Positions 1 to 64,000 of a stretch of DNA of 64,000 nt are shown here, in pieces. Within the stretch, counting starts at the first letter, position 1; every line of letters begins with the position of its first letter. The DNA is taken from positions 294,799-358,798 of the forward strand of contig NZ_QYAB01000002.1 in assembly GCF_016758175.1 (NCBI RefSeq), given 5' to 3'. Made by a program: the position numbers and the translations under genes. The DNA comes from Leucobacter zeae (GTDB lineage: Bacteria > Actinomycetota > Actinomycetes > Actinomycetales > Microbacteriaceae). Below the pieces are notes generated by a model that saw only the letters and a list, made by a program, of their open reading frames with translations, did not search any database and was not told where the DNA came from.

Positions 1-765
1 GGTTGCAGACGGCGGCGCGCACATCGTCGATCTGCCGACCGTCGCGTTCGAGCACGCGGGCATGTAGGCGGCACCGCCGAGGTAGGCGCGGCGCAGCAGT
101 TCGGGATCGTCCTCGAGCGCGCGGGAGGGCCCCTGGGCGTGGCTCACGCGTCCGCTCGAGACGACCATCGCCTCGTCGGCGATGCCGAGGGCGAGGTGGG
201 TGAACTGCTCGACGAGCAGCACCCCGACGCCCGCGGCCGCGATCTGCTGGATCAGCGGGAGGAGGCGCATGAACACGACCGGCGCGAGGCCGAGCGACAT
301 TTCGTCGATGAGCAGGAAGCGCGGCTTCGACGCGAACGCCCGCGCGAGCACCACCATCTGCTGCTCGCCGCCCGACAGCAGCGCCGACTGCGAGTCGATC
401 CGCTTCTCGAGCTCGGGGAACGAGCTGAGGACCTCCTGGAGCGCCGCGTCGGTCTTGGCCGTGAGCAGGATGTTCTCGCGCACGGTGAGGGAGGGGAAGA
501 TCGCGCGTCCCTGCTCGATGTGCGCGATCCCGGCCCGCGAGCGCTGCACGCGCTTCCACTTCGCGATCGACCGACCGTCGACCGCGATGTCTCCCCCCGA
601 GTGCCCGATGACGCCGGACACGGATTCGAGCAGGCTCGTCTTGCCGGCGCCGTTGGGGCCCACGAGCGCGAGGATCTCGCCCTCGCGCAGCGTCAGATCG
701 ACGCCGGACACGACGGGCCCGGCGCCCCGGCTCACGCTCACGCCGCTCAGCTGCAGTCCGCTCAT
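1..765 (-). CDS. Branched-chain amino acid-type ABC transporter ATPase (LivF-like), 3' end outside window
   Basis: The second ATPase of the importer encoded just upstream; it binds ATP on the cytoplasmic face of the permeases. The frame shows Walker A GPNGAGKT near residue 32, a canonical LSGGEQQ signature, Walker B LLIDEMSLGLAP and the switch-histidine region typical of LivF. The ATG overlaps the stop of the fused permease/ATPase gene (ATGA), so translation is coupled. The usual LivF C-terminus (RAYLGG) is reached about 75 bases before the left edge. The frame is still open there, so the gene either has a short extra tail or stops just outside. A second open frame beginning with a GTG near position 53 could be the start of the next gene. 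Confidence 0.9.
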   Translation of the reverse strand, partial: MSGLQLSGVSVSRGAGPVVSGVDLTLREGEILALVGPNGAGKTSLLESVSGVIGHSGGDIAVDGRSIAKWKRVQRSRAGIAHIEQGRAIFPSLTVRENILLTAKTDAALQEVLSSFPELEKRIDSQSALLSGGEQQMVVLARAFASKPRFLLIDEMSLGLAPVVFMRLLPLIQQIAAAGVGVLLVEQFTHLALGIADEAMVVSSGRVSHAQGPSRALEDDPELLRRAYLGGAAYMPACSNATVGRSTMCAPPSAT

Positions 766-2534
766 GCCGTCTTCTCCGCATCTCCCATGTATGCCGCGAC
801 CACGGCCGGATCGTCGAGCACTTCGCGTGTGGACCCCTGCGCGAGGACCTTGCCGAAGTCGAGCACGGTGAGCTCGGTGCACACTGAGCGCACGAGATCG
901 AGATCGTGCTCGATGATCACGATCGCGGTGTCGAACCGCGAGGGGATCCGCGTGAGCCGGTGCCCGAACTGCAGGTGCTCCTCGTGCGACAGACCGGCCG
1001 CCGGCTCGTCGAGGATCAGCACGCGCGGGCCGGAGAGCACCGCGGCCGCGACCTCGATGAGGCGGCGCGTGCCGACGTCCACGTTCGCCAGCTGCTCCTC
1101 GGGCGGCGGGCAGCCGAGGAACGCGAGGGCGTCGGCGAGCTCGTCGTGATCGAGGCGCTTACGGGCGACGAAGCGCACGTAGGCCTCCACCGACAGCTGC
1201 GGGGGTACGCGATCCTGCTGGAAGGTACGGCGCAGCCCGCGGCGGGCGCGGGCCACGGGGGAGAGGCGCGTGATGTCCTCCCCGTCGAGCAGCACGGTGC
1301 CGGTGTGCTGCGGCAGGAAGCCGCTGACGGCGTCCACGAAGGTCGACTTTCCTGCGCCGTTCGGGCCGATGAGTCCCATGATGCTGCGTGGCTTGACGCT
1401 CAGCGACACGTCGTCGTTGGCCTTGAGACTGCCGAATTGCACGCCGAGGGCGCGGACCTCGAGCACGGGGGCCGCGTCCGCCGGCACGGGCTCGGCCGCT
1501 TCGGGGACCGCGAACACGTCGAGTGCGGTCGTGCCTGCTTCGGCCGAGGCCTCCGCTGCGGCCGCGATGGCCGCCGCCCGGCGCTGCTTGCCGCGCTTGC
1601 GGATCGCGCCGCGGATCACCTCGCCGAGGTTCGAGCCGCCGGTGAGGGCCTGGATGCCGAGGATGCCGAAGACGACGAATCCCCAGTCCTGGGGTACTCC
1701 CCAGCGCTTCAGCAGCTCCGGAACCAGCACCCACAGGATGCCGCCGAAGATCGCCATATCGATCAGGTAGGCGCCGCTCATGATCGCGAGGATGTAGAGG
1801 GCGAGCGACTGGATCGGGGTGAAGCTCGACGCGTAGGGGATGCCGACCTGGCCCGCGAGCAGGCCGCCGGACACGCCGCCGAGCGCGGCGCTCACGGCGA
1901 ACGCGGAGAGCTTCGCCATGCGCACGCTCTGGCCGACCGCGGCGGTGCCGCGCTCCGAGAACGCGACGGCCTTCCAGCTGCTGCCCACCCGGCTGCGCTG
2001 CAGCAGGAAGACACCGACCGCGCAGACGACGAGTACGATCACGGCGAAGAAGAAGTACTCGCGGTCGTTCGAGAACATGTCAGGGCGCTCGACGGAAAGG
2101 CCGTCCTTCTGCCCGGGGAACTGGGTCTGCACGAGCAGGACGTCGAAGGCCGCGGCGAACCCGAGCGTGACGACCGCGAGGTTCACGCCGCGCAGGCGCA
2201 GGGCGGGAAGGCCGATCAGCACGCCCGCGAGGGCCGCGACGACGGCTCCTGCGATGAGCCACACGACGAAGCCGCCGGGGGTCTCGTTCTTGTTGAGGAA
2301 GGTCACGACCCACGCGCCGATGGCGCCGAAGGTGAGCTGGCAGAGCGCGATGATGCCGGCCGAGCCGGTGACGATGCCGAGGCCGAGGATCGAGATCGTC
2401 GCTGTCACCATGCTGATGGCGAGGTAGACGACGTAGCCCGACAGGCTGACGCTCAGGGCGTAGCCGACGCCGATGGCGGCGACCGCGACGACGATCGGGA
2501 GAACGGTGCGCAGGCGCCGATCAGCGAGCAGCAT
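762..2534 (-). CDS. Fused ABC permease and ATPase (LivM-LivG fusion)
   Basis: Membrane permease and first ATPase of a LivFGHMJ-type importer in a single 590-residue chain. Residues about 1-310 are hydrophobic, with the LivM pattern (ALRLRGVNLAVVTLGFA at about 111-127). A charged, alanine-rich linker follows (about 312-355), then an ABC ATPase with Walker A GPNGAGKS at 390-397 and Walker B LILDEPAAGLS. The signature position reads VDVGTRR instead of an LSGGQ-like motif, which is unusual even for LivG. The start is set by AGGAGG eight bases upstream of ATG, and it overlaps the end of the LivH-like gene by 14 bases. LivM-LivG fusions are known in actinobacteria and proteobacteria. The substrate cannot be read from the sequence. 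Confidence 0.9.
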   Translation of the reverse strand: MLLADRRLRTVLPIVVAVAAIGVGYALSVSLSGYVVYLAISMVTATISILGLGIVTGSAGIIALCQLTFGAIGAWVVTFLNKNETPGGFVVWLIAGAVVAALAGVLIGLPALRLRGVNLAVVTLGFAAAFDVLLVQTQFPGQKDGLSVERPDMFSNDREYFFFAVIVLVVCAVGVFLLQRSRVGSSWKAVAFSERGTAAVGQSVRMAKLSAFAVSAALGGVSGGLLAGQVGIPYASSFTPIQSLALYILAIMSGAYLIDMAIFGGILWVLVPELLKRWGVPQDWGFVVFGILGIQALTGGSNLGEVIRGAIRKRGKQRRAAAIAAAAEASAEAGTTALDVFAVPEAAEPVPADAAPVLEVRALGVQFGSLKANDDVSLSVKPRSIMGLIGPNGAGKSTFVDAVSGFLPQHTGTVLLDGEDITRLSPVARARRGLRRTFQQDRVPPQLSVEAYVRFVARKRLDHDELADALAFLGCPPPEEQLANVDVGTRRLIEVAAAVLSGPRVLILDEPAAGLSHEEHLQFGHRLTRIPSRFDTAIVIIEHDLDLVRSVCTELTVLDFGKVLAQGSTREVLDDPAVVAAYMGDAEKTA

Positions 2535-3396
2535 CCCACACCTCCTTTCGCTGCGACCACAGCAGCAGGATGACGATGCAGATGAGCGGAACGAAGTTCC
2601 TCACGAGCGTGAGAGCGTTGACCTGGGCCACCATGCCGTTGATGAGGCCGAGGAGCAGCCCGCCGACGACTGCGAGGTCGAGTCGCTTGAAGCCGCCGAG
2701 CAGCGCCGCGGCCGCGGCCGGGATGATGAGCATCGACAGCGTGACGGCGTCGTTCGATTGGGTCGGGGCGATGATGAGGATCGTCACTGCGCCGATCGCG
2801 CCGGTGACCGCCCACACACCGACGGCGAGCGGCTTCGAGGAGATGCCGATGAGTTCGGCGGTGGTCGGCCGGTCCGACAGCGCGCGAAGCTTCGTCCCCA
2901 CCGTCGTTTTGCGCAGCACGAGCCCGGCCGAGAGCGCGACGAGGATCGCCAGCGACACGGTGATGACGGTGACCCAGCTGACCACGACGCCCGCGAGCGA
3001 GAACGCCGGTCCGTTGAAGATCGGCTCGAACGGCTGCGGTTTGTTCCCGAACAGGATGTATGACAGCGACATCAGCAGCAGGAACGGCCCGACGGTCATG
3101 GCCGAGCGCGTCGAGAGGTCGGCCTCGGAGAGCCAGGTGGCGGCGATCCAGCCGATCAGCGCGCTGAGCAGTGCGCCGACGAGCACGCCGGCGATGGTCG
3201 CGAGCCACACCGGCATGCCGAGCTTGCTCGCGAACCAGACCGCGACGAACGCGGCGAACATGCCGGTCGCCGCCTGCGCGAAGTTCACGACGCGCACGAG
3301 GCGCGACATGAGTGTGAGCGTGACCGCGAACACCGCGTACACGCCTCCGGCGGCGAGGCCCGAGAGCGCGCCCTGCAGGAGTGCGCCGCCGTTCAC
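2521..3396 (-). CDS. Branched-chain amino acid-type ABC transporter permease (LivH-like)
   Basis: Integral membrane subunit, 291 residues, with about eight hydrophobic segments and the LivH-typical N-terminus (LQGALSGLAAGGVYAVFAVTLTLM). It pairs with the LivM half of the next gene to form the channel. The start is a GTG with GGAGG seven bases before it. The 3' end overlaps the next gene by 14 bases. A 172-base gap with a strong hairpin separates it from the binding-protein gene upstream, so binding protein and channel may be expressed at different levels. In family members, substrates include leucine, isoleucine, valine, urea, amides and aromatic acids. Confidence 0.9.
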   Translation of the reverse strand: MNGGALLQGALSGLAAGGVYAVFAVTLTLMSRLVRVVNFAQAATGMFAAFVAVWFASKLGMPVWLATIAGVLVGALLSALIGWIAATWLSEADLSTRSAMTVGPFLLLMSLSYILFGNKPQPFEPIFNGPAFSLAGVVVSWVTVITVSLAILVALSAGLVLRKTTVGTKLRALSDRPTTAELIGISSKPLAVGVWAVTGAIGAVTILIIAPTQSNDAVTLSMLIIPAAAAALLGGFKRLDLAVVGGLLLGLINGMVAQVNALTLVRNFVPLICIVILLLWSQRKEVWDAAR

Positions 3397-3459
3397 GGCC
3401 GCCTCCAGGCGGATCGGGATCGGGAAGTGTCAGTCATGGGGATCCTTCAGAAGCTAGTC

Positions 3460-3533
3460 GCCGACCGAGCGAGTGGAGCGAGTCGAAATCCTCGTGCGGA
3501 GGGGTTTCGACTCGCTCCACTCGCTCAATCGGC
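3460..3533. repeat. Near-perfect 31-bp inverted repeat (REP-like hairpin)
   Basis: The arms 3460-3491 and 3503-3533 are complementary over about 30 bases, apart from one small bulge and two mismatches near the outer end; the loop is about 11 bases. The arms carry the phrase GAGCGAGTGGAGCGAGTCGAAA. It lies between the binding-protein gene and the permease gene on the minus strand. It has no T-run, so it may be an mRNA-stabilising or partial-termination hairpin within the operon, or a copy of a dispersed extragenic palindrome. Confidence 0.8.
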
Positions 3534-3568
3534 AGCGGTGTGTTGCACGGCGGGAAGCCGACGGAACA

Positions 3569-4750
3569 TCAGTTCGCGGGGATCATCAGCCAGTCGTCGG
3601 CAGCCTGCTCCCATGCGTTCTTGCCGGACTTGAGGGTGACTGGCCAGCCGCCGGGCTGGAAGTCCTGTGCAGCGATCTTGTCGAATTCGTAGGGGTAGGC
3701 GATCATCGGGTTCTCGATCGGCTGCATATCGGCGAGCGCCCGGTTGACGCTTTCACGTGTGATGTCGCCCTCGATGCTCTCCAGTACCTCGACCATGAAG
3801 GTCGCGGCGAGGTAGCCGCCCTGGCTGAACGAGGTCAGCGTGATGTCGTTCTCCTCCATCAGCGACTTCCAGTCGGCGTTGATCTCGTTGTCCTCCGTGA
3901 ACGGGTAGAACTCGGCTGGTACGTAGACGCCCGCCGCGCTGTTGGACACGGCCTTCGCGAAGCTCTCGCTGTACACGGAGGTCAGCATCAGGAAGGTGAC
4001 GTCGTCCCAGCCCTGCTGGTTCGCCGCCTTGATCATGCCGATGGCGTCGGGCTCGACGTTGTTGGTCACGACGCCGTCGCAGCCGGCCTCCTTGGCCTTC
4101 ACGACGTAGGGCGTGTAGTCGGCCCCGCCGTACGGCACCGTGTCGTCCACGAGCTTCGGCTTCTTCCCGGTGATCTCGCTCCAGCGATCCACCGCGGCCT
4201 TGTAGGCGGGCCCGGTGGATCCGATGACGCTCGTCAGCACGCAGAGGTTCTCGAGACCGAGCTCCTCTGAGCCGTAGAGCATGGTGAGCGTGGTGTCGTT
4301 GAACGGGCCGATGTTGGCCGGCGCGATGTTGGGCGAGTTGAAGCAGCCGGGATCGACGCCGATGCCCTGGATCGAGCGGACGTCCTCCTGCTCGTAGTAC
4401 TTCGCGTTGATCTCGCAGTCGAGCAGCGAGGCGCCTCCGACGAGCGCGACGACCTCGTCGCTGCCGACGAGTTCGCGGGCCGAAGCGGTCGCGGTCGCCG
4501 GGTCTGCCTTGTCGTCGGTGGCCTTGTACTCGATCTTGTGGCCGTTGATGCCGCCGTCGGCATTGACCTCGTCGAAGACGGCCTTCGCCGCTTCCGAAGC
4601 CTCGGGAAAGGTGGCCGGGCCGCTGATGGTGTTGACGGAGCCGAGCTTGATGGGAGCATCGTCGCCCCCGCCGCTGCCTCCCGCGCAACCGCTCAGCGCG
4701 AGCGCGGCGACGGCCGTCAGCGCGGCTGCGCCCAGAATGCGTGACTTCAT
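3569..4750 (-). CDS. ABC transporter substrate-binding lipoprotein (LivJ/Peripla_BP_6-like)
   Basis: Extracellular lipid-anchored receptor of the adjacent importer, 393 residues. The N-terminus is a lipoprotein signal with lipobox ALSGC and the acylated cysteine at residue 22, followed by a Gly/Ser linker. The mature part follows the leucine/isoleucine/valine-binding fold (IKLGSVNTISGPATFPEASEA near the start, then two Rossmann-like lobes). It is the most upstream transporter gene, preceded by the MoaF-family gene 63 bases away on the same strand. The ligand is unknown. The company of an amino-alcohol-type kinase and a PLP lyase suggests an amine or amino acid derivative, which is inference only. 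Confidence 0.9.
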   Translation of the reverse strand: MKSRILGAAALTAVAALALSGCAGGSGGGDDAPIKLGSVNTISGPATFPEASEAAKAVFDEVNADGGINGHKIEYKATDDKADPATATASARELVGSDEVVALVGGASLLDCEINAKYYEQEDVRSIQGIGVDPGCFNSPNIAPANIGPFNDTTLTMLYGSEELGLENLCVLTSVIGSTGPAYKAAVDRWSEITGKKPKLVDDTVPYGGADYTPYVVKAKEAGCDGVVTNNVEPDAIGMIKAANQQGWDDVTFLMLTSVYSESFAKAVSNSAAGVYVPAEFYPFTEDNEINADWKSLMEENDITLTSFSQGGYLAATFMVEVLESIEGDITRESVNRALADMQPIENPMIAYPYEFDKIAAQDFQPGGWPVTLKSGKNAWEQAADDWLMIPAN

Positions 4751-4813
4751 CGTGTGTCCTCTCGGGATGGATGTGCTGGTACTGGTGAAGATCGTGGGTG
4801 CGAGGGGCCGGGC

Positions 4814-5632
4814 TCAGACGGGCTGCGCATCCGGGTACGCGACGGTGCCGAGGGGGTAGATGTGCCCTCCGGCCCGCGAGTGCTCGGAGACCCCGTCGCC
4901 GGTGATGCCGAGGAAGATGCCCGTGGTCATGAGGTCGTAGCCGAGGTCGTGGAGCCACACGCTCGCGACCGAGATGCGGAACTCGCGGAAGCAGAAGAGG
5001 TAGAGCCCGTCGTCGAGCTTCCACACCGTCGAGAGGTCCATGTCGCCGTGGCCCCGCTGCACGCCCTGGAGGTTCTGCCAGGCATAGCGCTCGCTCGACA
5101 TGTAGACGTGCTCGTACAGGTGCTCCGGGCTGTAGCGGTAGACGTTGCGCATGCCGATGAGGTCGCGCGACGCCGCGGGGGCCTCGCCGGTCGCCGCGAT
5201 GCCGTCGATCGTCGCGGCGTGGAACTCCTGCTTCACCTGGGGCTCGCCCTCGACGCGTTCGGCGTCGATGCGTGAGCGGGTCACGATCGCGCGCCCGGTG
5301 CGCTCCGACCATACGACGGTCACCGCCTCGCGCTCACGCGATTCGAGCGGCAGATTGAGGAAGTAGACGCCGTCGCGCACGCGAACCGCGTCGTAGGGGT
5401 CAACGGCGTCGCGCGCATCGATCGCGCCGGTGGCGCTCCACGTGGCCGTGCCTGCGCCGAACGCCGCGGTGAGCGCGCTGCCGTCGTCGAGGGTGAGGGT
5501 GAGGGTGCGCCCCTCGAGCGAGACCCCGGGCAGGCGGTACGTGTCGATCCCTGCAGCGAACTCGTCGTACGTCGCCCAGTCGTCGACGCCTCTGCGCTCG
5601 TCGGTGATCGATCCGATTCGCGTGTCGGTCAT
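4814..5632 (-). CDS. MoaF family protein
   Basis: A 272-residue protein that reads along its whole length like the MoaF family (N- and C-terminal MoaF domains), with a repeated beta-rich pattern: a first half with a DGVYFLNLPLESREREAVTVVW-type core, and a second half with YSPEHLYEHVYMSSERYAWQ and DDGLYLFCFREFRI. Databases often call this a molybdenum cofactor protein. As I recall, the name comes from the monoamine-regulated moaEF operon of Klebsiella aerogenes, and no cofactor role is established. The start chosen is the ATG at 5632 behind an AGGGGG stretch; longer upstream frames lack similarity. The neighbours (FeaR-like regulator, transporter) fit an amine-catabolic role. Confidence 0.75.
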   Translation of the reverse strand: MTDTRIGSITDERRGVDDWATYDEFAAGIDTYRLPGVSLEGRTLTLTLDDGSALTAAFGAGTATWSATGAIDARDAVDPYDAVRVRDGVYFLNLPLESREREAVTVVWSERTGRAIVTRSRIDAERVEGEPQVKQEFHAATIDGIAATGEAPAASRDLIGMRNVYRYSPEHLYEHVYMSSERYAWQNLQGVQRGHGDMDLSTVWKLDDGLYLFCFREFRISVASVWLHDLGYDLMTTGIFLGITGDGVSEHSRAGGHIYPLGTVAYPDAQPV

Positions 5633-5747
5633 GTCCCTGCCCCCTGCACTGCTCCGTTGCCCGTGATGCGGGGTGGGCGCCGCTCGGCCGGTTCGCACGT
5701 GTCGAATCCGGGGCCGGGAGGCGTCGCTGCCCGCTGCTGCTGCCGCA

Positions 5748-5808
5748 ACTGTACGCAGAGTTCAGAGTTTTTCGAGGCCCGCGGGTCAGGCACTTCCGCC
5801 TGAGTCAA
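5748..5808 (-). promoter_or_regulatory. Possible promoter and regulator site in the 227-bp gap before the MoaF gene
   Basis: On the minus strand a TACAGT hexamer (5748-5753) could be a -10 box. A 6-bp inverted repeat TCAGGC/GCCTGA (5786-5803) and a TTGACT (5803-5808) lie upstream of it, but not at standard -35 spacing. The gap follows the AraC-type regulator gene and precedes the MoaF and transporter genes, so a regulated internal promoter is reasonable. Weak evidence. Confidence 0.25.
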
Positions 5809-5859
5809 GCCGTGTTCGTCCCACGACAACCCGGGTCACGGAATGGTTGCGGATCCCGC

Positions 5860-6903
5860 TCAGGTGTTGCGCAGTTCGCTGGGCGAGACCCCGTACGTGG
5901 TCTTGAACACCCGGCTGAAATGCGCCGCGTCGGTGAGGCCCCAGCGTGCTGCGATCGCTGAGACGGTACGGTCGGCGAGCACGGGATCGAGCAGGTCGGT
6001 GCGGCAGCGCTCGAGCCGGCGCTCGCGGATCCAGGTCGACACGGTCGTGTCGGCCTCGCGGAAGAGCGCGTGCAGGTGCCGGGTGGAGACGTAGTGCGCT
6101 GCCGCGATGCTGCTGGGGGAGAGTTCGGGGGACGCGAGATGCGTGTCGATGTACGCGTAGATCTTCTGCATGAGGAGGCGGTGCGGGTCGCGCTGCGCCG
6201 GATCGGCGCCGAGCACGCTCGAGAAGAGCATGGTCATCAGGTCGAGACTCGTGTGGGCGAGCTTCGTGCGGAGGCGGCCGTCGAGCTCGGAGAGCTGCGC
6301 CGGGAACTGCGAGAGGAACGCGGTCACGATGGGGGTGAGCCCGCCGTTCTCGGTGCCGAAGGACACGGCGGTGAGCTGCTCCGTGAACGGAGCGGGCAAG
6401 TCGAGACGATCCTTCGGGAACATCATGATGAGGTTGCGGAAATCCTGGTCGAACAGGAGCGAGTACGGTCTCGAGGTGTCGTAGACGGAGAGGTCCCCCG
6501 GGCGCATCACCACCTCCCGGCCGTTCTGCACGAGGATGCTGCTGCCTGCGAGCAGCAGGCTCACCTTGTAGTACCCGCTGCCGCCGTCTGCGATGTTCTC
6601 CGGCGTGCGCTCGACCAGGTGGGGCTTCGCCGCGACCTCGGTGAACACGACGTCGTCCGCCTCGACGGATTGCATCCGCCCCGTGAACGGACGATCGGTC
6701 TCGGCCGACACCTGCAGGGGGACGAACGAGGAGGCGACCATGCTGCGGAACGCCGCGAGGCTGTCCGCCCGCGCGGGTCCGCCCGGAGCCGCTGGACGCA
6801 GGGACCCGCCGTCGGGACGCGCCGGAACCCGGCCGGGGCCCGCCTCCGCCCGCTGAGCGGGAGCTGCCGGCCGGAATGCGTTCTGCTGCGCTGCAATGTG
6901 CAT
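5860..6903 (-). CDS. AraC family transcriptional regulator, FeaR-like
   Basis: DNA-binding regulator of 347 residues. Residues about 50-220 form an AraC_binding_2/cupin-like sensor (YYKVSLLLAGSSILVQNGREVVMRPGDLSVYDTSRPY). The last 100 residues hold the two helix-turn-helices of AraC (HYVSTRHLHALFREADTTVSTWIRERRLERC and DAAHFSRVFKTTYGVSPSELR). This sensor type is shared with FeaR, which controls tyramine/phenylethylamine catabolism in E. coli. The first 45 residues are Ala/Pro/Arg-rich and probably disordered. An AGAGGTG sequence about nine bases before ATG supports the long start. It sits 27 bases after the class III aminotransferase gene, likely in the same transcript, and probably controls it and the MoaF/transporter genes. 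Confidence 0.85.
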   Translation of the reverse strand: MHIAAQQNAFRPAAPAQRAEAGPGRVPARPDGGSLRPAAPGGPARADSLAAFRSMVASSFVPLQVSAETDRPFTGRMQSVEADDVVFTEVAAKPHLVERTPENIADGGSGYYKVSLLLAGSSILVQNGREVVMRPGDLSVYDTSRPYSLLFDQDFRNLIMMFPKDRLDLPAPFTEQLTAVSFGTENGGLTPIVTAFLSQFPAQLSELDGRLRTKLAHTSLDLMTMLFSSVLGADPAQRDPHRLLMQKIYAYIDTHLASPELSPSSIAAAHYVSTRHLHALFREADTTVSTWIRERRLERCRTDLLDPVLADRTVSAIAARWGLTDAAHFSRVFKTTYGVSPSELRNT

Positions 6904-6930
6904 GGCTGACTCACCTCTTGGACGTCGAGA

Positions 6931-8205
6931 CTACACGGAAACCTCGTCGAGCGCCGCAGCGAGCGCGTCGAGCAGGATCGGCAGTTCCGCCTGTCCGAAG
7001 GCGAGCGGCGGACGCACCTTCAGCACGCTCTCGTCGCGGCCGATCCGCGAGATGAGCACCTTGCGGGCCTTGACCCCCTCGACGACCTGCTTGGCGAGGT
7101 GCGGAGCGGGGGCTCCGTCGACCGCGAAGTCGAGGCCGAGGAACATCCCGGTGCCCTTGGCGGAACGCACGAAGTCGTACTGCCCGGCGAACTCGCGGAA
7201 ACGGGCGAGGGCCTCGGCGCCGAGGGTCGCGGCGCGCGTCATCAGCTGCTTCTCCTCCATCTCGACGAGCACGGCCTCGCCGACCGCCGCCGAGACGGGG
7301 TTGCCCGCGAAGGTGTTGAAGAACTCGTTGCGGGAACCGAACGCGTCGAGCACGGCCTCGCTCGTCACGACGGCCGACATCGGGTGGCCGTTCCCCATGG
7401 GCTTGCCGAGCGTCACGAGGTCGGGGGTCATTCCGGCGAACTGGTAGCCCCACATGTGGCTGCCCGTACGGCCGAAGCCGCTCTGCACCTCGTCGGCGAT
7501 GACCATGCCGCCCGCGGCCCGCACCCGGTCGACGATGCCCGTCACCAGCCCGGCGGGCACACGAGGCATGCCCTCGGTCGAGAAGAGCGAGTCGAAGAGG
7601 CAGGCGGCGACGCCGTAGCCCGCCTCCTGGAGGGAGGCGATCGACGCATCGAGGGAGGCGAGCGCCTCGGAGAGCACCTCGGCATCAGGGCGCGGGTCGC
7701 GGTCCAGGTCGGGGATCCGCAGCGTGCGCACGTGGGGATCGAGGGGGACCGCGGTCTGCAGCCCCGTGGTCAGGCCTGCGAGCGTGATCGTCGTCCCGTG
7801 GTAGCTGTAGTCCGAGACGATCATGCCGATGTTCCCGGTGAGCTGCCGCGCGATCCGGATCGCGAGCTCGTTGGCCTCGGATCCCGAGTTGCCGAAGAAG
7901 ATCCGGTCGAGGTGCGGGTCGAACGTCGCGAGCAGCCGTTCCGAGTAGTCGATGACGCGTTCGTTGAGGTATCGGGTGTGCACGTTGAGGGTCGCCGCCT
8001 GCTCGGAGAGCGCGCGGACGACGCGGTCGTTGCAATGGCCCACGTGGGGCACGTTGTTGTACCCGTCGAGGTAGCGGTCGCCGTTCGCCTCGGTGAACCA
8101 CACGCCCTTGGCCGACACGAACTGCAGCGGCTCGGAGTAGAACAGCGGGGAGTAGGGGCCGATGGTGCGGTTGCGGCGGGCGAGGAGGTCCGAGGTGGAG
8201 GTCAT
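6931..8205 (-). CDS. Class III PLP enzyme, AGXT2L/phospho-lyase-like aminotransferase family
   Basis: PLP-dependent fold-type I enzyme of 424 residues. Diagnostic stretches are YLDGYNNVPHVGHC, the FFGNSGSEANELAIRIAR cofactor loop, ADEVQSGFGRTG and the Schiff-base lysine K268 in TLGKPMGNGHP. The NNVPHVGHC and GKPMGNGHP forms are those of the AGXT2L1/AGXT2L2 branch, whose animal members are not transaminases but phospho-lyases acting on phosphoethanolamine and phosphohydroxylysine. The gene directly upstream, 22 bases away, is a kinase of the family that makes such substrates. I therefore infer elimination of phosphate and ammonia from a phosphorylated amino alcohol, giving an aldehyde; an ordinary omega-transaminase remains possible. 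Confidence 0.85.
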   Translation of the reverse strand: MTSTSDLLARRNRTIGPYSPLFYSEPLQFVSAKGVWFTEANGDRYLDGYNNVPHVGHCNDRVVRALSEQAATLNVHTRYLNERVIDYSERLLATFDPHLDRIFFGNSGSEANELAIRIARQLTGNIGMIVSDYSYHGTTITLAGLTTGLQTAVPLDPHVRTLRIPDLDRDPRPDAEVLSEALASLDASIASLQEAGYGVAACLFDSLFSTEGMPRVPAGLVTGIVDRVRAAGGMVIADEVQSGFGRTGSHMWGYQFAGMTPDLVTLGKPMGNGHPMSAVVTSEAVLDAFGSRNEFFNTFAGNPVSAAVGEAVLVEMEEKQLMTRAATLGAEALARFREFAGQYDFVRSAKGTGMFLGLDFAVDGAPAPHLAKQVVEGVKARKVLISRIGRDESVLKVRPPLAFGQAELPILLDALAAALDEVSV

Positions 8206-8227
8206 GCGAAGATCCGTTCGTTGGAGG

Positions 8228-9229
8228 TCAGTCGGCGATCAGCGTGCGCGCCAGGCGGACGAGGTGGGGGAGCACGGTCGTCGCGTGCCATTCCGCGGTG
8301 GGCTCGCCGCGGCGGTCGGCCGCCCAGCCGAGGTAGGTGAGTCCGCGGGCGAGGAGGATCGCGGGGAACGCCTCGCGGTCGGCGTCGTCGAGCGGCCGGA
8401 CGGACTCGTATCCGCTGAAGAGCGCGTCGCGGTAGTCCGGGTAGCGCGGGTGCGGGGTGAAGAAGTAGAGCGCGGTCGCGATGTCGAAGAGGTGCCACCC
8501 CGCCGCGAAGTCGTCGAAGTCGATGAGCACGAGCCCCGTGGGCGTGCGCAGCACGTTCTCCGGGGTGAGATCGGCGTGGATCGGCCCGAAGCGGTGGGGA
8601 GGAGCGCCGTACGCCTGCAGGGTGTCGCGGATCCGGGCGATCGCGGCCCCGACGTCGGCGCGGTCCGCCCCGACGAGCTCGGCGATGCGCAGCGGGTCGC
8701 CCCAGGCGGGCCGCGCGCCCACGAGCCCGTCGAGGTCCCAGTCGTCCCGCGGCACGGCCATCGCGTAGCCGGAACGCTCGGTCGCCTCGTGCACGCGCGC
8801 CGTGAGGCGGCCGAGCTCGAAGAAATCGCCCGGGTCGATCTCCGCCGTCCCCGCCACTGCGGTGCGCTCGTCCCCGAAATTGCCCGAGTTCTCGATCAGC
8901 AGCTGCAGGTCGACCTGGTGCGGGCCGGCCGGGTGCTCCGCGCCGACGGCGCAGAAGCCGTCTCCGGCAGGCGTCGGGACGAACGCGGGCACGGCGACGC
9001 CCGCGGCGTGCAGGGCCCGCACAAAGTCGAGCTCGCACCCGAGCTCGGCGTCGCTGTGGTAGCCCCGCCGGTGCACGCGCAGCACGTGATCCACGCCGTC
9101 GACGGCCAGCGCGAAGACGAAGTTCTCGCGGTTCTTCAGCAGGCGGAGCGGCGTGTCCGACGGGATGCCGTAGGCGTGCAGCGCCTCGCGGGCGAGCTCG
9201 GTCGCTGCGGCGAGATCGACGGCGATCAT
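8228..9229 (-). CDS. Aminoglycoside phosphotransferase (APH)-fold small-molecule kinase
   Basis: Protein-kinase-like phosphotransferase of 333 residues. It has a glycine/lysine N-lobe (LLKNRENFVFALAVDGVDHVLRVHR), the Brenner catalytic loop HADLTPENV near residue 218 and the metal-binding DFDD near 237. This family includes hydroxylysine kinase, choline/ethanolamine kinases, homoserine kinase II and antibiotic kinases. Paired with the downstream AGXT2L-like enzyme, the best guess is phosphorylation of an amino alcohol such as hydroxylysine or ethanolamine. The start at 9229 follows GGAAGGA at good spacing; an upstream in-frame ATG at 9319 lies within the promoter and is rejected. It is the first gene of the minus-strand run. 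Confidence 0.85.
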   Translation of the reverse strand: MIAVDLAAATELAREALHAYGIPSDTPLRLLKNRENFVFALAVDGVDHVLRVHRRGYHSDAELGCELDFVRALHAAGVAVPAFVPTPAGDGFCAVGAEHPAGPHQVDLQLLIENSGNFGDERTAVAGTAEIDPGDFFELGRLTARVHEATERSGYAMAVPRDDWDLDGLVGARPAWGDPLRIAELVGADRADVGAAIARIRDTLQAYGAPPHRFGPIHADLTPENVLRTPTGLVLIDFDDFAAGWHLFDIATALYFFTPHPRYPDYRDALFSGYESVRPLDDADREAFPAILLARGLTYLGWAADRRGEPTAEWHATTVLPHLVRLARTLIAD

Positions 9230-9283
9230 GCGGGTCCTTCCGAGGGGCGCCCGTGCGGTGAAGCGCGGGCGGCGTCTGGTTTC

Positions 9284-9321
9284 TGTACTCGAAGTATAGA
9301 AATCGAACTCCGAGTACACAA
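9284..9321 (-). promoter_or_regulatory. Promoter of the kinase operon overlapped by a palindromic TetR-type operator
   Basis: On the minus strand TTGTGT (9316-9321), a 17-base spacer and TATACT (9293-9298) form a good sigma-70-type promoter 60 bases before the kinase gene. An 8-bp inverted repeat TGTACTCG (9284-9291) / CGAGTACA (9311-9318), with extra symmetric bases inside, spans the promoter. The divergent TetR gene starts 30 bases away, so autoregulation and control of the kinase operon by that TetR is likely. Confidence 0.7.
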
Positions 9322-9350
9322 GTGCCGAGCTCGCCGCCTAGACTGGGTGC

Positions 9351-9998
9351 ATGACGACGAGCACGGCTGAAGCGCGGGCCAGCGGGGCCGGCGGCGTTCG
9401 GAACGCGGCGAAGCCGGGCAGCCTGCGCGAGCGCCGGCAGCAGCGCACCCGCGCGGAGCTCGTCGATGCGGTGCTCGCGGTCATCGCCTCCGGCGGGCTC
9501 GTCGATGCGACGATCGAACGGGTTTCGGCGGAGTCCGGCATCTCGCGCGGCACCGTGTACGCGCATTTTCCCGGCGGACGCGACGAGCTGCTCCGCGCCG
9601 CCTATGCGCGGCTGGGGCGCACGCTCGTCGAGCGCACGCGCGCGGCCGTGTCCGCGGCGGAGGACTGGCGCGGCCGCCTCGAGGCGCATGCCAGGGCCAT
9701 GTTCGACCTGGCGGGCGACGTGCGCGTCGGTCACTTCTTCAACGTCTCGGGCCCCACGCTCATCACCGAGGGTTCGGAGCGCGGCATCGGATCCGGGGCG
9801 AGCGTCGTGATGATCCGGGAGACGCTCGAGGCCGCCCAGCTGGCGGGAGAGGTCGACGCCGGGGTCGACGCCGCGACGACCGCGGTGCTGCTCGTCGGCG
9901 CGCTGCGGGAGGCGGCCATCTCCGTGTCCGCGGGCGCGAACTCTGCTGAGCGCGCCTACGCGGCCTTCGCGCGCGTGGTCGACGGCCTGGCGGGCTGA
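9351..9998 (+). CDS. TetR family transcriptional regulator
   Basis: Repressor of 215 residues. A short Ala/Gly-rich leader precedes the TetR N-terminal helix-turn-helix at about residues 27-75 (RQQRTRAELVDAVLAVIASGGLVDATIERVSAESGISRGTVYAHFPGG); the helical C-terminus is a ligand domain with no assignable ligand. It is divergent from the kinase/lyase/transporter run and shares its 121-base promoter region, so it probably represses that run. No Shine-Dalgarno sequence precedes the ATG, but TAGACT at 9339-9344 ends six bases before it, the arrangement expected for a leaderless transcript. Confidence 0.88.
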   Translation: MTTSTAEARASGAGGVRNAAKPGSLRERRQQRTRAELVDAVLAVIASGGLVDATIERVSAESGISRGTVYAHFPGGRDELLRAAYARLGRTLVERTRAAVSAAEDWRGRLEAHARAMFDLAGDVRVGHFFNVSGPTLITEGSERGIGSGASVVMIRETLEAAQLAGEVDAGVDAATTAVLLVGALREAAISVSAGANSAERAYAAFARVVDGLAG

Positions 9999-10008
9999 CG
10001 TCCGCGCG

Positions 10009-10041
10009 CCCGATCCCGGGCGGTTCGTCGGCTCGATCGGG
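10009..10041. terminator. Possible bidirectional terminator between convergent TetR genes
   Basis: A 7-bp inverted repeat CCCGATC (10009-10015) / GATCGGG (10035-10041) with a 19-base loop lies between two convergent genes. It is weak as a hairpin, has no T-run and is placed mainly by position. Confidence 0.3.
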
Positions 10042-10088
10042 TTACTCGCGGTCGCTCCGGCGCGCAGCGACCCTGTCCGGTCGATCCG

Positions 10089-10793
10089 TCAGACGTCGGC
10101 CCCGCGAGCGGCGGTGCGCTCCGCCGACTGGATCACCGACTCGACACCCAGGTGGAAGATTGCGCGGTCGTCGAGATCGCCGAGCTGGCGGTTGAACTCG
10201 GCGATGCGGGGGTAGGTGCGCGGATCGGCGAGGATCGGTCCGTCCAGCCACGGGCTGAACTCGAGCTCTTCCTCGGCATCCGGGCGCTCACGGTTCTCGG
10301 CTCTGCCGATGGCGATGCCCGAGGCGGTCGAGAGTACTTGCGAGGCGAACAGCGCGTAGTGCCTGACGACCTCCTCGGGCGGCAGTCCCGCGCGGGTGAA
10401 TGCGTCGAGCATGATCTCGATCGCGCCGAGCTCGCCCGGACCGTGCGTGGTGAGCACCATCGCCTCCGCCGCGACCGACGGGTGGCGGCAGAACTCGACG
10501 AGCGTCGATTCCGCGAGTTGCCTCAGGCGTTCGCGCCACTGCTCGTCCGGGGCGGTCACCGCGTCGAGGCTGCGCAGCGTGAGTGCGTCGAGCAGCGCCT
10601 CCATGAGGTGCGCCTTGTTGCGGAAGTGCCGGTAGATGGCCGTGGGGTCGACGCCGAGGCGGATCCCGAGCTCCTTGGCGGGGAGCACGATCGCGTTCGT
10701 CCCTGCCGCCACCTCGAGCGCGACCTCGATGATGGTCTCCGCGTCCAGGCGCGGTTTGGCGCCGGCTCTCGTCCGGCGTTCGGCTGATGCCAT
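10089..10793 (-). CDS. TetR family transcriptional regulator (TetR_C-type ligand domain)
   Basis: Repressor of 234 residues. The N-terminal helix-turn-helix at about 18-68 ends in GIRLGVDPTAIYRHFRNKAHLMEALLD, the classical TetR form. The C-terminal part resembles the tetracycline-repressor-type C domain (ERLRQLAESTLVEFCRHPSVAAEAMVLTTHGPGELGAIEIMLDAF). AGGAGG lies eight bases before the ATG. It is divergent from the amidohydrolase/ABC importer/monooxygenase operon, and a strong palindrome lies on that operon's -35 box, so it very probably represses that operon and releases on binding the catabolic substrate or a product. Confidence 0.9.
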   Translation of the reverse strand: MASAERRTRAGAKPRLDAETIIEVALEVAAGTNAIVLPAKELGIRLGVDPTAIYRHFRNKAHLMEALLDALTLRSLDAVTAPDEQWRERLRQLAESTLVEFCRHPSVAAEAMVLTTHGPGELGAIEIMLDAFTRAGLPPEEVVRHYALFASQVLSTASGIAIGRAENRERPDAEEELEFSPWLDGPILADPRTYPRIAEFNRQLGDLDDRAIFHLGVESVIQSAERTAARGADV

Positions 10794-10959
10794 GGGTGCC
10801 TCCTGGGTGCGCTGCAGCGTGTTCGTGCGCTGTCCTCCATCGTGGCACAGGGCGTCCCGGTGCCGTGCCGTAGCGCGACCGTCCGCCGCGGACTCGCCGT
10901 GCCTCCGGTGCGGTCGGTGCGATCGGTGCGATCGGCGTACCGCCAGGAAAGCCGATACG

Positions 10960-11009
10960 CAATCAGGTTGTCAAGTGAGTTGACAAACGGATTGCGCTCA
11001 ACGTACGCT
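10960..11009 (+). promoter_or_regulatory. Promoter of the amidohydrolase operon with palindromic operator
   Basis: TTGTCAA-GTGAG-TTGACAA (10968-10986) is a perfect 7-bp inverted repeat, extended by CAATC (10960-10964) and GATTG (10990-10994) in symmetric position. Its right arm contains TTGACA (10980-10985), an ideal -35 box, followed after 18 bases by TACGCT (11004-11009) as -10. The operator thus covers the -35 element of the + strand operon. GGAGGAG precedes the ATG at 11053. The 259-base gap to the divergent TetR gene holds nothing else recognisable. Confidence 0.8.
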
Positions 11010-11052
11010 CGCTCCTGTCGCAATTCGAAGACGAACCGATGGAGGAGCAGAC

Positions 11053-12726
11053 ATGGCAGTCGACCTGTTGTACACCGGGGGTCCGGTCTTCACCGGCGCC
11101 GGTCGCCCGCTGCAGGGTGTAGCCGTGGCGGTCGAAGCGGGCAGGATCGCCGCGGTCGTCCCCGAGCGCGATGCCGGAGGGATCGTCGGGCCCGAGACCG
11201 AGATCGTCGATCTGGCGGGGGCGCTGCTCGCTCCGGGATTCCAGGACGCGCACATCCACGCCGTCGGCGGAGGCGTGGAGCTGCTGCAGTGCGACCTCAC
11301 CCGCACGGCCAGCGCCGACGAAGCGGTCGCGGAGATCGCCGCCTACGCCGAGCGGACCGCGCCGGCCGACGGCGAGCCGGGCTGGATCGTCGGCGCCGGC
11401 TGGTCCATGGACCACTTCCCCGGGGGCGCCCCGCTCCGGGGGCTGATCGACGCGGTAGTCGCCGATCGACCCGTGCTGCTTGAGAGCCGGGACCACCACA
11501 GCGCCTGGGCGAACACTGCGGCGATCCGGGCGGCCGGCATCGACACGAGCACGCCGGACCCCGCGGACGGGCGCATCGAGCGGGATGCCGACGGATTCCC
11601 ATCGGGCACCTTCCACGAGGGGGCGGTCGGGCTGTTCGGCGGAGTGCGCCCCGAGACCAGCGACGAGCTCGCCTATCGCGGGCTGCTGCGCGCGCAGGAG
11701 GAGCTCCTCGCGCTCGGGATCACCGGGTGGCAGGACGCGATGGTCGGCAACGACGGTCCGGGTGCCGGTGCGATCGAGGCGTACGAGCGCGGGATCGCGG
11801 AGGGGACGTTGCGCGTTCACGTCGTCGGCGCACAATGGTGGGACCGCGACCGGGGCCTCGAGCAGATCGAACGGATGCTCGAACGGCGCGACGCGCGTGC
11901 GGCGTCGGGAGAGCGGGACCGATTCGACCTCGGCACCGTCAAGATCATGGTCGACGGCGTCGCTGAGAACTTCACGGCCTCGATGCTCACGCCGTACCGC
12001 GACGCCGATGGGCACGACACCTGCAACCACGGCATCTCGTTCATCGACGCCGAGGTGCTGGGGGAAGCGGTCTCGCGGCTCGACGCCGCCGGCATGCAGG
12101 TCCACTTCCACGCGCTCGGAGATCGCGCCGTGCGCGATGCGCTCGACGCCGTGGCCGGGGCGCGCGCCGCCAACGGGGCAAGCGACGGCCGTCACCATCT
12201 CGCCCATCTGCAGGTCGTCGCCGAGGTCGATGCGCCGCGGTTCGCGGAGGTCGATGCGACCGCCAACCTGCAGATGCTCTGGGCCACGCACGAGGAGCAG
12301 ATCGACACCCTGACGCTGCCCTTCATGCAGGAGGGGCAGGAGGCGCGGCAGTATCCGTTCGGGGACCTCGTGCGCGGCGGTGCCCGCATCGCCGCAGGCA
12401 GCGACTGGCCGGTCTCCTCCGCGGATCCGCTCGCCGCGATCCAGATCGCCGTCACGCGGATCGCGCCCGGTCTTGAGGCCGACCCGCTCGGCGGCGCGCA
12501 CCAGCGCCTGCCGCTCGAGGTCGCGCTCGCCGCGTACACGTCGGGCACCGCGTACGTGAACCACCGCGATCACGACACCGGTTGGGTGCGCGAAGGATAC
12601 CTCGCGAACCTCGTCGTGATCGAGCCCGACCCGTTCGGGCTGTCGGATGACGAGCTCCACCGCGCGCGGGTTCGCGAGACCCGGGTGTCCGGCGAGCTCG
12701 TGTTCACCGCTCCGACCGCGGACTGA
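11053..12726 (+). CDS. Amidohydrolase family protein (YtcJ-like, Amidohydro_3)
   Basis: Cytoplasmic metal-dependent hydrolase of 557 residues, first gene of a catabolic operon. The metal-binding HxH lies at H67-I-H69 (GFQDAHIHAVGG). Further landmarks are the SRDHHSAWANTAAL-like segment, DAMVGNDG, the VKIMVDGVAENFTA stretch, histidines in VHFHALGDRAVRDALDA and HHLAHLQVV, and the closing AAGSDWPVSSADPLAAIQ. These are typical of YtcJ-like enzymes, which open cyclic or linear amides or N-acyl bonds; no specific substrate can be named. A peptide-type importer follows immediately, so the substrate is probably taken up by it. Confidence 0.88.
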   Translation: MAVDLLYTGGPVFTGAGRPLQGVAVAVEAGRIAAVVPERDAGGIVGPETEIVDLAGALLAPGFQDAHIHAVGGGVELLQCDLTRTASADEAVAEIAAYAERTAPADGEPGWIVGAGWSMDHFPGGAPLRGLIDAVVADRPVLLESRDHHSAWANTAAIRAAGIDTSTPDPADGRIERDADGFPSGTFHEGAVGLFGGVRPETSDELAYRGLLRAQEELLALGITGWQDAMVGNDGPGAGAIEAYERGIAEGTLRVHVVGAQWWDRDRGLEQIERMLERRDARAASGERDRFDLGTVKIMVDGVAENFTASMLTPYRDADGHDTCNHGISFIDAEVLGEAVSRLDAAGMQVHFHALGDRAVRDALDAVAGARAANGASDGRHHLAHLQVVAEVDAPRFAEVDATANLQMLWATHEEQIDTLTLPFMQEGQEARQYPFGDLVRGGARIAAGSDWPVSSADPLAAIQIAVTRIAPGLEADPLGGAHQRLPLEVALAAYTSGTAYVNHRDHDTGWVREGYLANLVVIEPDPFGLSDDELHRARVRETRVSGELVFTAPTAD

Positions 12727-12827
12727 CGCTCCCGCGACCCCGGCTCGTCCGAGGCCGCCCGCCCTCCGGACCCGCGCCGCGCGCGGACGGAATCACCCGC
12801 ACGACCATCTCATCGAGGAGAATCACC

Positions 12828-14477
12828 ATGCCCATCACATCACGGCCGCACCGTCGCGGCGCCGCAGCCGCCGCGGGGGTCGCGGCACTGGCCGTCGCCC
12901 TGGCGGGCTGCGCCTCCGGCACGGGCGGCGGCGAACCGCCTGCCCCCGTCGAATGGGAGCTGACCGAGCAGACCGCAGCCCCCTCGGGCGACATCGACAG
13001 GATCACCTGGGGCAGCTACTCCGAGCCGTTCTCGCTCGACTACATCTACGCGTTCGACTATGCGGACAACCAGGTGCTCGCGAACGTCTGCGAATCGCTG
13101 CTGCGGCTGAACCCCGATTTCACGCTTTCGCCGAGCCTCGCCGAGTCCTTCGAGAACGAGACCCCGACGACCTGGGTGTATCAGATCCGCGACGGGGTGC
13201 GGTTCCACGACGGGACCGTGATGACCGCGGACGACGTCGTCGCCTCGATGCGCCGACACCTCGACCCCGAACTCGGGTCGTCGTGGTACAGCGTGTACCA
13301 GAACGTCGAGAAGATCGAGAGGACGGGCGAATCCGAGGTCACGGTGACCACGAGGATCCCCGATTCGCAGTTCAACCTCGGCATGGGCGGATCGGCGGGC
13401 GTCATCGAGTCCGCGGCGACGCTCGAGAAGCTCGGCGCCGACTACGGCAACTCGACGGGCGGCGTCAACTGCACCGGCCCGTTCGCCTTCTCGGAGTGGA
13501 CGTCGGGCGAGTCGATCTCGCTCGAGCGCTTCGACGACTACTGGAACGACGACTTTCGGGCGAGGTCCGAGACGTTCGACTTCGTGTTCATGAACGATGC
13601 GAACGCCCGCGTGAACGCGCTCAAGTCCGGCGAGATCGACGGCAGTTGGCTGCTGCCGATGAACTCGATCGCGCAGATGCAGCAGGAGGGCTCCGGCGAC
13701 GTGCTCTTCGGGCTCAACACCTCGGTCGGAGACCTCATCGTGTCGAACCTCGATGGGCCGCTCGGCGACCGGACGGTCCGGCAGGCGCTCCTCATGGCCA
13801 TCGACCGACAGGGCATTCTCGACGCGGCATACAGCGGCGTCGGAGAGGTCTCCGACGTGCTGTCGACCGAGTCGGTCTGGGGCGCGGCCGATCCCGCGGC
13901 GAAGCAGGCCGCGTTCGGCGGCATCACGTCGTACGACACCGATATCGCGGCGGCGAAGCGGCTCGTCGAGGAGGCCGGAGCGACGGGGGAGCAGATCACG
14001 ATCGCGACCGCGCCCATCGGCCCGGAGTTCGCCGTGGTCTCGCAGGCCACCGCCGCGGCGGCGAAGTCGATCGGACTCGACGCGAAGATCGAGACCGTCA
14101 CCCCGAGCGCCTACACGACGCTCTTCTCCGATCCGAGCGCGCGCGAGGGAGTCGACCTCTTCTACACGCTGTGGTACCTCTCGAGCCCCGACCCGCTCGA
14201 GATGTACGGCGTGCTGCGCACCGGCGAGTTCTCGAACTACGGCGGATGGAGCGATCCCGAGTACGACGATCTCGTCAACCGCGCCGTGTCGACCATGGAC
14301 CCCGCCGAGCGGAGCGAGATCACTGCGCAGGCGCAGCAGCTGACGAACGAGGAGCTGCCCTGGCTGCCGCTCTTCACGATCCCGAACGCCGTCTACATGG
14401 GCGAGCGCATCACGGGCATGTCGCCGTCGCTCGCGTTCCTCTACTACCCCTGGGCGGCGACGCTCGGGGCCCGCTGA
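12828..14477 (+). CDS. ABC transporter substrate-binding lipoprotein, peptide/nickel family (SBP_bac_5)
   Basis: Lipid-anchored receptor of 549 residues. The signal peptide ends in the lipobox ALAGC with the acylated cysteine at residue 28. The mature part follows DppA/OppA-type receptors (SLAESFENETPTTWVYQIRDGVRFHDGTVMTADDVVASMRRHLD; VRQALLMAIDRQGILDAAYSG; LPWLPLFTIPNAVYMGERI). It lies 101 bases after the amidohydrolase and directly before two permeases and a fused ATPase. A strong hairpin after its stop codon may keep its mRNA level above that of the permeases. The ligand is unknown; this family also carries non-peptide substrates. Confidence 0.92.
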   Translation: MPITSRPHRRGAAAAAGVAALAVALAGCASGTGGGEPPAPVEWELTEQTAAPSGDIDRITWGSYSEPFSLDYIYAFDYADNQVLANVCESLLRLNPDFTLSPSLAESFENETPTTWVYQIRDGVRFHDGTVMTADDVVASMRRHLDPELGSSWYSVYQNVEKIERTGESEVTVTTRIPDSQFNLGMGGSAGVIESAATLEKLGADYGNSTGGVNCTGPFAFSEWTSGESISLERFDDYWNDDFRARSETFDFVFMNDANARVNALKSGEIDGSWLLPMNSIAQMQQEGSGDVLFGLNTSVGDLIVSNLDGPLGDRTVRQALLMAIDRQGILDAAYSGVGEVSDVLSTESVWGAADPAAKQAAFGGITSYDTDIAAAKRLVEEAGATGEQITIATAPIGPEFAVVSQATAAAAKSIGLDAKIETVTPSAYTTLFSDPSAREGVDLFYTLWYLSSPDPLEMYGVLRTGEFSNYGGWSDPEYDDLVNRAVSTMDPAERSEITAQAQQLTNEELPWLPLFTIPNAVYMGERITGMSPSLAFLYYPWAATLGAR

Positions 14478-14490
14478 CCAGATGACGCAG

Positions 14491-14523
14491 CCGGCCCGGT
14501 TCCCGCACGCGGGACCGGGCCGG
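14491..14523 (+). terminator. Intercistronic hairpin between binding protein and permease genes
   Basis: CCGGCCCGGT (14491-14500) pairs perfectly with ACCGGGCCGG (14514-14523), and CCCGC/GCGGG extends the stem inside, leaving a two-base loop. It has no T-run. Such hairpins after binding-protein genes often stabilise the upstream message or cause partial termination. Confidence 0.65.
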
Positions 14524-14547
14524 CGCTCCGACCGGAGAGATCAGACG

Positions 14548-15504
14548 ATGACCTACGCGCGACGCATCGCATCGAAACTCGGTGCGCTCCTCCTCACGCT
14601 GTTCCTCGCCTCCCTGCTCGTGTTCTTCTCGCGCTTCCTGGTGCCGGGCGACCCCGTCAGGTTCCTGCTGCGCGGGCGCAAGCCGAGTCCGGAGGCCGTG
14701 CAGGCCGTGACCGAGCAGTTCGGGCTCGACCTGCCGCCGTGGCAGCAGTACCTGAACTGGATCCTCGGGATCTTCCAGGGCGATCTCGGCAGATCGCTGC
14801 AGTTCCGGCAGGACGTCACGCAGGTGATCGGCGACCGGCTGCCCGTGACCCTCGGCCTCGTCGTGATGGCGGCGCTCATGATCGCGGCGCTCGGGCTCTC
14901 GGCCGGCGTGATCGCGGCGCTGCATCGGGGCGGGTGGGCGGATCGCGCGATCCTCGTGCTGCTCACCGTGCTCGGCGCGATCCCGTCGTTCGTCGGGTCG
15001 ATCGTGCTGATCTCCGTGTTCGCGGTGAGCCTCGGCTGGTTCCCGACGTTCGGCTCGGGCGAGGGGTTCTGGGACACGATCCACCACCTCGTGCTGCCGG
15101 CACTCGCGCTCGCGCTCGTCTTCACGGTGCTGGTCGGCAAGGTCACCCGCTCGTCGATGGTCGAGCAGATCGACCGGGAGCACGTCGAGGTCGCGACGAG
15201 CCGGGGGCTCACCCGCGCCGCCGTCATCCGCCGCCACGTCTTCCGTAACTCCATCGGACCCATCGTGACGGTCAGCGGCGTGCTCGTCGCCGGCCTGCTC
15301 GTCGCGAGCACCATCGTCGAGGCCGCATTCGGCATCTCGGGCCTCGGATCCCTGCTCGTGCAGTCCGTGGACCGGCTCGACTTCCCGGTCGTCCAGGCGA
15401 TCGTGCTGCTGGTCGTCGCCGCGTTCGTCGTCGTGAACGCGCTCATCGATCTGCTCGAACCCTGGATCGACCCCCGAGCCGCCGCAGGAGCTGATGCCCG
15501 ATGA
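14548..15504 (+). CDS. ABC transporter permease, DppB/OppB-like
   Basis: Membrane permease of 318 residues with a cleaved-type first helix (IASKLGALLLTLFLASLLVFFSRFLVPGDPV) followed by about five more. The cytoplasmic EAA-like loop reads EHVEVATSRGLTRAAVIRRHVFRN. The C-terminal signature VEAAFGISGLGSLLVQSV is characteristic of DppB. The start at 14548 follows GGAGAG; an in-frame start at 14482 would place 22 arginine-rich residues in front, inside the hairpin. It overlaps the next permease by ATGA. Confidence 0.92.
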   Translation: MTYARRIASKLGALLLTLFLASLLVFFSRFLVPGDPVRFLLRGRKPSPEAVQAVTEQFGLDLPPWQQYLNWILGIFQGDLGRSLQFRQDVTQVIGDRLPVTLGLVVMAALMIAALGLSAGVIAALHRGGWADRAILVLLTVLGAIPSFVGSIVLISVFAVSLGWFPTFGSGEGFWDTIHHLVLPALALALVFTVLVGKVTRSSMVEQIDREHVEVATSRGLTRAAVIRRHVFRNSIGPIVTVSGVLVAGLLVASTIVEAAFGISGLGSLLVQSVDRLDFPVVQAIVLLVVAAFVVVNALIDLLEPWIDPRAAAGADAR

Positions 15505-16367
15505 CCACCGTCAACCCCACCACGGCCGTGCGCGTCATCCGCGCCCCGAAGCGGCGCCGATCGGGCATCCTGTTCACGGCGAGCGCCGTGGTCCTGGGCG
15601 CCGTGACGGTGGCCGCGGCGCTCGCGCCGATGATCGCGCCGTACGATCCCGACGCCGTCGACCTGCTCGCGTTCAACGCCGGGCCGAGCCGGGCGCACTG
15701 GCTCGGGAGCGATGCGCTCGGCCGCGACATCCTCAGCCGCATGATCTACGGCGCCCGCACGGCGCTCCTCGGGCCGCTGCTCGTCGTCGTGTTCTCGACG
15801 ATCGTCGGGATCCTGCTCGGGCTGCTCGCTGGCTGGCGCGGCGGTTGGATCGACGCGGTCCTCAGTCGCGTCTTCGACGTGATCTTCGCGTTCCCAGCGC
15901 TCCTTATCGCTATCATGGCGGTCGCCCTGTTCGGCAAGGGGCTGACGGCGCCGGTCATCGCCATGAGCCTCGCCTATGCGCCGTACGTCGCCAGGCTCAC
16001 GCGCTCGCTCGTGATGGCGGAGCGGAACCGGCCGTACGTCGCGGCGTACCGGGTGCAGGGCTTCGGCGGCGCCTGGATCGCGCTGCGCCGGGTGCTGCCC
16101 AACATCGCTCCCGTCGTCGGCGCACAGTCGACGCTGAACTTCGGCTACGTGCTCGCCGAGCTCGCCGGCCTGTCCTTCCTCGGCCTCGGGGTGCAGGCTC
16201 CGGCGGCCGACTGGGGCGCCATGATCAACGAGGCGCAGGCGGGCATCGCCGGCGGCTCGTTCCTGCCGGCGATCGTGCCGGCCATCGCGGTGGTCATCGT
16301 GGTCGTCGCGGTCAACATCATCGGGGAAGAACTCTCGGAACGCATCGGCGGAGGTGCATCGGTATGA
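15501..16367 (+). CDS. ABC transporter permease, DppC/OppC-like
   Basis: Partner permease of 288 residues. It carries the DppC pattern: an N-terminal helix, then APYDPDAVDLLAFNAGPSRAHWLGSDALGRDILSRMIYGAR, and the cytoplasmic coupling loop NRPYVAAYRVQGFGGAWIALRRVLPN. Start and stop both overlap neighbours by four bases (ATGA at each side), indicating tight translational coupling within the importer. Confidence 0.92.
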   Translation: MTTVNPTTAVRVIRAPKRRRSGILFTASAVVLGAVTVAAALAPMIAPYDPDAVDLLAFNAGPSRAHWLGSDALGRDILSRMIYGARTALLGPLLVVVFSTIVGILLGLLAGWRGGWIDAVLSRVFDVIFAFPALLIAIMAVALFGKGLTAPVIAMSLAYAPYVARLTRSLVMAERNRPYVAAYRVQGFGGAWIALRRVLPNIAPVVGAQSTLNFGYVLAELAGLSFLGLGVQAPAADWGAMINEAQAGIAGGSFLPAIVPAIAVVIVVVAVNIIGEELSERIGGGASV

Positions 16368-18001
16368 CGGACAACGCTCTGCTCACGATCTCGGAACTGA
16401 CCCTCGACCTCCCGAACGGCAGGCGACTGCTCGACGGCATCTCCCTCTCGGTCGCGGCGGGCGAGACGGTCGGCCTCGTCGGCGAATCGGGATCAGGCAA
16501 GTCGCTCACCTCGCGCACCGTGCTCGGGCTGACCCCGCCGCGCGCGATCCTCGGCGGGTCGGTGCTGCTCGACGGCGGCGAAGTGATTGGCGCCCCGCCG
16601 CGGGAGCTGCTGGGCGTGCGGCGGGAGCGCGCCGCGATGATCTTCCAAGATCCGCGCGCGGGGATCAACCCGATGCGCACGATCGGCGATCACATGACCG
16701 AGTCGCTCCGCCTCTGCCGGGGGGTGCCCGCCGCTGAGGCGCGTCGGGCGGCGGTCGAGCTGCTCCGCTCCGTGCGACTGCCGCGCCCGGAGGACCACCT
16801 CGACCAGTACCCGCACGAGTTCTCGGGAGGCATGCTGCAGCGCGTGATGATCGCCGGGGCGCTCACGAGCGCCCCGAAACTGCTCATCTGCGACGAGCCG
16901 ACCACCGCGCTCGACGTGACGACCCAGGCCGAGATCATCGATGTGCTCGAAGAGCAGCGCGCCGCCCGGGGCATGGGCATGCTGTTCATCACCCACGACC
17001 TGAACCTCGCGGCCTCGATCTGCGACCGCGTGTACGTGATGAGCGCGGGGCGCGTCGAGGAGCAGGGGACCGCGAAACGCATCTTCCTCGCGCCCGAGAC
17101 CGCCTATACGAAGCAGCTGATCGCGGCGACGCCCAGCATCGCGGCGGGCGACGCCCGGGGCGCGGCGGTCGGTGCAGCGGCATCCGATCCCTCCAGGCTG
17201 GACGGACCCCCGGCATCCGCTGAGCCGGTCGTGCTGGCGCGGGATCTCGCGAAGACCTACCACCCGCACGGCGGAGCGGCGGTGCGTGCGGTGGCCGGAG
17301 CGTCGATCTCGATCCCGCGCGGCGGGTCGCTCGGCGTCGTGGGCGAATCCGGCTCGGGCAAGTCGACGCTCGCCCGCATGATCGTGGGACTCGAACGTCC
17401 CGATTCCGGCGAGCTCCGCATCTCGGGCAGGGCCCCTGCCGGCGCCCCGCGCGGACGTGCCGCGCGCCTGGCACGGGCCAAGAGCGTGCAGATGGTGTTC
17501 CAGGACCCGTACCTCTCACTCGACCCGAGGATCCCGGCCGGACGCGCCGTCGAGGACGCGCTGCGGCTCCACGGCCGATCCGAACGCGCGGACACGCGGC
17601 GGCGGGCCGTCTCGCTGCTCCAAGCCGTCGGCCTGCGCGAGGAGCACGCCTCCGCCATGCCGCGCACGCTCTCGGGCGGTCAGCGGCAGCGCGTCGCGAT
17701 CGCCCGGGCGATCGCGATCGAACCCGACCTGCTCGTGATGGACGAGGCCACGAGTGCGCTCGACGTCTCGGTGCAGGCGCAGGTACTCGACCTCATCGAC
17801 CGCGTGCGCGCGGAGCAGGGGCTCACGATCCTGTTCATCAGCCACGACCTCGGCGTCGTGCGCTGCGTCTGCGACGAGACCGTCGTGATGCGGCGCGGCG
17901 TGATCGTGGAGGGCCGGCGCACGGAGGAACTCCTCGGTGCGCCGCAGCACGAGTACACGCGGCACCTCATCGCGTCCGTTCCGCAGCCGGTGTGGGAGTG
18001 A
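16364..18001 (+). CDS. Fused double ATPase of a peptide-type ABC importer (DppD-DppF fusion)
   Basis: Energy module of the importer in one 545-residue chain with two ABC domains. The first has Walker A GESGSGKS at 40-47, signature EFSGGMLQRV, Walker B LLICDEPTTALD. The second has Walker A GESGSGKS near residue 326, signature TLSGGQRQRV, Walker B LVMDEATSALD. The linker between them contains the oligopeptide-transporter C-terminal pattern (ETAYTKQLIAATPS). The fusion replaces the separate D and F subunits. The start ATG overlaps the permease stop, with GGAGGT nine bases upstream. It is followed without gap by a DUF3237 gene (TGATG). Confidence 0.92.
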   Translation: MTDNALLTISELTLDLPNGRRLLDGISLSVAAGETVGLVGESGSGKSLTSRTVLGLTPPRAILGGSVLLDGGEVIGAPPRELLGVRRERAAMIFQDPRAGINPMRTIGDHMTESLRLCRGVPAAEARRAAVELLRSVRLPRPEDHLDQYPHEFSGGMLQRVMIAGALTSAPKLLICDEPTTALDVTTQAEIIDVLEEQRAARGMGMLFITHDLNLAASICDRVYVMSAGRVEEQGTAKRIFLAPETAYTKQLIAATPSIAAGDARGAAVGAAASDPSRLDGPPASAEPVVLARDLAKTYHPHGGAAVRAVAGASISIPRGGSLGVVGESGSGKSTLARMIVGLERPDSGELRISGRAPAGAPRGRAARLARAKSVQMVFQDPYLSLDPRIPAGRAVEDALRLHGRSERADTRRRAVSLLQAVGLREEHASAMPRTLSGGQRQRVAIARAIAIEPDLLVMDEATSALDVSVQAQVLDLIDRVRAEQGLTILFISHDLGVVRCVCDETVVMRRGVIVEGRRTEELLGAPQHEYTRHLIASVPQPVWE

Positions 18002-18525
18002 TGGCCGCCGAAGCCGGTGAGCACCGGGTCGCCGGTACGATCGGCGCTGATGGGGAGCGGATGCGGCCAGGGTTCGAGTACGCGTTCGAGCTCAGGGTCG
18101 AGGTCGATCCCGAGATTCCGCTCGGCGGATCCGATCCGGGCGAGGGATTGCACTTCACTCCGATCTCTGGCGGCGACTTCGACGGGCCGCTGCTCCGCGG
18201 CACGGTGCGCCCCGGCGGCGGGGACTGGTGGGTGGGGACCGGGCTCGTGTGCCGCCTGGATGCCAGATACGTGATCGACGCCGAGGTCGCGGAGGGCATC
18301 GCATCGGTCGACGTGGTGAACCGCGGCTACTGGCGGACCGACGCGGCGTCCGCCGAGCGCCTGGAGGCCGGGGAGCACGTCGACGAGACGCGACTCTACT
18401 ACCGCACGGCGTTTGTCTTCCAGACCGCGCACCCGGAGTTGCAGTGGCTCGCCGCCTCCCAGTTCGTCGGGTACGCCAGGCCCGGGCCCGGCACCGTCGT
18501 CATCCGCGTCTTCCGCCTGCTATGA
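18001..18525 (+). CDS. DUF3237 family protein (first copy)
   Basis: A 174-residue protein with the DUF3237 layout: FEYAFELRVEVDPEIPLG at the start, then FTPISGGDFDGPLLRGTVRPGGGDWWVG, LDARYVIDAEVAEGIASVDVVNRGYW, YYRTAFVFQTAHPELQWLAASQFVGYARP and a terminal VVIRVFRL. It is predicted to be a soluble beta-barrel of unknown function, often found in aromatic or xenobiotic catabolic operons. Its ATG overlaps the transporter stop. The flavin monooxygenase follows 31 bases later and is flanked on the other side by a second DUF3237 gene. Confidence 0.8.
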   Translation: MAAEAGEHRVAGTIGADGERMRPGFEYAFELRVEVDPEIPLGGSDPGEGLHFTPISGGDFDGPLLRGTVRPGGGDWWVGTGLVCRLDARYVIDAEVAEGIASVDVVNRGYWRTDAASAERLEAGEHVDETRLYYRTAFVFQTAHPELQWLAASQFVGYARPGPGTVVIRVFRLL

Positions 18526-18556
18526 GCGGGCAACCGACAACTCGAAAGGCATCCCC

Positions 18557-19816
18557 ATGCAGATCCTCATCATCGGCGCCGGCATCGGCGGCCTCATCGC
18601 CGCGCTCAGTCTCGAGGCCGCGGGTTTCGACGACATCGTGGTCGCGGAGCGCTCCGCCGAAATCCGCGGCCTCGGCGTCGGTATCAACCTGCTCCCGCAC
18701 GCGGTGCGCGAGCTGACCGAGCTCGGCGCGGCGGAGCGCATCGCGGAGCTCGGCGTCGAGCCGGGAACCCTCGCCTACTTCAACCGCCACGGTCAGACCA
18801 TCTGGAGCGAGCCGCGCGGCCGCGACGCCGGTTACCGGTGGCCGCAGCTCTCCGTGCACCGGGGCATGCTCCAGCTCGCGCTGCGCGATCTCGTCGAGGA
18901 GCGGCTGCCCGACGCGATCCGCCTCGGGCACCGGCTGCTCGCGGTCTCGGACGACGGCAGGGCAGCGACCTTCGAGCTGCCGGACGGGGCGCGTTCCGAG
19001 CTCACAGCCGACGTCATCGTCGCGGCCGACGGCATCCACTCGGCCGCGCGGGCGCAGCGGTATCCCGATGAGGGCGGTCCGGTGTGGGGCGGACTCACCC
19101 TCTGGCGCGGGACGGCGCTCGTCGAGCCGTGCCTCGACGGACGCACCATGATCATGGTCGGCGACGCCGAGCAGAAGTTCGTCGCGTACCCCCTGAGCGA
19201 CCCGTCCCTCGACGGCGGCCGGCAGCGCATCAACTTCATCGCCGAGCGCCGCGGGGGCGGGGTCGGCGCGGGCTCCGACGCCGATTGGAATCGCCGGATC
19301 GATCGCGCCCCGGTCGCCGAGATCTTCGACGGCTGGACCTATGACTGGCTCGACATCCCGGCGATCATCGCCGACGCCGAGGAGCTGCTCGAGTACCCGA
19401 TGGTGGATCGCGACGCGATCCCGAGCTGGGTGTTCGGGCGCACGGTGCTGCTTGGAGATGCGGCGCACGCGATGTACCCGAACGGGTCGAACGGCGGTTC
19501 GCAGGCGACGCTCGACGCCCGCACGCTCGCGTACCACCTCGCGACCGCGCCGACGATCGATGCGGCGCTCGCCGCCTACGAGGCGGATCGCCGACCCGCG
19601 ACCGCCCGGTTGCTCGAGCTGACGCGGCAGACCGGACCGGAGCGCGTGATGCAGATCGCGCACGAGCGGGCCCCGGAGGGGTTCGCGGACGTGCACGACG
19701 TGATCCCCGCCGCCGAGCTCGAGCGGATCGCCGCGGAGTACAAGACCGCCGCCGGCTTCCACCCCGATCAGCTGAACGCCCGATCCTCGCTCGGCGCCCG
19801 GGTCGGGGCGGCGTGA
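18557..19816 (+). CDS. FAD-dependent monooxygenase, PhzS-like (PF01494 family)
   Basis: Class A flavoprotein aromatic hydroxylase of 419 residues using NAD(P)H and O2. The FAD-binding GAGIGG lies at 7-12 and the second flavin motif LLGDAAHAMYPNGSNGGSQ near residue 300. The stretches EIRGLGVGINLLPHAVREL, IWSEPRGRDAGYRWPQLSVHRG, DGIHSAARA and YPMVDRD match the phenazine hydroxylase PhzS subgroup, although no other phenazine gene is present. The start at 18557 follows GAAAGG; a longer frame upstream overlaps the DUF3237 gene and is not credible. The substrate probably comes through the co-transcribed importer. Confidence 0.88.
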   Translation: MQILIIGAGIGGLIAALSLEAAGFDDIVVAERSAEIRGLGVGINLLPHAVRELTELGAAERIAELGVEPGTLAYFNRHGQTIWSEPRGRDAGYRWPQLSVHRGMLQLALRDLVEERLPDAIRLGHRLLAVSDDGRAATFELPDGARSELTADVIVAADGIHSAARAQRYPDEGGPVWGGLTLWRGTALVEPCLDGRTMIMVGDAEQKFVAYPLSDPSLDGGRQRINFIAERRGGGVGAGSDADWNRRIDRAPVAEIFDGWTYDWLDIPAIIADAEELLEYPMVDRDAIPSWVFGRTVLLGDAAHAMYPNGSNGGSQATLDARTLAYHLATAPTIDAALAAYEADRRPATARLLELTRQTGPERVMQIAHERAPEGFADVHDVIPAAELERIAAEYKTAAGFHPDQLNARSSLGARVGAA

Positions 19817-20346
19817 GCGGGGGCGGTCTTCCGGTGCTCGTGCCGATCGCTGAGATCGTCGTGCGCCTCGGCGAGCCCGTCGATTTCGGCGTGACGCGCG
19901 ACGGCCGGCGCCGGTGCACCCCGGTCCTCGGCGGGGAGCTGACGTGGTTCGGGATCGGCGCCCTTGCGCCGGTTGCCGGTGGCGGGATCGGCGGCGTCGG
20001 CGGGGCCACTCAGGCCGCTGCGCCGAACGTCCTCCGGAACGTGCGCGCGCAGATCCTGCACGGGGGCGGCGACCGCCAGCTCGTGCGGGTCGATCCGGCG
20101 ACCGGCGACGAGGTCGTCGAGATCGATGCCCGGTACGACGCCGTCTCCGACGCCGGAGCCCCGATCGGGATCCGCGCATCGGGCGTGCGCCGGCACCCGT
20201 CCGGCGGCGCGAGCGCGTATTTCCGCGTCGCCGTGCGCTTCGAGACGGCGGACCCAGCGCTCGGGGAACTGCAGAATGCGCTGTTCGTCGCCGACGGCGC
20301 CCGCCTGGCCAGGGAGGTGCGCCACACGGTCTATCTCGTCGGATAG
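19813..20346 (+). CDS. DUF3237 family protein (second copy)
   Basis: A 177-residue relative of the DUF3237 protein two genes upstream, but clearly diverged. Recognisable parts are EIVVRLGEPVDFGVTRDGRRRCTPVLGGELTW, LVRVDPATGDEVVEIDARYDAVSDAGAPIGIRASGV, AYFRVAVRFETADPALGELQNALFVADGARLAREVRHTVYLV. The start is a GTG overlapping the monooxygenase stop (GTGA). It is the last gene of the operon and is followed by a large palindrome. Function unknown. Confidence 0.75.
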   Translation: MSGGGLPVLVPIAEIVVRLGEPVDFGVTRDGRRRCTPVLGGELTWFGIGALAPVAGGGIGGVGGATQAAAPNVLRNVRAQILHGGGDRQLVRVDPATGDEVVEIDARYDAVSDAGAPIGIRASGVRRHPSGGASAYFRVAVRFETADPALGELQNALFVADGARLAREVRHTVYLVG

Positions 20347-20390
20347 AGGCCCGTTGCGGACCCCGTCGCCACCCAGTGAGATGCCTGGCA

Positions 20391-20466
20391 CCGCCGAGCC
20401 ACTACTGGCCCGCCGAAATGGCATCCGCGCCGATGCCGTCTCGGCGGGCCCGTAGTGGCTCGGCGG
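20391..20466. repeat. Large palindrome, 35-bp arms (copy 1 of a dispersed family)
   Basis: The arms 20391-20425 and 20432-20466 are complementary except for three mismatches, around the six-base centre CGCGCC. It lies between convergent genes and may act as a bidirectional terminator. The core (CCACTACTGG, then CCGCCGAAATGGCATC) recurs almost exactly at 34247-34308, so this is a repeat family and not a chance hairpin. Confidence 0.85.
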
Positions 20467-20493
20467 GAAAACGAGGCGGCAGCGGCCTGCGGG

Positions 20494-22305
20494 CTACGCG
20501 TCGTCGAGGCCGTTCACGCGCTGGATCTCGCGCTGGTACTCCGCCACGACGGAGCGTGACACGCGGCAGTCGAGCAGGATCGTCCCGCTCGCACCGGCGG
20601 CCGTCCACTCGGCGAGCGCGTCGAGGTCAGCCAGCCGATCCACCCGTACGCCCCGTGCGCCGAGTGCCGTCGCCACCCCGGCGAAATCGACGTCGGGGAT
20701 CAGCATCGGGCCCTGGTCGAGCCCCATCGCGCCGTAGAGGTGCACCTCGGCCCCGTAGGCCGCGTCGTTCCAGAGGACGATCACGCAGCTGGGGGAGGTG
20801 CGGATCGCCGTCTCGAGGTCGGCGAGCGCCATGAGGCCGCCGCCGTCCCCCGTGCTCAGCACCGTCGTCGTGCCCGGGGCGGCCGCGGCGACGCCCGCAA
20901 CGGTCGGGAAGCCCAGGCCGATGGTCTGATAGGCGGTGCCGACCATGATGTGCCGCTCGGGCGAGGCGACCGGCCAGTACATGTTCGCCCAGCCGATGAA
21001 GTGGCCCCCGTCCGTCGTGACGTGGCGGTCCTCGGGCAGCAGCTCCCCGATGCGCGCGGCGACGGATCGCGGATCGAGCCGGCCGTCGGGGCACACGCCG
21101 TCGGCGTGCTCGCCGATCCCGGAGTCGCGCTCGCGCAGTGCTCCGCCCGGTTCGAGGCCGGCCACGCGCTCGCGCCAGCCGCTCGGCCGCGATCCGGCCT
21201 CGGCCAGCGCATCGGTGAGCGTCGCGAGCACGGCGCGCGCGTCGCCCTGCAGCAGCAGATGGGTGATCGGGTGGTTGCTCCGGGGCGGGGCGACCTGATC
21301 CTCGTCGATGCGGATCACGGTCGTGCCCGGGCCGAACAGATCGCCGAAGCGCATGGTGAACTGGTTCAGGCTCGCGCCGACGACCACGGCGACGTCGGCC
21401 GTCTCGATCGTCGCCATCGCCAGGGGCTGGCCGAACCCGCCCGTGACGCCGAGGTCGTAGCGCTCTTCGGGGAAGACGCCTCGGCCGAGCGCGGTCGACG
21501 CGGTGAGCGCGCCGAGCGCATCGGCGAGGGCGCCGAGTTCCGCGGCGGCTCCGGCGAGGTGCGCGCCGCGGCCGGCGATCACGACCGGGCGCTCGGCCTC
21601 GACGAGCGCGAGCACTGCGGAGTCGAGCTGGTGCGCCGATACTCCGACCCGTGGTGCGGCGGGCGTCCCCGGTGCGGCAGCGGCGGTCGGAATAGCAGCG
21701 ACCGGGTGCTGCGACGCGGAGGAGGACATGAGCGCGGCGAGCACAGCCGGGTCGGCGAGGTCGATGCCCGACGTCGCGGGCGCGGGTGCCGGAGCTGCGG
21801 TCGCGGGCGCGACGGCATCGGCGGTGACGAGGTCGTACGGGATGCCGATCACGACCGGTCGCTTGGCCCGGAGGGCGTATGAGACGGCGCGCTCGACGGT
21901 GCGTTCGATGTTCGTGACGGACAGCAGGTGCGTGCGGATCCCGAGCGCCGCGGCGAGCATCTCCTGGTCGACGTCCCAGGGGCGCGGCCCGGCGCTCGGG
22001 GCGTCGCCGACGACCACGAGCATCGGGGTGCGGGCCTGGGCGGCCTCGGCGAGCGCGGTCAGCGCGTTGGTGAACCCCGCGCCGTAGGTGGTCGTGGCGA
22101 TCGCCAGCCTGCCGCTCACGCGCGTGTAGGCGTCGGCGGCGGCGACCGTGCCGGCCTCGTGGCGCACGGCGGTATAGGCGACGCCGGCATCTCCGAGGCT
22201 CTCGATGAGGTGGGCGTTGCCGTTGCCCATGAGGCCGAAGCTGCGGTCGGCGTGGCGCGCGAGCGCGGCGGCGAGGGTACGGGTGAGCGAGGCTGGTGCG
22301 GACAT
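20494..22305 (-). CDS. Thiamine pyrophosphate-dependent enzyme, acetolactate synthase/benzoylformate decarboxylase superfamily
   Basis: A 603-residue enzyme of the POX/AHAS fold. The N-terminal domain contains the proton-relay glutamate in VRHEAGTVAAADAYTRVSG; a central domain follows. The C-terminal domain holds the TPP-Mg motif GDGGGLMALADLETAIRTSPSCVIVLWNDAAYG near residue 485. Such enzymes decarboxylate 2-oxo acids or join carbonyl compounds; the exact reaction cannot be assigned, and no small AHAS regulatory subunit gene is adjacent. The start is the ATG at 22305 behind AAGGA; a GTG directly before it is equally in frame. It lies downstream of an IclR regulator on the same strand. Confidence 0.82.
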   Translation of the reverse strand: MSAPASLTRTLAAALARHADRSFGLMGNGNAHLIESLGDAGVAYTAVRHEAGTVAAADAYTRVSGRLAIATTTYGAGFTNALTALAEAAQARTPMLVVVGDAPSAGPRPWDVDQEMLAAALGIRTHLLSVTNIERTVERAVSYALRAKRPVVIGIPYDLVTADAVAPATAAPAPAPATSGIDLADPAVLAALMSSSASQHPVAAIPTAAAAPGTPAAPRVGVSAHQLDSAVLALVEAERPVVIAGRGAHLAGAAAELGALADALGALTASTALGRGVFPEERYDLGVTGGFGQPLAMATIETADVAVVVGASLNQFTMRFGDLFGPGTTVIRIDEDQVAPPRSNHPITHLLLQGDARAVLATLTDALAEAGSRPSGWRERVAGLEPGGALRERDSGIGEHADGVCPDGRLDPRSVAARIGELLPEDRHVTTDGGHFIGWANMYWPVASPERHIMVGTAYQTIGLGFPTVAGVAAAAPGTTTVLSTGDGGGLMALADLETAIRTSPSCVIVLWNDAAYGAEVHLYGAMGLDQGPMLIPDVDFAGVATALGARGVRVDRLADLDALAEWTAAGASGTILLDCRVSRSVVAEYQREIQRVNGLDDA

Positions 22306-22440
22306 CACAGTTCCTTGATGACGATACGGGTGGATCGGGACCGTGTGTGTCTCGCGCGCTGTCGCTCGCAGCAGCGCCCCTTTTTCGAGCGCCTTAGCCG
22401 GCCGGGCCGAGGATGAGGCGCGACCGGGCTGGACCCTCTC

Positions 22441-22446
22441 ATCATA
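22441..22446 (-). promoter_or_regulatory. Possible -10 box for the TPP enzyme gene
   Basis: TATGAT on the minus strand, 135 bases before the start codon; no convincing -35 box at 16-18 bases. The 231-base gap holds no other feature I can support apart from a hairpin at its upstream end. Confidence 0.3.
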
Positions 22447-22509
22447 GGGGCAGCGCGCGGATCCCGAGCCCCGTGCGTTCGGCGGCGTCGAGTGCGCGGC
22501 GCGCTCCGG

Positions 22510-22537
22510 GTGCCGGGCGGCCGACGCGCCCCGGCAC
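22510..22537 (-). terminator. Possible terminator of the IclR gene
   Basis: GTGCCGGG (22510-22517) pairs with CCCGGCAC (22530-22537) around a 12-base loop, touching the stop codon of the IclR gene. There is no T-run. Confidence 0.3.
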
Positions 22538-23262
22538 TAGCGGTAGCTCTGCGCGATGCGGGCGGCCGCGCGGTGCAGCGCGTCCACCACGGCGTCCACC
22601 GATTCGGGCACGTTGAAATGCACGACGGCGACCGCCGCGGGGGGTTCGCCGGCGATCCGGAGCGGCACGGCGATGCCGGTCACTCCCGGGATCACCTCAT
22701 CGCGCGTGATGGCGTACCCCTCGCGTGCCGCGACCCGCGCCGCTCGGCTCGGATCGGGCGAGCCGAGGAAGGCGTTCCGCTCGTCGGGCGTCAGCGCCGA
22801 CTCGATCGCGTGTCCCGGCGCGCCGCGCCGCGCCGGGTGCCGCACGCCCGGATTGCGCGCGATCGTCGCGGTCACGTTCGACGGCTCGACGGTGATGAGG
22901 GTCACGACCTCGTCGCCGTCGAGCACCGTCACGAACGCCGTCATCCCGAGCTCGTAGGCGAGCTCGGTGACGGCGGGCCCGGCGGCCGTGTGCAGGGCGG
23001 GGGCGACGCCGCGGGCGAGCACCGTGAGCTTCGGGCCGAGACGGATCCGGCCTGCGGCGTCGCGCGCCACGAACCTCCGGTCCTCCAATGTGCGGAGGAT
23101 CCGGTAGGCGTTCGACCGGTGCACGCCGAGACCGTCCGCGAGCTCGCCGATGGTGAGCGGAGTCTCGGCTTCCGCGAGGATCTCGAGCGCGCGCAGTCCG
23201 CGTGCGAGGGTCTGCGAGCCGGTCGCGCCTGCGCCCGCGCCGGGTTCGCGAGGTGAGGTCAT
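22537..23262 (-). CDS. IclR family transcriptional regulator
   Basis: Regulator of about 241 residues. A winged helix-turn-helix at about 15-75 (TLARGLRALEILAEAETPLTIGELADGLGVHRSNAYRILRTLEDRRFVARDAAGRIRLG) is followed by the IclR effector domain (GMTAFVTVLDGDEVVTLITVEPSNVTATIARNPGVRHPARRGAPGHAIES; VPLRIAGEPPAAVAVVHFNVPE). Two ATGs (23271 and 23262) are possible starts; neither has a strong ribosome site. It is divergent from the 3-hydroxybenzoate hydroxylase gene, and a perfect 17-base palindrome lies between them. IclR proteins commonly control aromatic acid catabolism, which fits. Confidence 0.88.
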   Translation of the reverse strand: MTSPREPGAGAGATGSQTLARGLRALEILAEAETPLTIGELADGLGVHRSNAYRILRTLEDRRFVARDAAGRIRLGPKLTVLARGVAPALHTAAGPAVTELAYELGMTAFVTVLDGDEVVTLITVEPSNVTATIARNPGVRHPARRGAPGHAIESALTPDERNAFLGSPDPSRAARVAAREGYAITRDEVIPGVTGIAVPLRIAGEPPAAVAVVHFNVPESVDAVVDALHRAAARIAQSYR

Positions 23263-23388
23263 GCCGTCCATTGTGGCGCATTCGGCGGGCCGGCGACGCC
23301 CGTGCGGCCTGAACGGGGCGGGTCGCGCCCCGCGTATTGTGCGTCGGTGATGACCGAGGTATCCTGAGCGTGCGATATTCAAACGATC

Positions 23389-23405
23389 TGTTCACATAGT
23401 GAACA
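23389..23405. promoter_or_regulatory. Palindromic operator, probably for the IclR regulator
   Basis: TGTTCAC-ATA-GTGAACA is a perfect 7-bp inverted repeat in the 180-base divergent region, 45 bases before the monooxygenase start. It resembles the short AT-centred palindromes bound by IclR proteins. It lies in the most AT-rich part of the gap. Confidence 0.7.
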
Positions 23406-23449
23406 AGTGTCGGTGCGGCGCCCCGGTGCCGGCTCAGTGAGGAGAAACA

Positions 23450-25357
23450 GTGCAGTTCCACCACCACGGCTACGTCTCGGGGGATCCCCGCGTCCTCCCC
23501 GCCGCCGGCGTCGGCCTCGATCGGCCCGACGAGCTGCCCGCCGAGATCGACGTGCTGATCGTGGGCTCGGGGCCGGCGGGAATCGTCGCCGCTGCGCAGC
23601 TCGCGCAGTTCCCGAACGTCGTCACCCGCGTGGTGGAGCGCCGCGACGGGCGCCTCGTGCTCGGCCAGGCCGACGGTATCCAGGCGCGCAGCGTCGAGAC
23701 GTTCCAGGCCTTCGGCTTCGCGCAGCAGATCATCCAGGAGGCCTACCAGATCACCGAGACCGACTTCTGGTCGCCCGATCCCGAGCATCCCGACCGGATC
23801 ATCCGCACCTCGATCACGCCCGACGACCCCGACGGCATCAGCGAGTTCCCGCACCTCATCGTCAATCAGGCCCGGGTGATCGACTACTTCGCCGAGTACG
23901 CGCGCCGGGCTCCGGCACGCGGCGACATCGACTACGGCTACGAGTTCGTCGGGCTCGAGGTCACGGGTGCGGGGGAGTACCCGGTCTCCGTGACGCTCCG
24001 CCGCGTCACCGGTCACACGGGAGCCGGCATCAACGCCGAGCAGGCCGACGCGCGGATCGGCGACGAGGTCGTGGTGCGGGCGAAGTACGTCGTCGGCGCC
24101 GACGGCGCGCGCTCCTCGGTGCGCCGTTCGATCGGCGGGACGCTCTCGGGCTCGACCTCGCTGCACGCGTGGGGCGTCATGGACGTGCTCGCGGTCACCG
24201 ACTTCCCCGACTTCCGCAAGAAGTGCATCATCCACTCCGAGGCCGGGTCGATCCTGCACATCCCGCGCGAGGGCAATCAGCTCGCCCGCATCTACGTCGA
24301 CCTCGGCGAGACCGACGAGCACGACGCCGGAAAGGTGCGGAACACGCCGCTCGACGAGGTCATCGCCCGGGCCAACGCGATCCTGCACCCCTACACGCTC
24401 GACGTGCGCGACGTCCCCTGGCACAGCGTGTACGAGGTCGCGCACCGCCTCACGGACCGCTTCGACGACGCGGCCACCTCGCCCGACGGCACTGGCCGCG
24501 TCTTCCTGATGGGCGATGCCTGCCACACGCACAGCGCGAAGGCCGGCCAGGGCATGAACGTCTCGATGCAGGACGGCTGGAACCTCGGCTGGAAGCTCGG
24601 ATACGTGCTCGAGGGCCGCAGCCCCGAGTCGCTGCTCAAGACCTACTCCGACGAGCGCTGGGTGACCTCGAAGAACCTCATCGATTTCGACCACGAGTGG
24701 TCGACGCTCATGGCCAAGAAGCCGGAGGAGTTCGACTCGCCCGGAGAGGTCGAGGAGTTCTACGTCCGCACGGCCGAGTTCCCGGCGGGGTTCATGACCC
24801 AGTACACGGAGTCGATGCTCACCGGTGCGGCGGATCACCAGGCGCTCGCCGCGGGCTTCCCCATCGGCAAGCGCTTCAAGTCGGTGCGCACCGTGCGGGT
24901 CGCGGACGCGGTCACCGTGCACCTCGGCCACCATCACCGCGCCGACGGCCGCTACCGCATCTACGCCTTCGCCGACACGAGCGGCGAGCGGCTCGAGCGC
25001 TGGGCGGAGTGGATCGCGACCGCCGCGGAGTCGCCGCTGCACCGCTTCACGCCGGAGGGCGCCGACATCGACAGCGTCTTCGACGTGAAGGCCGTCTTCC
25101 AGCAGGAGCACCGCGACGTCGATCTCGCGAGCGTGCCGCGGGTCTTCCTCCCGGCTTCCGGGCCGCTCGGGCTCACCGACTACGAGAAGGTCTACGCGGC
25201 GATCGCCGACGACGACATCTTCGCCCAGCGCGAGGTGAGCCGGGACGGCGCCGTCGTCGTCGTGCGCCCGGATCACTACGTCGCGGCCGTCCTCCCGCTC
25301 ACGGCGACGACCGAGCTCACCGAGTTCCTCGCGGGCGCCTTCCTCGACCGGCGGTAG
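23450..25357 (+). CDS. mobA: 3-hydroxybenzoate 4-monooxygenase-like FAD hydroxylase (MobA-like)
   Basis: Class A flavin hydroxylase of 635 residues, expected to convert 3-hydroxybenzoate to protocatechuate with NADPH and O2. It has FAD motif VLIVGSGPAGIVAA (G39-x-G41-x-x-G44), GQADGIQARSVETFQAFGFA, the DG motif VVGADGARSSVRR, the GD motif FLMGDACHTHSAKAGQGMNVSMQD near residue 355, and a thioredoxin-like C-terminal domain (FDLRAIF-like region, VVVRPDHYVAAVLPL). As I recall it, the Comamonas MobA sequence is similar along its whole length, including the unusual MQFHxxGxxxGxP start. The GTG start has GGAG nine bases upstream. No ring-cleavage genes for protocatechuate are in this window. Confidence 0.88.
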   Translation: MQFHHHGYVSGDPRVLPAAGVGLDRPDELPAEIDVLIVGSGPAGIVAAAQLAQFPNVVTRVVERRDGRLVLGQADGIQARSVETFQAFGFAQQIIQEAYQITETDFWSPDPEHPDRIIRTSITPDDPDGISEFPHLIVNQARVIDYFAEYARRAPARGDIDYGYEFVGLEVTGAGEYPVSVTLRRVTGHTGAGINAEQADARIGDEVVVRAKYVVGADGARSSVRRSIGGTLSGSTSLHAWGVMDVLAVTDFPDFRKKCIIHSEAGSILHIPREGNQLARIYVDLGETDEHDAGKVRNTPLDEVIARANAILHPYTLDVRDVPWHSVYEVAHRLTDRFDDAATSPDGTGRVFLMGDACHTHSAKAGQGMNVSMQDGWNLGWKLGYVLEGRSPESLLKTYSDERWVTSKNLIDFDHEWSTLMAKKPEEFDSPGEVEEFYVRTAEFPAGFMTQYTESMLTGAADHQALAAGFPIGKRFKSVRTVRVADAVTVHLGHHHRADGRYRIYAFADTSGERLERWAEWIATAAESPLHRFTPEGADIDSVFDVKAVFQQEHRDVDLASVPRVFLPASGPLGLTDYEKVYAAIADDDIFAQREVSRDGAVVVVRPDHYVAAVLPLTATTELTEFLAGAFLDRR

Positions 25358-25384
25358 TCGGTGAGCGATCCGCGCCGCGCGGTT

Positions 25385-25437
25385 CGGAGTGAGTTCGTGC
25401 GGGTTCGGGGCTCTCGATGCGGCACGAACTCACTCCG
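25385..25437. terminator. Convergent-gene hairpin with 16-bp perfect arms
   Basis: CGGAGTGAGTTCGTGC (25385-25400) pairs exactly with 25422-25437 around a 21-base loop. It lies between the monooxygenase (+) and the PaaX gene (-) and could terminate both, although it lacks a T-run. Confidence 0.55.
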
Positions 25438-25485
25438 GACCCGGCCGCCGCGCGGACCCGGCCGCCGTGCGGTTCCCCACCCGGA

Positions 25486-26319
25486 TCAGGGAGCGCGGAA
25501 GACGGGAAGGGTCGGCGCCAGCCGTTCGAGCGCGGTCCAGGCGGCGACGAGGCGCGACCGGACGGCGGCCGGTTCCCAGGGTCCGGCGCGCAGCTCGCCC
25601 GGGAGGAGCGGATCGACGCGGAGGGCGCGGTCGAGTCCCTCGCTCAGGCGGAGCGACCATGCCAGGACCTCGACCTCGGACCACTCCGAGAGCGTCTCCC
25701 GGTCCGTGGAATCGAACGCGTCGAGCTCGGCGACGAGCGGCGTGTACGCCGACCGGGTGGTCGCGGCCGGCCAGAGGCGCTCAGCGATATCCATTGGCCC
25801 CGCGCAGCCGGGGATCACGAGATCCGTCGTCGACGCCGTCGTCACTCGGCGCGCGACGACGTCGACGGACAGCGCCGCGTTGAGGTCGTCGACCAGATCG
25901 TGCGGGGAGACGTACAGTCCGGCTGCGATCGAGACCGCTCCGAGTGCGGTGAGGCAGGTCCGGATCGCATCGCGTTCCCGGCGCTCCGACTCGGGCGCGG
26001 AGAACGCCGCGAGGCGCCACCGGCCGTCCCAGGGGAAGTCGCCCGCGTCCTGCGCGAACGCGAAGGAGACCAGCTCCTCGTCGCGGCGCGCGTTCGCCGC
26101 TCCGGATGCCGTGCGTTCGAGACGCCCGCTCCGGCCGCGCCCGATCTGCCGCAGCTCGCCGGCCGCCTGCATCCTGCGGATCGCGAGCCGCACGGTCTGC
26201 TCGGGCACGCCGAGGGCGAGGCCCACGTCGTAGACCGTCTCGAGCTCCGCCGTTCCCGCCGCGTCGAAGCAGCCGTCCACGATCGTCCGCGCCGACACCG
26301 CGATCCGCTGCGCGCTCAT
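25486..26319 (-). CDS. PaaX family transcriptional regulator
   Basis: A 277-residue protein in PaaX order: an N-terminal winged helix (TIVDGCFDAAGTAELETVYDVGLALGVPEQTVRLAIRRMQAAGELRQIGRGRSGRLERT), a middle domain beginning at FPWDGRWRLAAFSAPESERRERDAIRTCLTALGAVSIAAGLYVSPHDL, and the C-terminal PaaX domain. In family members it represses phenylacetate catabolism and answers to CoA thioesters; in actinobacteria many paralogues have unknown targets. The ATG at 26319 overlaps the stop of the upstream membrane protein gene (ATGA), which sets the start and shows the two genes are co-translated. Confidence 0.8.
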   Translation of the reverse strand: MSAQRIAVSARTIVDGCFDAAGTAELETVYDVGLALGVPEQTVRLAIRRMQAAGELRQIGRGRSGRLERTASGAANARRDEELVSFAFAQDAGDFPWDGRWRLAAFSAPESERRERDAIRTCLTALGAVSIAAGLYVSPHDLVDDLNAALSVDVVARRVTTASTTDLVIPGCAGPMDIAERLWPAATTRSAYTPLVAELDAFDSTDRETLSEWSEVEVLAWSLRLSEGLDRALRVDPLLPGELRAGPWEPAAVRSRLVAAWTALERLAPTLPVFRAP

Positions 26320-26855
26320 GCCGCGGCGCGCGTCGCACGCGGGGGATCGCCCTCCCACGGGTAGCCGTGGCGGATGAAGGCCGCCGCGATCGCGTCCCGG
26401 CCGCCTTCGACGTCGTCGAAGAAGAGTACCCTCCCCTCGGGGGACTCGATCCGCACCTTCCCGCCGCGGCGGTGCACCCCGCCGACCGCTTCGCGCGCGA
26501 CCGTTCTGGCGTCGTCACCCTCGACGATGCGGATGCCGCTGTCGCGGATGCGGAGCTCGGCAGTGCCGTGGGTGATCACGAGGGCGGCGATGAGCCCGAT
26601 GGCGCCGAGCACCGCGGGCCGCCCGATGACCATGGCCGGAGCGTCGAAGGATCCGAGGAACTCGAGCAGGCCGATGTACGGAATCGGCCAGCTCGAGGCG
26701 ACCCGGAGAATCCAGGGGAGCGCGAAGCCGAGCCCCGCCCCGGCACCGGCGCCGATCAGCCAGATCGCGACCCGGACTCCCGTGGACATCCGCAGCACCG
26801 TCTCCTCTCCGGCGGCCTGCGGCTCCGGCCGGATGGGCTCGCTTTCTCTCTTCAT
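26316..26855 (-). CDS. Small membrane protein, possibly YqeB-like
   Basis: A 179-residue protein with two predicted membrane segments (VRVAIWLIGAGAGAGLGFALPWIL at about 28-51 and AVLGAIGLIAALVI at about 81-94). A soluble C-terminal part follows, with strands ELRIRDSGIRIVEGDD, GKVRIESPEGRVLFFDDVEGGRDAIAAAFIRHGYPWE. The C-terminal pattern resembles actinobacterial proteins annotated YqeB; function unknown. It is translationally coupled to the PaaX gene. A TACGAT box at 26863-26868 ends seven bases before the ATG and no ribosome site is visible, so the message is probably leaderless. Confidence 0.6.
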   Translation of the reverse strand: MKRESEPIRPEPQAAGEETVLRMSTGVRVAIWLIGAGAGAGLGFALPWILRVASSWPIPYIGLLEFLGSFDAPAMVIGRPAVLGAIGLIAALVITHGTAELRIRDSGIRIVEGDDARTVAREAVGGVHRRGGKVRIESPEGRVLFFDDVEGGRDAIAAAFIRHGYPWEGDPPRATRAAA

Positions 26856-26862
26856 GGATACG

Positions 26863-26868
26863 ATCGTA
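26863..26868 (-). promoter_or_regulatory. -10 box of a leaderless promoter (membrane protein/PaaX pair)
   Basis: TACGAT on the minus strand ends seven bases before the ATG at 26855. Confidence 0.45.
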
Positions 26869-26910
26869 GCAAATCGGATAGAAGATCCGCGGGAATGCGT
26901 GGAACGCCGA

Positions 26911-26943
26911 CGGGCCCCGGATCCGCGATGGATCCGGGGCCCG
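26911..26943 (-). terminator. Hairpin terminator after the aldehyde dehydrogenase gene
   Basis: CGGGCCCCGGATCC (26911-26924) pairs exactly with 26930-26943 around a five-base loop, 18 bases after the stop codon of the minus-strand gene. It is very stable and has no T-run, as is common in high-GC actinobacteria. Confidence 0.75.
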
Positions 26944-26960
26944 CGTGCGCGTCGTGCGAG

Positions 26961-28319
26961 TTACTTCGCGGCGAAGCGGAAGAGCTTCTTGTTGGCGAAC
27001 TCGAGCATGCCGACCTTGCCCAGCTCGCGGCCGTAGCCCGACTTCTTCACGCCGCCGAAGGGCACGTCCGCGCCCTCGAGGCCGGCGCCGCCGATGAACA
27101 CCATGCCCACGTCGAGCTGGTTGCCGACCTGCTCGGCGCGGTCGAGATCGTCGCAGATGACGACCGAGCCGAGGCCGTAGGGCGACGAGTTCGCGAGGTC
27201 GATGGCCTCCTGGTCGCTCGACACCTTGTAGAGCTGTGCGACCGGCCCGAAGAGCTCCTGGCTGTACACGTCCATCGACGGGGTGATGTTCGTGATCACC
27301 GACGGGGTGTAGAGGTTGCCCTCGGGGGTGTTGTTGCCCACGAGCACCTCGGCGCCCTGGTCGAGCGCGCCCTGCACCTGGGCGGTGAGGGTCTTGGTCG
27401 CCTGCGCCGACGACATCGGGCCGAAGTCGCCCGAATCGTACGACTGGCCGCCGATCGCGGCCTTGAACTTCTCGGTGAACTCGTCGAAGTACTTGTCCAT
27501 GACGACGATGCGCTTCGAGCCGTTGCACGCCTGGCCGGTGTTCTCCATGCGACCGCCGACGGCGTGCTCGACCGCGTGGTCGAGGTCGTCGGTGTCGAGC
27601 ACGAGGAAGACGTCCGAGCCGCCCAGTTCGAGCACGCACTTCTTCAGTGCGCGGCCGGCCTGCTCGGCGACGATCGCGCCTGCGCGCTCCGAGCCGGTCA
27701 GCGAGACGCCCTGGACGCGGTCGTCGGCGATGATGTCGGAGAGCTGCTCGTGCGTCGCGAAGACGTTGACGTAGGCGCCCTTCGGGAAGCCGGCATCGAG
27801 GAAGAGCTGCTCGAGCGCGAGTGCCGACTCGGGGCACTGCGCCGCGTGCTTCAGGATGATCGTGTTACCGAGGATCAGGTTCGGCACCGCGAAGCGCGCG
27901 ACCTGGTAGTACGGGTAGTTCCAGGGCATGATGCCCAGGATCACGCCGGTGCCCTGGTAGCGGAAGAAGCTCTTCAGGCCGTCCTCGACCTCGAGCGGCT
28001 CGTCGGCGAGCCACTTCTCGGCGTTCTTGGCGAACGCAGCGGTGATCGCGCCCGAGAACTCGGCCTCGCCGACCGACTGGTCGAGCGGCTTGCCCATCTC
28101 GCGGTTGATGATCGCGCCGAGCTCGTCCTTGCGCTCGTCGAACAGCTCGGCGGCGCGCTGGGCCAGTGCCGCGCGCTCGGCGACGGTCGTCTTGCGCGCC
28201 CAGTCCTGGTAGGCCTGCTGCGCCGAGGCCAGCGAAGCCTCGATTTCCTGTGCGGTCGCGTCCGGGTACTCGGCGACGGTCTCGCCCGTGGCCGGGTTGA
28301 TGACGGCGAACGTGCTCAT
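26961..28319 (-). CDS. NAD(P)-dependent succinate-semialdehyde dehydrogenase (GabD-like)
   Basis: Aldehyde dehydrogenase superfamily enzyme of 452 residues, the short length typical of GabD1. Key parts are GVILGIMPWNYPYYQVARFAVPNLILGNTIILKHA (cofactor and substrate tunnel), SLTGSERAGAIVAEQAGRALKKCVLELGGSDVFLVLD with the general-base glutamate, and the nucleophile C265 in NTGQACNGSKR. It should oxidise succinate semialdehyde or a similar aminoaldehyde product to the acid. GAGGAG precedes the ATG at 28319. It is divergent from the APC permease and amine oxidase genes, whose products would import an amine and convert it to the aldehyde. Confidence 0.88.
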   Translation of the reverse strand: MSTFAVINPATGETVAEYPDATAQEIEASLASAQQAYQDWARKTTVAERAALAQRAAELFDERKDELGAIINREMGKPLDQSVGEAEFSGAITAAFAKNAEKWLADEPLEVEDGLKSFFRYQGTGVILGIMPWNYPYYQVARFAVPNLILGNTIILKHAAQCPESALALEQLFLDAGFPKGAYVNVFATHEQLSDIIADDRVQGVSLTGSERAGAIVAEQAGRALKKCVLELGGSDVFLVLDTDDLDHAVEHAVGGRMENTGQACNGSKRIVVMDKYFDEFTEKFKAAIGGQSYDSGDFGPMSSAQATKTLTAQVQGALDQGAEVLVGNNTPEGNLYTPSVITNITPSMDVYSQELFGPVAQLYKVSSDQEAIDLANSSPYGLGSVVICDDLDRAEQVGNQLDVGMVFIGGAGLEGADVPFGGVKKSGYGRELGKVGMLEFANKKLFRFAAK

Positions 28320-28489
28320 AAGACTTGCTCCTCAATAGACTTCGTCGGTGATTGGGTACGACCAGTCTCGCACACCACCTTCAGGTTCTCATACCGCGAT
28401 GAGTGTCGGATTCATGTGGAAACATCCCGAATCTACGGAGGATATCGTCGGTCATCGGCCGAAGTTTCTTCGAAATCCGCATTCTTCCG

Positions 28490-28506
28490 AGTCAACGGCG
28501 TTGACT
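28490..28506. promoter_or_regulatory. 17-bp palindromic operator before the APC permease gene
   Basis: AGTCAAC-GGC-GTTGACT is a perfect 7-bp inverted repeat ending 21 bases before the permease ATG, in a 208-base divergent gap that is less GC-rich than its surroundings. A second small repeat CGAAG-TTT-CTTCG lies at 28460-28472. No regulator gene is adjacent, so the binding protein must be encoded elsewhere. Confidence 0.6.
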
Positions 28507-28527
28507 GAATGGTGTCAGAATGGTCGT

Positions 28528-30048
28528 ATGACGAAGACGACATTGAGCAACGCGACCGACACGGGGCATATCCACGTCGGGAAGGGGCTCAACCAGGGCA
28601 CCCTCGGCGTGGTGGGGTCTACCATCATCGGACTCTCATCCACCGCACCGCTGTACTCGCTCGCCGCGACGCTCGGGTATGTGATCGTCGCGGTCGGCGC
28701 CCAGGCCCCGCTCGTGTTCGTGGTCGCGTGCATCCCCATGGTGTTCGCCGCGTTCGCCTACCAGGAGCTCAATCGCGAGGCGCCCGACTGCGGCACGACC
28801 TTCGTGTGGGGCACCAAGGCGTTCGGCCCGGTGACCGGGTGGATCGGCGGGTGGGCGGTCGCGGTCGCCGGCGTCATGGTGATGGCGAACGTCGGCGAGA
28901 TCACCGGCCGGTACTTCTGGTACCTGCTCGGCAACGATGCGTTCGCGAACGACCAGACGATCGTGATCGTCACCTCGGTCGTCTTCATCGCCATCATGTC
29001 GGGCATCAGCATGCTCGGCGTCCAGATCGGCGACCGGATGCAGATGGTGCTCATGGTCGTGCAGATGGGAGCGCTGCTGCTCTTCGGCGTGCTGGCGCTC
29101 GTGCACGCGCTCGACGGCTCGAACCCCGACTCGATCGCGTTCGACTGGAACTGGTTCAATCCGGCAGAGCTCGGCTCCTGGTCGGGCTTCATGCAGGCCG
29201 TGCTGCTCGCGCTCTTCATCTACTGGGGCTGGGACACCTGCCTCGCGCTCAACGAGGAGACGAAGAACCCGCGCAAGACTCCGGGGCGCGCGGCGCTCAC
29301 GAGCATCGTCGTGCTCATCGTCGTCTACGTGGGCGTCTCGATCGCGGTCATGATGTTCGCCGGCTTCGGCGACACCGGCTACGGTCTGACGAACGAGGCG
29401 AATCTCGACGACGTGTTCACGGTGCTGCGGGACGTGCTCTTCGGGCCGTGGGGGTGGTTCCTGATCCTCGCGGTCATGGTCTCCGCTGCGTCGTCGACCC
29501 AGACGACCATCCTGCCGACCGCGCGCGGCACGCTCTCCATGGCGGTGTACCGGGCCCTGCCCGCGAAGTTCGCCTCGGTCCACCCGCGATTCAAGACGCC
29601 GTGGTTCTCGACGCTGGTGATGGGCATCGCGTCGATCCTCTACTACGTGGTCATGTCGATCGTGTCGACCGACATGCTCGCCGACTCGCTCACCTCCATG
29701 GGACTCGCGGTCGCGCTCTACTACGCGCTCACGTCGTTCGCCTGCGTCTGGTACTTCCGTGCGACGCTGCGCGAGAGCGCCCGCAACCTGTGGATGCGCG
29801 GGATCCTGCCGCTGCTCGGCGGGCTCATGCTCACCTACGCGCTCGTCCAGTCGGCGATCGACATGTGGGACGTCGACTACGGCTACACGGTGCTGTTCGG
29901 GATCGGCGGGGCGTTCGTGATCGGGGTCGGCGCGATCGCGCTCGGGTTCGTGCTGATGGGTCTCTGGCGGCTCCGCCCGAACTCGCAGCCGTTCTTCCGC
30001 GGTGAGAGCCTCAACCGCGACACCCCGGTGCTGGTGCCCGATGAGTGA
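28528..30048 (+). CDS. APC family amino acid/amine permease
   Basis: Integral membrane transporter of 506 residues with about twelve helices. After a short polar N-terminus (HIHVGKGLNQGTLGVVGSTIIGLSSTAPLYSLAATLGYVIV), the APC pattern continues with PDCGTTFVWGTKAFGPVTGWIGGWAV and a long loop around residue 210. It is a proton- or sodium-coupled importer of an amino acid or polyamine; the neighbours suggest putrescine, GABA or another amine. The ATG at 28528 has no ribosome site; CAGAAT ends six bases upstream and may be the -10 of a leaderless message. Its last eight bases overlap the amine oxidase gene. Confidence 0.88.
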   Translation: MTKTTLSNATDTGHIHVGKGLNQGTLGVVGSTIIGLSSTAPLYSLAATLGYVIVAVGAQAPLVFVVACIPMVFAAFAYQELNREAPDCGTTFVWGTKAFGPVTGWIGGWAVAVAGVMVMANVGEITGRYFWYLLGNDAFANDQTIVIVTSVVFIAIMSGISMLGVQIGDRMQMVLMVVQMGALLLFGVLALVHALDGSNPDSIAFDWNWFNPAELGSWSGFMQAVLLALFIYWGWDTCLALNEETKNPRKTPGRAALTSIVVLIVVYVGVSIAVMMFAGFGDTGYGLTNEANLDDVFTVLRDVLFGPWGWFLILAVMVSAASSTQTTILPTARGTLSMAVYRALPAKFASVHPRFKTPWFSTLVMGIASILYYVVMSIVSTDMLADSLTSMGLAVALYYALTSFACVWYFRATLRESARNLWMRGILPLLGGLMLTYALVQSAIDMWDVDYGYTVLFGIGGAFVIGVGAIALGFVLMGLWRLRPNSQPFFRGESLNRDTPVLVPDE

Positions 30049-31489
30049 GCCGGGAGCGGGCCCCGAGCGCTGCGACGCGATCGTCGTGGGGGCCGGGATC
30101 TCGGGGCTGACGGCGGCGCGGCTGCTCGCCCGCGAGGGTCAGCGCGTCGTCGTGATCGAGGCCAGGGGCCGGATCGGCGGGCGCGTGCACTCCGAGCGCA
30201 TCGATGGCCGAGTGACCGATCTCGGCGCCTCGTGGATCCACGGCATCGCCGACAGCCCGGTGCACGCCGCGACGCGCGCGCTCGGCATGCCCGATGTCGA
30301 GTTCACGGTCGGCAGCTATCAGCCGGGCGGGCGACCGATCGCCTACTTCGGGCCGGACGGCGAGCGCCTCGATGCCGCCGACGTCGAGCGCTTCGTCGCC
30401 GATATCGCGGCCGTCGATGCGCGCCTGCCCGACGCGATCGGCCTCCTGGCACGCGGTGCCAGCTACGCCGATGCCGCCGACGCCGCCGTCGCCGCCGTGA
30501 CGGCGGAGCACGGATGGGACCCCGATCGCGCGGAGCGGGTGACGGAGTTCCTGTACCACCGCGCAGAGGAGCAGTACGGCGTCGACGCCGCCGAACTCGA
30601 TGCGCACGGCCTCGACGACGACGAGACCGAGGGCGACGAGGTCGTGTTCCCCGAGGGGTACGACCGGCTCGCGGCGGGGCTGGCGGAGGGGCTCGACATT
30701 CGACTCGGACGGGCCGCGACCCGCGTCGCGTGGTCGGAGTCCGGCGTCGAGGTGACGTGGTCTGCCTCGGGAGAGGCCGTGGGTCCCCAGGAGGGCGGCG
30801 GGACGATCGCCGCCGACCGCGCCGTGGTGACGGTGCCGGTGGGCGTGCTCCGGTCTGGGGGCCTCGAGTTCGCCCCCGCACTGCCGGAGCCGGTCGCCGG
30901 GGCGCTCGCCGGGCTCGAGATGAACGCCTTCGAGAAGGTGTTCCTGCGCTTCGAGGAGCGCTTCTGGGGCGGCGCCGACGGTGCGGGTTCGGACGGCGCG
31001 CGCGAGCCGATCTACGCGGTGCGCCGCCAGGGCGACGCGGCGGAGTGGTGGCACTCCTGGTACGACCTCACGCCGCTCGACGGCGAGCCGACCCTGCTCA
31101 CGTTCGCCGCTGCGGCGTGCGCGCGCGAGACCCGCGCGTGGAGCGATGACCGCATCGTCGCGTCGGTGATGGCGTCGCTCCGTGAGATCTTCGGCGACGG
31201 CGTGCCCGATCCGGTGCGCGCCAGGGTGACGCGGTGGCAGGACGACCCCTGGGCGCTCGGCTCGTACGCCTTCCTGGTACCGGGTGCGCGGCCCGAGGAC
31301 CACGAGCGCGTCGCCACCCCGATCGGCGCCCCAGGCGCGGAGCCCGTGCTGCACCTCGCCGGCGAGACCACGTGGCAGGAGGACCCCGCGACGGTCACGG
31401 CCGCACTGCGATCGGGGCATCGCGCGGCGGAGCGGATCATCGGCCGCGCCATCCCGATGCGCGAGCTCCTCGCGTCGCTCGCGCGCTGA
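30041..31489 (+). CDS. Flavin-containing amine oxidase
   Basis: FAD enzyme of 482 residues in the monoamine/polyamine oxidase family. It oxidises an amine to an aldehyde with release of H2O2 and ammonia or a diamine. The N-terminal dinucleotide motif is VVGAGISGLTAARLLAREGQRVVVIEARGRIGGRV, followed by DLGASWIHGIADSPV, the typical glutathione-reductase-type opening of this family. The C-terminus has the flavin-contacting LHLAGETTWQEDPATVTAALRSGHRAAERI. The ATG overlaps the permease stop by eight bases, so uptake and oxidation are coupled; the divergent aldehyde dehydrogenase could finish the pathway. Confidence 0.88.
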   Translation: MSEPGAGPERCDAIVVGAGISGLTAARLLAREGQRVVVIEARGRIGGRVHSERIDGRVTDLGASWIHGIADSPVHAATRALGMPDVEFTVGSYQPGGRPIAYFGPDGERLDAADVERFVADIAAVDARLPDAIGLLARGASYADAADAAVAAVTAEHGWDPDRAERVTEFLYHRAEEQYGVDAAELDAHGLDDDETEGDEVVFPEGYDRLAAGLAEGLDIRLGRAATRVAWSESGVEVTWSASGEAVGPQEGGGTIAADRAVVTVPVGVLRSGGLEFAPALPEPVAGALAGLEMNAFEKVFLRFEERFWGGADGAGSDGAREPIYAVRRQGDAAEWWHSWYDLTPLDGEPTLLTFAAAACARETRAWSDDRIVASVMASLREIFGDGVPDPVRARVTRWQDDPWALGSYAFLVPGARPEDHERVATPIGAPGAEPVLHLAGETTWQEDPATVTAALRSGHRAAERIIGRAIPMRELLASLAR

Positions 31490-31491
31490 GG

Positions 31492-31509
31492 GGCGCGGGG
31501 TCGCGCGCC
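31492..31509. terminator. Small hairpin between convergent genes
   Basis: GGCGCG (31492-31497) pairs with CGCGCC (31504-31509) in the 21-base gap between the amine oxidase and the DUF4349 gene. Short, and placed by position. Confidence 0.35.
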
Positions 31510-31510
31510 G

Positions 31511-32635
31511 CTACTCGACCGGGTCTCGACGGCCAGGTTCGGGCACGGCACCGGGATCCGCCATGCCGGGTTCCTGCGCGAAGGGTTCCGCCGCTCCGGG
31601 ATCCGCCGGGCCGGGCCGAGCCGGGCCGGCGCTCCCTGACGCTTCGGCGGGAGCGTTCGAGCCCGCGGGAGCGTTCGAGCCCGCGGGAGCGTTCGAGCCC
31701 GCGGGAGCGTTCGAGCCCGCGGGGGCGGTCGGCTCTGCGGCCGCTGCCGCGCGCGCGGCCCGGCGGCGCCGGCGCGCCGTCCGCACGATGAGGATCACGG
31801 CGACCGCGACGATCGCGGCGACGACGAGCCAGGGGAGCAGGATCCCGGCGAGCACCAGCGCCCCCGATCCGGTGGCGCCGAGCGATGCGAAGCCCGCGAG
31901 CAGACCCTCCCAGAAATTCGCCGGCCCGCCGCCAGGGAGCGCGCTCGGCGTGGAGAGCAAGACCGAGACGGTCGACTCGGCGACCTGACCCTCGAGCGCT
32001 TCGAGCTGCGCGGTCAGCCCGTCGAGCTCCTGCTGGCGCTGCGTGAGCGCCGATTCCGCTTCGAGCAGCTCGCTCGTCGAGTCGGCGCCGGCCATGAGGT
32101 CGGAGAGGCGCTGGACCGACTGCTTCAGTGCGGCCACCCGGGCCTGCAGGTCGACGTGCTCGGCGGTGACATCGGTCGCCGACCGGCTCTGCGCCGTGAC
32201 CTCGCCCAGCTCGGCGAGCGCGTCGAACGCGGCGTCGAAGCGGTCGGCGGGCACACGGACGACGAGGTACGCGGATGCGCCACCGCCCTCGCCCGAGGTG
32301 CCCGAGACGTCCTGCGATTCGACCGACCCGCCGAGCTCGCGCACGGCGTCTGCGACGCGCTCCGCGCCCTCCGGGATGTCGGAGACGACGATCGAGACCT
32401 CTCCGGTGGAGATGATGGACTTGCCGGCCTCGGGGCCGGCGGCAGCGTCGGGATCCTTGGCATCGGTGACGGACTCGGGAGCGCTCGCGCCGGAGTCCTC
32501 GGAGACGGCGGACGTGAACTCGCGACCGGAAGGGGCGCCTCCCGAGTCCGCACCGGAACCGCCGGAGCAGGCGGACAGCGGCAGGACGAGCAGCGCCGCT
32601 GCTGCTGCGGCGAAGAGCGTGTGTCGTGGCTTCAT
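31511..32635 (-). CDS. DUF4349 domain lipoprotein
   Basis: Cell-surface protein of 374 residues. The signal peptide ends in lipobox PLSAC with the acylated cysteine at 23. After a Ser/Ala/Glu-rich linker comes the DUF4349 domain (about 75-270): SIISTGEVSIVVSDIPEGAERVADAVRELGGSVESQDVSG, then a coiled coil (VDLQARVAALKQSVQRLSDLMAGADSTSELLEAESALTQRQQELDGLTAQLEALEGQ). A membrane helix follows (LVLAGILLPWLVVAAIVAVAVILIV), with an Arg-rich stop-transfer and a Pro/Ala tail holding four APAGSN-type repeats. The protein would thus be anchored at both ends. Function unknown. TACGGT at 32642-32647 ends six bases before the ATG. Confidence 0.82.
   Translation of the reverse strand: MKPRHTLFAAAAAALLVLPLSACSGGSGADSGGAPSGREFTSAVSEDSGASAPESVTDAKDPDAAAGPEAGKSIISTGEVSIVVSDIPEGAERVADAVRELGGSVESQDVSGTSGEGGGASAYLVVRVPADRFDAAFDALAELGEVTAQSRSATDVTAEHVDLQARVAALKQSVQRLSDLMAGADSTSELLEAESALTQRQQELDGLTAQLEALEGQVAESTVSVLLSTPSALPGGGPANFWEGLLAGFASLGATGSGALVLAGILLPWLVVAAIVAVAVILIVRTARRRRRAARAAAAAEPTAPAGSNAPAGSNAPAGSNAPAGSNAPAEASGSAGPARPGPADPGAAEPFAQEPGMADPGAVPEPGRRDPVE
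31650..31721. repeat. Four exact 18-bp tandem repeats inside the DUF4349 gene
   Basis: Units 31650-31667, 31668-31685, 31686-31703 and 31704-31721 are identical (GGAGCGTTCGAGCCCGCG). They encode the six-residue repeat APAGSN in the cytoplasmic or tail region of the lipoprotein. A multiple of three keeps the frame when copies are gained or lost. Confidence 0.9.
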
Positions 32636-32641
32636 GCTGAC

Positions 32642-32647
32642 ACCGTA
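32642..32647 (-). promoter_or_regulatory. -10 box of a leaderless promoter (DUF4349 gene)
   Basis: TACGGT on the minus strand ends six bases before the ATG at 32635; no ribosome site is visible. Confidence 0.4.
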
Positions 32648-32773
32648 GGGCAGGGCGCCGCCAAAGCCTGCCGGGTGCGCTGTGGGGATCCCGAGGGTGG
32701 CCGGATCGTTATCTCGGGCGCTCGGCCCGGCGGCGCGTCCTGCCGGCTCGCTTTCGCATGCACGGGTGACGCG

Positions 32774-32823
32774 GAACTCGATTCGGCCCCCTTCGTCAGG
32801 CCGAAGGGGGCCGAATCGAGTTC
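32774..32823 (-). terminator. 22-bp perfect hairpin after the MFS gene
   Basis: The arms 32774-32795 and 32802-32823 are exactly complementary around a six-base loop. It lies 37 bases after the minus-strand MFS stop codon and upstream of the DUF4349 promoter. It is strong enough to terminate and also serves to insulate the two genes. Confidence 0.75.
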
Positions 32824-32859
32824 GGCGCGGTGATTCGAGGACGCGCGCCTCGAATGCGC

Positions 32860-34089
32860 CTAGTTGAGCGGGATCGTGACGGTGCCGGTCTCGGGCGGCG
32901 GTTCGACCGTGCGGCCCTTGAGATCCGGCAGCCAGCGCATCGAGCCGGCGGCGAATACCGCGCAGACGGTGAGCAGGAGCGCCGAGACGAAGATCGCGCC
33001 GCGCGCATCGGCGATGTCGATCGCGACGCCGGCGAGGGCCGACCCGGTCGCGACCCCTACGAGCTGGCCGGTGCCGACCCAGCCGTAGGCCTCGGCCGTC
33101 TCGGAGAACTTGACCGTGGCGCTGACGACGTTCGAGATCGCGGCGAACGCCGGAGCGGTGCCGAGGCCGCCGAGGAAGAGCACGGTGCCGAGCCACCAGA
33201 TGTTCAGGCTCACCAGTGCGGCGAGCGTCCCGGCGAGCACGATGCAGACGCGCAGCAGCAGCGACCACGGGCGCAGCTCGCGGTGCCCGAAGAGCAGGCC
33301 GCCGACGAGCGAGCCGCCCGCGAAGAGGGCGAGCACTACGCCCGATTCCATGCTCCCGTGGCCGTGCCCCGATCCCGAGCTGCTGAATGCGGCGACGATG
33401 CCCGCTTCGATCGCCGCGAACGACGCCACGAAGAAGAATCCGACCACCGTCGAGATGATGACCGTCGGGTAGCGCAGTACGGCGCCGAAACCGCGCTTGG
33501 ACGGCCGGAGCGCGACGCTGCCGATGATCGGGCTCGAGATGAACCAGGCGCCGCCCACGAGCATGAAGCCGGCCGCGACGCAGAGACCGGCCGTCGTGCC
33601 GAACTGCGACGAGACGAACACCGCGACGACGGGGCCGAGCACCCAGATGAGCTCCTGCGCGGCCGCGTCGAGCGAGAAGAGCGGGCTGAGCTGCTTCGGC
33701 GGCACGAGCTTGGGGTAGAGCGTGCGCACCGCGGGGGTGACCGGGGGAGTCGTCAGGCCGACGAGGAAGGCGAGCGCCGCGATCACGAGGAGCGGCAACT
33801 GGGCGAACGCGATCACGATGAGCAGGCCGGCGCACACGATTGACGTGAGTCCCAGCACGGGGCGCATGCCGAGCCGACCCATGAGCCGGCTGCTCAGCGG
33901 GCCCGAGATCGCCTGGCCCACGCTCTGCGTCGCGAGCACGATGCCGGCTGACGTGTAATCGCCGTAGGCGAGGTTGATGTGCAGGAGCAGGATGATCGAG
34001 AGCATCCCGAACGGGAACCGGGCAGTCAGTTGCGAGATGAGGACGCGGATGACGCCCGGATGCCTTCCCAGTTCGCCATAGATGCCCAT
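32860..34089 (-). CDS. MFS transporter
   Basis: Membrane transporter of 409 residues with about twelve hydrophobic segments. The MFS motif between helices 2 and 3 appears as GPLSSRLMGRLGMRPVLGLTS. The sequence follows the general drug/metabolite exporter type (for example YIFVSALLLTVCAVFAAGSMRWLPDL near the end); no substrate is evident. TATACT (34096-34101) ends six bases before the ATG, so translation probably starts at the transcript end. The nearest genes are unrelated and separated by hairpins, so it stands alone. Confidence 0.82.
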   Translation of the reverse strand: MGIYGELGRHPGVIRVLISQLTARFPFGMLSIILLLHINLAYGDYTSAGIVLATQSVGQAISGPLSSRLMGRLGMRPVLGLTSIVCAGLLIVIAFAQLPLLVIAALAFLVGLTTPPVTPAVRTLYPKLVPPKQLSPLFSLDAAAQELIWVLGPVVAVFVSSQFGTTAGLCVAAGFMLVGGAWFISSPIIGSVALRPSKRGFGAVLRYPTVIISTVVGFFFVASFAAIEAGIVAAFSSSGSGHGHGSMESGVVLALFAGGSLVGGLLFGHRELRPWSLLLRVCIVLAGTLAALVSLNIWWLGTVLFLGGLGTAPAFAAISNVVSATVKFSETAEAYGWVGTGQLVGVATGSALAGVAIDIADARGAIFVSALLLTVCAVFAAGSMRWLPDLKGRTVEPPPETGTVTIPLN

Positions 34090-34095
34090 CAGACG

Positions 34096-34101
34096 AGTAT
34101 A
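34096..34101 (-). promoter_or_regulatory. -10 box of a leaderless promoter (MFS gene)
   Basis: TATACT on the minus strand ends six bases before the ATG at 34089; a CTGACA lies 19 bases upstream of it as a possible -35. Confidence 0.55.
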
Positions 34102-34246
34102 TGGGCGGAATCGCCTCCAATGTCAGTGCCGGACTGCGGAATCCTTCGTTCTCGCGATGAATTTCGCGTGAATCGATCGGTGACGTGCTGGGAACGACGC
34201 TGCCCGACCCGCTACCCCCTCACCGACCCACGACCCATCTCGCTGA

Positions 34247-34308
34247 CCCACTACTGGACCGCCGAAATGGCATCGGCGCCGATGCCATTTCGGCGGTCCA
34301 GTAGTGGG
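34247..34308. repeat. Perfect 62-bp palindrome (copy 2 of a dispersed family)
   Basis: The arms 34247-34274 and 34281-34308 are exact reverse complements and the six-base centre GGCGCC is itself palindromic, so all 62 bases are symmetric. The core sequence matches the palindrome at 20391-20466. It lies in the 321-base gap between the RNA helicase terminator and the MFS promoter, which otherwise holds nothing recognisable. Confidence 0.9.
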
Positions 34309-34353
34309 GCGGGGCGTCACGGTCGACGGACGGGTGCACCCGGTCCGCAACGA

Positions 34354-34391
34354 GGAACGGGCGGTGCCGCGCACGCGGCACCGCCCGTTCC
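34354..34391 (-). terminator. 18-bp perfect hairpin terminator after the DEAD-box helicase
   Basis: Arms 34354-34371 and 34374-34391 are exactly complementary with a two-base loop, 19 bases after the stop codon of the minus-strand helicase gene. Confidence 0.75.
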
Positions 34392-34410
34392 CGAGCTTCG
34401 AACGAGTCGA

Positions 34411-36033
34411 CTACATCGAGGAGCTCGTCGAGTAGAACACCGTGCTGCCCGAGCTCTGCGTACGACGGCCCGAGCGGCGGGCCGAACCCTGCTGCTGGCG
34501 CTCGCCCTGCTGCTGCCGGTCGCCCTGGCCCCGGTGCTGGCCCTGCGACTGGCCGCGGCCGCCGCCCTGGCCGCCGCGCTGCCCGCGCGGCTGCTGCGAG
34601 CCGCCCTGCTGACCGCCGCGATCCTGGCGCTGCTGTCCGCCCTGGCGCTGCTGGCCGCCCTGACCGCCGGCGGATCCCGAGCCCCGGCCGCGGCCGCCGC
34701 GCGAGCGCTTGCGCTTCGCGTTGGCGCCCTGCGACTGGCCCTCGCCGGCGGGAGCATGGCCGGCTGCGCGCTGCTGCGCGGCCTGCGCCGCCGCGCGGCG
34801 GCGCTCGGTCTCCTTCGGATCGACGCGCGGAGCGACCTCGCCGATGAGCGCGAGCACCTCGGGGTCGATCTTCGCGGCGCTCGGGTTGACCGGCTTCGGG
34901 GTCACCCGGATCTTCGCGGCGCGCATGATCTGGCGCATCTCGCCGCGCTGCTCGGGCAGCACCAGGGTGACGACGTCGCCCTCGTTGCCGGCGCGGGCGG
35001 TGCGGCCCGAACGGTGCAGGTACGCCTTGTGCTCGACCGGCGGGTCGATGTGCACGACGAGGTCGACGCCGTCGACGTGCACGCCGCGGGCGGCGACGTC
35101 GGTCGCGACGAGCACCTTGGCGTCGCCCGACACGAACTCGGCGAGGTTGCGGTCGCGCGCGTTCTGAGACAGGTTGCCCTGCAGCTCGACCGCGGGGATC
35201 CCGGCAGCCGTGAGCTGCTTCGCGAGCTTCTTGGCCTGGTGCTTCATGCGCGTGAAGAAGATGCGGCGCGCGGTGCCCGAGGCGAGCGCCTCGATGAGGG
35301 CGTCCTTCTGATCCTTGCCGGCGACCTCGAATACGTGGTGCGTGAGCTGCGGGACGGGGCTCTCGGCGCTGTCCACGGAGTGCAGGATCGGGTCGTGCAG
35401 GTACTTCTTCACGATATTGTCGACCCCGTTGTCGAGGGTCGCGCTGAAGAGCAGCCGCTGGCCCTGCTTCGGGGTCTTGTTGAGGATCCGGGTGACGACG
35501 GGCAGGAAGCCCATGTCGGCCATGTGGTCGGCTTCGTCGAGCACGGTGATCTCCACGGCGTCGAGGCTCACGACGCCCTGCTTCATCAGATCGTCGAGGC
35601 GTCCGGGCGCGGCCACGACGATGTCGACGCCGCGCTCGAGCACCTCCTCCTGGCGGCGCTGCGAGACGCCGCCGAAGATGGTCGTCACCTTGACGCCCAC
35701 CGGGTCGGCGAGCATCTTCACGGTCTCGGCGATCTGCGTGACGAGTTCGCGCGTGGGGGCGAGCACGATGGCGCGCGGCCGGTTCGGGCGGCGCTTCTTG
35801 GCGGCGTCCTGCGCGTCCGTCGCGAGGTTCGCGACGAGCGGGATGCCGAATGCGATGGTCTTGCCCGATCCGGTGCGGCCGCGGCCGAGCACGTCGCGGC
35901 GGGCGAGCGTGTCGCGCAGCGTGTCGCGCTGGATCGGGAAGGGGCTCTCCTTGCCGTTCTTGGCGAGCGCGTCCGCGATGGCGGCCGGCACGCCGAGGTC
36001 GAGGAAGGACGGGGTGCGGGTGGTCTCGGTCAC
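34411..36033 (-). CDS. DEAD-box ATP-dependent RNA helicase
   Basis: RNA helicase of 540 residues in the RhlE/CsdA type. It has the Q-motif region (SFLDLGVPAAIADALAKNGKESPFPIQ), motif I GRTGSGKT, PTRELV, DEAD box VLDEADHMADMGF, SAT, and C-terminal motifs ATDVAARGVHVDGVDLVVHIDPP and HRSGRTARAG. The last 130 residues are an Arg/Gly/Gln-rich basic tail that probably binds RNA (RGGRGRGSGSAGGQGG and related repeats). The GTG at 36033 follows AAAGG; an in-frame upstream extension is Arg/Pro-rich and unconvincing. It likely acts in ribosome assembly or RNA decay. A long upstream gap suggests a long 5' leader. Confidence 0.9.
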   Translation of the reverse strand: MTETTRTPSFLDLGVPAAIADALAKNGKESPFPIQRDTLRDTLARRDVLGRGRTGSGKTIAFGIPLVANLATDAQDAAKKRRPNRPRAIVLAPTRELVTQIAETVKMLADPVGVKVTTIFGGVSQRRQEEVLERGVDIVVAAPGRLDDLMKQGVVSLDAVEITVLDEADHMADMGFLPVVTRILNKTPKQGQRLLFSATLDNGVDNIVKKYLHDPILHSVDSAESPVPQLTHHVFEVAGKDQKDALIEALASGTARRIFFTRMKHQAKKLAKQLTAAGIPAVELQGNLSQNARDRNLAEFVSGDAKVLVATDVAARGVHVDGVDLVVHIDPPVEHKAYLHRSGRTARAGNEGDVVTLVLPEQRGEMRQIMRAAKIRVTPKPVNPSAAKIDPEVLALIGEVAPRVDPKETERRRAAAQAAQQRAAGHAPAGEGQSQGANAKRKRSRGGRGRGSGSAGGQGGQQRQGGQQRQDRGGQQGGSQQPRGQRGGQGGGRGQSQGQHRGQGDRQQQGERQQQGSARRSGRRTQSSGSTVFYSTSSSM

Positions 36034-36377
36034 GGGGACCTTTCGTGATGGGGCAGCGCGGCGCGAGCTCCCGCATGGCGGGTTCGCGCGTGCATTCCTG
36101 CGTCGCTGCGGAATCGGCGAGTGCGCGGGACCGCGCATCCGTTCGCCGCGGAGAGTCGTGGAGCCCGTGGGCGCCGTCGCGGACCCGAGATGAGGGATCC
36201 GGCGCGTGAAAATCAGCGACGATGGGGTCCGCTGAGGGGACCCGTGCCTTCGAGTGTAGCGGGTGCGCCCGGAGAATGGCCCGTGGGGTTCACGGACGCG
36301 GAAGAACGCGGGAACTTTCGGGGAGGAACGCGCCTGGGATCGCGCCGACCCGATCCCGGACCTGCCATGATGCATGC
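36034..36377. promoter_or_regulatory. 344-bp divergent gap: long leader of the RNA helicase gene
   Basis: On the minus strand TACACT (36253-36258) is a plausible -10, giving a leader of about 210 bases before the helicase GTG. The leader contains a hairpin GGGTCC (36225-36230) / GGACCC (36238-36243). Long structured leaders are common in cold-inducible RNA helicase genes, but nothing here proves such control. No gene is visible in the gap. On the + strand only a weak CATGAT lies six bases before the next ATG. Confidence 0.35.
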
Positions 36378-37655
36378 ATGGGACGCATAACGATCCGTGA
36401 ATTCCACGACGACGACCTCGACGCCGTGGTCCGGCTGTGGTGGGAGGCCCAGGCCTCCGCAGAGCAGCCGGTCTACTCGCTCGCCGAGGTGACGGCATCC
36501 TGCCGTGAGGACCATGCCGTGGTCGCGGTCCGCGACGAGGTCGTGGTCGCCGCCGCCGTGGGCCGCGCCGCGCACGCCCAGGGCTGGGTCGTCTTCTTCG
36601 GCGTCTCGGAGGAGTCGCGCTCCGAGAACGTATCGGGCGCGCTGCTCGACGCGCTCGAGCGCAAGATGGCGCCGCTCGGGCTCTCGACGCTCTCGGTGCT
36701 GATGCCTGAGGGCAGTCGTCTCGACCTGCTCACCACGAACGGGTTCCAGTTGCGGTACGGGCTGCGCTACCTCGAACGGCAGATGCCCGTGCAGCGGCGC
36801 GAGCTCGAACTGCTCAAGGAGGTCGGCGGGCGGATCCTCCCGCGTCACCTCTGGGAGAACGTCGCCGGGATGCGGCACGAGAAGCAGCTGCTCGAGGAGC
36901 GGCTCGTCGCTCCGCTCGCGCAGCCCGATCTCGCGGACCGCTACGGCGTGGTGCCGCCCCGGGCGGTGATGCTCTTCGGGCCTCCCGGAACCGGCAAGAC
37001 GACGTTCGCGAAGGCCGTCGCCTCGCGGCTCGACTGGCCGTTCGTGGAGGTGTTCCCATCTCGTCTGGGCGACGGGATGAGCAGCATGGCCTCGTCGCTG
37101 CGCAGCACGTTCGAGCAGATCGACGAGCTCGAGCACGGCGTCGTATTCATCGACGAGGTCGAGGAGATCGCCTCGCGCCGCAGCGACCCGCCGACGCCGA
37201 CCCAGGGCGTGACCAACGAGCTGCTGAAGATCGTCGCCGACTTCCGAGCGCGGGAGGGGATGCTGCTCATCTGCGCGACGAACTTCGTGCGCGCGCTCGA
37301 CGCGGCCTTCCTGCGCCACGGACGGTTCGACTACGTGCTGCCGATCGGGTTGCCGGACGACGAGGCCAGGGACGCCATCTGGCGGCGCTACGTGCCCACC
37401 GAGATCGCCGCTGCGGTCGACTTCGCGGCGCTCGTCGCGCGGAGCGCGGGGTTGACACCGGCGGACATCGAGTACGCGGCGCGGCGCGCGTCGCAGGAGG
37501 CGCTCGCCCGTGCGCTGCGGGGCGGCGGCGCGGATCGCCGTACCGACCTCGAGACGAGCGACTACCTCGCGGCGCTCGAGGTGACTCGCGCGACGGTCTC
37601 CGATGAGCAGCAGGCGACGTTCTTGGAGGACATCGACGAGCTCGCGCGCCTGTAG
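36378..37655 (+). CDS. GNAT-like domain fused to an AAA+ ATPase
   Basis: A 425-residue protein in two parts. Residues 1-135 follow the GNAT acetyltransferase fold (ITIREFHDDDLDAVVRLWWEA at the start, TTNGFQLRYGLRYLERQM at the end). At the acetyl-CoA loop RSENVSGALL stands where R/QxxGxG/A is expected, so catalysis is doubtful. Residues about 155-400 are a classical AAA+ module: Walker A GPPGTGKT 201-208, Walker B VVFIDE 255-260, sensor ATN 300-302, arginine-finger-like RHGRFD 313-318 and a C-terminal lid (LTPADIEYAARRASQEA). It resembles ARC/FtsH/proteasome-type ATPases in the core. Role unknown; a substrate-sensing remodelling ATPase is the simplest guess. It precedes the TM0106 gene on the same strand. 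Confidence 0.8.
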   Translation: MGRITIREFHDDDLDAVVRLWWEAQASAEQPVYSLAEVTASCREDHAVVAVRDEVVVAAAVGRAAHAQGWVVFFGVSEESRSENVSGALLDALERKMAPLGLSTLSVLMPEGSRLDLLTTNGFQLRYGLRYLERQMPVQRRELELLKEVGGRILPRHLWENVAGMRHEKQLLEERLVAPLAQPDLADRYGVVPPRAVMLFGPPGTGKTTFAKAVASRLDWPFVEVFPSRLGDGMSSMASSLRSTFEQIDELEHGVVFIDEVEEIASRRSDPPTPTQGVTNELLKIVADFRAREGMLLICATNFVRALDAAFLRHGRFDYVLPIGLPDDEARDAIWRRYVPTEIAAAVDFAALVARSAGLTPADIEYAARRASQEALARALRGGGADRRTDLETSDYLAALEVTRATVSDEQQATFLEDIDELARL

Positions 37656-37686
37656 CGCCGTCGCACCCGATGTCGGTGGCACGCGG

Positions 37687-37692
37687 TAGCGT
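37687..37692 (+). promoter_or_regulatory. Possible -10 box for the TM0106-type gene
   Basis: TAGCGT in the 90-base gap, about 54 bases before the ATG; the same hexamer precedes the DUF2130 and epimerase genes. No clear -35. Confidence 0.3.
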
Positions 37693-37745
37693 CGGAGCCG
37701 TGCCGGGGGCGACCCGGGAGAGGTGCGTGAGCTGAAGGAGGCGGC

Positions 37746-40700
37746 ATGTTCGTGCAGCAGCGGAGCGACGGCGGGCAGCGGCTCATCACGAGCGCGAGCG
37801 ACCTGACGGCGGCCAGCGCGTGCGAGTTCGCGTTCCTGCGCCGGGTCGACGCGAAGCTCCACCGCGACGTCGAGGTGCCGCCCGATGACGACCCGATGCT
37901 CGCGCGTGCCGGGCGCCTGGGCGACGCGCACGAGGAGCGGACGCTCGAGGCCTACCGGGTCCGATACGGTCGGGGGGCTGCGGGCGAGCCCGGCGGCGTC
38001 GTCGAGATCCCGCGTCCCGAGTCGATGCGGGAGCCGGACCTGCTCGCCGTCGCGGACCTCACGCGCGTCGCGCTCCTCGCCCGCGCCGACCTGGTGTTCC
38101 AGGCGACGTTCTTCGACCCGAGCCAGCGCCCGGCCGATCCGTCAGCCGACCTGGAGATCGGCTTCGTCGGATTCGCCGATTTCCTCCGGCTCACGGGCGA
38201 CGGCGTCTACGAGGTGCAGGACACGAAGCTCGCGCGTCGCGCGAAGGTGACCGCGCTCATGCAGCTCGCCGCCTACGTCGAACAGCTGGAGCGGATCGGA
38301 GTGCCGGTCTCGGACGAGGCGGTGCTGATCCTCGGCGACGGCGCGCGCTCGCGGCACCGCGTCGCAGACATCGCGCCGGTGTTCCGCGCCAGGCGCGAGC
38401 GGCTGCACCGCATCCTGCTCGAGCGGGCCGCGGCGACCGGCGCCGACGGCGCGCGGGAGTCGGCCGCGCCGGTCGCCTGGGGGGCGCCTGGTGTCGTCGC
38501 CTGCGGCCGGTGCGAGGTCTGCGAGCCCGAGGTCGTGCGCACACGCGACCCGCTCCTCATCGCGGGGATCCGCGGCGCGCAGCGGAACGCGCTCGTCGCC
38601 GCCGGCTACGACACGATCGACCGCGCGGCGGAGCTGGCCGCGAACGCCGTGGAGATCGACGGCATCGCTCCGCGCACCGTCGAACGGATCGCGCTGCAGG
38701 CGTCGGTGCAACTGGCGAGCGGCGAGGGGCCTCCGGCATACCGCGTCGCGGATCCTGCGGCGCTCGCAGCCATCCCCGCGCCGGATCCCGGCGACATCTT
38801 CTTCGACTTCGAGGGGGACCCCCTGTACCGCGAAGCCGGTGACGAGGGGGCCGCGCAGTGGGGGATCGACTACCTGTTCGGCTGGGTCGACCGCGATGCC
38901 TCGTTCTCGGCGCTCTGGGCGCACGATCTCGTCGCCGAGCGCGAGGCGCTGCTCGACTTCCTGCGGTTCGTGGCCGACCGCAGGCGACGGTACCCGGGCA
39001 TGCGCATCTACCACTACGCGGCGTACGAGCGCACCCACCTGCTCTCCATCGCCGCGCGTCACGGAGTCGGCGAGGCCGACGTCGACCGGCTGCTGCGCGA
39101 GCACGTGCTCGTGGACCTGTATCCGATCGTGCGGCGCGCTCTGCGCGTCGGATCGCGCTCGTACTCGATCAAGAAGCTCGAGCCGCTCTACATGGGCGAC
39201 GAGCTCAGAGACGACGCGGGCGTGACGAACGCGGCGCAGTCGGTGACCGAGTACGCCGAAGCGGTCGAGCAGCTCGCGTCGGACGACCCCGAGCAGCGCT
39301 CCGAAGGGCGGCGGCGGCTCGACGGCATCGCCGACTACAACCGATACGACTGCGTCTCGACGCTGCGTCTGCGGGACTGGCTCGTGCACATCGCCGCGGA
39401 GCACGGCATCGTGCCGTCCCCGACCGAGACCGCTGCCGGCGACGAGGCGCCGAGACTCGAGCTCAGCCCGGTCGCCGCCCGACTCGCCGTGCACGCCGGG
39501 ACGCTCGACCCCGGGCCAGAGCGTACGGCGATCGCGATCGCGGGGAGTGCGATCGACTATCACGAGCGCGAGGAGAAGACGTTCTGGTGGGCGCACTTCG
39601 CGAGACTCGTCGACCCGATCGAGGACTGGGCCGATACGCGCGACGTGCTCGTCGTGGATGCCTCCCGGAGCCGGGTGCTGGAGGACTGGTTCGTGCCCGC
39701 GTCCCGGGCCAGGGCCGAGCGCCGGCACGTCGAGCTCGGGGGCGTGCTCGCGCCCGGGAGCACCCCGCGTCCGGGCGGCGAGGCGTTCGCGCTGTACGAC
39801 CACCCCGCGCCCTTCCCTCAGCGAGGAACGGCACCCGGCGCCCGCGGGGTGCGCCGGGTGCGGATCCTGGAAGCGGGGGAGGGCCGAGTCGTCGTCGAGG
39901 AGTACCTCGGAGACGCCGAGCACTACTCCGAGCTCCCCGTCGCGCTGGTGCCCGGTCCGCCTCCGCGGGCGGGCGCGCAGAAGAGTGCGATCGAAGAGTG
40001 GGGGGCCGCGTTCGCGGACGCGCTCGACCGCGGCGAGTTCCCCCAGGATCCCGTGGTGGACCTGCTCCTGCGCTCCGAGCCCCGCCTGCGTTCCGAGTCC
40101 GACCTGGGCCCCGATGCGCCGGCGCAGACCAGCACGGCACCGGCCCTCCCCGCACGGCTCACCGCGCCGGAATCCGATGCCGCGCTCGCCGCAGGGGGCG
40201 GAGACCCCGAGTCGCGCACGATCGGTGCCGTCGTCGCGAGCCTGCGGCGCCTCGAGCGCAGCTTCCTCGCCGTCCAGGGGCCCCCGGGCACGGGGAAGAC
40301 CTACCTCGCCGCCCGGGTCATCGCCCGCCTCGTCGCCGAGGACGGGTGGCGCATCGGGGTGGTCGCGCAATCGCACCGCGTCGTCGAGAACGTGCTGGAA
40401 GCGGTGGTCGCGGCGGGCCTCGCCCCTGATGTCGTCGGCAAGGTCCCGCAGGGCGGCGCCCTCCCGGAAGGGGCACCGGCGCCCGCCTACACCGTGCTCC
40501 GGCGCAACGAGCACGGTGCCTTCGCCGCGCGCTGCCGCGCGAGCGGGCGCGGCAGCGTGATCGGGGGGACGGCGTGGGACTTCAGCAATGAAGCGCGCTT
40601 CCCGCGGGGCGGGCTCGACCTGCTCGTGATCGACGAGGCTGGCCAGTTCTCGCTGGCCCCGACGATCGCGTCCGCGGCGTCCGCGCAGCGCCTCCTGCTG

Positions 40701-41462
40701 CTGGGCGATCCGCAGCAGCTGCCGCAGGTATCGCAGGGCTCCCATCCGGAACCCGTGGACGCTTCGGCGCTCGGCTGGCTGCTCGGCGAGCACGACACCA
40801 TGCCGCCTGAACTCGGCTACTTCCTCGCCCAGACCCGCCGCATGCGCCCGGAGCTCGCCGACGTCGTATCGGGGCTCGCGTACGACGGGCGACTGGGCTC
40901 CCATCCGTCGGCGTCCGAGCGCGAGGTCTCCGGGGCGGGGCCGGCGGGCCTCGTCTGGCATCCGGTGACGCACGCGGGCAACGCGACCAGTTCTCCCGAG
41001 GAAGCCGCGGCAGTGGTGCACGTCGTGCGCCGCGCGCTCGCCGGCGACCTCCGCGAGCGCGGGGGAGCCGCGCGCCGGCTCGACGAGCGCGACGTCGTCG
41101 TCGTCGCCGCCTACAACGCGCAGGTCGAACTGCTCGCTGCAGCGCTGTCGGACGCGGGGCTGCCCGGGGTGCGCGTCGGCACCGTCGACAAGTTCCAGGG
41201 GCAGGAGGCGGTCATCGCCGTCATCAGCCTGGCGGCGTCGAGCGCCGACGATATCCCGCGAGGCGTCGAGTTCCTGCTCATGCGCAACCGGTTGAACGTC
41301 GCGATCAGTCGCGCGCAATGGGCCGCGCACCTCATCGCATCGGATCGGCTCGGCGACGGGCTCCCCGGAACGGCCGAGGGGCTCGCCGCGCTCTCCGGCT
41401 ACCTCGGGCTCGTCGAGGCGGCCCGGCCGCGGCTCGGGGCCGCTAACGTGGAGGCATGGTGA
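37746..41462 (+). CDS. TM0106-family RecB-like nuclease / DEDD-type exonuclease / SF1 helicase
   Basis: A 1238-residue, probably cytoplasmic DNA-processing enzyme with three modules. (1) A Cas4-like PD-(D/E)XK nuclease: D145, E156-x-x-D159-T-K161 and Q173-LAAY177, plus an apparent four-cysteine Fe-S set (C26 near the N-terminus and C253-x2-C256-x2-C259). (2) An RNase H-like DEDD domain beginning FFDFEG (D354, E356) and ending YNRYDC (D535). (3) A superfamily 1 helicase with Walker A GPPGTGKT at 845-852, DEAGQF, GDPQQLPQV, FLAQTRRM, GTVDKFQGQEA and the terminal NRLNVAISRA. GAAGGAGG precedes the ATG. TM0106 proteins are described as Cas4-related but not CRISPR-linked; repair or recombination is likely. 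Confidence 0.9.
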   Translation: MFVQQRSDGGQRLITSASDLTAASACEFAFLRRVDAKLHRDVEVPPDDDPMLARAGRLGDAHEERTLEAYRVRYGRGAAGEPGGVVEIPRPESMREPDLLAVADLTRVALLARADLVFQATFFDPSQRPADPSADLEIGFVGFADFLRLTGDGVYEVQDTKLARRAKVTALMQLAAYVEQLERIGVPVSDEAVLILGDGARSRHRVADIAPVFRARRERLHRILLERAAATGADGARESAAPVAWGAPGVVACGRCEVCEPEVVRTRDPLLIAGIRGAQRNALVAAGYDTIDRAAELAANAVEIDGIAPRTVERIALQASVQLASGEGPPAYRVADPAALAAIPAPDPGDIFFDFEGDPLYREAGDEGAAQWGIDYLFGWVDRDASFSALWAHDLVAEREALLDFLRFVADRRRRYPGMRIYHYAAYERTHLLSIAARHGVGEADVDRLLREHVLVDLYPIVRRALRVGSRSYSIKKLEPLYMGDELRDDAGVTNAAQSVTEYAEAVEQLASDDPEQRSEGRRRLDGIADYNRYDCVSTLRLRDWLVHIAAEHGIVPSPTETAAGDEAPRLELSPVAARLAVHAGTLDPGPERTAIAIAGSAIDYHEREEKTFWWAHFARLVDPIEDWADTRDVLVVDASRSRVLEDWFVPASRARAERRHVELGGVLAPGSTPRPGGEAFALYDHPAPFPQRGTAPGARGVRRVRILEAGEGRVVVEEYLGDAEHYSELPVALVPGPPPRAGAQKSAIEEWGAAFADALDRGEFPQDPVVDLLLRSEPRLRSESDLGPDAPAQTSTAPALPARLTAPESDAALAAGGGDPESRTIGAVVASLRRLERSFLAVQGPPGTGKTYLAARVIARLVAEDGWRIGVVAQSHRVVENVLEAVVAAGLAPDVVGKVPQGGALPEGAPAPAYTVLRRNEHGAFAARCRASGRGSVIGGTAWDFSNEARFPRGGLDLLVIDEAGQFSLAPTIASAASAQRLLLLGDPQQLPQVSQGSHPEPVDASALGWLLGEHDTMPPELGYFLAQTRRMRPELADVVSGLAYDGRLGSHPSASEREVSGAGPAGLVWHPVTHAGNATSSPEEAAAVVHVVRRALAGDLRERGGAARRLDERDVVVVAAYNAQVELLAAALSDAGLPGVRVGTVDKFQGQEAVIAVISLAASSADDIPRGVEFLLMRNRLNVAISRAQWAAHLIASDRLGDGLPGTAEGLAALSGYLGLVEAARPRLGAANVEAW

Positions 41463-42763
41463 AACCCGGAGGCCCCTTCAAGACCCCGCCGGCGCGCCGG
41501 CTCCCGGCGCACGAGCCCGCGGCTCCGCGCGCTCCCCGCGACGGCGAGGGCGTCGCGGGGCATGACGCGAGCATCCCCGGAGCGGGAACCGGGCCGGCCA
41601 CGCGGGCGTCGGCCCGCTCGAGGATCCCGGCGTTCGAGGTCATGCGCATCACCGACGAGATCGCGAAGCGCCGTGCTGCGGGGCGAGACGTCGTCTCGCT
41701 CTGCGCAGGCGAACCGAGCGCTCGACCCGTGCCGGGCACCATCACCCCGGCGGGGTACACCGGTCCGCTCGGCACGACGCCGCTGCGCGAGGCGATCTCG
41801 GGCCACTACCGCGGGTGGTACGGCGTCGACGTCGACCCCGCGACGATCGCGATCACGACCGGATCGTCCGGTGCCTTCCAGCTCGTCTTCCTCGCGGCGT
41901 TCGACCCCGGCGACCGCGTCGCCCTCGCGAGCCCCGGCTATCCCGCGTACCGCAACATCCTCGCGGCGCTCGGCGTGGACGTCGTCGAGATCCCCACCGG
42001 CCCGGATACCCGGTACCAGCCGACCCCAGAGCTGCTGGACGCGGCCGTCGCGGCGGGGGGACCGCTCGCGGGCCTCATCGTCGCCTCCCCTGCGAACCCG
42101 ACGGGCACGATGCTCGGGCGGGCCGAGCTCGGGGCGCTTGCGGCCTGGTGCGCGCGGCACGGGGCACGGCTCATCAGCGACGAGATCTACCACGGCATCA
42201 CCTTCCCCGAGGCGGACGATGCGGATCCGCGCGGGGTGACGGCGCGCGAACTGCTGCCCGACGCCATCGTCATCAACTCCTTCTCGAAGTACTGGGGGAT
42301 GACCGGGTGGCGCCTCGGCTGGGCGATCCTGCCGGAGGACCTCGTCGCGCCGTTCGAGGCGCTCGCCTCGAACTTCGCGCTCTCGCCGCCGGCCCCGGCG
42401 CAGGAGCTCGCGCTCACGGCGTTCTCTGACGAGAGCTACGCCGAGCGCGACGCCATCGTCGCCGGGTTCGCGCGCGCCCGCACGCTGATCCTCGATGCCG
42501 AGTCCCAACTCGGATGGGGCGTCGCAGCCCCCTCGGACGGGGCGTTCTACTACTACTCCGAGCTCGGCGAACCCCTGCTCGAGCGATTCGGCGACTCGGT
42601 GTCCTATGCCCGCACGCTGCTCGAGACCGCGGACGTCGCCCTCGTACCCGGCGTCGATTTCGACCCGCTGGCGGGGCGGCGGGCCGTGCGCCTCTCGTAT
42701 GCCGCAGGAGAGCCCGCGGTCGCCGAGGCGATCGACCGCATCATTCGGTTCCAAGCGGGCTGA
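41456..42763 (+). CDS. Class I/II PLP-dependent aminotransferase (aspartate aminotransferase family)
   Basis: Fold-type I aminotransferase of 435 residues. It has SLCAGEPS near the substrate pocket, ITTGSSGAFQLVFLAAFDPGDRVALASPGYPAYRNIL, SPANPTGTML, SDEIYHGITF and the PLP lysine K278 in NSFSKYWGMTGWRLGW. The first 50 residues are Pro/Ala/Arg-rich and absent from typical members, so the true start may be further downstream; the ATG at 41456 overlaps the helicase stop by seven bases. Substrates are probably an aromatic or branched amino acid and 2-oxoglutarate, which is inference. A strong hairpin ends the transcript. Confidence 0.85.
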   Translation: MVKPGGPFKTPPARRLPAHEPAAPRAPRDGEGVAGHDASIPGAGTGPATRASARSRIPAFEVMRITDEIAKRRAAGRDVVSLCAGEPSARPVPGTITPAGYTGPLGTTPLREAISGHYRGWYGVDVDPATIAITTGSSGAFQLVFLAAFDPGDRVALASPGYPAYRNILAALGVDVVEIPTGPDTRYQPTPELLDAAVAAGGPLAGLIVASPANPTGTMLGRAELGALAAWCARHGARLISDEIYHGITFPEADDADPRGVTARELLPDAIVINSFSKYWGMTGWRLGWAILPEDLVAPFEALASNFALSPPAPAQELALTAFSDESYAERDAIVAGFARARTLILDAESQLGWGVAAPSDGAFYYYSELGEPLLERFGDSVSYARTLLETADVALVPGVDFDPLAGRRAVRLSYAAGEPAVAEAIDRIIRFQAG

Positions 42764-42793
42764 GCGCGGGCGACCGCCACCGAGCACCCCGGT

Positions 42794-42826
42794 CCTGGCC
42801 CCGAACGGCAGCCGTTCGGGGCCAGG
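42794..42826. terminator. 15-bp perfect hairpin between convergent genes
   Basis: CCTGGCCCCGAACGG (42794-42808) pairs exactly with 42812-42826 around a three-base loop. It is positioned to terminate both the aminotransferase (+) and the alcohol dehydrogenase (-). Confidence 0.8.
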
Positions 42827-42845
42827 CGGCCCCCGCGCGGCCGGC

Positions 42846-43961
42846 TCAGTACTCGATGACCGACCGGATCCCGGTGCCGCGTCGCATCTGCGCGAAGGCC
42901 TCGTTCACGTCCTCGAGGCGGATGCGGTCGGTCACCATCGAATCGAGGTCGACCTTGCCCTCCATGTAGAGGTCCACGATCTTGGGGAAGTCGATGGACA
43001 TGCGCGTCGAGCCGTAGTTGCAGCCGATGAGCTTCTTCTCCTGATCGCTCATGACGAACGGGTCGATCGAGATCTTCACGCCGTCGGCCACCTGGCCCAC
43101 GACCACGGCGGTGCCGCCGCGGCGGATCGCCTCGTAGCAGGCCTCGATCGTGAAGGGCAGGCCGATCGCCTCGAAGGCGTAGTCCACGCCGCGCCCGCCG
43201 GTGAGCTCCCGCACGGCCTCGACCAGGTCGACCTCCCGGCTGTTGACCGTGTGCGTCGCCCCGAAGGTGCGGCCGAGCTCGAGCTTCTCGGCGCTGACAT
43301 CCGCGACGATGATCTGCTTCGCGCCCGCGAGCCTCGCGCCCTGCACGACGTTGAGTCCGACGCCGCCGCAGCCCACGACGAGCACGGTCGAACCGGGCTC
43401 CACTTTCGCCGTGTTGACGACGGCCCCGATGCCGGTGGTCACGGCGCAGCCCACGAGCGCCGCCTGCGCGAGCGGGGCGTCCTTGCGGATGCGGATCGCG
43501 GCGGAGGCCGGCACCATCGCGTGGTCGCCGAAGGAGCCCACGGCGAGGAAGCTCTTCACGTCCCGCTCGCCGTCGCTGAGGCGGGGCTTGCCGTCGAAGA
43601 AGACATGCCGGTACGCGGTCTCGTTGGCGAGTTGGCAGAGCACGGGGTTGCCCGAGACGCAGAACTCGCACTTCTGGCACGACGGGGTCCACGAGAGGAT
43701 CACGTGGTCCCCGACCTCGAGATCGGAGACCTCGGAGCCCACCGCCGCGACGACGCCGGCGCCCTCGTGGCCGAGCACGAGCGGTGCAGGGGTCTCCCAC
43801 TCGCCGTCGAGCGCGTGGAGGTCGCTGTGGCAGACGCCGGAGGCGGCGAGTCGCACGAGCACCTCGTTCGGCCCCGGCTCGGCGGGGAGGGTGAGCTGCT
43901 GGATCTCGAGGGGCTGGTTCGGGCCGGTGAAGACGGCCGCCTGCACGTCGATCGTGCTCAT
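42846..43961 (-). CDS. Zinc-dependent alcohol dehydrogenase (class III-like MDR)
   Basis: Medium-chain dehydrogenase of 371 residues that interconverts an alcohol and an aldehyde with NAD. The catalytic zinc ligands are C44 and H65-E66 (GVCHSDLH, GHEGAG); the structural zinc site is C95, C98, C101, C109. The nucleotide site is VLVVGCGGVGLNVVQGARLAGAKQIIVAD. Overall it matches actinobacterial benzyl-alcohol/formaldehyde-type class III relatives more than small-alcohol enzymes. It is the last gene of a minus-strand group with an APC permease and a PucR regulator, so it probably handles an intermediate of the imported compound. Confidence 0.87.
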   Translation of the reverse strand: MSTIDVQAAVFTGPNQPLEIQQLTLPAEPGPNEVLVRLAASGVCHSDLHALDGEWETPAPLVLGHEGAGVVAAVGSEVSDLEVGDHVILSWTPSCQKCEFCVSGNPVLCQLANETAYRHVFFDGKPRLSDGERDVKSFLAVGSFGDHAMVPASAAIRIRKDAPLAQAALVGCAVTTGIGAVVNTAKVEPGSTVLVVGCGGVGLNVVQGARLAGAKQIIVADVSAEKLELGRTFGATHTVNSREVDLVEAVRELTGGRGVDYAFEAIGLPFTIEACYEAIRRGGTAVVVGQVADGVKISIDPFVMSDQEKKLIGCNYGSTRMSIDFPKIVDLYMEGKVDLDSMVTDRIRLEDVNEAFAQMRRGTGIRSVIEY

Positions 43962-43992
43962 GGTGCTGGTCCTTTCGTGGAGGGTGCGGGGG

Positions 43993-44589
43993 TCAGGGGG
44001 CTTCGGTGCGCTCGGGTGCGGAGACGACGCCGCGGATCGCGCGGACGAGGTCGAGGATCCGTTCGGGTTCGCCCGGGGGGAAGGCGGTGGCTGTGAACAC
44101 CGGGGGGATGAGCACCCACACGAAGGAGCCGCCGAGCGGTGTGACGGTCAGCACGCGTGCGCCGGACCGGGTGGTAATCGTCGACGAGTGGAGGTCGATC
44201 CGGCGGAGGTGCTCGGCCGCGGCCTCGTTCAGCCGGTGGAGCCCCGCGGCGGGGGTGCCCGGCGCGACGTACCGGGGTCCCGAGCGCTCCCGGTGGGAGA
44301 GCTTCGCCGCGACGGGCACCGCGGTTGCGGCTGGCAGGACGACCTCGACGGTCAGGTTGTACACGCGGGAGAAGATGTAGTTGCCGGGGTCGTAGCTCAG
44401 GGTCAGGTCGATCCCGTCGCGCGTGCGCACGGAGACCGAGGTCTGCGCGGAGGCGGTGACCGTGCCGAACTGCTCCGCGACGCGACCCAGCGCCTGCCGG
44501 GCGCGATCCACGATGGGACCGTGCCCGGCGAGCGCGTGCTTGCGCGGCTTCGTCGCGGCGGGAGCCTGCAGGGAGAGCCCGCGCGTCAT
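43993..44589 (-). CDS. Conserved protein of unknown function next to APC permease
   Basis: A 198-residue soluble protein without a signal peptide or membrane segment. It is predicted to be rich in beta strands (TSVSVRTRDGIDLTLSYDPGNYIFSRVYNLTVEVVLPA; SGARVLTVTPLGGSFVWVLIPPVFTATAFPPGEPERILDLVRAIRGVV). I do not recognise it with confidence; DUF3156-type proteins, which occur beside similar permeases, are one possibility. The ATG overlaps the permease stop (ATGA), and 31 bases separate it from the alcohol dehydrogenase gene, so it belongs to that operon. Confidence 0.6.
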   Translation of the reverse strand: MTRGLSLQAPAATKPRKHALAGHGPIVDRARQALGRVAEQFGTVTASAQTSVSVRTRDGIDLTLSYDPGNYIFSRVYNLTVEVVLPAATAVPVAAKLSHRERSGPRYVAPGTPAAGLHRLNEAAAEHLRRIDLHSSTITTRSGARVLTVTPLGGSFVWVLIPPVFTATAFPPGEPERILDLVRAIRGVVSAPERTEAP

Positions 44590-46019
44590 CGGACCGGTAC
44601 CTCGGCATCGACCTCGTCCGCATCGTCCTCCTCGCCGTCGAGGCGCTCCGAGCGGACGACGATGTTCGACTGCGTGTGGGTCAGGTCGGTCGGGGTGAAC
44701 AGCGGAAGACGGTTGCGCTTGAGCCAGACGATGCCGAACAGCGCGATCGCTGCGACGATGACCCCCGCCGTGCCCCAGACCACGAGTCGCTGCTGCAGAT
44801 CGGGGACGATGAACACGATGAGGTAGACGCACGAGGCGATGCCGATGATCTGCGGCAGCGGGTACAGGGGCGTCTTGAACGGGCGCTTCGCATTCGGGTA
44901 CCGGCGGCGCAGCACGACCACGTCGACCTGGGCGATGATGTAGCTCAGCAGCCACGTGGTGCAGGCGATGCTGATGAGGTTGAGGATCAGGTCGATCCCG
45001 CCCTCGGCAACGGTCGAGTAGAGCAGCACCGCTGCCATGCAGCCCGCGGTCACGAGCATGCCGGCCCACGGGACGCGGGTGCGCCTGCTCACCCGGGCGA
45101 ACCACTTCGGCAGCAGGCCCTCGTTGGCGAGGCCGTAGAGCATGCGCGGGATCGCGGCGAGGTACGAGTTGCCGGTCGAGAAGGACGCGAGGATCGTGAC
45201 GAGCGTCATGATGAGCCCGCCCGTCGCCCCGAAGATGGCGGTCGCTCCGACGACGTGGGGGATCGACGATTCGGCCATCTCGGCCAGGTCGGCGAAGCGC
45301 CAGGCGCCCCAGCCGAAGAGCACGTCGACGACGAAGATCGTGAAGACGCCGATGATCATCGCCATCGGGATCACCTTCCACGGCCGCTTCACCTCCTCGG
45401 CCAGCGGGGCGACGAACTCCATGCCGATGTAGAGCCAGATGGCGACGGCGCCCATCGACGCGAGGGTCCCCCAGTCGGTATTGAGCACGGGGTTCTCGGC
45501 CGGCTCGCTGCCCGTGATGCCGAAGACGCCCGCGAGCCCCATGATCGCGAGGATGCCCATCATGCCGAACACGACCGGGATCTGCACCCGGGCGAAGATG
45601 TCGACGCCCGAGATGTTCAGCGTCAGCAGGATCCCGAGGAGCAGGAACGAGAAGACGGGGGCGGGAAAGCCGGTGAGCGATTCGAAGGAGTCGCCCGCGA
45701 CGAGCAGCTGCGTGCCGCCGTCCGCCGAGACGAGCACCAGGTAGCCGCCGAGCACGGCGATGATCGCCATGAGCCGCCCGAGCGCCGGGAGCGTGTACTC
45801 GCCGACCATGCCGCCTCCGGGCAGCATCGACGCGAGCTCGCCGTACGAGATGGCGACCATCGTGATGATGATCAGCCCGATGAATGCCGGGATTGCGAAG
45901 GCGAGGCCGCCGATCCCGAATCCGTTGCCGAGCGAGACCATCGCGGTCCCGGAGACGACGAGCCCCGTCGAGGCGGCGTACGCCGCCCCGAAGCCCAGGC
46001 TCCGCTTGAGTTTAGTCAT
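44586..46019 (-). CDS. APC family permease
   Basis: Membrane transporter of 477 residues with about twelve helices: FGAAYAASTGLVVSGTAMVSLGNGFGIGGLAFAIPAFIGLIIITMVAISYGELASMLPGGGMVGEYTLPALG at the start, and WLYIGMEFVAPLAEEVKRPWKVIPMAMIIG in the sixth-helix region. The charged C-terminal tail (DGEEDDADEVDAEVP) is cytoplasmic. It is an amino acid or amine importer of the APC superfamily; the ligand is unknown. AAAGGAG precedes the ATG. The PucR gene lies 195 bases upstream on the same strand and presumably controls it. Confidence 0.87.
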   Translation of the reverse strand: MTKLKRSLGFGAAYAASTGLVVSGTAMVSLGNGFGIGGLAFAIPAFIGLIIITMVAISYGELASMLPGGGMVGEYTLPALGRLMAIIAVLGGYLVLVSADGGTQLLVAGDSFESLTGFPAPVFSFLLLGILLTLNISGVDIFARVQIPVVFGMMGILAIMGLAGVFGITGSEPAENPVLNTDWGTLASMGAVAIWLYIGMEFVAPLAEEVKRPWKVIPMAMIIGVFTIFVVDVLFGWGAWRFADLAEMAESSIPHVVGATAIFGATGGLIMTLVTILASFSTGNSYLAAIPRMLYGLANEGLLPKWFARVSRRTRVPWAGMLVTAGCMAAVLLYSTVAEGGIDLILNLISIACTTWLLSYIIAQVDVVVLRRRYPNAKRPFKTPLYPLPQIIGIASCVYLIVFIVPDLQQRLVVWGTAGVIVAAIALFGIVWLKRNRLPLFTPTDLTHTQSNIVVRSERLDGEEDDADEVDAEVPVR

Positions 46020-46107
46020 GGATCAGCTCCTTTGCGCATGACCGGCGACGAAAGTGTCACCCCATCTTGCTCGGAGCGGGTTGCACCACGCATTCGACAG
46101 ATTGATG

Positions 46108-46113
46108 AGATTA
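46108..46113 (-). promoter_or_regulatory. Possible -10 box of the APC permease operon
   Basis: TAATCT on the minus strand, 89 bases before the start codon, in the AT-rich part of the 195-base gap after the PucR gene. No clear -35 box. Confidence 0.35.
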
Positions 46114-46214
46114 GACGCACTGATGTGCAATGTGACCCATGCTTTCGTGGAATGTTGCTGGCAATCCGTCGATCAGGGTCTGGCTGGCGGTGCCGAATGG
46201 ACTCGGCGGCGCGG

Positions 46215-47801
46215 TCAGCGCTGGTGGTAGCGCAGCGCGAGCGCGAGCTCCGCCCGCGCCTGGAAGTCGTCGAGGTCGGCACCGACGAGGTGGGCGATCT
46301 GCTCGAGGCGGTGCGCCAGCGTGTTCCGGTGCACGCCGAGATCCCGCGCTGCCGGCAGGTTGCGGCCGTGGTGCCCGAGCCAGACCTCGAGCGTGCGCAC
46401 CAGCTCGGCCCCCTGTTCGCGATCGTGCGCGTCGAGCGGGCCGAGCACCCGTCGGGCGACGTGCGCGGCGTCGGAGGCATCGATGAGGTCCGACACGCCG
46501 TCGCGCCACATCTCGGAGAACGCGGTCGGCCGCGATTCGCCCCGCCGCAGCCCGAACTCGGCCGCCTTCTTCGCCTCTTCGAGCGCGAGCTCCAGCCCTT
46601 CCCAGCGGTCGCAGTGCGATCGTCCGAGCACGAGCGAGAACGGTCGCAGACGCTCGAGCAGGTCGTCCACGTCGCGCTCCCCGACGAGGAACGCGACATC
46701 GCTGCGGTACTGCGCGAAGAAGACCGGGGGCCCGTCGCCCGCCTGCAGCGACTCGAGCGCAGGCAGGAGCCTGGGCGCGTCGAAGTGGCGCGGGATGCCG
46801 ATGAGCGTGACGAGGGGCGGCTGGGGGATCGGCCCCCACACGCTCTCGACGATGTGCCGGGTGACGGCCACGCTCCCGGAGAGCACGAGCTGCAGCAGCG
46901 CCTCCCGGAGCGTCGTGTGGAGGGAGGCGAGCGCCTGGTTCTGCTGGAGCGAGACGCTCACGAGCGCCAGAACGCTCGAGAGCACGTTGCGCGACACGTC
47001 GTCGAAGCCGCGGCTGAGGGTCAGCGCGAGCACTCCGCCCGGGTCGTTCGGCTCGCCGAGCATCTGCAGCACGACCTCGATCTCGGGGGTCGCCTGCGTC
47101 GACCGGAACCGCTGCTCCTGCTCCAGGGCTGCCTGCACGATCGGGGTGAGCTCGGATTCGCCGAGCCGCGGTCCGTCGGGCGCTTCGACGAGCGTGATGG
47201 GGCGCGCGAGCGAATCGTAGAGGGCGACGCCGCAGCCGAGCTGGCGAGCCGTCTCGCGCAGCGTCGCGTTGAGCCCGTCGCGCCGCGTCGCGGCGTTCGC
47301 GATGGCCTTCTGCGCGCGCAGCGACCGCGTATAGCGCTCGGTCTGATCGCGCTGGAGCACCCGAGCCGCCTCCTGCAGCAGGTCCATGAACGAGATCTCG
47401 TAGGGGACGTCGAAGAGGATCAATCCGTGCTTGCGGCACGCGGCGGCCAGCTGGTGCGGCACGTTCCGGTGCAGCACGTCGCTGCCGAAGCCGATGCCGA
47501 TGACACCGTGTGCGGCGACGAGCGACGCGTAGTCGTCGTAGATCCGTTCGAGCCGGTCGGGGGCGACGCGGACCTCGGGAACGGAGGGATCGGCGGACTC
47601 GATCACGGGGAACTGCCACCCGAGGGTGAGGATCACCTCGGCAGGGCCGAGGAAGGGGGTGGGGTCGATCATGTCGGTGGCGTGCAGCCACTCGAACTCC
47701 TGGTCGAACGTCTGCTCGGCCGTCGCCTCGTCCTCGCCGCCCACGACGAGACGCAGGCGCAGCGACGGGTTCTGGACGAGTTTCCTGAGGCTGAGCGACA
47801 C
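46215..47801 (-). CDS. PucR family transcriptional regulator
   Basis: Regulator of 528 residues. The N-terminal PucR domain (LRLVVGGEDEATAEQTFDQEFEWLHATDMIDPTPFLGPAEVILTLGWQFPV) is followed by a GGDEF-like/CdaR central region and the C-terminal PucR helix-turn-helix (EVWLGHHGRNLPAARDLGVHRNTLAHRLEQIAHLVGADLDDFQARAELALALRY). Such proteins activate purine, GABA or amine catabolism in the presence of the substrate. It probably controls the downstream permease/unknown/dehydrogenase genes. The start is a GTG with no ribosome site; TAGCAT (47808-47813) ends six bases before it, so the message is probably leaderless. Confidence 0.85.
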   Translation of the reverse strand: MSLSLRKLVQNPSLRLRLVVGGEDEATAEQTFDQEFEWLHATDMIDPTPFLGPAEVILTLGWQFPVIESADPSVPEVRVAPDRLERIYDDYASLVAAHGVIGIGFGSDVLHRNVPHQLAAACRKHGLILFDVPYEISFMDLLQEAARVLQRDQTERYTRSLRAQKAIANAATRRDGLNATLRETARQLGCGVALYDSLARPITLVEAPDGPRLGESELTPIVQAALEQEQRFRSTQATPEIEVVLQMLGEPNDPGGVLALTLSRGFDDVSRNVLSSVLALVSVSLQQNQALASLHTTLREALLQLVLSGSVAVTRHIVESVWGPIPQPPLVTLIGIPRHFDAPRLLPALESLQAGDGPPVFFAQYRSDVAFLVGERDVDDLLERLRPFSLVLGRSHCDRWEGLELALEEAKKAAEFGLRRGESRPTAFSEMWRDGVSDLIDASDAAHVARRVLGPLDAHDREQGAELVRTLEVWLGHHGRNLPAARDLGVHRNTLAHRLEQIAHLVGADLDDFQARAELALALRYHQR

Positions 47802-47807
47802 GGGTCC

Positions 47808-47813
47808 ATGCTA
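47808..47813 (-). promoter_or_regulatory. -10 box of a leaderless promoter (PucR gene)
   Basis: TAGCAT on the minus strand ends six bases before the GTG start at 47801. Confidence 0.5.
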
Positions 47814-47834
47814 GGCCGTCCCGCGCAGTGCCTC

Positions 47835-47873
47835 CCGGTGCGTCCTCCCGACGCCGTCGGGAGGACGCACCGG
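47835..47873 (-). terminator. 18-bp perfect hairpin terminator
   Basis: Arms 47835-47852 and 47856-47873 are exactly complementary with a three-base loop, one base after the stop codon of the minus-strand small gene. It separates that gene from the PucR promoter. Confidence 0.75.
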
Positions 47874-47874
47874 A

Positions 47875-48330
47875 TCAGGCCGCGAGGCGGATCGCGGTGC
47901 CCGCGGAGACGCCGATCCTGCGCTGCAGCGCGTCGTCGACCGCGGGCGCAGCCGGGTCGATCCCGAGCGCGGCGAGGACGTCGGCGCTCGAATCGTCGAG
48001 ATCGAGCGCGATCGCCGTCACCGACTCCGCGAGCGGCCCCTCGAGCTCGGCGACCGCGCGCGACAGCGCGGAACGCACGGATCGAGCGAGGGCCTGCGGA
48101 TCCCGGGTCTCCGGGGCGGCGACCTCGGCGCGGGCGTAGGTCACGCCGTCCCCCGAGATCGCCTCGGCGACGACGGCGCCAGGCGCGTCACCCGATCGGC
48201 GCACGACGACCTCGAGCACCGAGCTCCGGGTCGCGGGAGCGGTCGAGAACGGCAGGGGAATGCCCGAAGGGGCGCCGCCGTGATCGTGATGATCCGGTGA
48301 CGCCCCTCCGAATGAGAACTTCAGATCCAT
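47875..48330 (-). CDS. Hypothetical protein with His-rich N-terminus
   Basis: A 151-residue soluble protein I do not recognise. It begins with MDLKFSFGG and DHHDHGG, a possible metal-binding cluster, followed by [37 protein letters not shown] (strands), a helix-rich stretch ([23 protein letters not shown]) and [39 protein letters not shown]. Codon use is normal for the region. TACGCT (48338-48343) ends seven bases before the ATG. It lies downstream of the alanine dehydrogenase start region on the other side of a 24-base gap, but has its own terminator. Confidence 0.55.
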
Positions 48331-48337
48331 GGGATCC

Positions 48338-48343
48338 AGCGTA
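48338..48343 (-). promoter_or_regulatory. -10 box of a leaderless promoter (His-rich protein gene)
   Basis: TACGCT on the minus strand ends seven bases before the ATG at 48330. Confidence 0.4.
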
Positions 48344-48354
48344 CGCCGTGCGGG

Positions 48355-49482
48355 TTACGCGTTGGCGGAGAGCACTGCCTCGACGCTCGAGTACTCGAGC
48401 TCGGGGAAGGCCTGTGCGACGCCGCCGTTGGCGATGACGCCCTCGTGCGCGTTGAGGCCCTTGGCCAGCGCGGCGTCGTCGTTCAGCGCCTTGACCCAGC
48501 CCTTGTCGGCGAGGGCGACGACGTAGGGGAGGGTGGCGTTGGTGAGCGCAGCGGTCGAGGTCTCGGGGACCGCGCCCGGCATGTTCGCCACGCAGTAGTA
48601 GATCGAGTTGTGCACCGGGAAGGTGGGATCGTCGTGCGTGGTCGGGTGCGAGTTCTCGAAGCAGCCGCCCTGGTCGATCGCGATGTCGACGAGCACGGAG
48701 CCCTGCTTCATCTGCGCCACCATCTCGTCGGTGACGAGCTTCGGCGCCTTCTCGCCCGGGATCAGCACGGAGCCGATGACCAGGTCGGCCTCCTTGAGCG
48801 CCTCCGTGATGTTGTGGGCGTTCGAGGTGCGGGTCTGGATGCGACCGTTGAACTCGTCCTCGAGCTGCTTGAGGCGGGGGAGGGCGATGTCGATGACGGT
48901 GACGTCGGCGCCGAGGCCGTACGCCATGCGCGCGGCCTGCTCGCCGGCGGCGCCGCCGCCGATGACGACGACCTTGCCGCGACGGGTCGCGGTGACACCG
49001 CCGAGCAGCATGCCGCGGCCGCCGTTGGCCTTCATGAGCGAGTGCGCGCCGACCTGGACCGACAGGCGGCCGGCGACCTCGGACATCGGGGCGAGCAGCG
49101 GGAGGGCGCGGCTGGGCAGCTGCACGGTCTCGTAGGCGATCGCGGTGGTGCCCGACTCGAGCACGGCCTCGGTGAGGGTCTTGTCGGCCGCGAGGTGCAG
49201 GTAGGTGAAGAGCACCTGGCCCTTGCGCATCTTGTCGTACTCGGCGGCGATGGGCTCCTTGACCTTGAGGATCATCTCGGCCTCGGCCCAGACCTGCTCG
49301 GCGCCCTCGACGATGGTCGCGCCGGCTGCGGCGTACTCCTCGTCGGTGATGGCGGAGCCCAGGCCGGCGCCCGACTGCACGAGGACCTCGTGACCGCGGC
49401 GCTTGAGCTCGAAGACGCCGGCCTGCGTGATGGCGACTCGGTTCTCGTTGTTCTTGATCTCGGTAGGAATACCGACGCGCAT
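48355..49482 (-). CDS. ald: Alanine dehydrogenase
   Basis: NAD-dependent enzyme of 375 residues, close to the usual 371, converting L-alanine to pyruvate and ammonia. Hallmarks are [22 protein letters not shown] (pyruvate-binding lysine/arginine region), [61 protein letters not shown], the NAD site [28 protein letters not shown] and [18 protein letters not shown]. The ATG at 49482 follows GGAG; longer upstream frames have no similarity. It is divergent from an Lrp-type regulator, the classical arrangement for alanine-inducible ald genes, and a sodium/alanine symporter follows that regulator. Confidence 0.95.
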
Positions 49483-49586
49483 GATGTGCTCCAAAGACGT
49501 GGCTGATGTGTTCGAGGTCGCGATGCGATCCGCGGCATCTCGTGGCGTTCTTGCCAGAAGTGAGCGGTCAATCTCTCCCCGGATGC

Positions 49587-49602
49587 AGTATATTCGATAT
49601 CG
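49587..49602 (-). promoter_or_regulatory. ald promoter region with CGATATCG palindrome
   Basis: TATACT on the minus strand (49587-49592) is a good -10 box, giving a leader of about 100 bases to the ald start. CGATATCG (49595-49602) is a perfect 8-base palindrome just upstream, within an AT-rich stretch (49587-49660) where Lrp-type regulators would be expected to bind. Confidence 0.5.
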
Positions 49603-49672
49603 CAAGTGGATTGATGAATTCTCTTCGGAATCATGTGTCCGAGTGAATAGCAGGTGAGTGGAGCGGCGAGAA

Positions 49673-50161
49673 ATGTCCGAAGGTTCGAAGAATCTGCGAC
49701 CCGAAGCGGATCTGGACGACATCGACCGCAAGATCGTCGAAGAACTGCAGGCGAACGGTCGCATCACGAATGCGGAGCTCGCGGAGAAGGTGGGCGTGGC
49801 GGCCTCGACCTGCATCGCCCGCGTGCGCAGCCTGGTCGCGCGCAAGATCATCACGGGGTTCACGGCGAGCGTCGACCCGCGCGCGATGGGGCTCGGGCTC
49901 GAGGTGCTCATCAGCGTCACCGTGCGTTCCGGCGCGCGCCAGCGCATCGCCGAGATGAGCGAGACGCTGCGCGAGCTGCCCGAGGTCATGCAGCTCTTCT
50001 TCCTCGGCGGTGTCGAGGACTTCATCATCCACCTCGCCGCGCGCGACTCGGACCACGTGCGCGACTTCGTGATGGAGCACCTCTCGGCCGACCCCGCCGT
50101 CTCGGCGACGCGGACGAGTATCGTGTTCAGCCACCACCAGAACCCGGTGCGCATCAGCTGA
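49673..50161 (+). CDS. Lrp/AsnC family transcriptional regulator
   Basis: Regulator of 162 residues. The N-terminal helix-turn-helix (LDDIDRKIVEELQANGRITNAELAEKVGVAASTCIARVRSLVARKIITGFTASVD) is followed by an AsnC/RAM effector domain (LGLEVLISVTVRSGARQRIAEMSETLRELPEVMQLFFLGGVEDFIIHLAARDSDHVRDFVMEHLSADPAVSATRTSIVF). Its place opposite ald suggests it is the alanine-responsive activator (AldR/PutR type). The ATG at 49673 is preferred; a GTG 15 bases upstream is in frame. Confidence 0.9.
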   Translation: MSEGSKNLRPEADLDDIDRKIVEELQANGRITNAELAEKVGVAASTCIARVRSLVARKIITGFTASVDPRAMGLGLEVLISVTVRSGARQRIAEMSETLRELPEVMQLFFLGGVEDFIIHLAARDSDHVRDFVMEHLSADPAVSATRTSIVFSHHQNPVRIS

Positions 50162-50213
50162 TCCGCGGCGCTCCGGGGCCGGGTCCGGGTGGCGCGGGGC
50201 TCCCCGGCATCCC

Positions 50214-50242
50214 TATGCTGGATCGAGTCGGGCGTCACGCCC
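50214..50242 (+). promoter_or_regulatory. Possible promoter and small hairpin before the symporter gene
   Basis: TATGCT (50214-50219) may be a -10 box. GGGCG-TCA-CGCCC (50230-50242) forms a small hairpin in the leader. CAGGAG precedes the GTG start at 50297. Confidence 0.35.
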
Positions 50243-50296
50243 AGAAACCGAATCCGTCATCATCGCAACGCGGCGAAGAGAACAGGAGCCCCGCAC

Positions 50297-51799
50297 GTGG
50301 ACTCGATACAGGCACTTCTCGACTGGCTGAGCGGCATCATCTGGGGGCCTTTCGTCCTCATCCCGCTGCTCTTCCTCACCGGTCTCTATCTCACGATCCG
50401 TCTCGGCGGACTGCAGTTCCTGCGGCTCGGGTCGGCCCTGAGCCTCGGGCTGCTCCGGCGCAAGGACCCCGGCGCGAAGGGCGACATCTCGCAGTTCCAG
50501 GCGCTGACCACCGCGCTCGCGGCGACGGTCGGCACGGGCAACATCGTGGGCGTCGCCGCCGCGATCGGCATCGGCGGCCCCGGAGCTCTCTTCTGGATGT
50601 GGGTCACCGGCGTGCTCGGCATGGCCTCGAAGTACTCGGAGGCGTTCCTCGCCGTGCGGTTCCGCACCGTCGACTCGAAGGGCGAGCGCAACGGCGGCCC
50701 CCAGTACTACCTCGAGCGCGGCATCAAGGGCCCGCTCGGCAAGATCCTCGGATGGTCCTTCACCATCTTCACGGTGTTCGCGTGCTTCGGCATCGGCAAC
50801 ATGACCCAGGCGAACTCGATCTCGGCCAATGTCGAGAGCAGCTTCAACGTCCCCGTGTGGGTCACCGGCGCGGTGCTCGCGATCCTCGCCCTCGTGGTGC
50901 TCGTCGGCGGCATCAAATCGATCGGTCGCGTGACCTCGGCCTTCGTGCCGGTCATGATCCTGTTCTACGTGCTGGCCGCGCTCTACATCCTCCTCGTCAA
51001 CATCGGCGACGTTCCCGCAGCGTTCGGACAGATCTTCCACGACGCCTTCACCGGCACCGCGGCGGCCGGCGGCTTCGTCGGCTCGGTCTTCATCATGGCC
51101 GTGCAGTTCGGCTTCGCCCGGGGCATCTTCTCGAACGAGTCGGGCATGGGGTCGGCGGCGATCGCCGCAGCGGCGGCGCAGACGAGCCATCCCGTGCGTC
51201 AGGGACTCGTGTCGATGACGCAGACGTTCATCGACACGATCATCGTCGTGACCATGACGGGACTCGTGATCGTCACGACCGGCACGTGGGCCTCGGTCGA
51301 CCCCGAGACGGGCGAGCAGGTCTCGGCGGCGCTGATGACGGGCGAGGCGTTCTCGAAGGGGCTGCCGGGCGAATGGGGCCACTGGGTCGTGACGATCGGG
51401 CTCGTGATGTTCGCGTTCTCGACGATCCTCGGCTGGTCCTACTACGGCGAACGCGCGCTCGAGCGGGTGCTGGGACGCCGCTCGGTGATGCCGTTCCGCG
51501 TCGTCTTCTCGCTCGTGGTCTACGTCGGAGCCACCACGCAGCTCAGCATCGTGTGGTCGTTCTCGGACGTGATGAACGGGCTCATGGCGATCCCGAACCT
51601 CATAGGCCTCGTGATCCTCTCGGGCCTCATCGCCCGGGAGACCCGCGCCTACCTGAAGTTCGACCCGAAGCTCACTGCGACGGAGCCCGAGATCCGGCAG
51701 GCGCTGCACCACGAGCCGGGCTACCAGCAGTGGCTGGCGCAGGAGAGCGCGCTCGACGCCCAGGTCCAGGACAGCGCGTCGCGGCAGCGGACCGAGTAG
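50297..51799 (+). CDS. Alanine/glycine:cation symporter (AGCS family)
   Basis: Sodium- or proton-coupled importer of alanine or glycine, 500 residues and about ten helices. Family stretches include WGPFVLIPLLFLTGLYLTIRLGGLQF, FQALTTALAATVGTGNIVGVAAAIGIGGPGALFWMW, GGPQYYLERGI, ARGIFSNESGMGSAAIAAAAAQTSHPVRQGLVSMTQTFIDTIIV and STILGWSYYGERALERVLG. The GTG at 50297 has CAGGAG nine bases upstream. With ald and the Lrp regulator it forms an alanine uptake-and-deamination unit. A nicotinamidase gene follows after 13 bases. Confidence 0.93.
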   Translation: MDSIQALLDWLSGIIWGPFVLIPLLFLTGLYLTIRLGGLQFLRLGSALSLGLLRRKDPGAKGDISQFQALTTALAATVGTGNIVGVAAAIGIGGPGALFWMWVTGVLGMASKYSEAFLAVRFRTVDSKGERNGGPQYYLERGIKGPLGKILGWSFTIFTVFACFGIGNMTQANSISANVESSFNVPVWVTGAVLAILALVVLVGGIKSIGRVTSAFVPVMILFYVLAALYILLVNIGDVPAAFGQIFHDAFTGTAAAGGFVGSVFIMAVQFGFARGIFSNESGMGSAAIAAAAAQTSHPVRQGLVSMTQTFIDTIIVVTMTGLVIVTTGTWASVDPETGEQVSAALMTGEAFSKGLPGEWGHWVVTIGLVMFAFSTILGWSYYGERALERVLGRRSVMPFRVVFSLVVYVGATTQLSIVWSFSDVMNGLMAIPNLIGLVILSGLIARETRAYLKFDPKLTATEPEIRQALHHEPGYQQWLAQESALDAQVQDSASRQRTE

Positions 51800-51812
51800 G
51801 GCCGGGCGAGGA

Positions 51813-52397
51813 ATGGCGAACGCGCTGCTCATCGTCGACGTGCAGAACGACTTCACCGAGGGCGGAGCGCTCGCGGTCGCGGGCGGCGATGCCGTCGCCC
51901 GCGGGGTGAGCGATCTGCTCGCCCGCGGCGCGGGCGGTCGGGGCGGCTACGACCTCGTCGTGGCGTCGCGGGATTGGCACGAGCCGGAGGGGGACAACGG
52001 CGGGCACTTCGCGTCACCGGGGCAGGATCCCGACTTCGCCGGCACGTGGCCGCCCCACTGCGTGCAGGGCACCCCCGGTGCCGAGTACGACCCGCTGCTC
52101 GATATCGACGGGGTCGACGTCCACGTGCGCAAGGGCATGGGCGTCGCCGCGTACTCGGCGTTCGAGGGGGAGACGACGGACGGGCGCAGCCTCGCTGAGG
52201 TGCTCTCGCAGCGCGGGATCGATCGCCTCGACCTCGTCGGGATCGCGACCGACTACTGCGTGCTGCGCTCCGGGATCGACGCCGTGCGGCTCGGGATCCG
52301 CGTGCGCCTGCTCAGCGAGCTCGTCGCGGGCGTGCACCCGGAGACCTCGGTCGCCGCGATCAAGGAGCTGGCCGCGGCCGGAGTCGAGATCGTCTGA
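51813..52397 (+). CDS. Nicotinamidase / isochorismatase family hydrolase (PncA-like)
   Basis: A 194-residue cytoplasmic hydrolase expected to turn nicotinamide into nicotinate and ammonia for NAD salvage. The triad is visible: D9 (LLIVDVQNDF), the lysine in VHVRKGMGVAAYSAF and C149 in GIATDYCVLRSGIDAVRLG. The metal-binding segment reads SRDWHEPEGDNGGHF. Full length for the family. It starts 13 bases after the symporter stop with GAGGA in front, so it is probably in the same transcript although functionally separate. Confidence 0.9.
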   Translation: MANALLIVDVQNDFTEGGALAVAGGDAVARGVSDLLARGAGGRGGYDLVVASRDWHEPEGDNGGHFASPGQDPDFAGTWPPHCVQGTPGAEYDPLLDIDGVDVHVRKGMGVAAYSAFEGETTDGRSLAEVLSQRGIDRLDLVGIATDYCVLRSGIDAVRLGIRVRLLSELVAGVHPETSVAAIKELAAAGVEIV

Positions 52398-52464
52398 GGC
52401 GCGCGGTCGGGGTCGGCGCGATCGGATGCCCTCCGGGAGGCGCCTCAGGGGATCGAGCGGTGCG

Positions 52465-54195
52465 TCAGTGGGCGCCAGGCGGCGTGAGTCGCGCCTCGTG
52501 CGCGTCGAGCGCGAGCTCGGCGGCCCGGAGGGAGCGCGAGCTGTACCGGCCGATGGCGCGCTCCTCGAGCAGCGTCACCCGCTGCGCCTCGAGCGCGACG
52601 CGCGCCAGACGCAGATAGGCCTGCGCCGGCGTCTCCGCGTTCGGCAGCTGCAGCGGCCCGGTCGCGGGCAGCGACATCGCGATCGGGGCGAGCGCGTTGC
52701 GCGAGCTCGCCCGCACGCGGTCGGCCATGCGCACGCAGGCGTTCTCGGCCGACGGGTCGTCCTCGTTCGCGATCACGTCGTCGATGGCCTCGTTCGCCGA
52801 CTCGATGAGGTCGCGGCTGAGCGACGCGAGCTCGCCCGCGCTGAGGCCGGACTGCGCGCCGTCGGGCCAGAGCCTGCGGATGAACGGCGGCAGCGTGAGC
52901 CCGTGCAGCAGGAGGGTGATGACGGCCACGGCGAATGCGATGAGCACGAGCTGCGCGCGGTACGGCGTCTCGGTGGGGATCGACTGCGCCGCGGCGAGCG
53001 TGACGACGCCGCGCATGCCGCTCCACGAGAGCACGGCGCCATCGCGCCAACCGAGCTGCTGGTCGCGCTCGTGCTCGAAATCGGCTTGGGAGCGCTGCGC
53101 GAGCAGCTCGACCTTGCGCAGCTTGCGGGTGTTCGTCTCCTCCGCGTCTCGTTCGCGGCGGGCGAGCCGTGTGAAGCCGGCGCTGCGGTACTCGTACCGG
53201 CCGGCGGCGCCGCGCATCGCGAGGATCAACGGCACCATGAAGCCCGCGCGGCACACGATGAGCACGGCGACGACCGCGAGCGACAGCAGCGCGACGTGCT
53301 CGAGCCGGAACGGGCTCTCGCCGACCTGTTCCACGAGCGCGTGGAGCTGCAGGCCCATGAGCAGGAAGACCCCGTTCTCGAGCGCGAACTGGATCGTGCG
53401 CCAGTTGAGGCGCTCGTTCATGCGGGCCGTCGCCGAGAACCGGCGCGACGCGTGGTGACCCGTGTAGAGGCCGGTGACGACGACCGCGAGCACGCCGGAC
53501 GCTCCGATCTCCTCGGCCGGCATGAATGCGACGAACGGCACCACGAAGGAGATCACCGTGTCGTAGACGGGGTTGCGGAGCTTGGAGCGCACCCAGACCG
53601 TGACGAAGCCGATGGCCCCGCCGATGGCGACCGCGCCCGTGACCGACAGCGCGAACGAGCCGGCCGCGTCCCAGAAGACGAAGCTGCCGGCGACCGCCGC
53701 GAGCGCGGTCTTCAGGAGCACGAGCGAGGTCGCGTCGTTCACGAGACTCTCGCCCTCGAGGATCGACACGACGCGGTCGGGCATGCCGAGGCGCTTGCCG
53801 ATCGAGGTCGCGGCGACCGCGTCAGTGGGGCTGACGACGGCGCCGAGAGCGATGGCCACGGGGAGCGGGATCGTGGGCACCGCGAGGTGGACCACGACGC
53901 CGATGAGCACGGCCGAGATGATGACGAGGAGCACCGAGAGGCCGATGACGGGGCGGAAGTTGCGCCGGAAGTCGACGAGCGGCACATTGACCGCGGCGGC
54001 GTAGAGCAGCGGAGGGAGCACGCCGACGAGGATGAGCTCGGGTTCGAGCTCGACGAGCGGCACGAACGGCAGGTAGCCGATACCGATGCCGACGACGACG
54101 AGCAGCAGCGGAGCGGCGATTCCGATCCGGCTGCCGAGGATCGACGTGCCGACGAGCAGCACGACCGCGGCCACTGCGATGAGTCCGATCTCCAT
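52465..54195 (-). CDS. Na+/H+ antiporter (CPA1 family, NhaP/SLC9-like)
   Basis: Membrane exchanger of 576 residues. About twelve helices occupy residues 1-415, with the ion-site pattern GAVVSPTDAVAATSIGKRLGMPDRVVSILEGESLVNDATSLVLLKTA (helix-breaking ND pair) and VLSWSGMRGVVTLAAAQSIP (conserved arginine). The last 160 residues form a soluble helical cytoplasmic tail (SRDLIESANEAIDDVIANEDD and following). It exports sodium in exchange for protons. TAGAAT (54202-54207) ends six bases before the ATG and there is no ribosome site, so the transcript is probably leaderless. Confidence 0.9.
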   Translation of the reverse strand: MEIGLIAVAAVVLLVGTSILGSRIGIAAPLLLVVVGIGIGYLPFVPLVELEPELILVGVLPPLLYAAAVNVPLVDFRRNFRPVIGLSVLLVIISAVLIGVVVHLAVPTIPLPVAIALGAVVSPTDAVAATSIGKRLGMPDRVVSILEGESLVNDATSLVLLKTALAAVAGSFVFWDAAGSFALSVTGAVAIGGAIGFVTVWVRSKLRNPVYDTVISFVVPFVAFMPAEEIGASGVLAVVVTGLYTGHHASRRFSATARMNERLNWRTIQFALENGVFLLMGLQLHALVEQVGESPFRLEHVALLSLAVVAVLIVCRAGFMVPLILAMRGAAGRYEYRSAGFTRLARRERDAEETNTRKLRKVELLAQRSQADFEHERDQQLGWRDGAVLSWSGMRGVVTLAAAQSIPTETPYRAQLVLIAFAVAVITLLLHGLTLPPFIRRLWPDGAQSGLSAGELASLSRDLIESANEAIDDVIANEDDPSAENACVRMADRVRASSRNALAPIAMSLPATGPLQLPNAETPAQAYLRLARVALEAQRVTLLEERAIGRYSSRSLRAAELALDAHEARLTPPGAH

Positions 54196-54201
54196 GTACG
54201 G

Positions 54202-54207
54202 ATTCTA
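54202..54207 (-). promoter_or_regulatory. -10 box of a leaderless promoter (antiporter gene)
   Basis: TAGAAT on the minus strand ends six bases before the ATG at 54195. Confidence 0.55.
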
Positions 54208-54212
54208 CCGGC

Positions 54213-54261
54213 GCGGGCGTCGGGCGATGCCGCGGCGGCGAGCGGGCGTCGGGCGATGCCG
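54213..54261. repeat. Two 20-bp direct repeats, 29-bp period
   Basis: GCGGGCGTCGGGCGATGCCG occurs at 54213-54232 and 54242-54261 in the gap between the antiporter and the winged-helix gene. No function evident. Confidence 0.8.
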
Positions 54262-54287
54262 GCCTCATGCAGCCGGTCGGGTGCCGG

Positions 54288-55568
54288 TCAGTCCGCGATG
54301 AACTCGGCGCCGTCGTGCCCGTGGAAGCGCGCCCACCGCGCGAGCTCGGGCGAGAGTGCCCTGCGGTTGATCCGGCATTTCGGCATCGGTGCGAGCGCGA
54401 TGCGCACGCGTTTCCCCGCCGCCCGTTTCCACGTGCCCACCACCCGACCGCGGCGCACGACGGTCGCGAGGAACATGCCGTTGCGCCCCGGTACGATCCG
54501 GTCGAAGTCCTCGGGCCGCATCTGCGCGTCGCGATTCGTGTACCCGAGCAGGTGCTCGTCGAACGACGGGAGCAGGAGCCACCCGGGGATGTCCGAGGGG
54601 CCCGCCCCGGCGGTTGCGTCGGCTCCGCGGCTGCTGCCGGCGCCGCCCGTTTCGTCGATGTGATCCGTGCCGCCCGTCCCGTCCATGCCGACCGTCCCGT
54701 CCCTGCCGCCCGCGGGGAGGGCGCCGAGGATCTCGGGGTCCGCCCAGAGCTGGCCGGCCGGCCCCGCGATCACGGTCCCATCGGTGTCGCGCAGTCCGAC
54801 GCGCTGCAATCGACCCGCCTCCGCCGCGAGCCCCGTCGCTCGCCGCGCTTCCCCGACGGTCAGTCCCGTCCACCACGCGAGGTCGTGATCTCGGATCGGA
54901 CCGCGCCCTGCGGCGTACCGCGCCGCGAGTTCGACGAGCGCGTCGTCCCCGTCGAGCGTGCGCGGATGCTCGATCCAGGTCTCGGCCGCGACCAGCAGGG
55001 GCTCGGCCTCACCGCGCACCGGGCCGAACGTCGCGAGCCCGTTCTGGCAGATCCACCAGATCAGGTGGTACCGCCAGGCGCCCTGCCACGCGATACCGGC
55101 CTCGGTCCAGACCTCGGCGAGCTCGTCGCGGGTGAGCCCCTGCGAACCGGCGAGCGCCGCCATCGAGACCGCCACGAGGCGCTCGAGCGTCGCATCGTCG
55201 ATGCCCAGGAACTCCCGTCGGGCTGCCGCGCCGCCGAGGACGCGGTGGTTCGTCGCCCGCTGCATCCATCCGATGTCCTCGGCGGCGACGACGTGAATGG
55301 TGCCGCGCATGGGCCAGGAGCGCACGATCCGGCGTTCGTTGAACGCCGCGGAGACGTCTGCCGCACTCGTGCCGGGGGCGCGGCGCCCGAGCGCCCATCG
55401 CGACGAGCGCCAGTCCTGACCCTGGGTCGCGAGCATGCCGCGCGCGACGGCCGTGATCCGTTCCGCTCCGGGTGCGTCCTCCGGAACGCCCGCGAGCCCG
55501 GTGCCCGTGAGCCCCAGCGCTCGCATGCGCAGCCGGAGCAGGTCGTCGGGCGTCAGCGTCTCGGTCAT
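54288..55568 (-). CDS. Winged-helix DNA-binding protein, HTH_42 (AlkZ/YcaQ superfamily)
   Basis: A 426-residue protein of the HTH_42 family, whose characterised members AlkZ and YcaQ are DNA glycosylases that unhook bulky adducts or interstrand crosslinks. Features in order: TATQGQDW-type motif (Q49-G-Q51-D52) matching the catalytic QxQ/QxD site of that superfamily, AAFNERRIVRSWPMRGTIHVVAAEDIGWM, wing segments TRDELAEVWTEAG and IRDHDLAWWTGLTVGEAR, and a C-terminal GWLLLPSFDEHLLGYTNRDAQM plus FLATVVRRGRVVGTWKR. A low-complexity Gly/Thr/Asp insert (about residues 303-341) interrupts the third domain. TACACT ends six bases before the ATG (leaderless). Enzymatic activity is inferred, not shown. 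Confidence 0.8.
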   Translation of the reverse strand: MTETLTPDDLLRLRMRALGLTGTGLAGVPEDAPGAERITAVARGMLATQGQDWRSSRWALGRRAPGTSAADVSAAFNERRIVRSWPMRGTIHVVAAEDIGWMQRATNHRVLGGAAARREFLGIDDATLERLVAVSMAALAGSQGLTRDELAEVWTEAGIAWQGAWRYHLIWWICQNGLATFGPVRGEAEPLLVAAETWIEHPRTLDGDDALVELAARYAAGRGPIRDHDLAWWTGLTVGEARRATGLAAEAGRLQRVGLRDTDGTVIAGPAGQLWADPEILGALPAGGRDGTVGMDGTGGTDHIDETGGAGSSRGADATAGAGPSDIPGWLLLPSFDEHLLGYTNRDAQMRPEDFDRIVPGRNGMFLATVVRRGRVVGTWKRAAGKRVRIALAPMPKCRINRRALSPELARWARFHGHDGAEFIAD

Positions 55569-55574
55569 GGGGTC

Positions 55575-55580
55575 AGTGTA
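55575..55580 (-). promoter_or_regulatory. -10 box of a leaderless promoter (HTH_42 gene)
   Basis: TACACT on the minus strand ends six bases before the ATG at 55568. Confidence 0.5.
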
Positions 55581-55587
55581 AACCGCG

Positions 55588-55679
55588 CCTCCGACATCGG
55601 GCGGCCGCCGCGGGAAGGGATCCCGCGCCCGAGCGTTGTACCCGGTGGCGGCGCTCGCCGCGCCGCGCGATGTCGGAGG
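55588..55679. promoter_or_regulatory. 12-bp inverted repeat spanning the divergent promoter region
   Basis: CCTCCGACATCG (55588-55599) and CGATGTCGGAGG (55668-55679) are exact reverse complements 68 bases apart, between the HTH_42 gene and the ABC exporter gene. A 7-bp hairpin CGCGGGA/TCCCGCG lies between them at about 55609-55627. The two half-sites may bind one regulator at both promoters. Confidence 0.45.
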
Positions 55680-55752
55680 GCGCTGCAATACTCGTCGCAG
55701 ACCCAGTTCCGGCGGACCCGCCCGGAGACGGCACTGAAGGAGGCACCTCGAC

Positions 55753-57570
55753 GTGACCACGCTCGTGCGCATCCTGCGCTTCACCCGCTCGCTCGCGCCC
55801 TACTACGTCGGCATCATGATCGCCGCAGCGGTCGTGACGGCCGCGGGCCTCGCCGTTCCCTTCATCACGGGGACGGCGACGGACGCCATCGTCGACGCGG
55901 TCGGCGCCGCGACCTCCGGGGGAGGCGTTCCCGCGGGGTCGGTGCGCACCGTCGTGCTGCTGGCGCTCGCGCTGCTCGCCGTGGGCCTCGTCGAGGCCGG
56001 CGTCGGCAACCTCGGGGGCTACTGGGGCGACGTGATGAGCGCGAAGATGCGCACGATCCTGTCGACGCGGTACTTCGAGCAGCTGCTCGCCCTGCCGCAG
56101 CGCTATTACGACAACGAGCTCACCGGCACGATCGTCGCGCGCCTGAACCGCTCCATCTCCGAGGTCACGAACTTCATGAAGACGTTCTCGAACATGTTCG
56201 TGACGCTCTTCCTCACCACTGCCTCCGTGCTCGTCATCAGCGCGATCTACTACTGGCCGCTCGCGGTCCTGCTCGCCGTCGCGTATCCGCTGTACTTCTG
56301 GCTGACGACGCTGACGAGCCGCAAGTGGCAGGTGATCGAGGGAGAGAAGAACGAGCACGTCGACGTCGCGTCGGGGCGGTTCGCCGAGGTCGTGGGCCAG
56401 ATGCGCGTGGTGAAGTCGTTCGTGCGGGAGCGCAGCGAGCTCTCCGCGTTCTCGGGGCGCTTCCGGAGCACCGAGACGCTGACCGCGGCGCAGTCGCGCA
56501 ATTGGCACCTCATGGACGCGTTGCGACAGGGGGTGCTCCATCTCATCTTCTTCGCGCTGTACGCGATCATCTTCGTCCGCACGGTCACGGGGCACTTCTC
56601 CGTCGGCGACATGGTCATGCTCATCCAGCTCATGGCGATGGCGCGGCAGCCGGTCACGAGCCTCAGCTGGGTCGTGGATTCGTCGCAGCGGGCGATCGCG
56701 GGTTCGAAGTCGTACTTCGAGGTGATGGATCTCGAGCCCGCGGTCGTGGACGGCGGGGGCGAGCGGCCGCACGAGCCGACCGGTCGTGCGGGATCCACGA
56801 GCGGTCCCGCGGTCTCGTTCCGCGACGTCCGATTCGGGTACGACGATGACGCGGACGTGCTGGCAGGCATCTCGTTCGACGTCGCGCCGGGGGAGCGGAT
56901 CGCCTTCGTCGGCGAGTCCGGCGGCGGCAAGACGACGATCACGAGTCTGCTCATGGGGCTCTACGGGGTGCGTTCGGGACGTATCGAGGTGGCGGGTGCG
57001 GGGGACGGTTCGGACCTCGACGCGCTCCGCCGCTCCATCGGCGTCGTGTTCCAGGAACCGAACCTCTTCTCGGGCACGGTCGCCGAGAACATCGCGTACG
57101 GCCGACCGGAGGCGACGCGCGAACAGATCGTCGCCGCCGCGGAGCGCGCCGCGGTCGACCCCTTCGTGAGCCGGTTCCCCCAGGGGTACGACACGGTCAT
57201 CGGCGAGCGGGGAGTCAAGCTCTCGGGCGGTCAGAAGCAGCGCATCGCGGTCGCGCGGGCGATGCTGAAGGATGCGCCGATCCTCGTGCTCGACGAGGCG
57301 ACGTCGGCGCTCGACACGAAGTCGGAGCGGCTGGTGCAGGCGGGACTCGACGAGCTCATGCGCGGACGCACGAGCCTCATCATCGCGCACCGGCTCTCGA
57401 CCATCGCCGAGGTCGACCGCATCGTCACGCTGCGCGGCGGTCGCATCGACGAGATCGGCACCCCCGCCGAGCTCGCGGCCTCGGGCGGCATCTACGCCGA
57501 GCTCCTCGCGCTGCAGCACTCGACCGCGAAGTCCGACCGCAAGCGACTGCGGGAGTTCGACGTCGTCTGA
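55753..57570 (+). CDS. ABC exporter, fused membrane and ATPase domains (ABCB-like)
   Basis: Half-transporter of 605 residues working as a dimer. Six helices lie in residues 1-310 (ABC_membrane type 1 fold; GYWGDVMSAKMRTILSTRYFEQLLALPQRYYDNELTGTIVARLNRSISEV is the coupling-helix region). The ATPase has Walker A GESGGGKT starting at residue 387, Q-loop VVFQEPNLFSGTVAENIAYG, signature VKLSGGQKQRIAVARAML, Walker B ILVLDEATSALDTKSE and switch IIAHRLSTI. It probably exports a lipid, drug or peptide; the substrate is not evident. The GTG has GAAGGAGG nine bases upstream. Confidence 0.92.
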   Translation: MTTLVRILRFTRSLAPYYVGIMIAAAVVTAAGLAVPFITGTATDAIVDAVGAATSGGGVPAGSVRTVVLLALALLAVGLVEAGVGNLGGYWGDVMSAKMRTILSTRYFEQLLALPQRYYDNELTGTIVARLNRSISEVTNFMKTFSNMFVTLFLTTASVLVISAIYYWPLAVLLAVAYPLYFWLTTLTSRKWQVIEGEKNEHVDVASGRFAEVVGQMRVVKSFVRERSELSAFSGRFRSTETLTAAQSRNWHLMDALRQGVLHLIFFALYAIIFVRTVTGHFSVGDMVMLIQLMAMARQPVTSLSWVVDSSQRAIAGSKSYFEVMDLEPAVVDGGGERPHEPTGRAGSTSGPAVSFRDVRFGYDDDADVLAGISFDVAPGERIAFVGESGGGKTTITSLLMGLYGVRSGRIEVAGAGDGSDLDALRRSIGVVFQEPNLFSGTVAENIAYGRPEATREQIVAAAERAAVDPFVSRFPQGYDTVIGERGVKLSGGQKQRIAVARAMLKDAPILVLDEATSALDTKSERLVQAGLDELMRGRTSLIIAHRLSTIAEVDRIVTLRGGRIDEIGTPAELAASGGIYAELLALQHSTAKSDRKRLREFDVV

Positions 57571-57685
57571 GCAGCGGGATGGGAAGGGCGGCGCCCGGCG
57601 CTCGCGGCCGGCAGAAGCGAGCTGCACGCGCGGCACGGCTGCGGGACCCGATCCGTTCGGCCGCCCGTGCTGTCCGGCGGGCCGC

Positions 57686-57740
57686 TTGTGCGCCGGGTGT
57701 CGGCGTCGGCGCTGTTTGTGCGCCGGGTGTCGGCGTCGGC
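57686..57740. repeat. Two 25-bp direct repeats, 30-bp period
   Basis: The 25 bases at 57686-57710 recur exactly at 57716-57740 (TTGTGCGCCGGGTGTCGGCG plus CGGC core). They lie in the 417-base gap between the ABC exporter and the DUF2130 gene, which otherwise holds only a second repeat block and a likely promoter. The frame through this gap is open but repetitive and not gene-like. Confidence 0.8.
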
Positions 57741-57825
57741 CGTGAACCTTCCCGCACCGATGCACGTGAACGCGTACAGTATGTCGCGAAACCGGGTGCT
57801 TTTCGATCGATCGGTGCCGGAGGGT

Positions 57826-57873
57826 GCGCGGGTCGGTGCTCGCGCGGGTCGGTGCTCGCACGGGTCGGTGCTC
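57826..57873. repeat. Three 16-bp tandem repeats
   Basis: Units 57826-57841 and 57842-57857 are identical (GCGCGGGTCGGTGCTC); 57858-57873 differs by one base. Located 115 bases before the DUF2130 start codon. Could be a protein-binding array or simple slippage repeat. Confidence 0.8.
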
Positions 57874-57947
57874 GTAACGCCTCGAGTGGGTATCGGCCGA
57901 CCCGGGCCGCTCCGGTCAGCGCGTGTCGGCGGTGTGTGCCAGGGTGG

Positions 57948-57953
57948 TAGCGT
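57948..57953 (+). promoter_or_regulatory. Possible -10 box of the DUF2130-helicase operon
   Basis: TAGCGT, 34 bases before the GTG start; GGGAGG ribosome site at about 57976-57981 lies between. Confidence 0.4.
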
Positions 57954-57987
57954 CCCACCGTCAGCGAGTATCCGAGGGAGGTCCTCC

Positions 57988-59400
57988 GTGCACGAGATCC
58001 AGTGCCCGCACTGCGAGCGTCTGTTCACCGTCGACGATGCGGGGTACGCCGACATCCTGAAGCAGGTGCGCGATCGCGACTTCGAGCAGCAGCTCCACGA
58101 GCGGCTCGAGTTCGCCGAGGCCGACAAGCAGAAGGCGCTCGAGCTGGCGCGCGCGGCGGCGGAGGGCGAGCTGCAGCGGGCCGCTGCGAAGAAGGACTCC
58201 GAGATCCAGCAGCTGCGGGCGCAGCTCGACGCGGGCGAGACGGCGCAGCGGCTCGCGGTAGCCGAGGCCCTCGGCGCGGTGGAGAAGGAGCGCGACGCGC
58301 TCGCGGGCGAGCTCGAGCGGGCCAGGCGCGAGCAGCGGGCCGCGGCCGAGCTCGCCGAGGCGAAGCTCGTCGCTGAGGTGCGGCAGGCGGCGGCCGAGAA
58401 GGAGACGGAGCTCGAGCGCCTGCGGGCCGAGCTGGACCGCATCGAGCTCGCGCAGCGCCTCGCCGTCACCGAGGCGGTGAGCGCGGTCGAGAAGGAGCGC
58501 GACGACCTCAGGAGCGGCCTCGAGCGGGCGGCGCTCGAGAAGCAGCTCGTGGAGCAGTCGATGCGCGACCGCTACGAGGCGCAGCTGCGCGAGCGCGAGG
58601 AGCAGATCGAGCGCCTGCGCGACATGAAGGCGCGGCTGTCGACGAAGATGATCGGCGAGACCCTCGAGCTGCACTGCGAGCACACCTTCAACCGGTATCG
58701 CGCGATGGCGTTTCCCAACGCCTACTTCGAGAAGGACAATGACGCCCGCACCGGTAGCAAGGGCGACTACATCTTCCGCGACTTCGACGAGGGCGGTGTC
58801 GAGATCGTCTCGATCATGTTCGAGATGAAGAACGAGGCCGACGAGACCGCCACCAAGAAGAAGAACGAGGACTTCCTGAAAGAGCTCGACAAGGATCGCC
58901 GGGAGAAGGGCTGCGAGTACGCGGTGCTCGTCTCGCTGCTCGAGCCCGAGAACGAGTACTACAACGACGGCATCGTCGACGTGTCCCACCGCTTCCCGAA
59001 GACCTATGTGGTGCGGCCGCAGTTCTTCCTGCCGCTCATCACCCTGCTGCGCAACGGCGCGCTCAACGCCCTCAAGTACAAGGCGGAGCTCGAGCAGGTG
59101 CGCGCGCAGAACATCGACATCACCCATTTCGAAGAGCACCTCGACAAGTTCAAGGACGCCTTCGGTCGCAACTACGACCTCGCATCGCGCCAGTTCCAGG
59201 AGGCCATCGACCGCATCGACAAGTCGATCCTCGAGATGCAGCGGGTCAAGGAGAACCTGCTGAAGTCCGAGAACAATCTGCGTCTCGCGAACGACAAGGC
59301 GCAGGGCGTTACGATCAAGAAGCTCACGCGAGGCAACCCGACCATGCAGGCGAAGTTCGCCGAGCTCGAGCACACGCCCGGCGAGATCGCCGGCGACTGA
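57988..59400 (+). CDS. DUF2130 protein: coiled coil plus PD-(D/E)XK nuclease-like domain
   Basis: A 470-residue cytoplasmic protein. A short zinc-ribbon-like start (C6-P-H-C9) is followed by about 190 residues of continuous charged coiled coil (residues 20-215), then the DUF2130 domain. There GSKGD (256-260) and FEMKNE (E279-x-K281) form the D...E-x-K pattern of restriction-endonuclease-fold nucleases, followed by [65 protein letters not shown]. The C-terminal 90 residues are helical again. Biochemical function has not been established to my knowledge. The GTG start has GGGAGG in front; the helicase gene follows after 19 bases, so the two are almost certainly co-expressed. Confidence 0.85.
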
Positions 59401-59419
59401 CCGGACGGACCGCGCACCT

Positions 59420-62038
59420 ATGAACCTGGGATCGATTCTCGAGAGCACGAGCTTCGCCGAACCCGACGAGATCTTCGCCGCATTCGAGGAGTGGGCGTGG
59501 GAGGAGAAGGCGCTGCGCCTCTACCCGGCCCAGGAGGAGGCGGTGCTCGGCATCGCGCTGGGCAGCAACGTGGTGCTCGCGACCCCGACGGGCACGGGCA
59601 AGTCGCTCGTGGCTCTCGGCGCGCACTTCACCGCGCTCGCCGAGGGGCGGCGCACGGTCTACACCGCGCCCATCAAGGCGCTCGTGAGCGAGAAGTTCTT
59701 CGACCTCGTCGACGCGTTCGGCGCCGAGAACGTCGGGATGGTGACGGGCGACACCTCGATCAACTCCGACGCCCCGATCCTCTGCTGCACCGCCGAGATC
59801 CTCGCGAACCTCGCGATCCGGGATCGCGACGCCGGAGGCATCACCCAGGTCGTGATGGACGAGTTCCACTTCTACGCAGAACCCGACCGCGGGTGGGCCT
59901 GGCAGGTGCCGCTCCTGCTGATGCACGACGCGCAGTTCCTGCTGATGTCCGCGACGCTCGGCGACGTCACCGACCTCGCGGCGGACCTCTCGCGGCGCAC
60001 GGGTCGCGACACCGCGCTCGTCACGGGCGTCGAGCGCCCCGTGCCGCTGCACTTCGCGTACGCCGTCGCCCCGGCGCACGAGGTCGTCGAGCAGCTCATC
60101 GAGGATCGGCAGACGCCCGCCTATCTCGTGCATTTCAACCAGTCCCACGCCGTCGAGCAGGCCCAGGCGCTCGCGTCGATCCGGATCGTGGATCGGGCGG
60201 GACGCGACGAGATCGCCGACGCCATCGGAGACTTTCGGTTCTCAACCGGGTTCGGCTCGACGCTCTCGCGCCTCGTCCGGGCCGGCATCGGCGTGCACCA
60301 CGCCGGCATGCTGCCGCGCTACCGGCGACTCGTCGAGCAGCTGGCGCAGCGCGGAATGCTGCGGGTCATCTGCGGTACCGACACCCTGGGCGTCGGGATC
60401 AACGTGCCGATCCGCACGGTCGTCATCACCGCGCTCACCAAGTTCGACGGTGAGAAGATGCGACGGCTCTCCGCCCGGGAGTTCCACCAGATCGCGGGCC
60501 GGGCGGGACGCGCGGGCTTCGACACCGAGGGCGACGTGATCGCCCTCGCCCCTGAGCACGAGATCGAGAATGCGAAGGCAGCGGCGAAGGCGGCAGCGAA
60601 GGCGACCGGCGGCAAGAAGGCGAAGCCCGTCAAGAAGAAGTCGCCCCCGCAGGGCTTCGTCGCCTGGAACGAGGCGACGCTCGACAAGATCGTCGCGTCC
60701 CAGCCCGAGCCGCTCGTCAGCCGCATGCGGGTCACGCACGCGATGGTGCTCGGAGTCATCGGACGGGGAGAGCAGCGGGAGGGCGAGGCCCTCGAGACCA
60801 TGCGCACGCTCGTCTTCGACAGTCACGAGCCGCGGGCCGCGCAGTTCGCGCACGCCCGCACCGCTATCGGGATCTTCCGCACCCTGCGACGCGGCGGCAT
60901 CGTCGAGGTGCACGAGCAGCAGGACCCGCTCACGGGGCGCACGGAGCGTCTCCTGCGACTCACGATCGAGCTGCAGGCGAACTTCGCGCTGAATCAGCCG
61001 CTGTCGCCGTTCGCGCTCGCCGCGATCGAGCTGCTCGACCCCGAGTCCCCGGAGTACGCGCTCGACGTGATCTCGATCATCGAAGCGACGCTGGAGGATC
61101 CGCGTGCGATCCTCCGGGCGCAGGAGCACAAGGCCCGCGGCGAGGCCATCGGGGCCATGAAGGCCGAGGGCATCGAGTACGAGGAGCGTATGGAGCTGCT
61201 CGAACAGATCACCCATCCGCAGCCGCTCAAGGAACTGCTCGAGGAGGCGTTCCACGAGTACACGAAGGAGGTGCCGTGGGCGCGGGACTACGCGCTCAAG
61301 CCCAAGTCCGTCGTCCGCGACATGATCGAGCGCGCGTTCGGATTCCGGGACCTCGTGTCGTTCTACCAGCTCGGGCGCTCGGAGGGTGGGGTGCTGCGCT
61401 ACCTGAGCGACGCCTTCCGCGCGATCGAGCGCACGGTGCCCGAACAGGCCAAGAGCCCGGAGCTCGAGGAACTCATCGAGTGGCTCGGCGAACTCGTGCG
61501 ACAGATCGACTCGAGCCTCATCGACGAGTGGGAGGAGCTCGCGAACCCGTCCGTGGATCCCGAGGCGCATCGCGCGGCGCGGGCGCTCCTCGGTCTCGAC
61601 GGAGACGGCGCCGACGGCGCGATCGCGCTGGCGCCGCCGACGCGCTCGGTGCTCTCGAACCCGCGCGCGTTCGGCGTGATGCTGCGCAATGCCCTCTTCC
61701 TGCGCGTCCAGGCCGCAGCGTTCGAACGGCTCGACCAGCTCGCGGCGCTCGACGGGCCGCACGGCTTCGGTGAGCTGCGCTGGCGCGAGGCGCTCGACGA
61801 GTACTTCGCCGAGTACGACGAGATCGGCACGGGCGCCGACGCGCGCTCGGCACGACTGCTCGAGGTCGACCGCGGGCCCGAAGCGACCTCGGCTGGGGTG
61901 TGGCGCTTCCGCCAGGTGCTGCTCGACCCCGAGGGCGACCGCGACTGGGCGATCGAGGGCTTCGTCGATCTCTCGGAGTCGGAGGCGCTGGGCGAACCAG
62001 CCGTGCGGGTGCAGCGCGTCGGACCCGTGCTGACCTGA
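59420..62038 (+). CDS. Ski2-like DEAD/DEAH-box helicase with DUF3516 C-terminus
   Basis: Superfamily 2 helicase of 872 residues. Motif I ATPTGTGKS at 54-62, motif II DEFH at 147-150 (a DExH variant), motif III LMSATLGDV, motif VI QIAGRAGRAGFDTEG. A Lys/Ala-rich linker (AAAKAAAKATGGKKAKPVKKK) follows RecA domain 2; the rest is DUF3516, helical, about residues 420-872. Such proteins are common in actinobacteria and are related to RNA-processing helicases, but no substrate is proven. It starts 19 bases after the DUF2130 gene with only a weak ribosome site (CGGACGG), consistent with translational coupling. Its stop codon lies inside a tandem repeat. Confidence 0.88.
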   Translation: MNLGSILESTSFAEPDEIFAAFEEWAWEEKALRLYPAQEEAVLGIALGSNVVLATPTGTGKSLVALGAHFTALAEGRRTVYTAPIKALVSEKFFDLVDAFGAENVGMVTGDTSINSDAPILCCTAEILANLAIRDRDAGGITQVVMDEFHFYAEPDRGWAWQVPLLLMHDAQFLLMSATLGDVTDLAADLSRRTGRDTALVTGVERPVPLHFAYAVAPAHEVVEQLIEDRQTPAYLVHFNQSHAVEQAQALASIRIVDRAGRDEIADAIGDFRFSTGFGSTLSRLVRAGIGVHHAGMLPRYRRLVEQLAQRGMLRVICGTDTLGVGINVPIRTVVITALTKFDGEKMRRLSAREFHQIAGRAGRAGFDTEGDVIALAPEHEIENAKAAAKAAAKATGGKKAKPVKKKSPPQGFVAWNEATLDKIVASQPEPLVSRMRVTHAMVLGVIGRGEQREGEALETMRTLVFDSHEPRAAQFAHARTAIGIFRTLRRGGIVEVHEQQDPLTGRTERLLRLTIELQANFALNQPLSPFALAAIELLDPESPEYALDVISIIEATLEDPRAILRAQEHKARGEAIGAMKAEGIEYEERMELLEQITHPQPLKELLEEAFHEYTKEVPWARDYALKPKSVVRDMIERAFGFRDLVSFYQLGRSEGGVLRYLSDAFRAIERTVPEQAKSPELEELIEWLGELVRQIDSSLIDEWEELANPSVDPEAHRAARALLGLDGDGADGAIALAPPTRSVLSNPRAFGVMLRNALFLRVQAAAFERLDQLAALDGPHGFGELRWREALDEYFAEYDEIGTGADARSARLLEVDRGPEATSAGVWRFRQVLLDPEGDRDWAIEGFVDLSESEALGEPAVRVQRVGPVLT

Positions 62039-62061
62039 CCCGTGCTGACCTGACCCGTGCT
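62022..62061. repeat. 15-bp tandem repeat spanning the helicase stop codon
   Basis: GACCCGTGCTGACCT occurs at 62022-62036 and 62037-62051, with a partial third copy to 62061. Read in the helicase frame each unit gives PVLT-stop, so every copy carries its own in-frame TGA. Confidence 0.85.
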
Positions 62062-62135
62062 CGCCCGACCCGTGTCGCGGGCACGCCGGGTGCCGCCCCG
62101 CCCGGCGGCCCCGGCAACCGCCGAGACCGCTGCGA

Positions 62136-62141
62136 TAGCGT
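62136..62141 (+). promoter_or_regulatory. Possible -10 box of the epimerase gene
   Basis: TAGCGT, 35 bases before the ATG at 62177; AGGGGG serves as ribosome site. No clear -35. Confidence 0.35.
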
Positions 62142-62176
62142 GGAGGCCTTCGTTCAGGCGGACTCCAGGGGGATAC

Positions 62177-63475
62177 ATGATTCCGTACGCGGATCGCACG
62201 CGCGTGCTCGCGGTCATCGGTACCAGACCGGAAGCGATCAAGATGATCCCGGTGATCCGCGCACTGCAGGACTCGGGCACCTTCCGGCCCGTCGTCATCT
62301 CGACCGGGCAGCACACCGACCTCGTCGACGACCTCATCCGCACCGCCGGGCTGCGGGTCGACGCGAACCTGCGCGCGTCCGAGCCGGTCGACGGCGTGCG
62401 CCCCAGCCTCAACGAGATGTTCGCGCGCGTGATGACGGGGATCGACCGGGTGTGGGCGAGCGAGGAGCTGCCGGAGCGCTACCGGGCCGACGGGCGGCGC
62501 GGCGTCGACGGGGCGGTCGCGTGCCTCGTGCACGGCGACACGAGCTCGGCCGCCGCCGCGGCCCTCGCCTCGTTCAACCTACAGATCCCGGTGGTGCACG
62601 TCGAGGCGGGGCTCCGCACCTCGAACCTGCTCTCGCCGTTCCCCGAGGAGGGCAACCGGCAGCTCATCTCGCGCGTCGCCGCGGTGCACTTCGCCCCGAC
62701 GACCGACAACAAGATGAATCTCGTGCGCGAGGGCGTCGACTACGACCGCGTGATCGTGACCGGCAACACCTCGATCGACATGCTGCAGTGGGCGTCCGAG
62801 CAGGCGGGCGGGTTCGGCCCGGGGCTCGAGGATCTCGTCGCGGATCCGGCGCGGCCCATCGTGCTCGTCACCGCGCACCGGCGGGAGAACTGGGGCCAGG
62901 GCCTCGCGAACATCGCGAGCGCGGTGCGGCGACTCGCCGACGCGCACCCCGAGGCGCGCTTCGTGGTGCCGATGCACCCGAATCCGGTCGCACGCGGGCC
63001 GCTGCTCGAGGCGCTCTCGGATGCGGGCAACGTGCGGCTCGTCGAGCCGCGCGACTACGCCGATTTCGCGCGGCTCATGGCCGCGTCTCGGTGCATCATC
63101 ACCGATTCGGGCGGGGTGCAGGAGGAGGCTCCCGCGCTCGGAGTCCCGGTGCTCGTGGCCCGCGATACGACGGAGCGCGGCGAGGGGGTCGCCGCGGGGA
63201 CGCTCGTGCTCGTCGGCACCGATCCCGACCGGATCGTGGCCGAGGCGACGGTGCTCCTCTCGGACGACGCCGAGCACGCCCGCCGCGCGGCGCGCGCGAA
63301 CCCCTACGGCGACGGCCGCGCCTCGGAGCGCATCGTGGCGGCCCTCGACCACATCCTCCGCGATGGACCGCCCGTCGCGGAGCTCGTGGGCGATGGTCTG
63401 CGCGACGCCGTGCAGCGCAGGCTGGGCATCGAGCGCAGCCGGACCGAGCGCGACGGCGACGGTCGCGATGCCTGA
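62177..63475 (+). CDS. wecB: UDP-N-acetylglucosamine 2-epimerase (non-hydrolysing)
   Basis: Cytoplasmic enzyme of 432 residues that interconverts UDP-GlcNAc and UDP-ManNAc for cell-surface polysaccharide. Family marks: VIGTRPEAIKMIPVIRAL at the start, GQHTDLVDD, LVHGDTSS, VVHVEAGLRT, FPEEGNRQLISRVAAVHFAPT, VTGNTSIDML, VTAHRRENWG, VPMHPNP and the UDP-binding SDSGGVQEEAPALGVPVLVARDTTERGEG-type segment. The C-terminus is about 40 residues longer than usual and charged. The ATG at 62177 is chosen over an upstream frame without similarity. It overlaps the glycosyltransferase gene by eight bases. Confidence 0.93.
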   Translation: MIPYADRTRVLAVIGTRPEAIKMIPVIRALQDSGTFRPVVISTGQHTDLVDDLIRTAGLRVDANLRASEPVDGVRPSLNEMFARVMTGIDRVWASEELPERYRADGRRGVDGAVACLVHGDTSSAAAAALASFNLQIPVVHVEAGLRTSNLLSPFPEEGNRQLISRVAAVHFAPTTDNKMNLVREGVDYDRVIVTGNTSIDMLQWASEQAGGFGPGLEDLVADPARPIVLVTAHRRENWGQGLANIASAVRRLADAHPEARFVVPMHPNPVARGPLLEALSDAGNVRLVEPRDYADFARLMAASRCIITDSGGVQEEAPALGVPVLVARDTTERGEGVAAGTLVLVGTDPDRIVAEATVLLSDDAEHARRAARANPYGDGRASERIVAALDHILRDGPPVAELVGDGLRDAVQRRLGIERSRTERDGDGRDA

Positions 63476-64000
63476 TCCGGGGGAGTACTGGGACCCGATC
63501 GCGCAGTGGCTCGCCGATGCGGTCTTCTTCATCGTGCACATCTACGACGGTCTGCCCGAGTGGGCCGTGCCGATCTTCATCGTCGCGGCGGTGATGGTGA
63601 TCAGCTCGACCGTCTCGCTCGTCGTGCTCGCCGCGCGTGCGCAGCGCCAGCTCCGCGAGGCGCACCGGGAACCGGCGGACGAGGCCGAGCGAGACGGCCG
63701 CGCCGGCGCCGGAAGCTCGCGGGAGGCCGAGTATCTCTGGGTGTTCATGGTCCCGGCCCTCAATGAGGAGACCGTCATCGCCGACTCGGTCGGGCGGCTC
63801 GCGCAGGTGCGGGTGACACACAAGCGGATCCTCGTGATCGACGACGGGTCCGACGACCGCACGGGCGAGATCCTGGCGGGGATCGCGGCCCCCGAGTTGA
63901 CCGTGCTCACGCGCACGGCCCCGAACGCCCGCCAGGGCAAGTCCGAGGCGCTCAACGACGCCTGGCGGCACCTCCATCGGGTGGTGCTCGGGTCGGGGGA
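63468..64000 (+). CDS. Glycosyltransferase family 2, partial (3' end outside window)
   Basis: The first 177 residues of a membrane-associated glycosyltransferase. Two parts are visible: an N-terminal hydrophobic helix (VPIFIVAAVMVISSTVSLVVLAA, about 36-58) and the opening of a GT2 catalytic domain (YLWVFMVPALNEETVIADSVGRL, then RILVIDDGSDDRTGEIL with the nucleotide-binding DDGSDD). It overlaps the epimerase stop by eight bases, so it probably uses a sugar nucleotide in the same surface-polysaccharide pathway, for example making a ManNAc-containing polymer. The coding frame is open to the right edge. Confidence 0.88.
   Translation, partial: MPDPGEYWDPIAQWLADAVFFIVHIYDGLPEWAVPIFIVAAVMVISSTVSLVVLAARAQRQLREAHREPADEAERDGRAGAGSSREAEYLWVFMVPALNEETVIADSVGRLAQVRVTHKRILVIDDGSDDRTGEILAGIAAPELTVLTRTAPNARQGKSEALNDAWRHLHRVVLGSG

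What the first reader, a model, noticed from the sequence alone, without database searches (positions are those of the whole stretch)
2521..9229. Kinase plus AGXT2L-type phospho-lyase linked to a dedicated importer
An APH-fold kinase and a class III PLP enzyme of the AGXT2L type lie 22 bp apart in one minus-strand run with a FeaR-like regulator, a MoaF protein and a full Liv-type transporter. In animals, hydroxylysine kinase feeds a phospho-lyase of exactly this PLP branch. This run could be a bacterial uptake-and-degradation pathway for hydroxylysine, ethanolamine or another amino alcohol, with aldehyde, ammonia and phosphate as products.
Basis: partly seen in the sequence, partly recalled or inferred. 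Interest (0 to 1): 0.7.

Follow-up and report, generated by a model that had tools for sequence, protein, structure and literature searches.

The report
Likely aryl-ethanolamine kinase and phospho-lyase pathway
This bacterium carries an importer, a kinase and a PLP enzyme that probably turn ring-bearing amino alcohols such as octopamine or noradrenaline into aldehydes that can be burned as food; the chemistry is known for small amino alcohols, its use on aromatic ones would be new.

Summary
The genes are real and in the order given. The PLP enzyme belongs with phospho-lyases, not ordinary transaminases: its best solved relative is the Paenarthrobacter aurescens TC1 phospholyase (508 bits, 57% identity), then human ethanolamine-phosphate phospho-lyase (285); the next enzyme scores 146. 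Hydroxylysine or ethanolamine is probably not the substrate. Past the window edge the same-strand run continues into LivF, a copper amine oxidase closest to Arthrobacter phenylethylamine oxidase, an amidohydrolase and an EthD protein; a FeaB-like aldehyde dehydrogenase and a homoprotocatechuate (hpa) operon lie within about 60 kb. In Leucobacter edaphi all of these lie within about 29 kb. The lyase-kinase pair also stands near hpa or phenylacetate (paa) genes in Paenarthrobacter, rhizobia, Sphingobium, Planktotalea, Marinobacterium, Aliamphritea, Pseudomonas and Streptomyces; in Streptomyces torulosus the lyase is fused to an aldehyde dehydrogenase beside paa genes. Most likely an aryl-ethanolamine (octopamine, noradrenaline, phenylethanolamine) is imported, O-phosphorylated and cleaved to aryl-acetaldehyde, ammonia and phosphate. 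The lyase class is well supported; the substrate is inferred from gene context only. Against it: the TC1 enzyme acts on phosphoethanolamine (recalled), and 47 of 59 same-clade loci outside Leucobacter show no hpa/paa genes within 10 kb.

The parts
8228..9319 (-). APH-fold kinase, proposed aryl-ethanolamine kinase (start at 9319 GTG or 9229 ATG)
   Evidence: PF01636 59 bits; best solved relative 6ef6, 133 bits; motifs HADLTPEN at 248 and IDFDDF at 266 of the 363-residue reading
6931..8205 (-). class III PLP phospho-lyase, proposed O-phospho-aryl-ethanolamine phospho-lyase
   Evidence: 5g4i/5g4j 508 bits, 6tor 285 bits; tree; GKPMGNG motif, Lys268
5860..6903 (-). FeaR-like AraC-family regulator
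   Evidence: NF007243 153 bits, cut-off 199; 39% to the TC1 AraC protein
4814..5698 (-). MoaF
   Evidence: PF10703 and PF17409 over cut-off; model matches 4q51, TM-score 0.75
3569..4750 (-). Liv-type substrate-binding protein
   Evidence: PF13458 198 bits; solved relatives too distant to name a ligand, best 35 bits
2521..3396 (-). LivH-type permease
   Evidence: PF02653 89 bits
762..2534 (-). LivM-LivG fused permease and ATPase
   Evidence: PF02653 at 36-291 and PF00005 at 373-511
1..765 (-). LivF-type ATPase, runs over the window start (G000:C2:294601-295563)
9351..9998 (+). divergent TetR-family regulator
   Evidence: PF00440; 20 of 22 genus loci carry it; 33% to the TC1 TetR

Best explanation
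A catabolic operon for aryl-ethanolamines (beta-hydroxylated aromatic monoamines: octopamine, noradrenaline or 2-amino-1-phenylethanol). The Liv-type ABC importer takes up aromatic amines. The kinase phosphorylates the benzylic hydroxyl. The PLP enzyme forms an aldimine with the primary amine and eliminates phosphate from C-beta; the enamine hydrolyses to aryl-acetaldehyde and ammonia. A FeaB-like aldehyde dehydrogenase makes the aryl-acetic acid, which enters the homoprotocatechuate meta-cleavage pathway. Amines without the hydroxyl reach the same aldehyde through the copper amine oxidase, where a genome has one. Shown by sequence: gene identities, descent of the PLP enzyme among phospho-lyases, co-location, a natural lyase-dehydrogenase fusion. 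Inferred: the substrate, the order of steps, regulation by the FeaR-like and TetR proteins, and any role of MoaF.
For: Phospho-lyase descent. Same-strand amine oxidase, best solved relative A. globiformis phenylethylamine oxidase at 609 bits. HpaD 426 bits (cut-off 321) and HpaE 658 (cut-off 638) in the own genome. HpaE on the same contig 9-81 kb from the lyase in 25 of 36 same-genus genomes that have the pair, another contig in 9, not found in 2. Island of about 29 kb in L. edaphi. 8 of 36 pair-bearing genomes have no copper amine oxidase but have HpaE and the FeaB-like gene; in 6 of these 8 the locus was read in full and keeps FeaR-like gene, MoaF and importer. TC1 lyase beside feaB, MoaF, AraC, EthD and hpa. 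Mesorhizobium AR07 beside paa. hpa/paa within 10 kb in 12 of 59 same-clade loci outside Leucobacter, 0 of 26 of the other clade. Streptomyces lyase-Aldedh fusion beside paa genes. Rhizobium CIAT894 and BT03, Sphingobium, Phyllobacterium.
Against: No assay. The TC1 lyase was reported to act on phosphoethanolamine (recalled, paper not held). 47 of 59 same-clade loci outside Leucobacter show no hpa or PaaA within 10 kb; two of six plasmid regions read by annotation (Pseudomonas MPC6, Gemmobacter) show no such genes. The 12 of 59 include the two loci that gave the idea; without them 10 of 57. The Fisher p is only 0.015 and loci are not independent. The binding protein gives no ligand hint. No HpaB hydroxylase in the own genome, so ring hydroxylation would need another enzyme or a catechol substrate. 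In the own genome hpa and FeaB are 45-60 kb away, not in the operon.
Confidence: 0.68

Rival explanations
1. The pair degrades ethanolamine or 1-amino-2-propanol through their O-phosphates, as in the amino-alcohol routes known from bacteria, and stands among aromatic-amine genes only because amine genes cluster.
For: Closest solved enzymes are a phospholyase reported to use phosphoethanolamine (recalled) and a kinase, 6ef6, that I recall as (S)-1-amino-2-propanol kinase (only the title of its paper was seen, in a reference list).
Against: Recurrent hpa/paa, FeaB, MoaF, FeaR-like and amine-oxidase neighbours in several lineages, and the fusion beside paa genes. The other clade of relatives showed no hpa/paa marker in 26 of 26 loci.
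Confidence: 0.2
2. Hydroxylysine kinase plus phosphohydroxylysine phospho-lyase, the animal pathway.
For: Same enzyme families as recalled from the animal pathway (the paper is only seen as a reference in PMC8154272).
Against: No aminoadipate-semialdehyde or lysine gene among the annotated neighbours; aromatic genes instead.
Confidence: 0.03
3. An amino-alcohol lyase of the PbfA kind that eliminates water directly, with the kinase serving another reaction.
For: PbfA is a class III enzyme that eliminates water and ammonia (PMC8154272, passages).
Against: PbfA model score 162 of 525 needed; a kinase homologue lies in 55 of 59 same-clade loci.
Confidence: 0.04
4. An ordinary omega-transaminase.
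For: Family name Aminotran_3 only.
Against: Two phospho-lyases score 508 and 285 bits, the next class III enzyme 146. Of eight other class III loci of the genome scanned, my pattern read the lysine region of three: two differ (AKGIAGG, AKAIASG), one long-frame protein shares KPMGNG.
Confidence: 0.03

Closest known systems
A1RDF1 / AAur_pTC20101, phospholyase of Paenarthrobacter aurescens TC1 (PDB 5g4i, 5g4j)
   Same: 57% identity; same neighbours: kinase, TetR, AraC, MoaF, EthD, FeaB-like, hpa
   Different: There an amino-acid permease in place of the Liv importer, and the dehydrogenases stand next to it; tested substrate phosphoethanolamine (recalled)
Human ethanolamine-phosphate phospho-lyase ETNPPL/AGXT2L1 (PDB 6tor)
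   Same: Class III phospho-lyase, 285 bits, shares GKPMGNGHP
   Different: Much more distant; no bacterial-type operon; other residues at several clade-specific positions
6ef6 kinase, recalled as (S)-1-amino-2-propanol kinase of the M. smegmatis RMM microcompartment
   Same: Amino-alcohol kinase of the APH fold, 133 bits
   Different: No microcompartment gene was met among the annotated neighbours; no shell-protein search was made
PbfA, (R)-1-hydroxy-2-aminoethylphosphonate ammonia-lyase
   Same: Class III lyase acting on a beta-hydroxy amine (PMC8154272, passages)
   Different: Releases water; model score 162 of the 525 needed
Aromatic monoamine catabolism: amine oxidase, FeaB, FeaR, MoaF
   Same: FeaR-like regulator, MoaF, AGAO-like amine oxidase, FeaB-like dehydrogenase
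   Different: A kinase and phospho-lyase added as a second way to the same aldehyde

Membership tests
Class III phospho-lyases (A1RDF1, ETNPPL) | Closer to phospho-lyases than to any transaminase | tested here: met
   508 and 285 bits against 146 for the next solved enzyme; within a 23-row clade (SH-aLRT 100) that holds the TC1 lyase
Class III phospho-lyases (A1RDF1, ETNPPL) | PLP lysine and the GKPMGNG motif | tested here: met
   Lys268 in GKPMGNGHP; same motif in the TC1 and human enzymes
Class III phospho-lyases (A1RDF1, ETNPPL) | Releases phosphate and ammonia, no transamination | not testable with these tools
   needs purified enzyme
APH-fold amino-alcohol kinases | Catalytic HxDxxxxN and metal-binding DFD motifs | tested here: met
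   HADLTPEN at 248, IDFDDF at 266
APH-fold amino-alcohol kinases | Phosphorylates an amino alcohol | not testable with these tools
   nearest characterised relative only 133 bits
PbfA | Score over the NF049939 cut-off | tested here: not met
   161.7 of 525
FeaR | Score over the NF007243 cut-off | tested here: not met
   153 of 199; hence called FeaR-like
MoaF | Both MoaF domains over Pfam cut-off | tested here: met
   PF10703 74 of 23, PF17409 110 of 22 bits
Homoprotocatechuate pathway in the own genome | HpaD and HpaE over NCBIfam cut-off | tested here: met
   425.6 of 321.4 and 657.6 of 638.35; HpaH 344 of 352 and HpaI 293 of 369 are best hits but under cut-off
Homoprotocatechuate pathway in the own genome | HpaB-type 4-hydroxyphenylacetate 3-hydroxylase (PF03241) | tested here: not met
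   none in the own genome, 11 of 54 genus genomes have one
Hydroxylysine degradation | Aminoadipate-semialdehyde or lysine genes beside the pair | tested here: inconclusive
   none among the neighbours annotated; not every gene was annotated

The most novel reading that the evidence does not exclude
A widespread route for aromatic beta-hydroxy amines by phosphorylation and elimination, carried on plasmids and genomic islands of Actinomycetota and Proteobacteria: a gene basis for bacterial octopamine and noradrenaline breakdown that runs beside the amine-oxidase route and shares its importer, regulator and homoprotocatechuate or phenylacetate sink.
Probability: 0.57. Interest if true: 0.82.

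Novelty: new variant of a known kind. Interest (0 to 1): 0.68.

Why it matters
Kinase plus phospho-lyase for small amino alcohols is known (recalled); for its use on aryl-ethanolamines my searches found nothing (open-licence papers only). If true, it names a substrate class for a large clade annotated 'aspartate aminotransferase family' and 'phosphotransferase', gives a physiological meaning to the solved TC1 structure, explains why FeaR-like regulator and MoaF remain in genomes with no copper amine oxidase, and gives genes for how bacteria could consume octopamine and catecholamines. Two net reactions of this kind, octopamine and synephrine to 4-hydroxyphenylacetaldehyde, have enzyme numbers but, as I recall, no genes. 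It can be tested with two purified proteins.

Tried and rejected
Hydroxylysine, direct dehydration and ordinary transamination: see rivals. Presence or absence of hpa in the genus as a test: no power, 48 of 54 genomes have HpaE; distance on the contig was used instead. Phenylacetate as the sink in this genome: no PaaA in the own genome, 23 of 54 in the genus have it. A catechol-only substrate, suggested by the missing HpaB: not concluded, because a phenol-2-monooxygenase-type flavoprotein lies at window 23450-25357; PF08028 gave three hits, all on another contig. Positions that separate the clades (for example P20, H54, T146, E211, R387) were listed, but without coordinates of a complex they do not show an aryl pocket. 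MoaF fold: best match MoaF itself, then phenolic acid decarboxylases at E 0.004 and above, a hint only. Binding protein: no ligand hint. Promoter and terminator scan: not above chance.
Full report
What is there. On the minus strand from 9319 down to 762 run kinase, PLP enzyme, FeaR-like AraC regulator, MoaF, Liv-type binding protein, LivH and a fused LivM-LivG; a TetR regulator is divergent at 9351. Past the window start follow LivF, a copper amine oxidase (NF008559 845 bits, cut-off 651), an Amidohydro_3 protein and an EthD protein on the same strand. About 1 kb between LivF and the amine oxidase is unassigned but for a doubtful 101-codon frame.

Conservation. Kinase homologues were found in 24 of 60 genomes searched, the own one included: 22 at 70% identity or more, two at about 40%, all of them among the 37 genomes of the genus, none in 23 of other genera. 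Of 22 loci read around them (own window not counted, one TC1-type locus included), 20 keep the FeaR-like gene, 20 the TetR gene, 18 MoaF, 18 the importer. G021 lacks MoaF and importer but has the FeaB-like dehydrogenase and a second FeaR-like gene about 4 kb away. G074 has TetR, kinase, PLP enzyme, FeaR-like gene, then an amino-acid permease, the amidohydrolase and the hpa operon.

The PLP enzyme. Of 192 solved sequences matched, the TC1 phospholyase (508 bits) and human ethanolamine-phosphate phospho-lyase (285) lead; 2,2-dialkylglycine decarboxylase follows at 146. In the tree the window lies in a 23-row actinobacterial clade (SH-aLRT 100) with the TC1 lyase and the Streptomyces fusion. So it is a phospho-lyase by descent; activity is not shown.

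The aromatic link in this genus. Own genome: HpaD and HpaE over NCBIfam cut-off, HpaH and HpaI best hits under cut-off, all at C2:242149-248970; the FeaB-like dehydrogenase at 257199-258611 (67% to the TC1 enzyme); the PLP gene at 301729-303003. Of 54 genus genomes, 36 have the pair's lyase (31 at 74% identity or more, 5 of the TC1 type at 55-57%). In these 36, HpaE is on the same contig in 25 (9-81 kb away), on another contig in 9, not found in 2. In G062 the order is kinase, lyase, FeaR, MoaF, binding protein, LivH, LivM-LivG, a second ATPase match, an SDR gene (opposite strand), amine oxidase, amidohydrolase, EthD, GMC oxidoreductase (opposite), FeaB, HpaH, HpaI, an FAH-type gene, GntR, HpaE, HpaD, in about 29 kb. 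A copper amine oxidase lies within 16 kb of the lyase in 13 of 36 (in three of these, G002, G011 and G074, not on the LivF side); 8 of 36 have none in the genome. Those 8 all have HpaE and the FeaB-like gene; six of their loci were read in full and keep FeaR-like gene, MoaF and importer, one (G023) is cut by a contig end and one (G060) was not read. Sixteen of 54 copper amine oxidase genes stand within 5 kb of a FeaB-like gene, which fits an aryl-acetaldehyde dehydrogenase.

Other bacteria. On the TC1 plasmid the solved lyase stands with kinase, TetR, FeaB-like dehydrogenases on both sides, AraC, MoaF, EthD and hpa genes. In Mesorhizobium AR07 the pair and a permease stand before paaX, paaA-E and paaZ. 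Of 59 same-clade loci outside Leucobacter (57 of them from that scan), 12 have two or more hpa markers or PaaA within 10 kb; of 26 loci of the other clade none (Fisher p 0.015). A kinase homologue was detected in 55 of 59 against 3 of 26. Several loci are cut by contig ends. Of six plasmid regions read by their own annotation, Rhizobium CIAT894 and BT03 have the 4-hydroxyphenylacetate 3-hydroxylase and hpa genes, Sphingobium TomTYG64 hpc genes, Phyllobacterium a tyramine oxidase and dehydrogenase; Pseudomonas MPC6 and Gemmobacter show none of these. CIAT894 also has MoaF and a branched-chain-type ABC importer. In Streptomyces torulosus one 926-residue frame holds the lyase (1-416) and an aldehyde dehydrogenase (461-922); next to it are an AMP-binding ligase with the AMP-binding_C_2 domain, as in paaK, and PaaA. 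The fusion says that the lyase product is an aldehyde; its place suggests that the acid is phenylacetate.

Mechanism. A phospho-lyase that is to deliver an aryl-acetaldehyde needs an O-phospho-2-amino-1-arylethanol, whose precursor is octopamine, noradrenaline or phenylethanolamine. An amine oxidase acting on such an amine would leave the hydroxyl in place and not give an aryl-acetic acid (general chemistry). Kinase and lyase remove it and converge on the aldehyde that tyramine or dopamine give by oxidation. Which ring substitution is preferred is open: the own genome lacks HpaB but has a phenol-2-monooxygenase-type flavoprotein 14 kb from the kinase (NF006144 945 bits, cut-off 560).

Limits. 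There is no biochemistry; neighbourhoods are partly inherited together and so not independent; not every neighbour was annotated; the TC1 lyase paper and the M. smegmatis kinase paper are recalled, not read. Of PMC8154272 and PMC8007038 I saw passages, of other papers only search listings.

Noticed in passing
L087 9983-12763: Streptomyces torulosus: a 926-residue natural fusion of the phospho-lyase and an aldehyde dehydrogenase beside phenylacetate genes.
   Followed up: yes
window 20494-30048: More genes of an aromatic-catabolic look: TPP enzyme, IclR, phenol-2-monooxygenase-type flavoprotein (23450-25357), PaaX-like regulator, aldehyde dehydrogenase, amino-acid permease.
   Followed up: partly
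window 10089-18001: TetR, Amidohydro_3 enzyme and a peptide-type ABC transporter next to the operon; the first three genes of this module recur beside the cluster in several Leucobacter loci (for example L043, L046, L047, L052, L055, L057). Might release or import acylated amines; a guess.
   Followed up: no
G000:C2:122436-123728 (L080): A second phospho-lyase-like PLP gene (45% identity) in the own genome that falls in the other clade of the tree; it may serve another amino alcohol.
   Followed up: partly
L170 9278-12945 and L175 9282-12936: In Rhizobium another class III aminotransferase, a HAD hydrolase and a Tm-1-like protein (UPF0261 in L156) stand directly before the pair; unexplained.
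   Followed up: no
L041 16105-19174: In G026 the LivM-LivG match is split by about 1.2 kb; in L042 and L048 the gene appears as two overlapping matches, perhaps unfused.
   Followed up: no
G009, G011, G024, G035, G028, G035: A few lyase or kinase hits are reported with one stop codon inside the aligned stretch; not examined, they may be matches that run past the true end.
   Followed up: no
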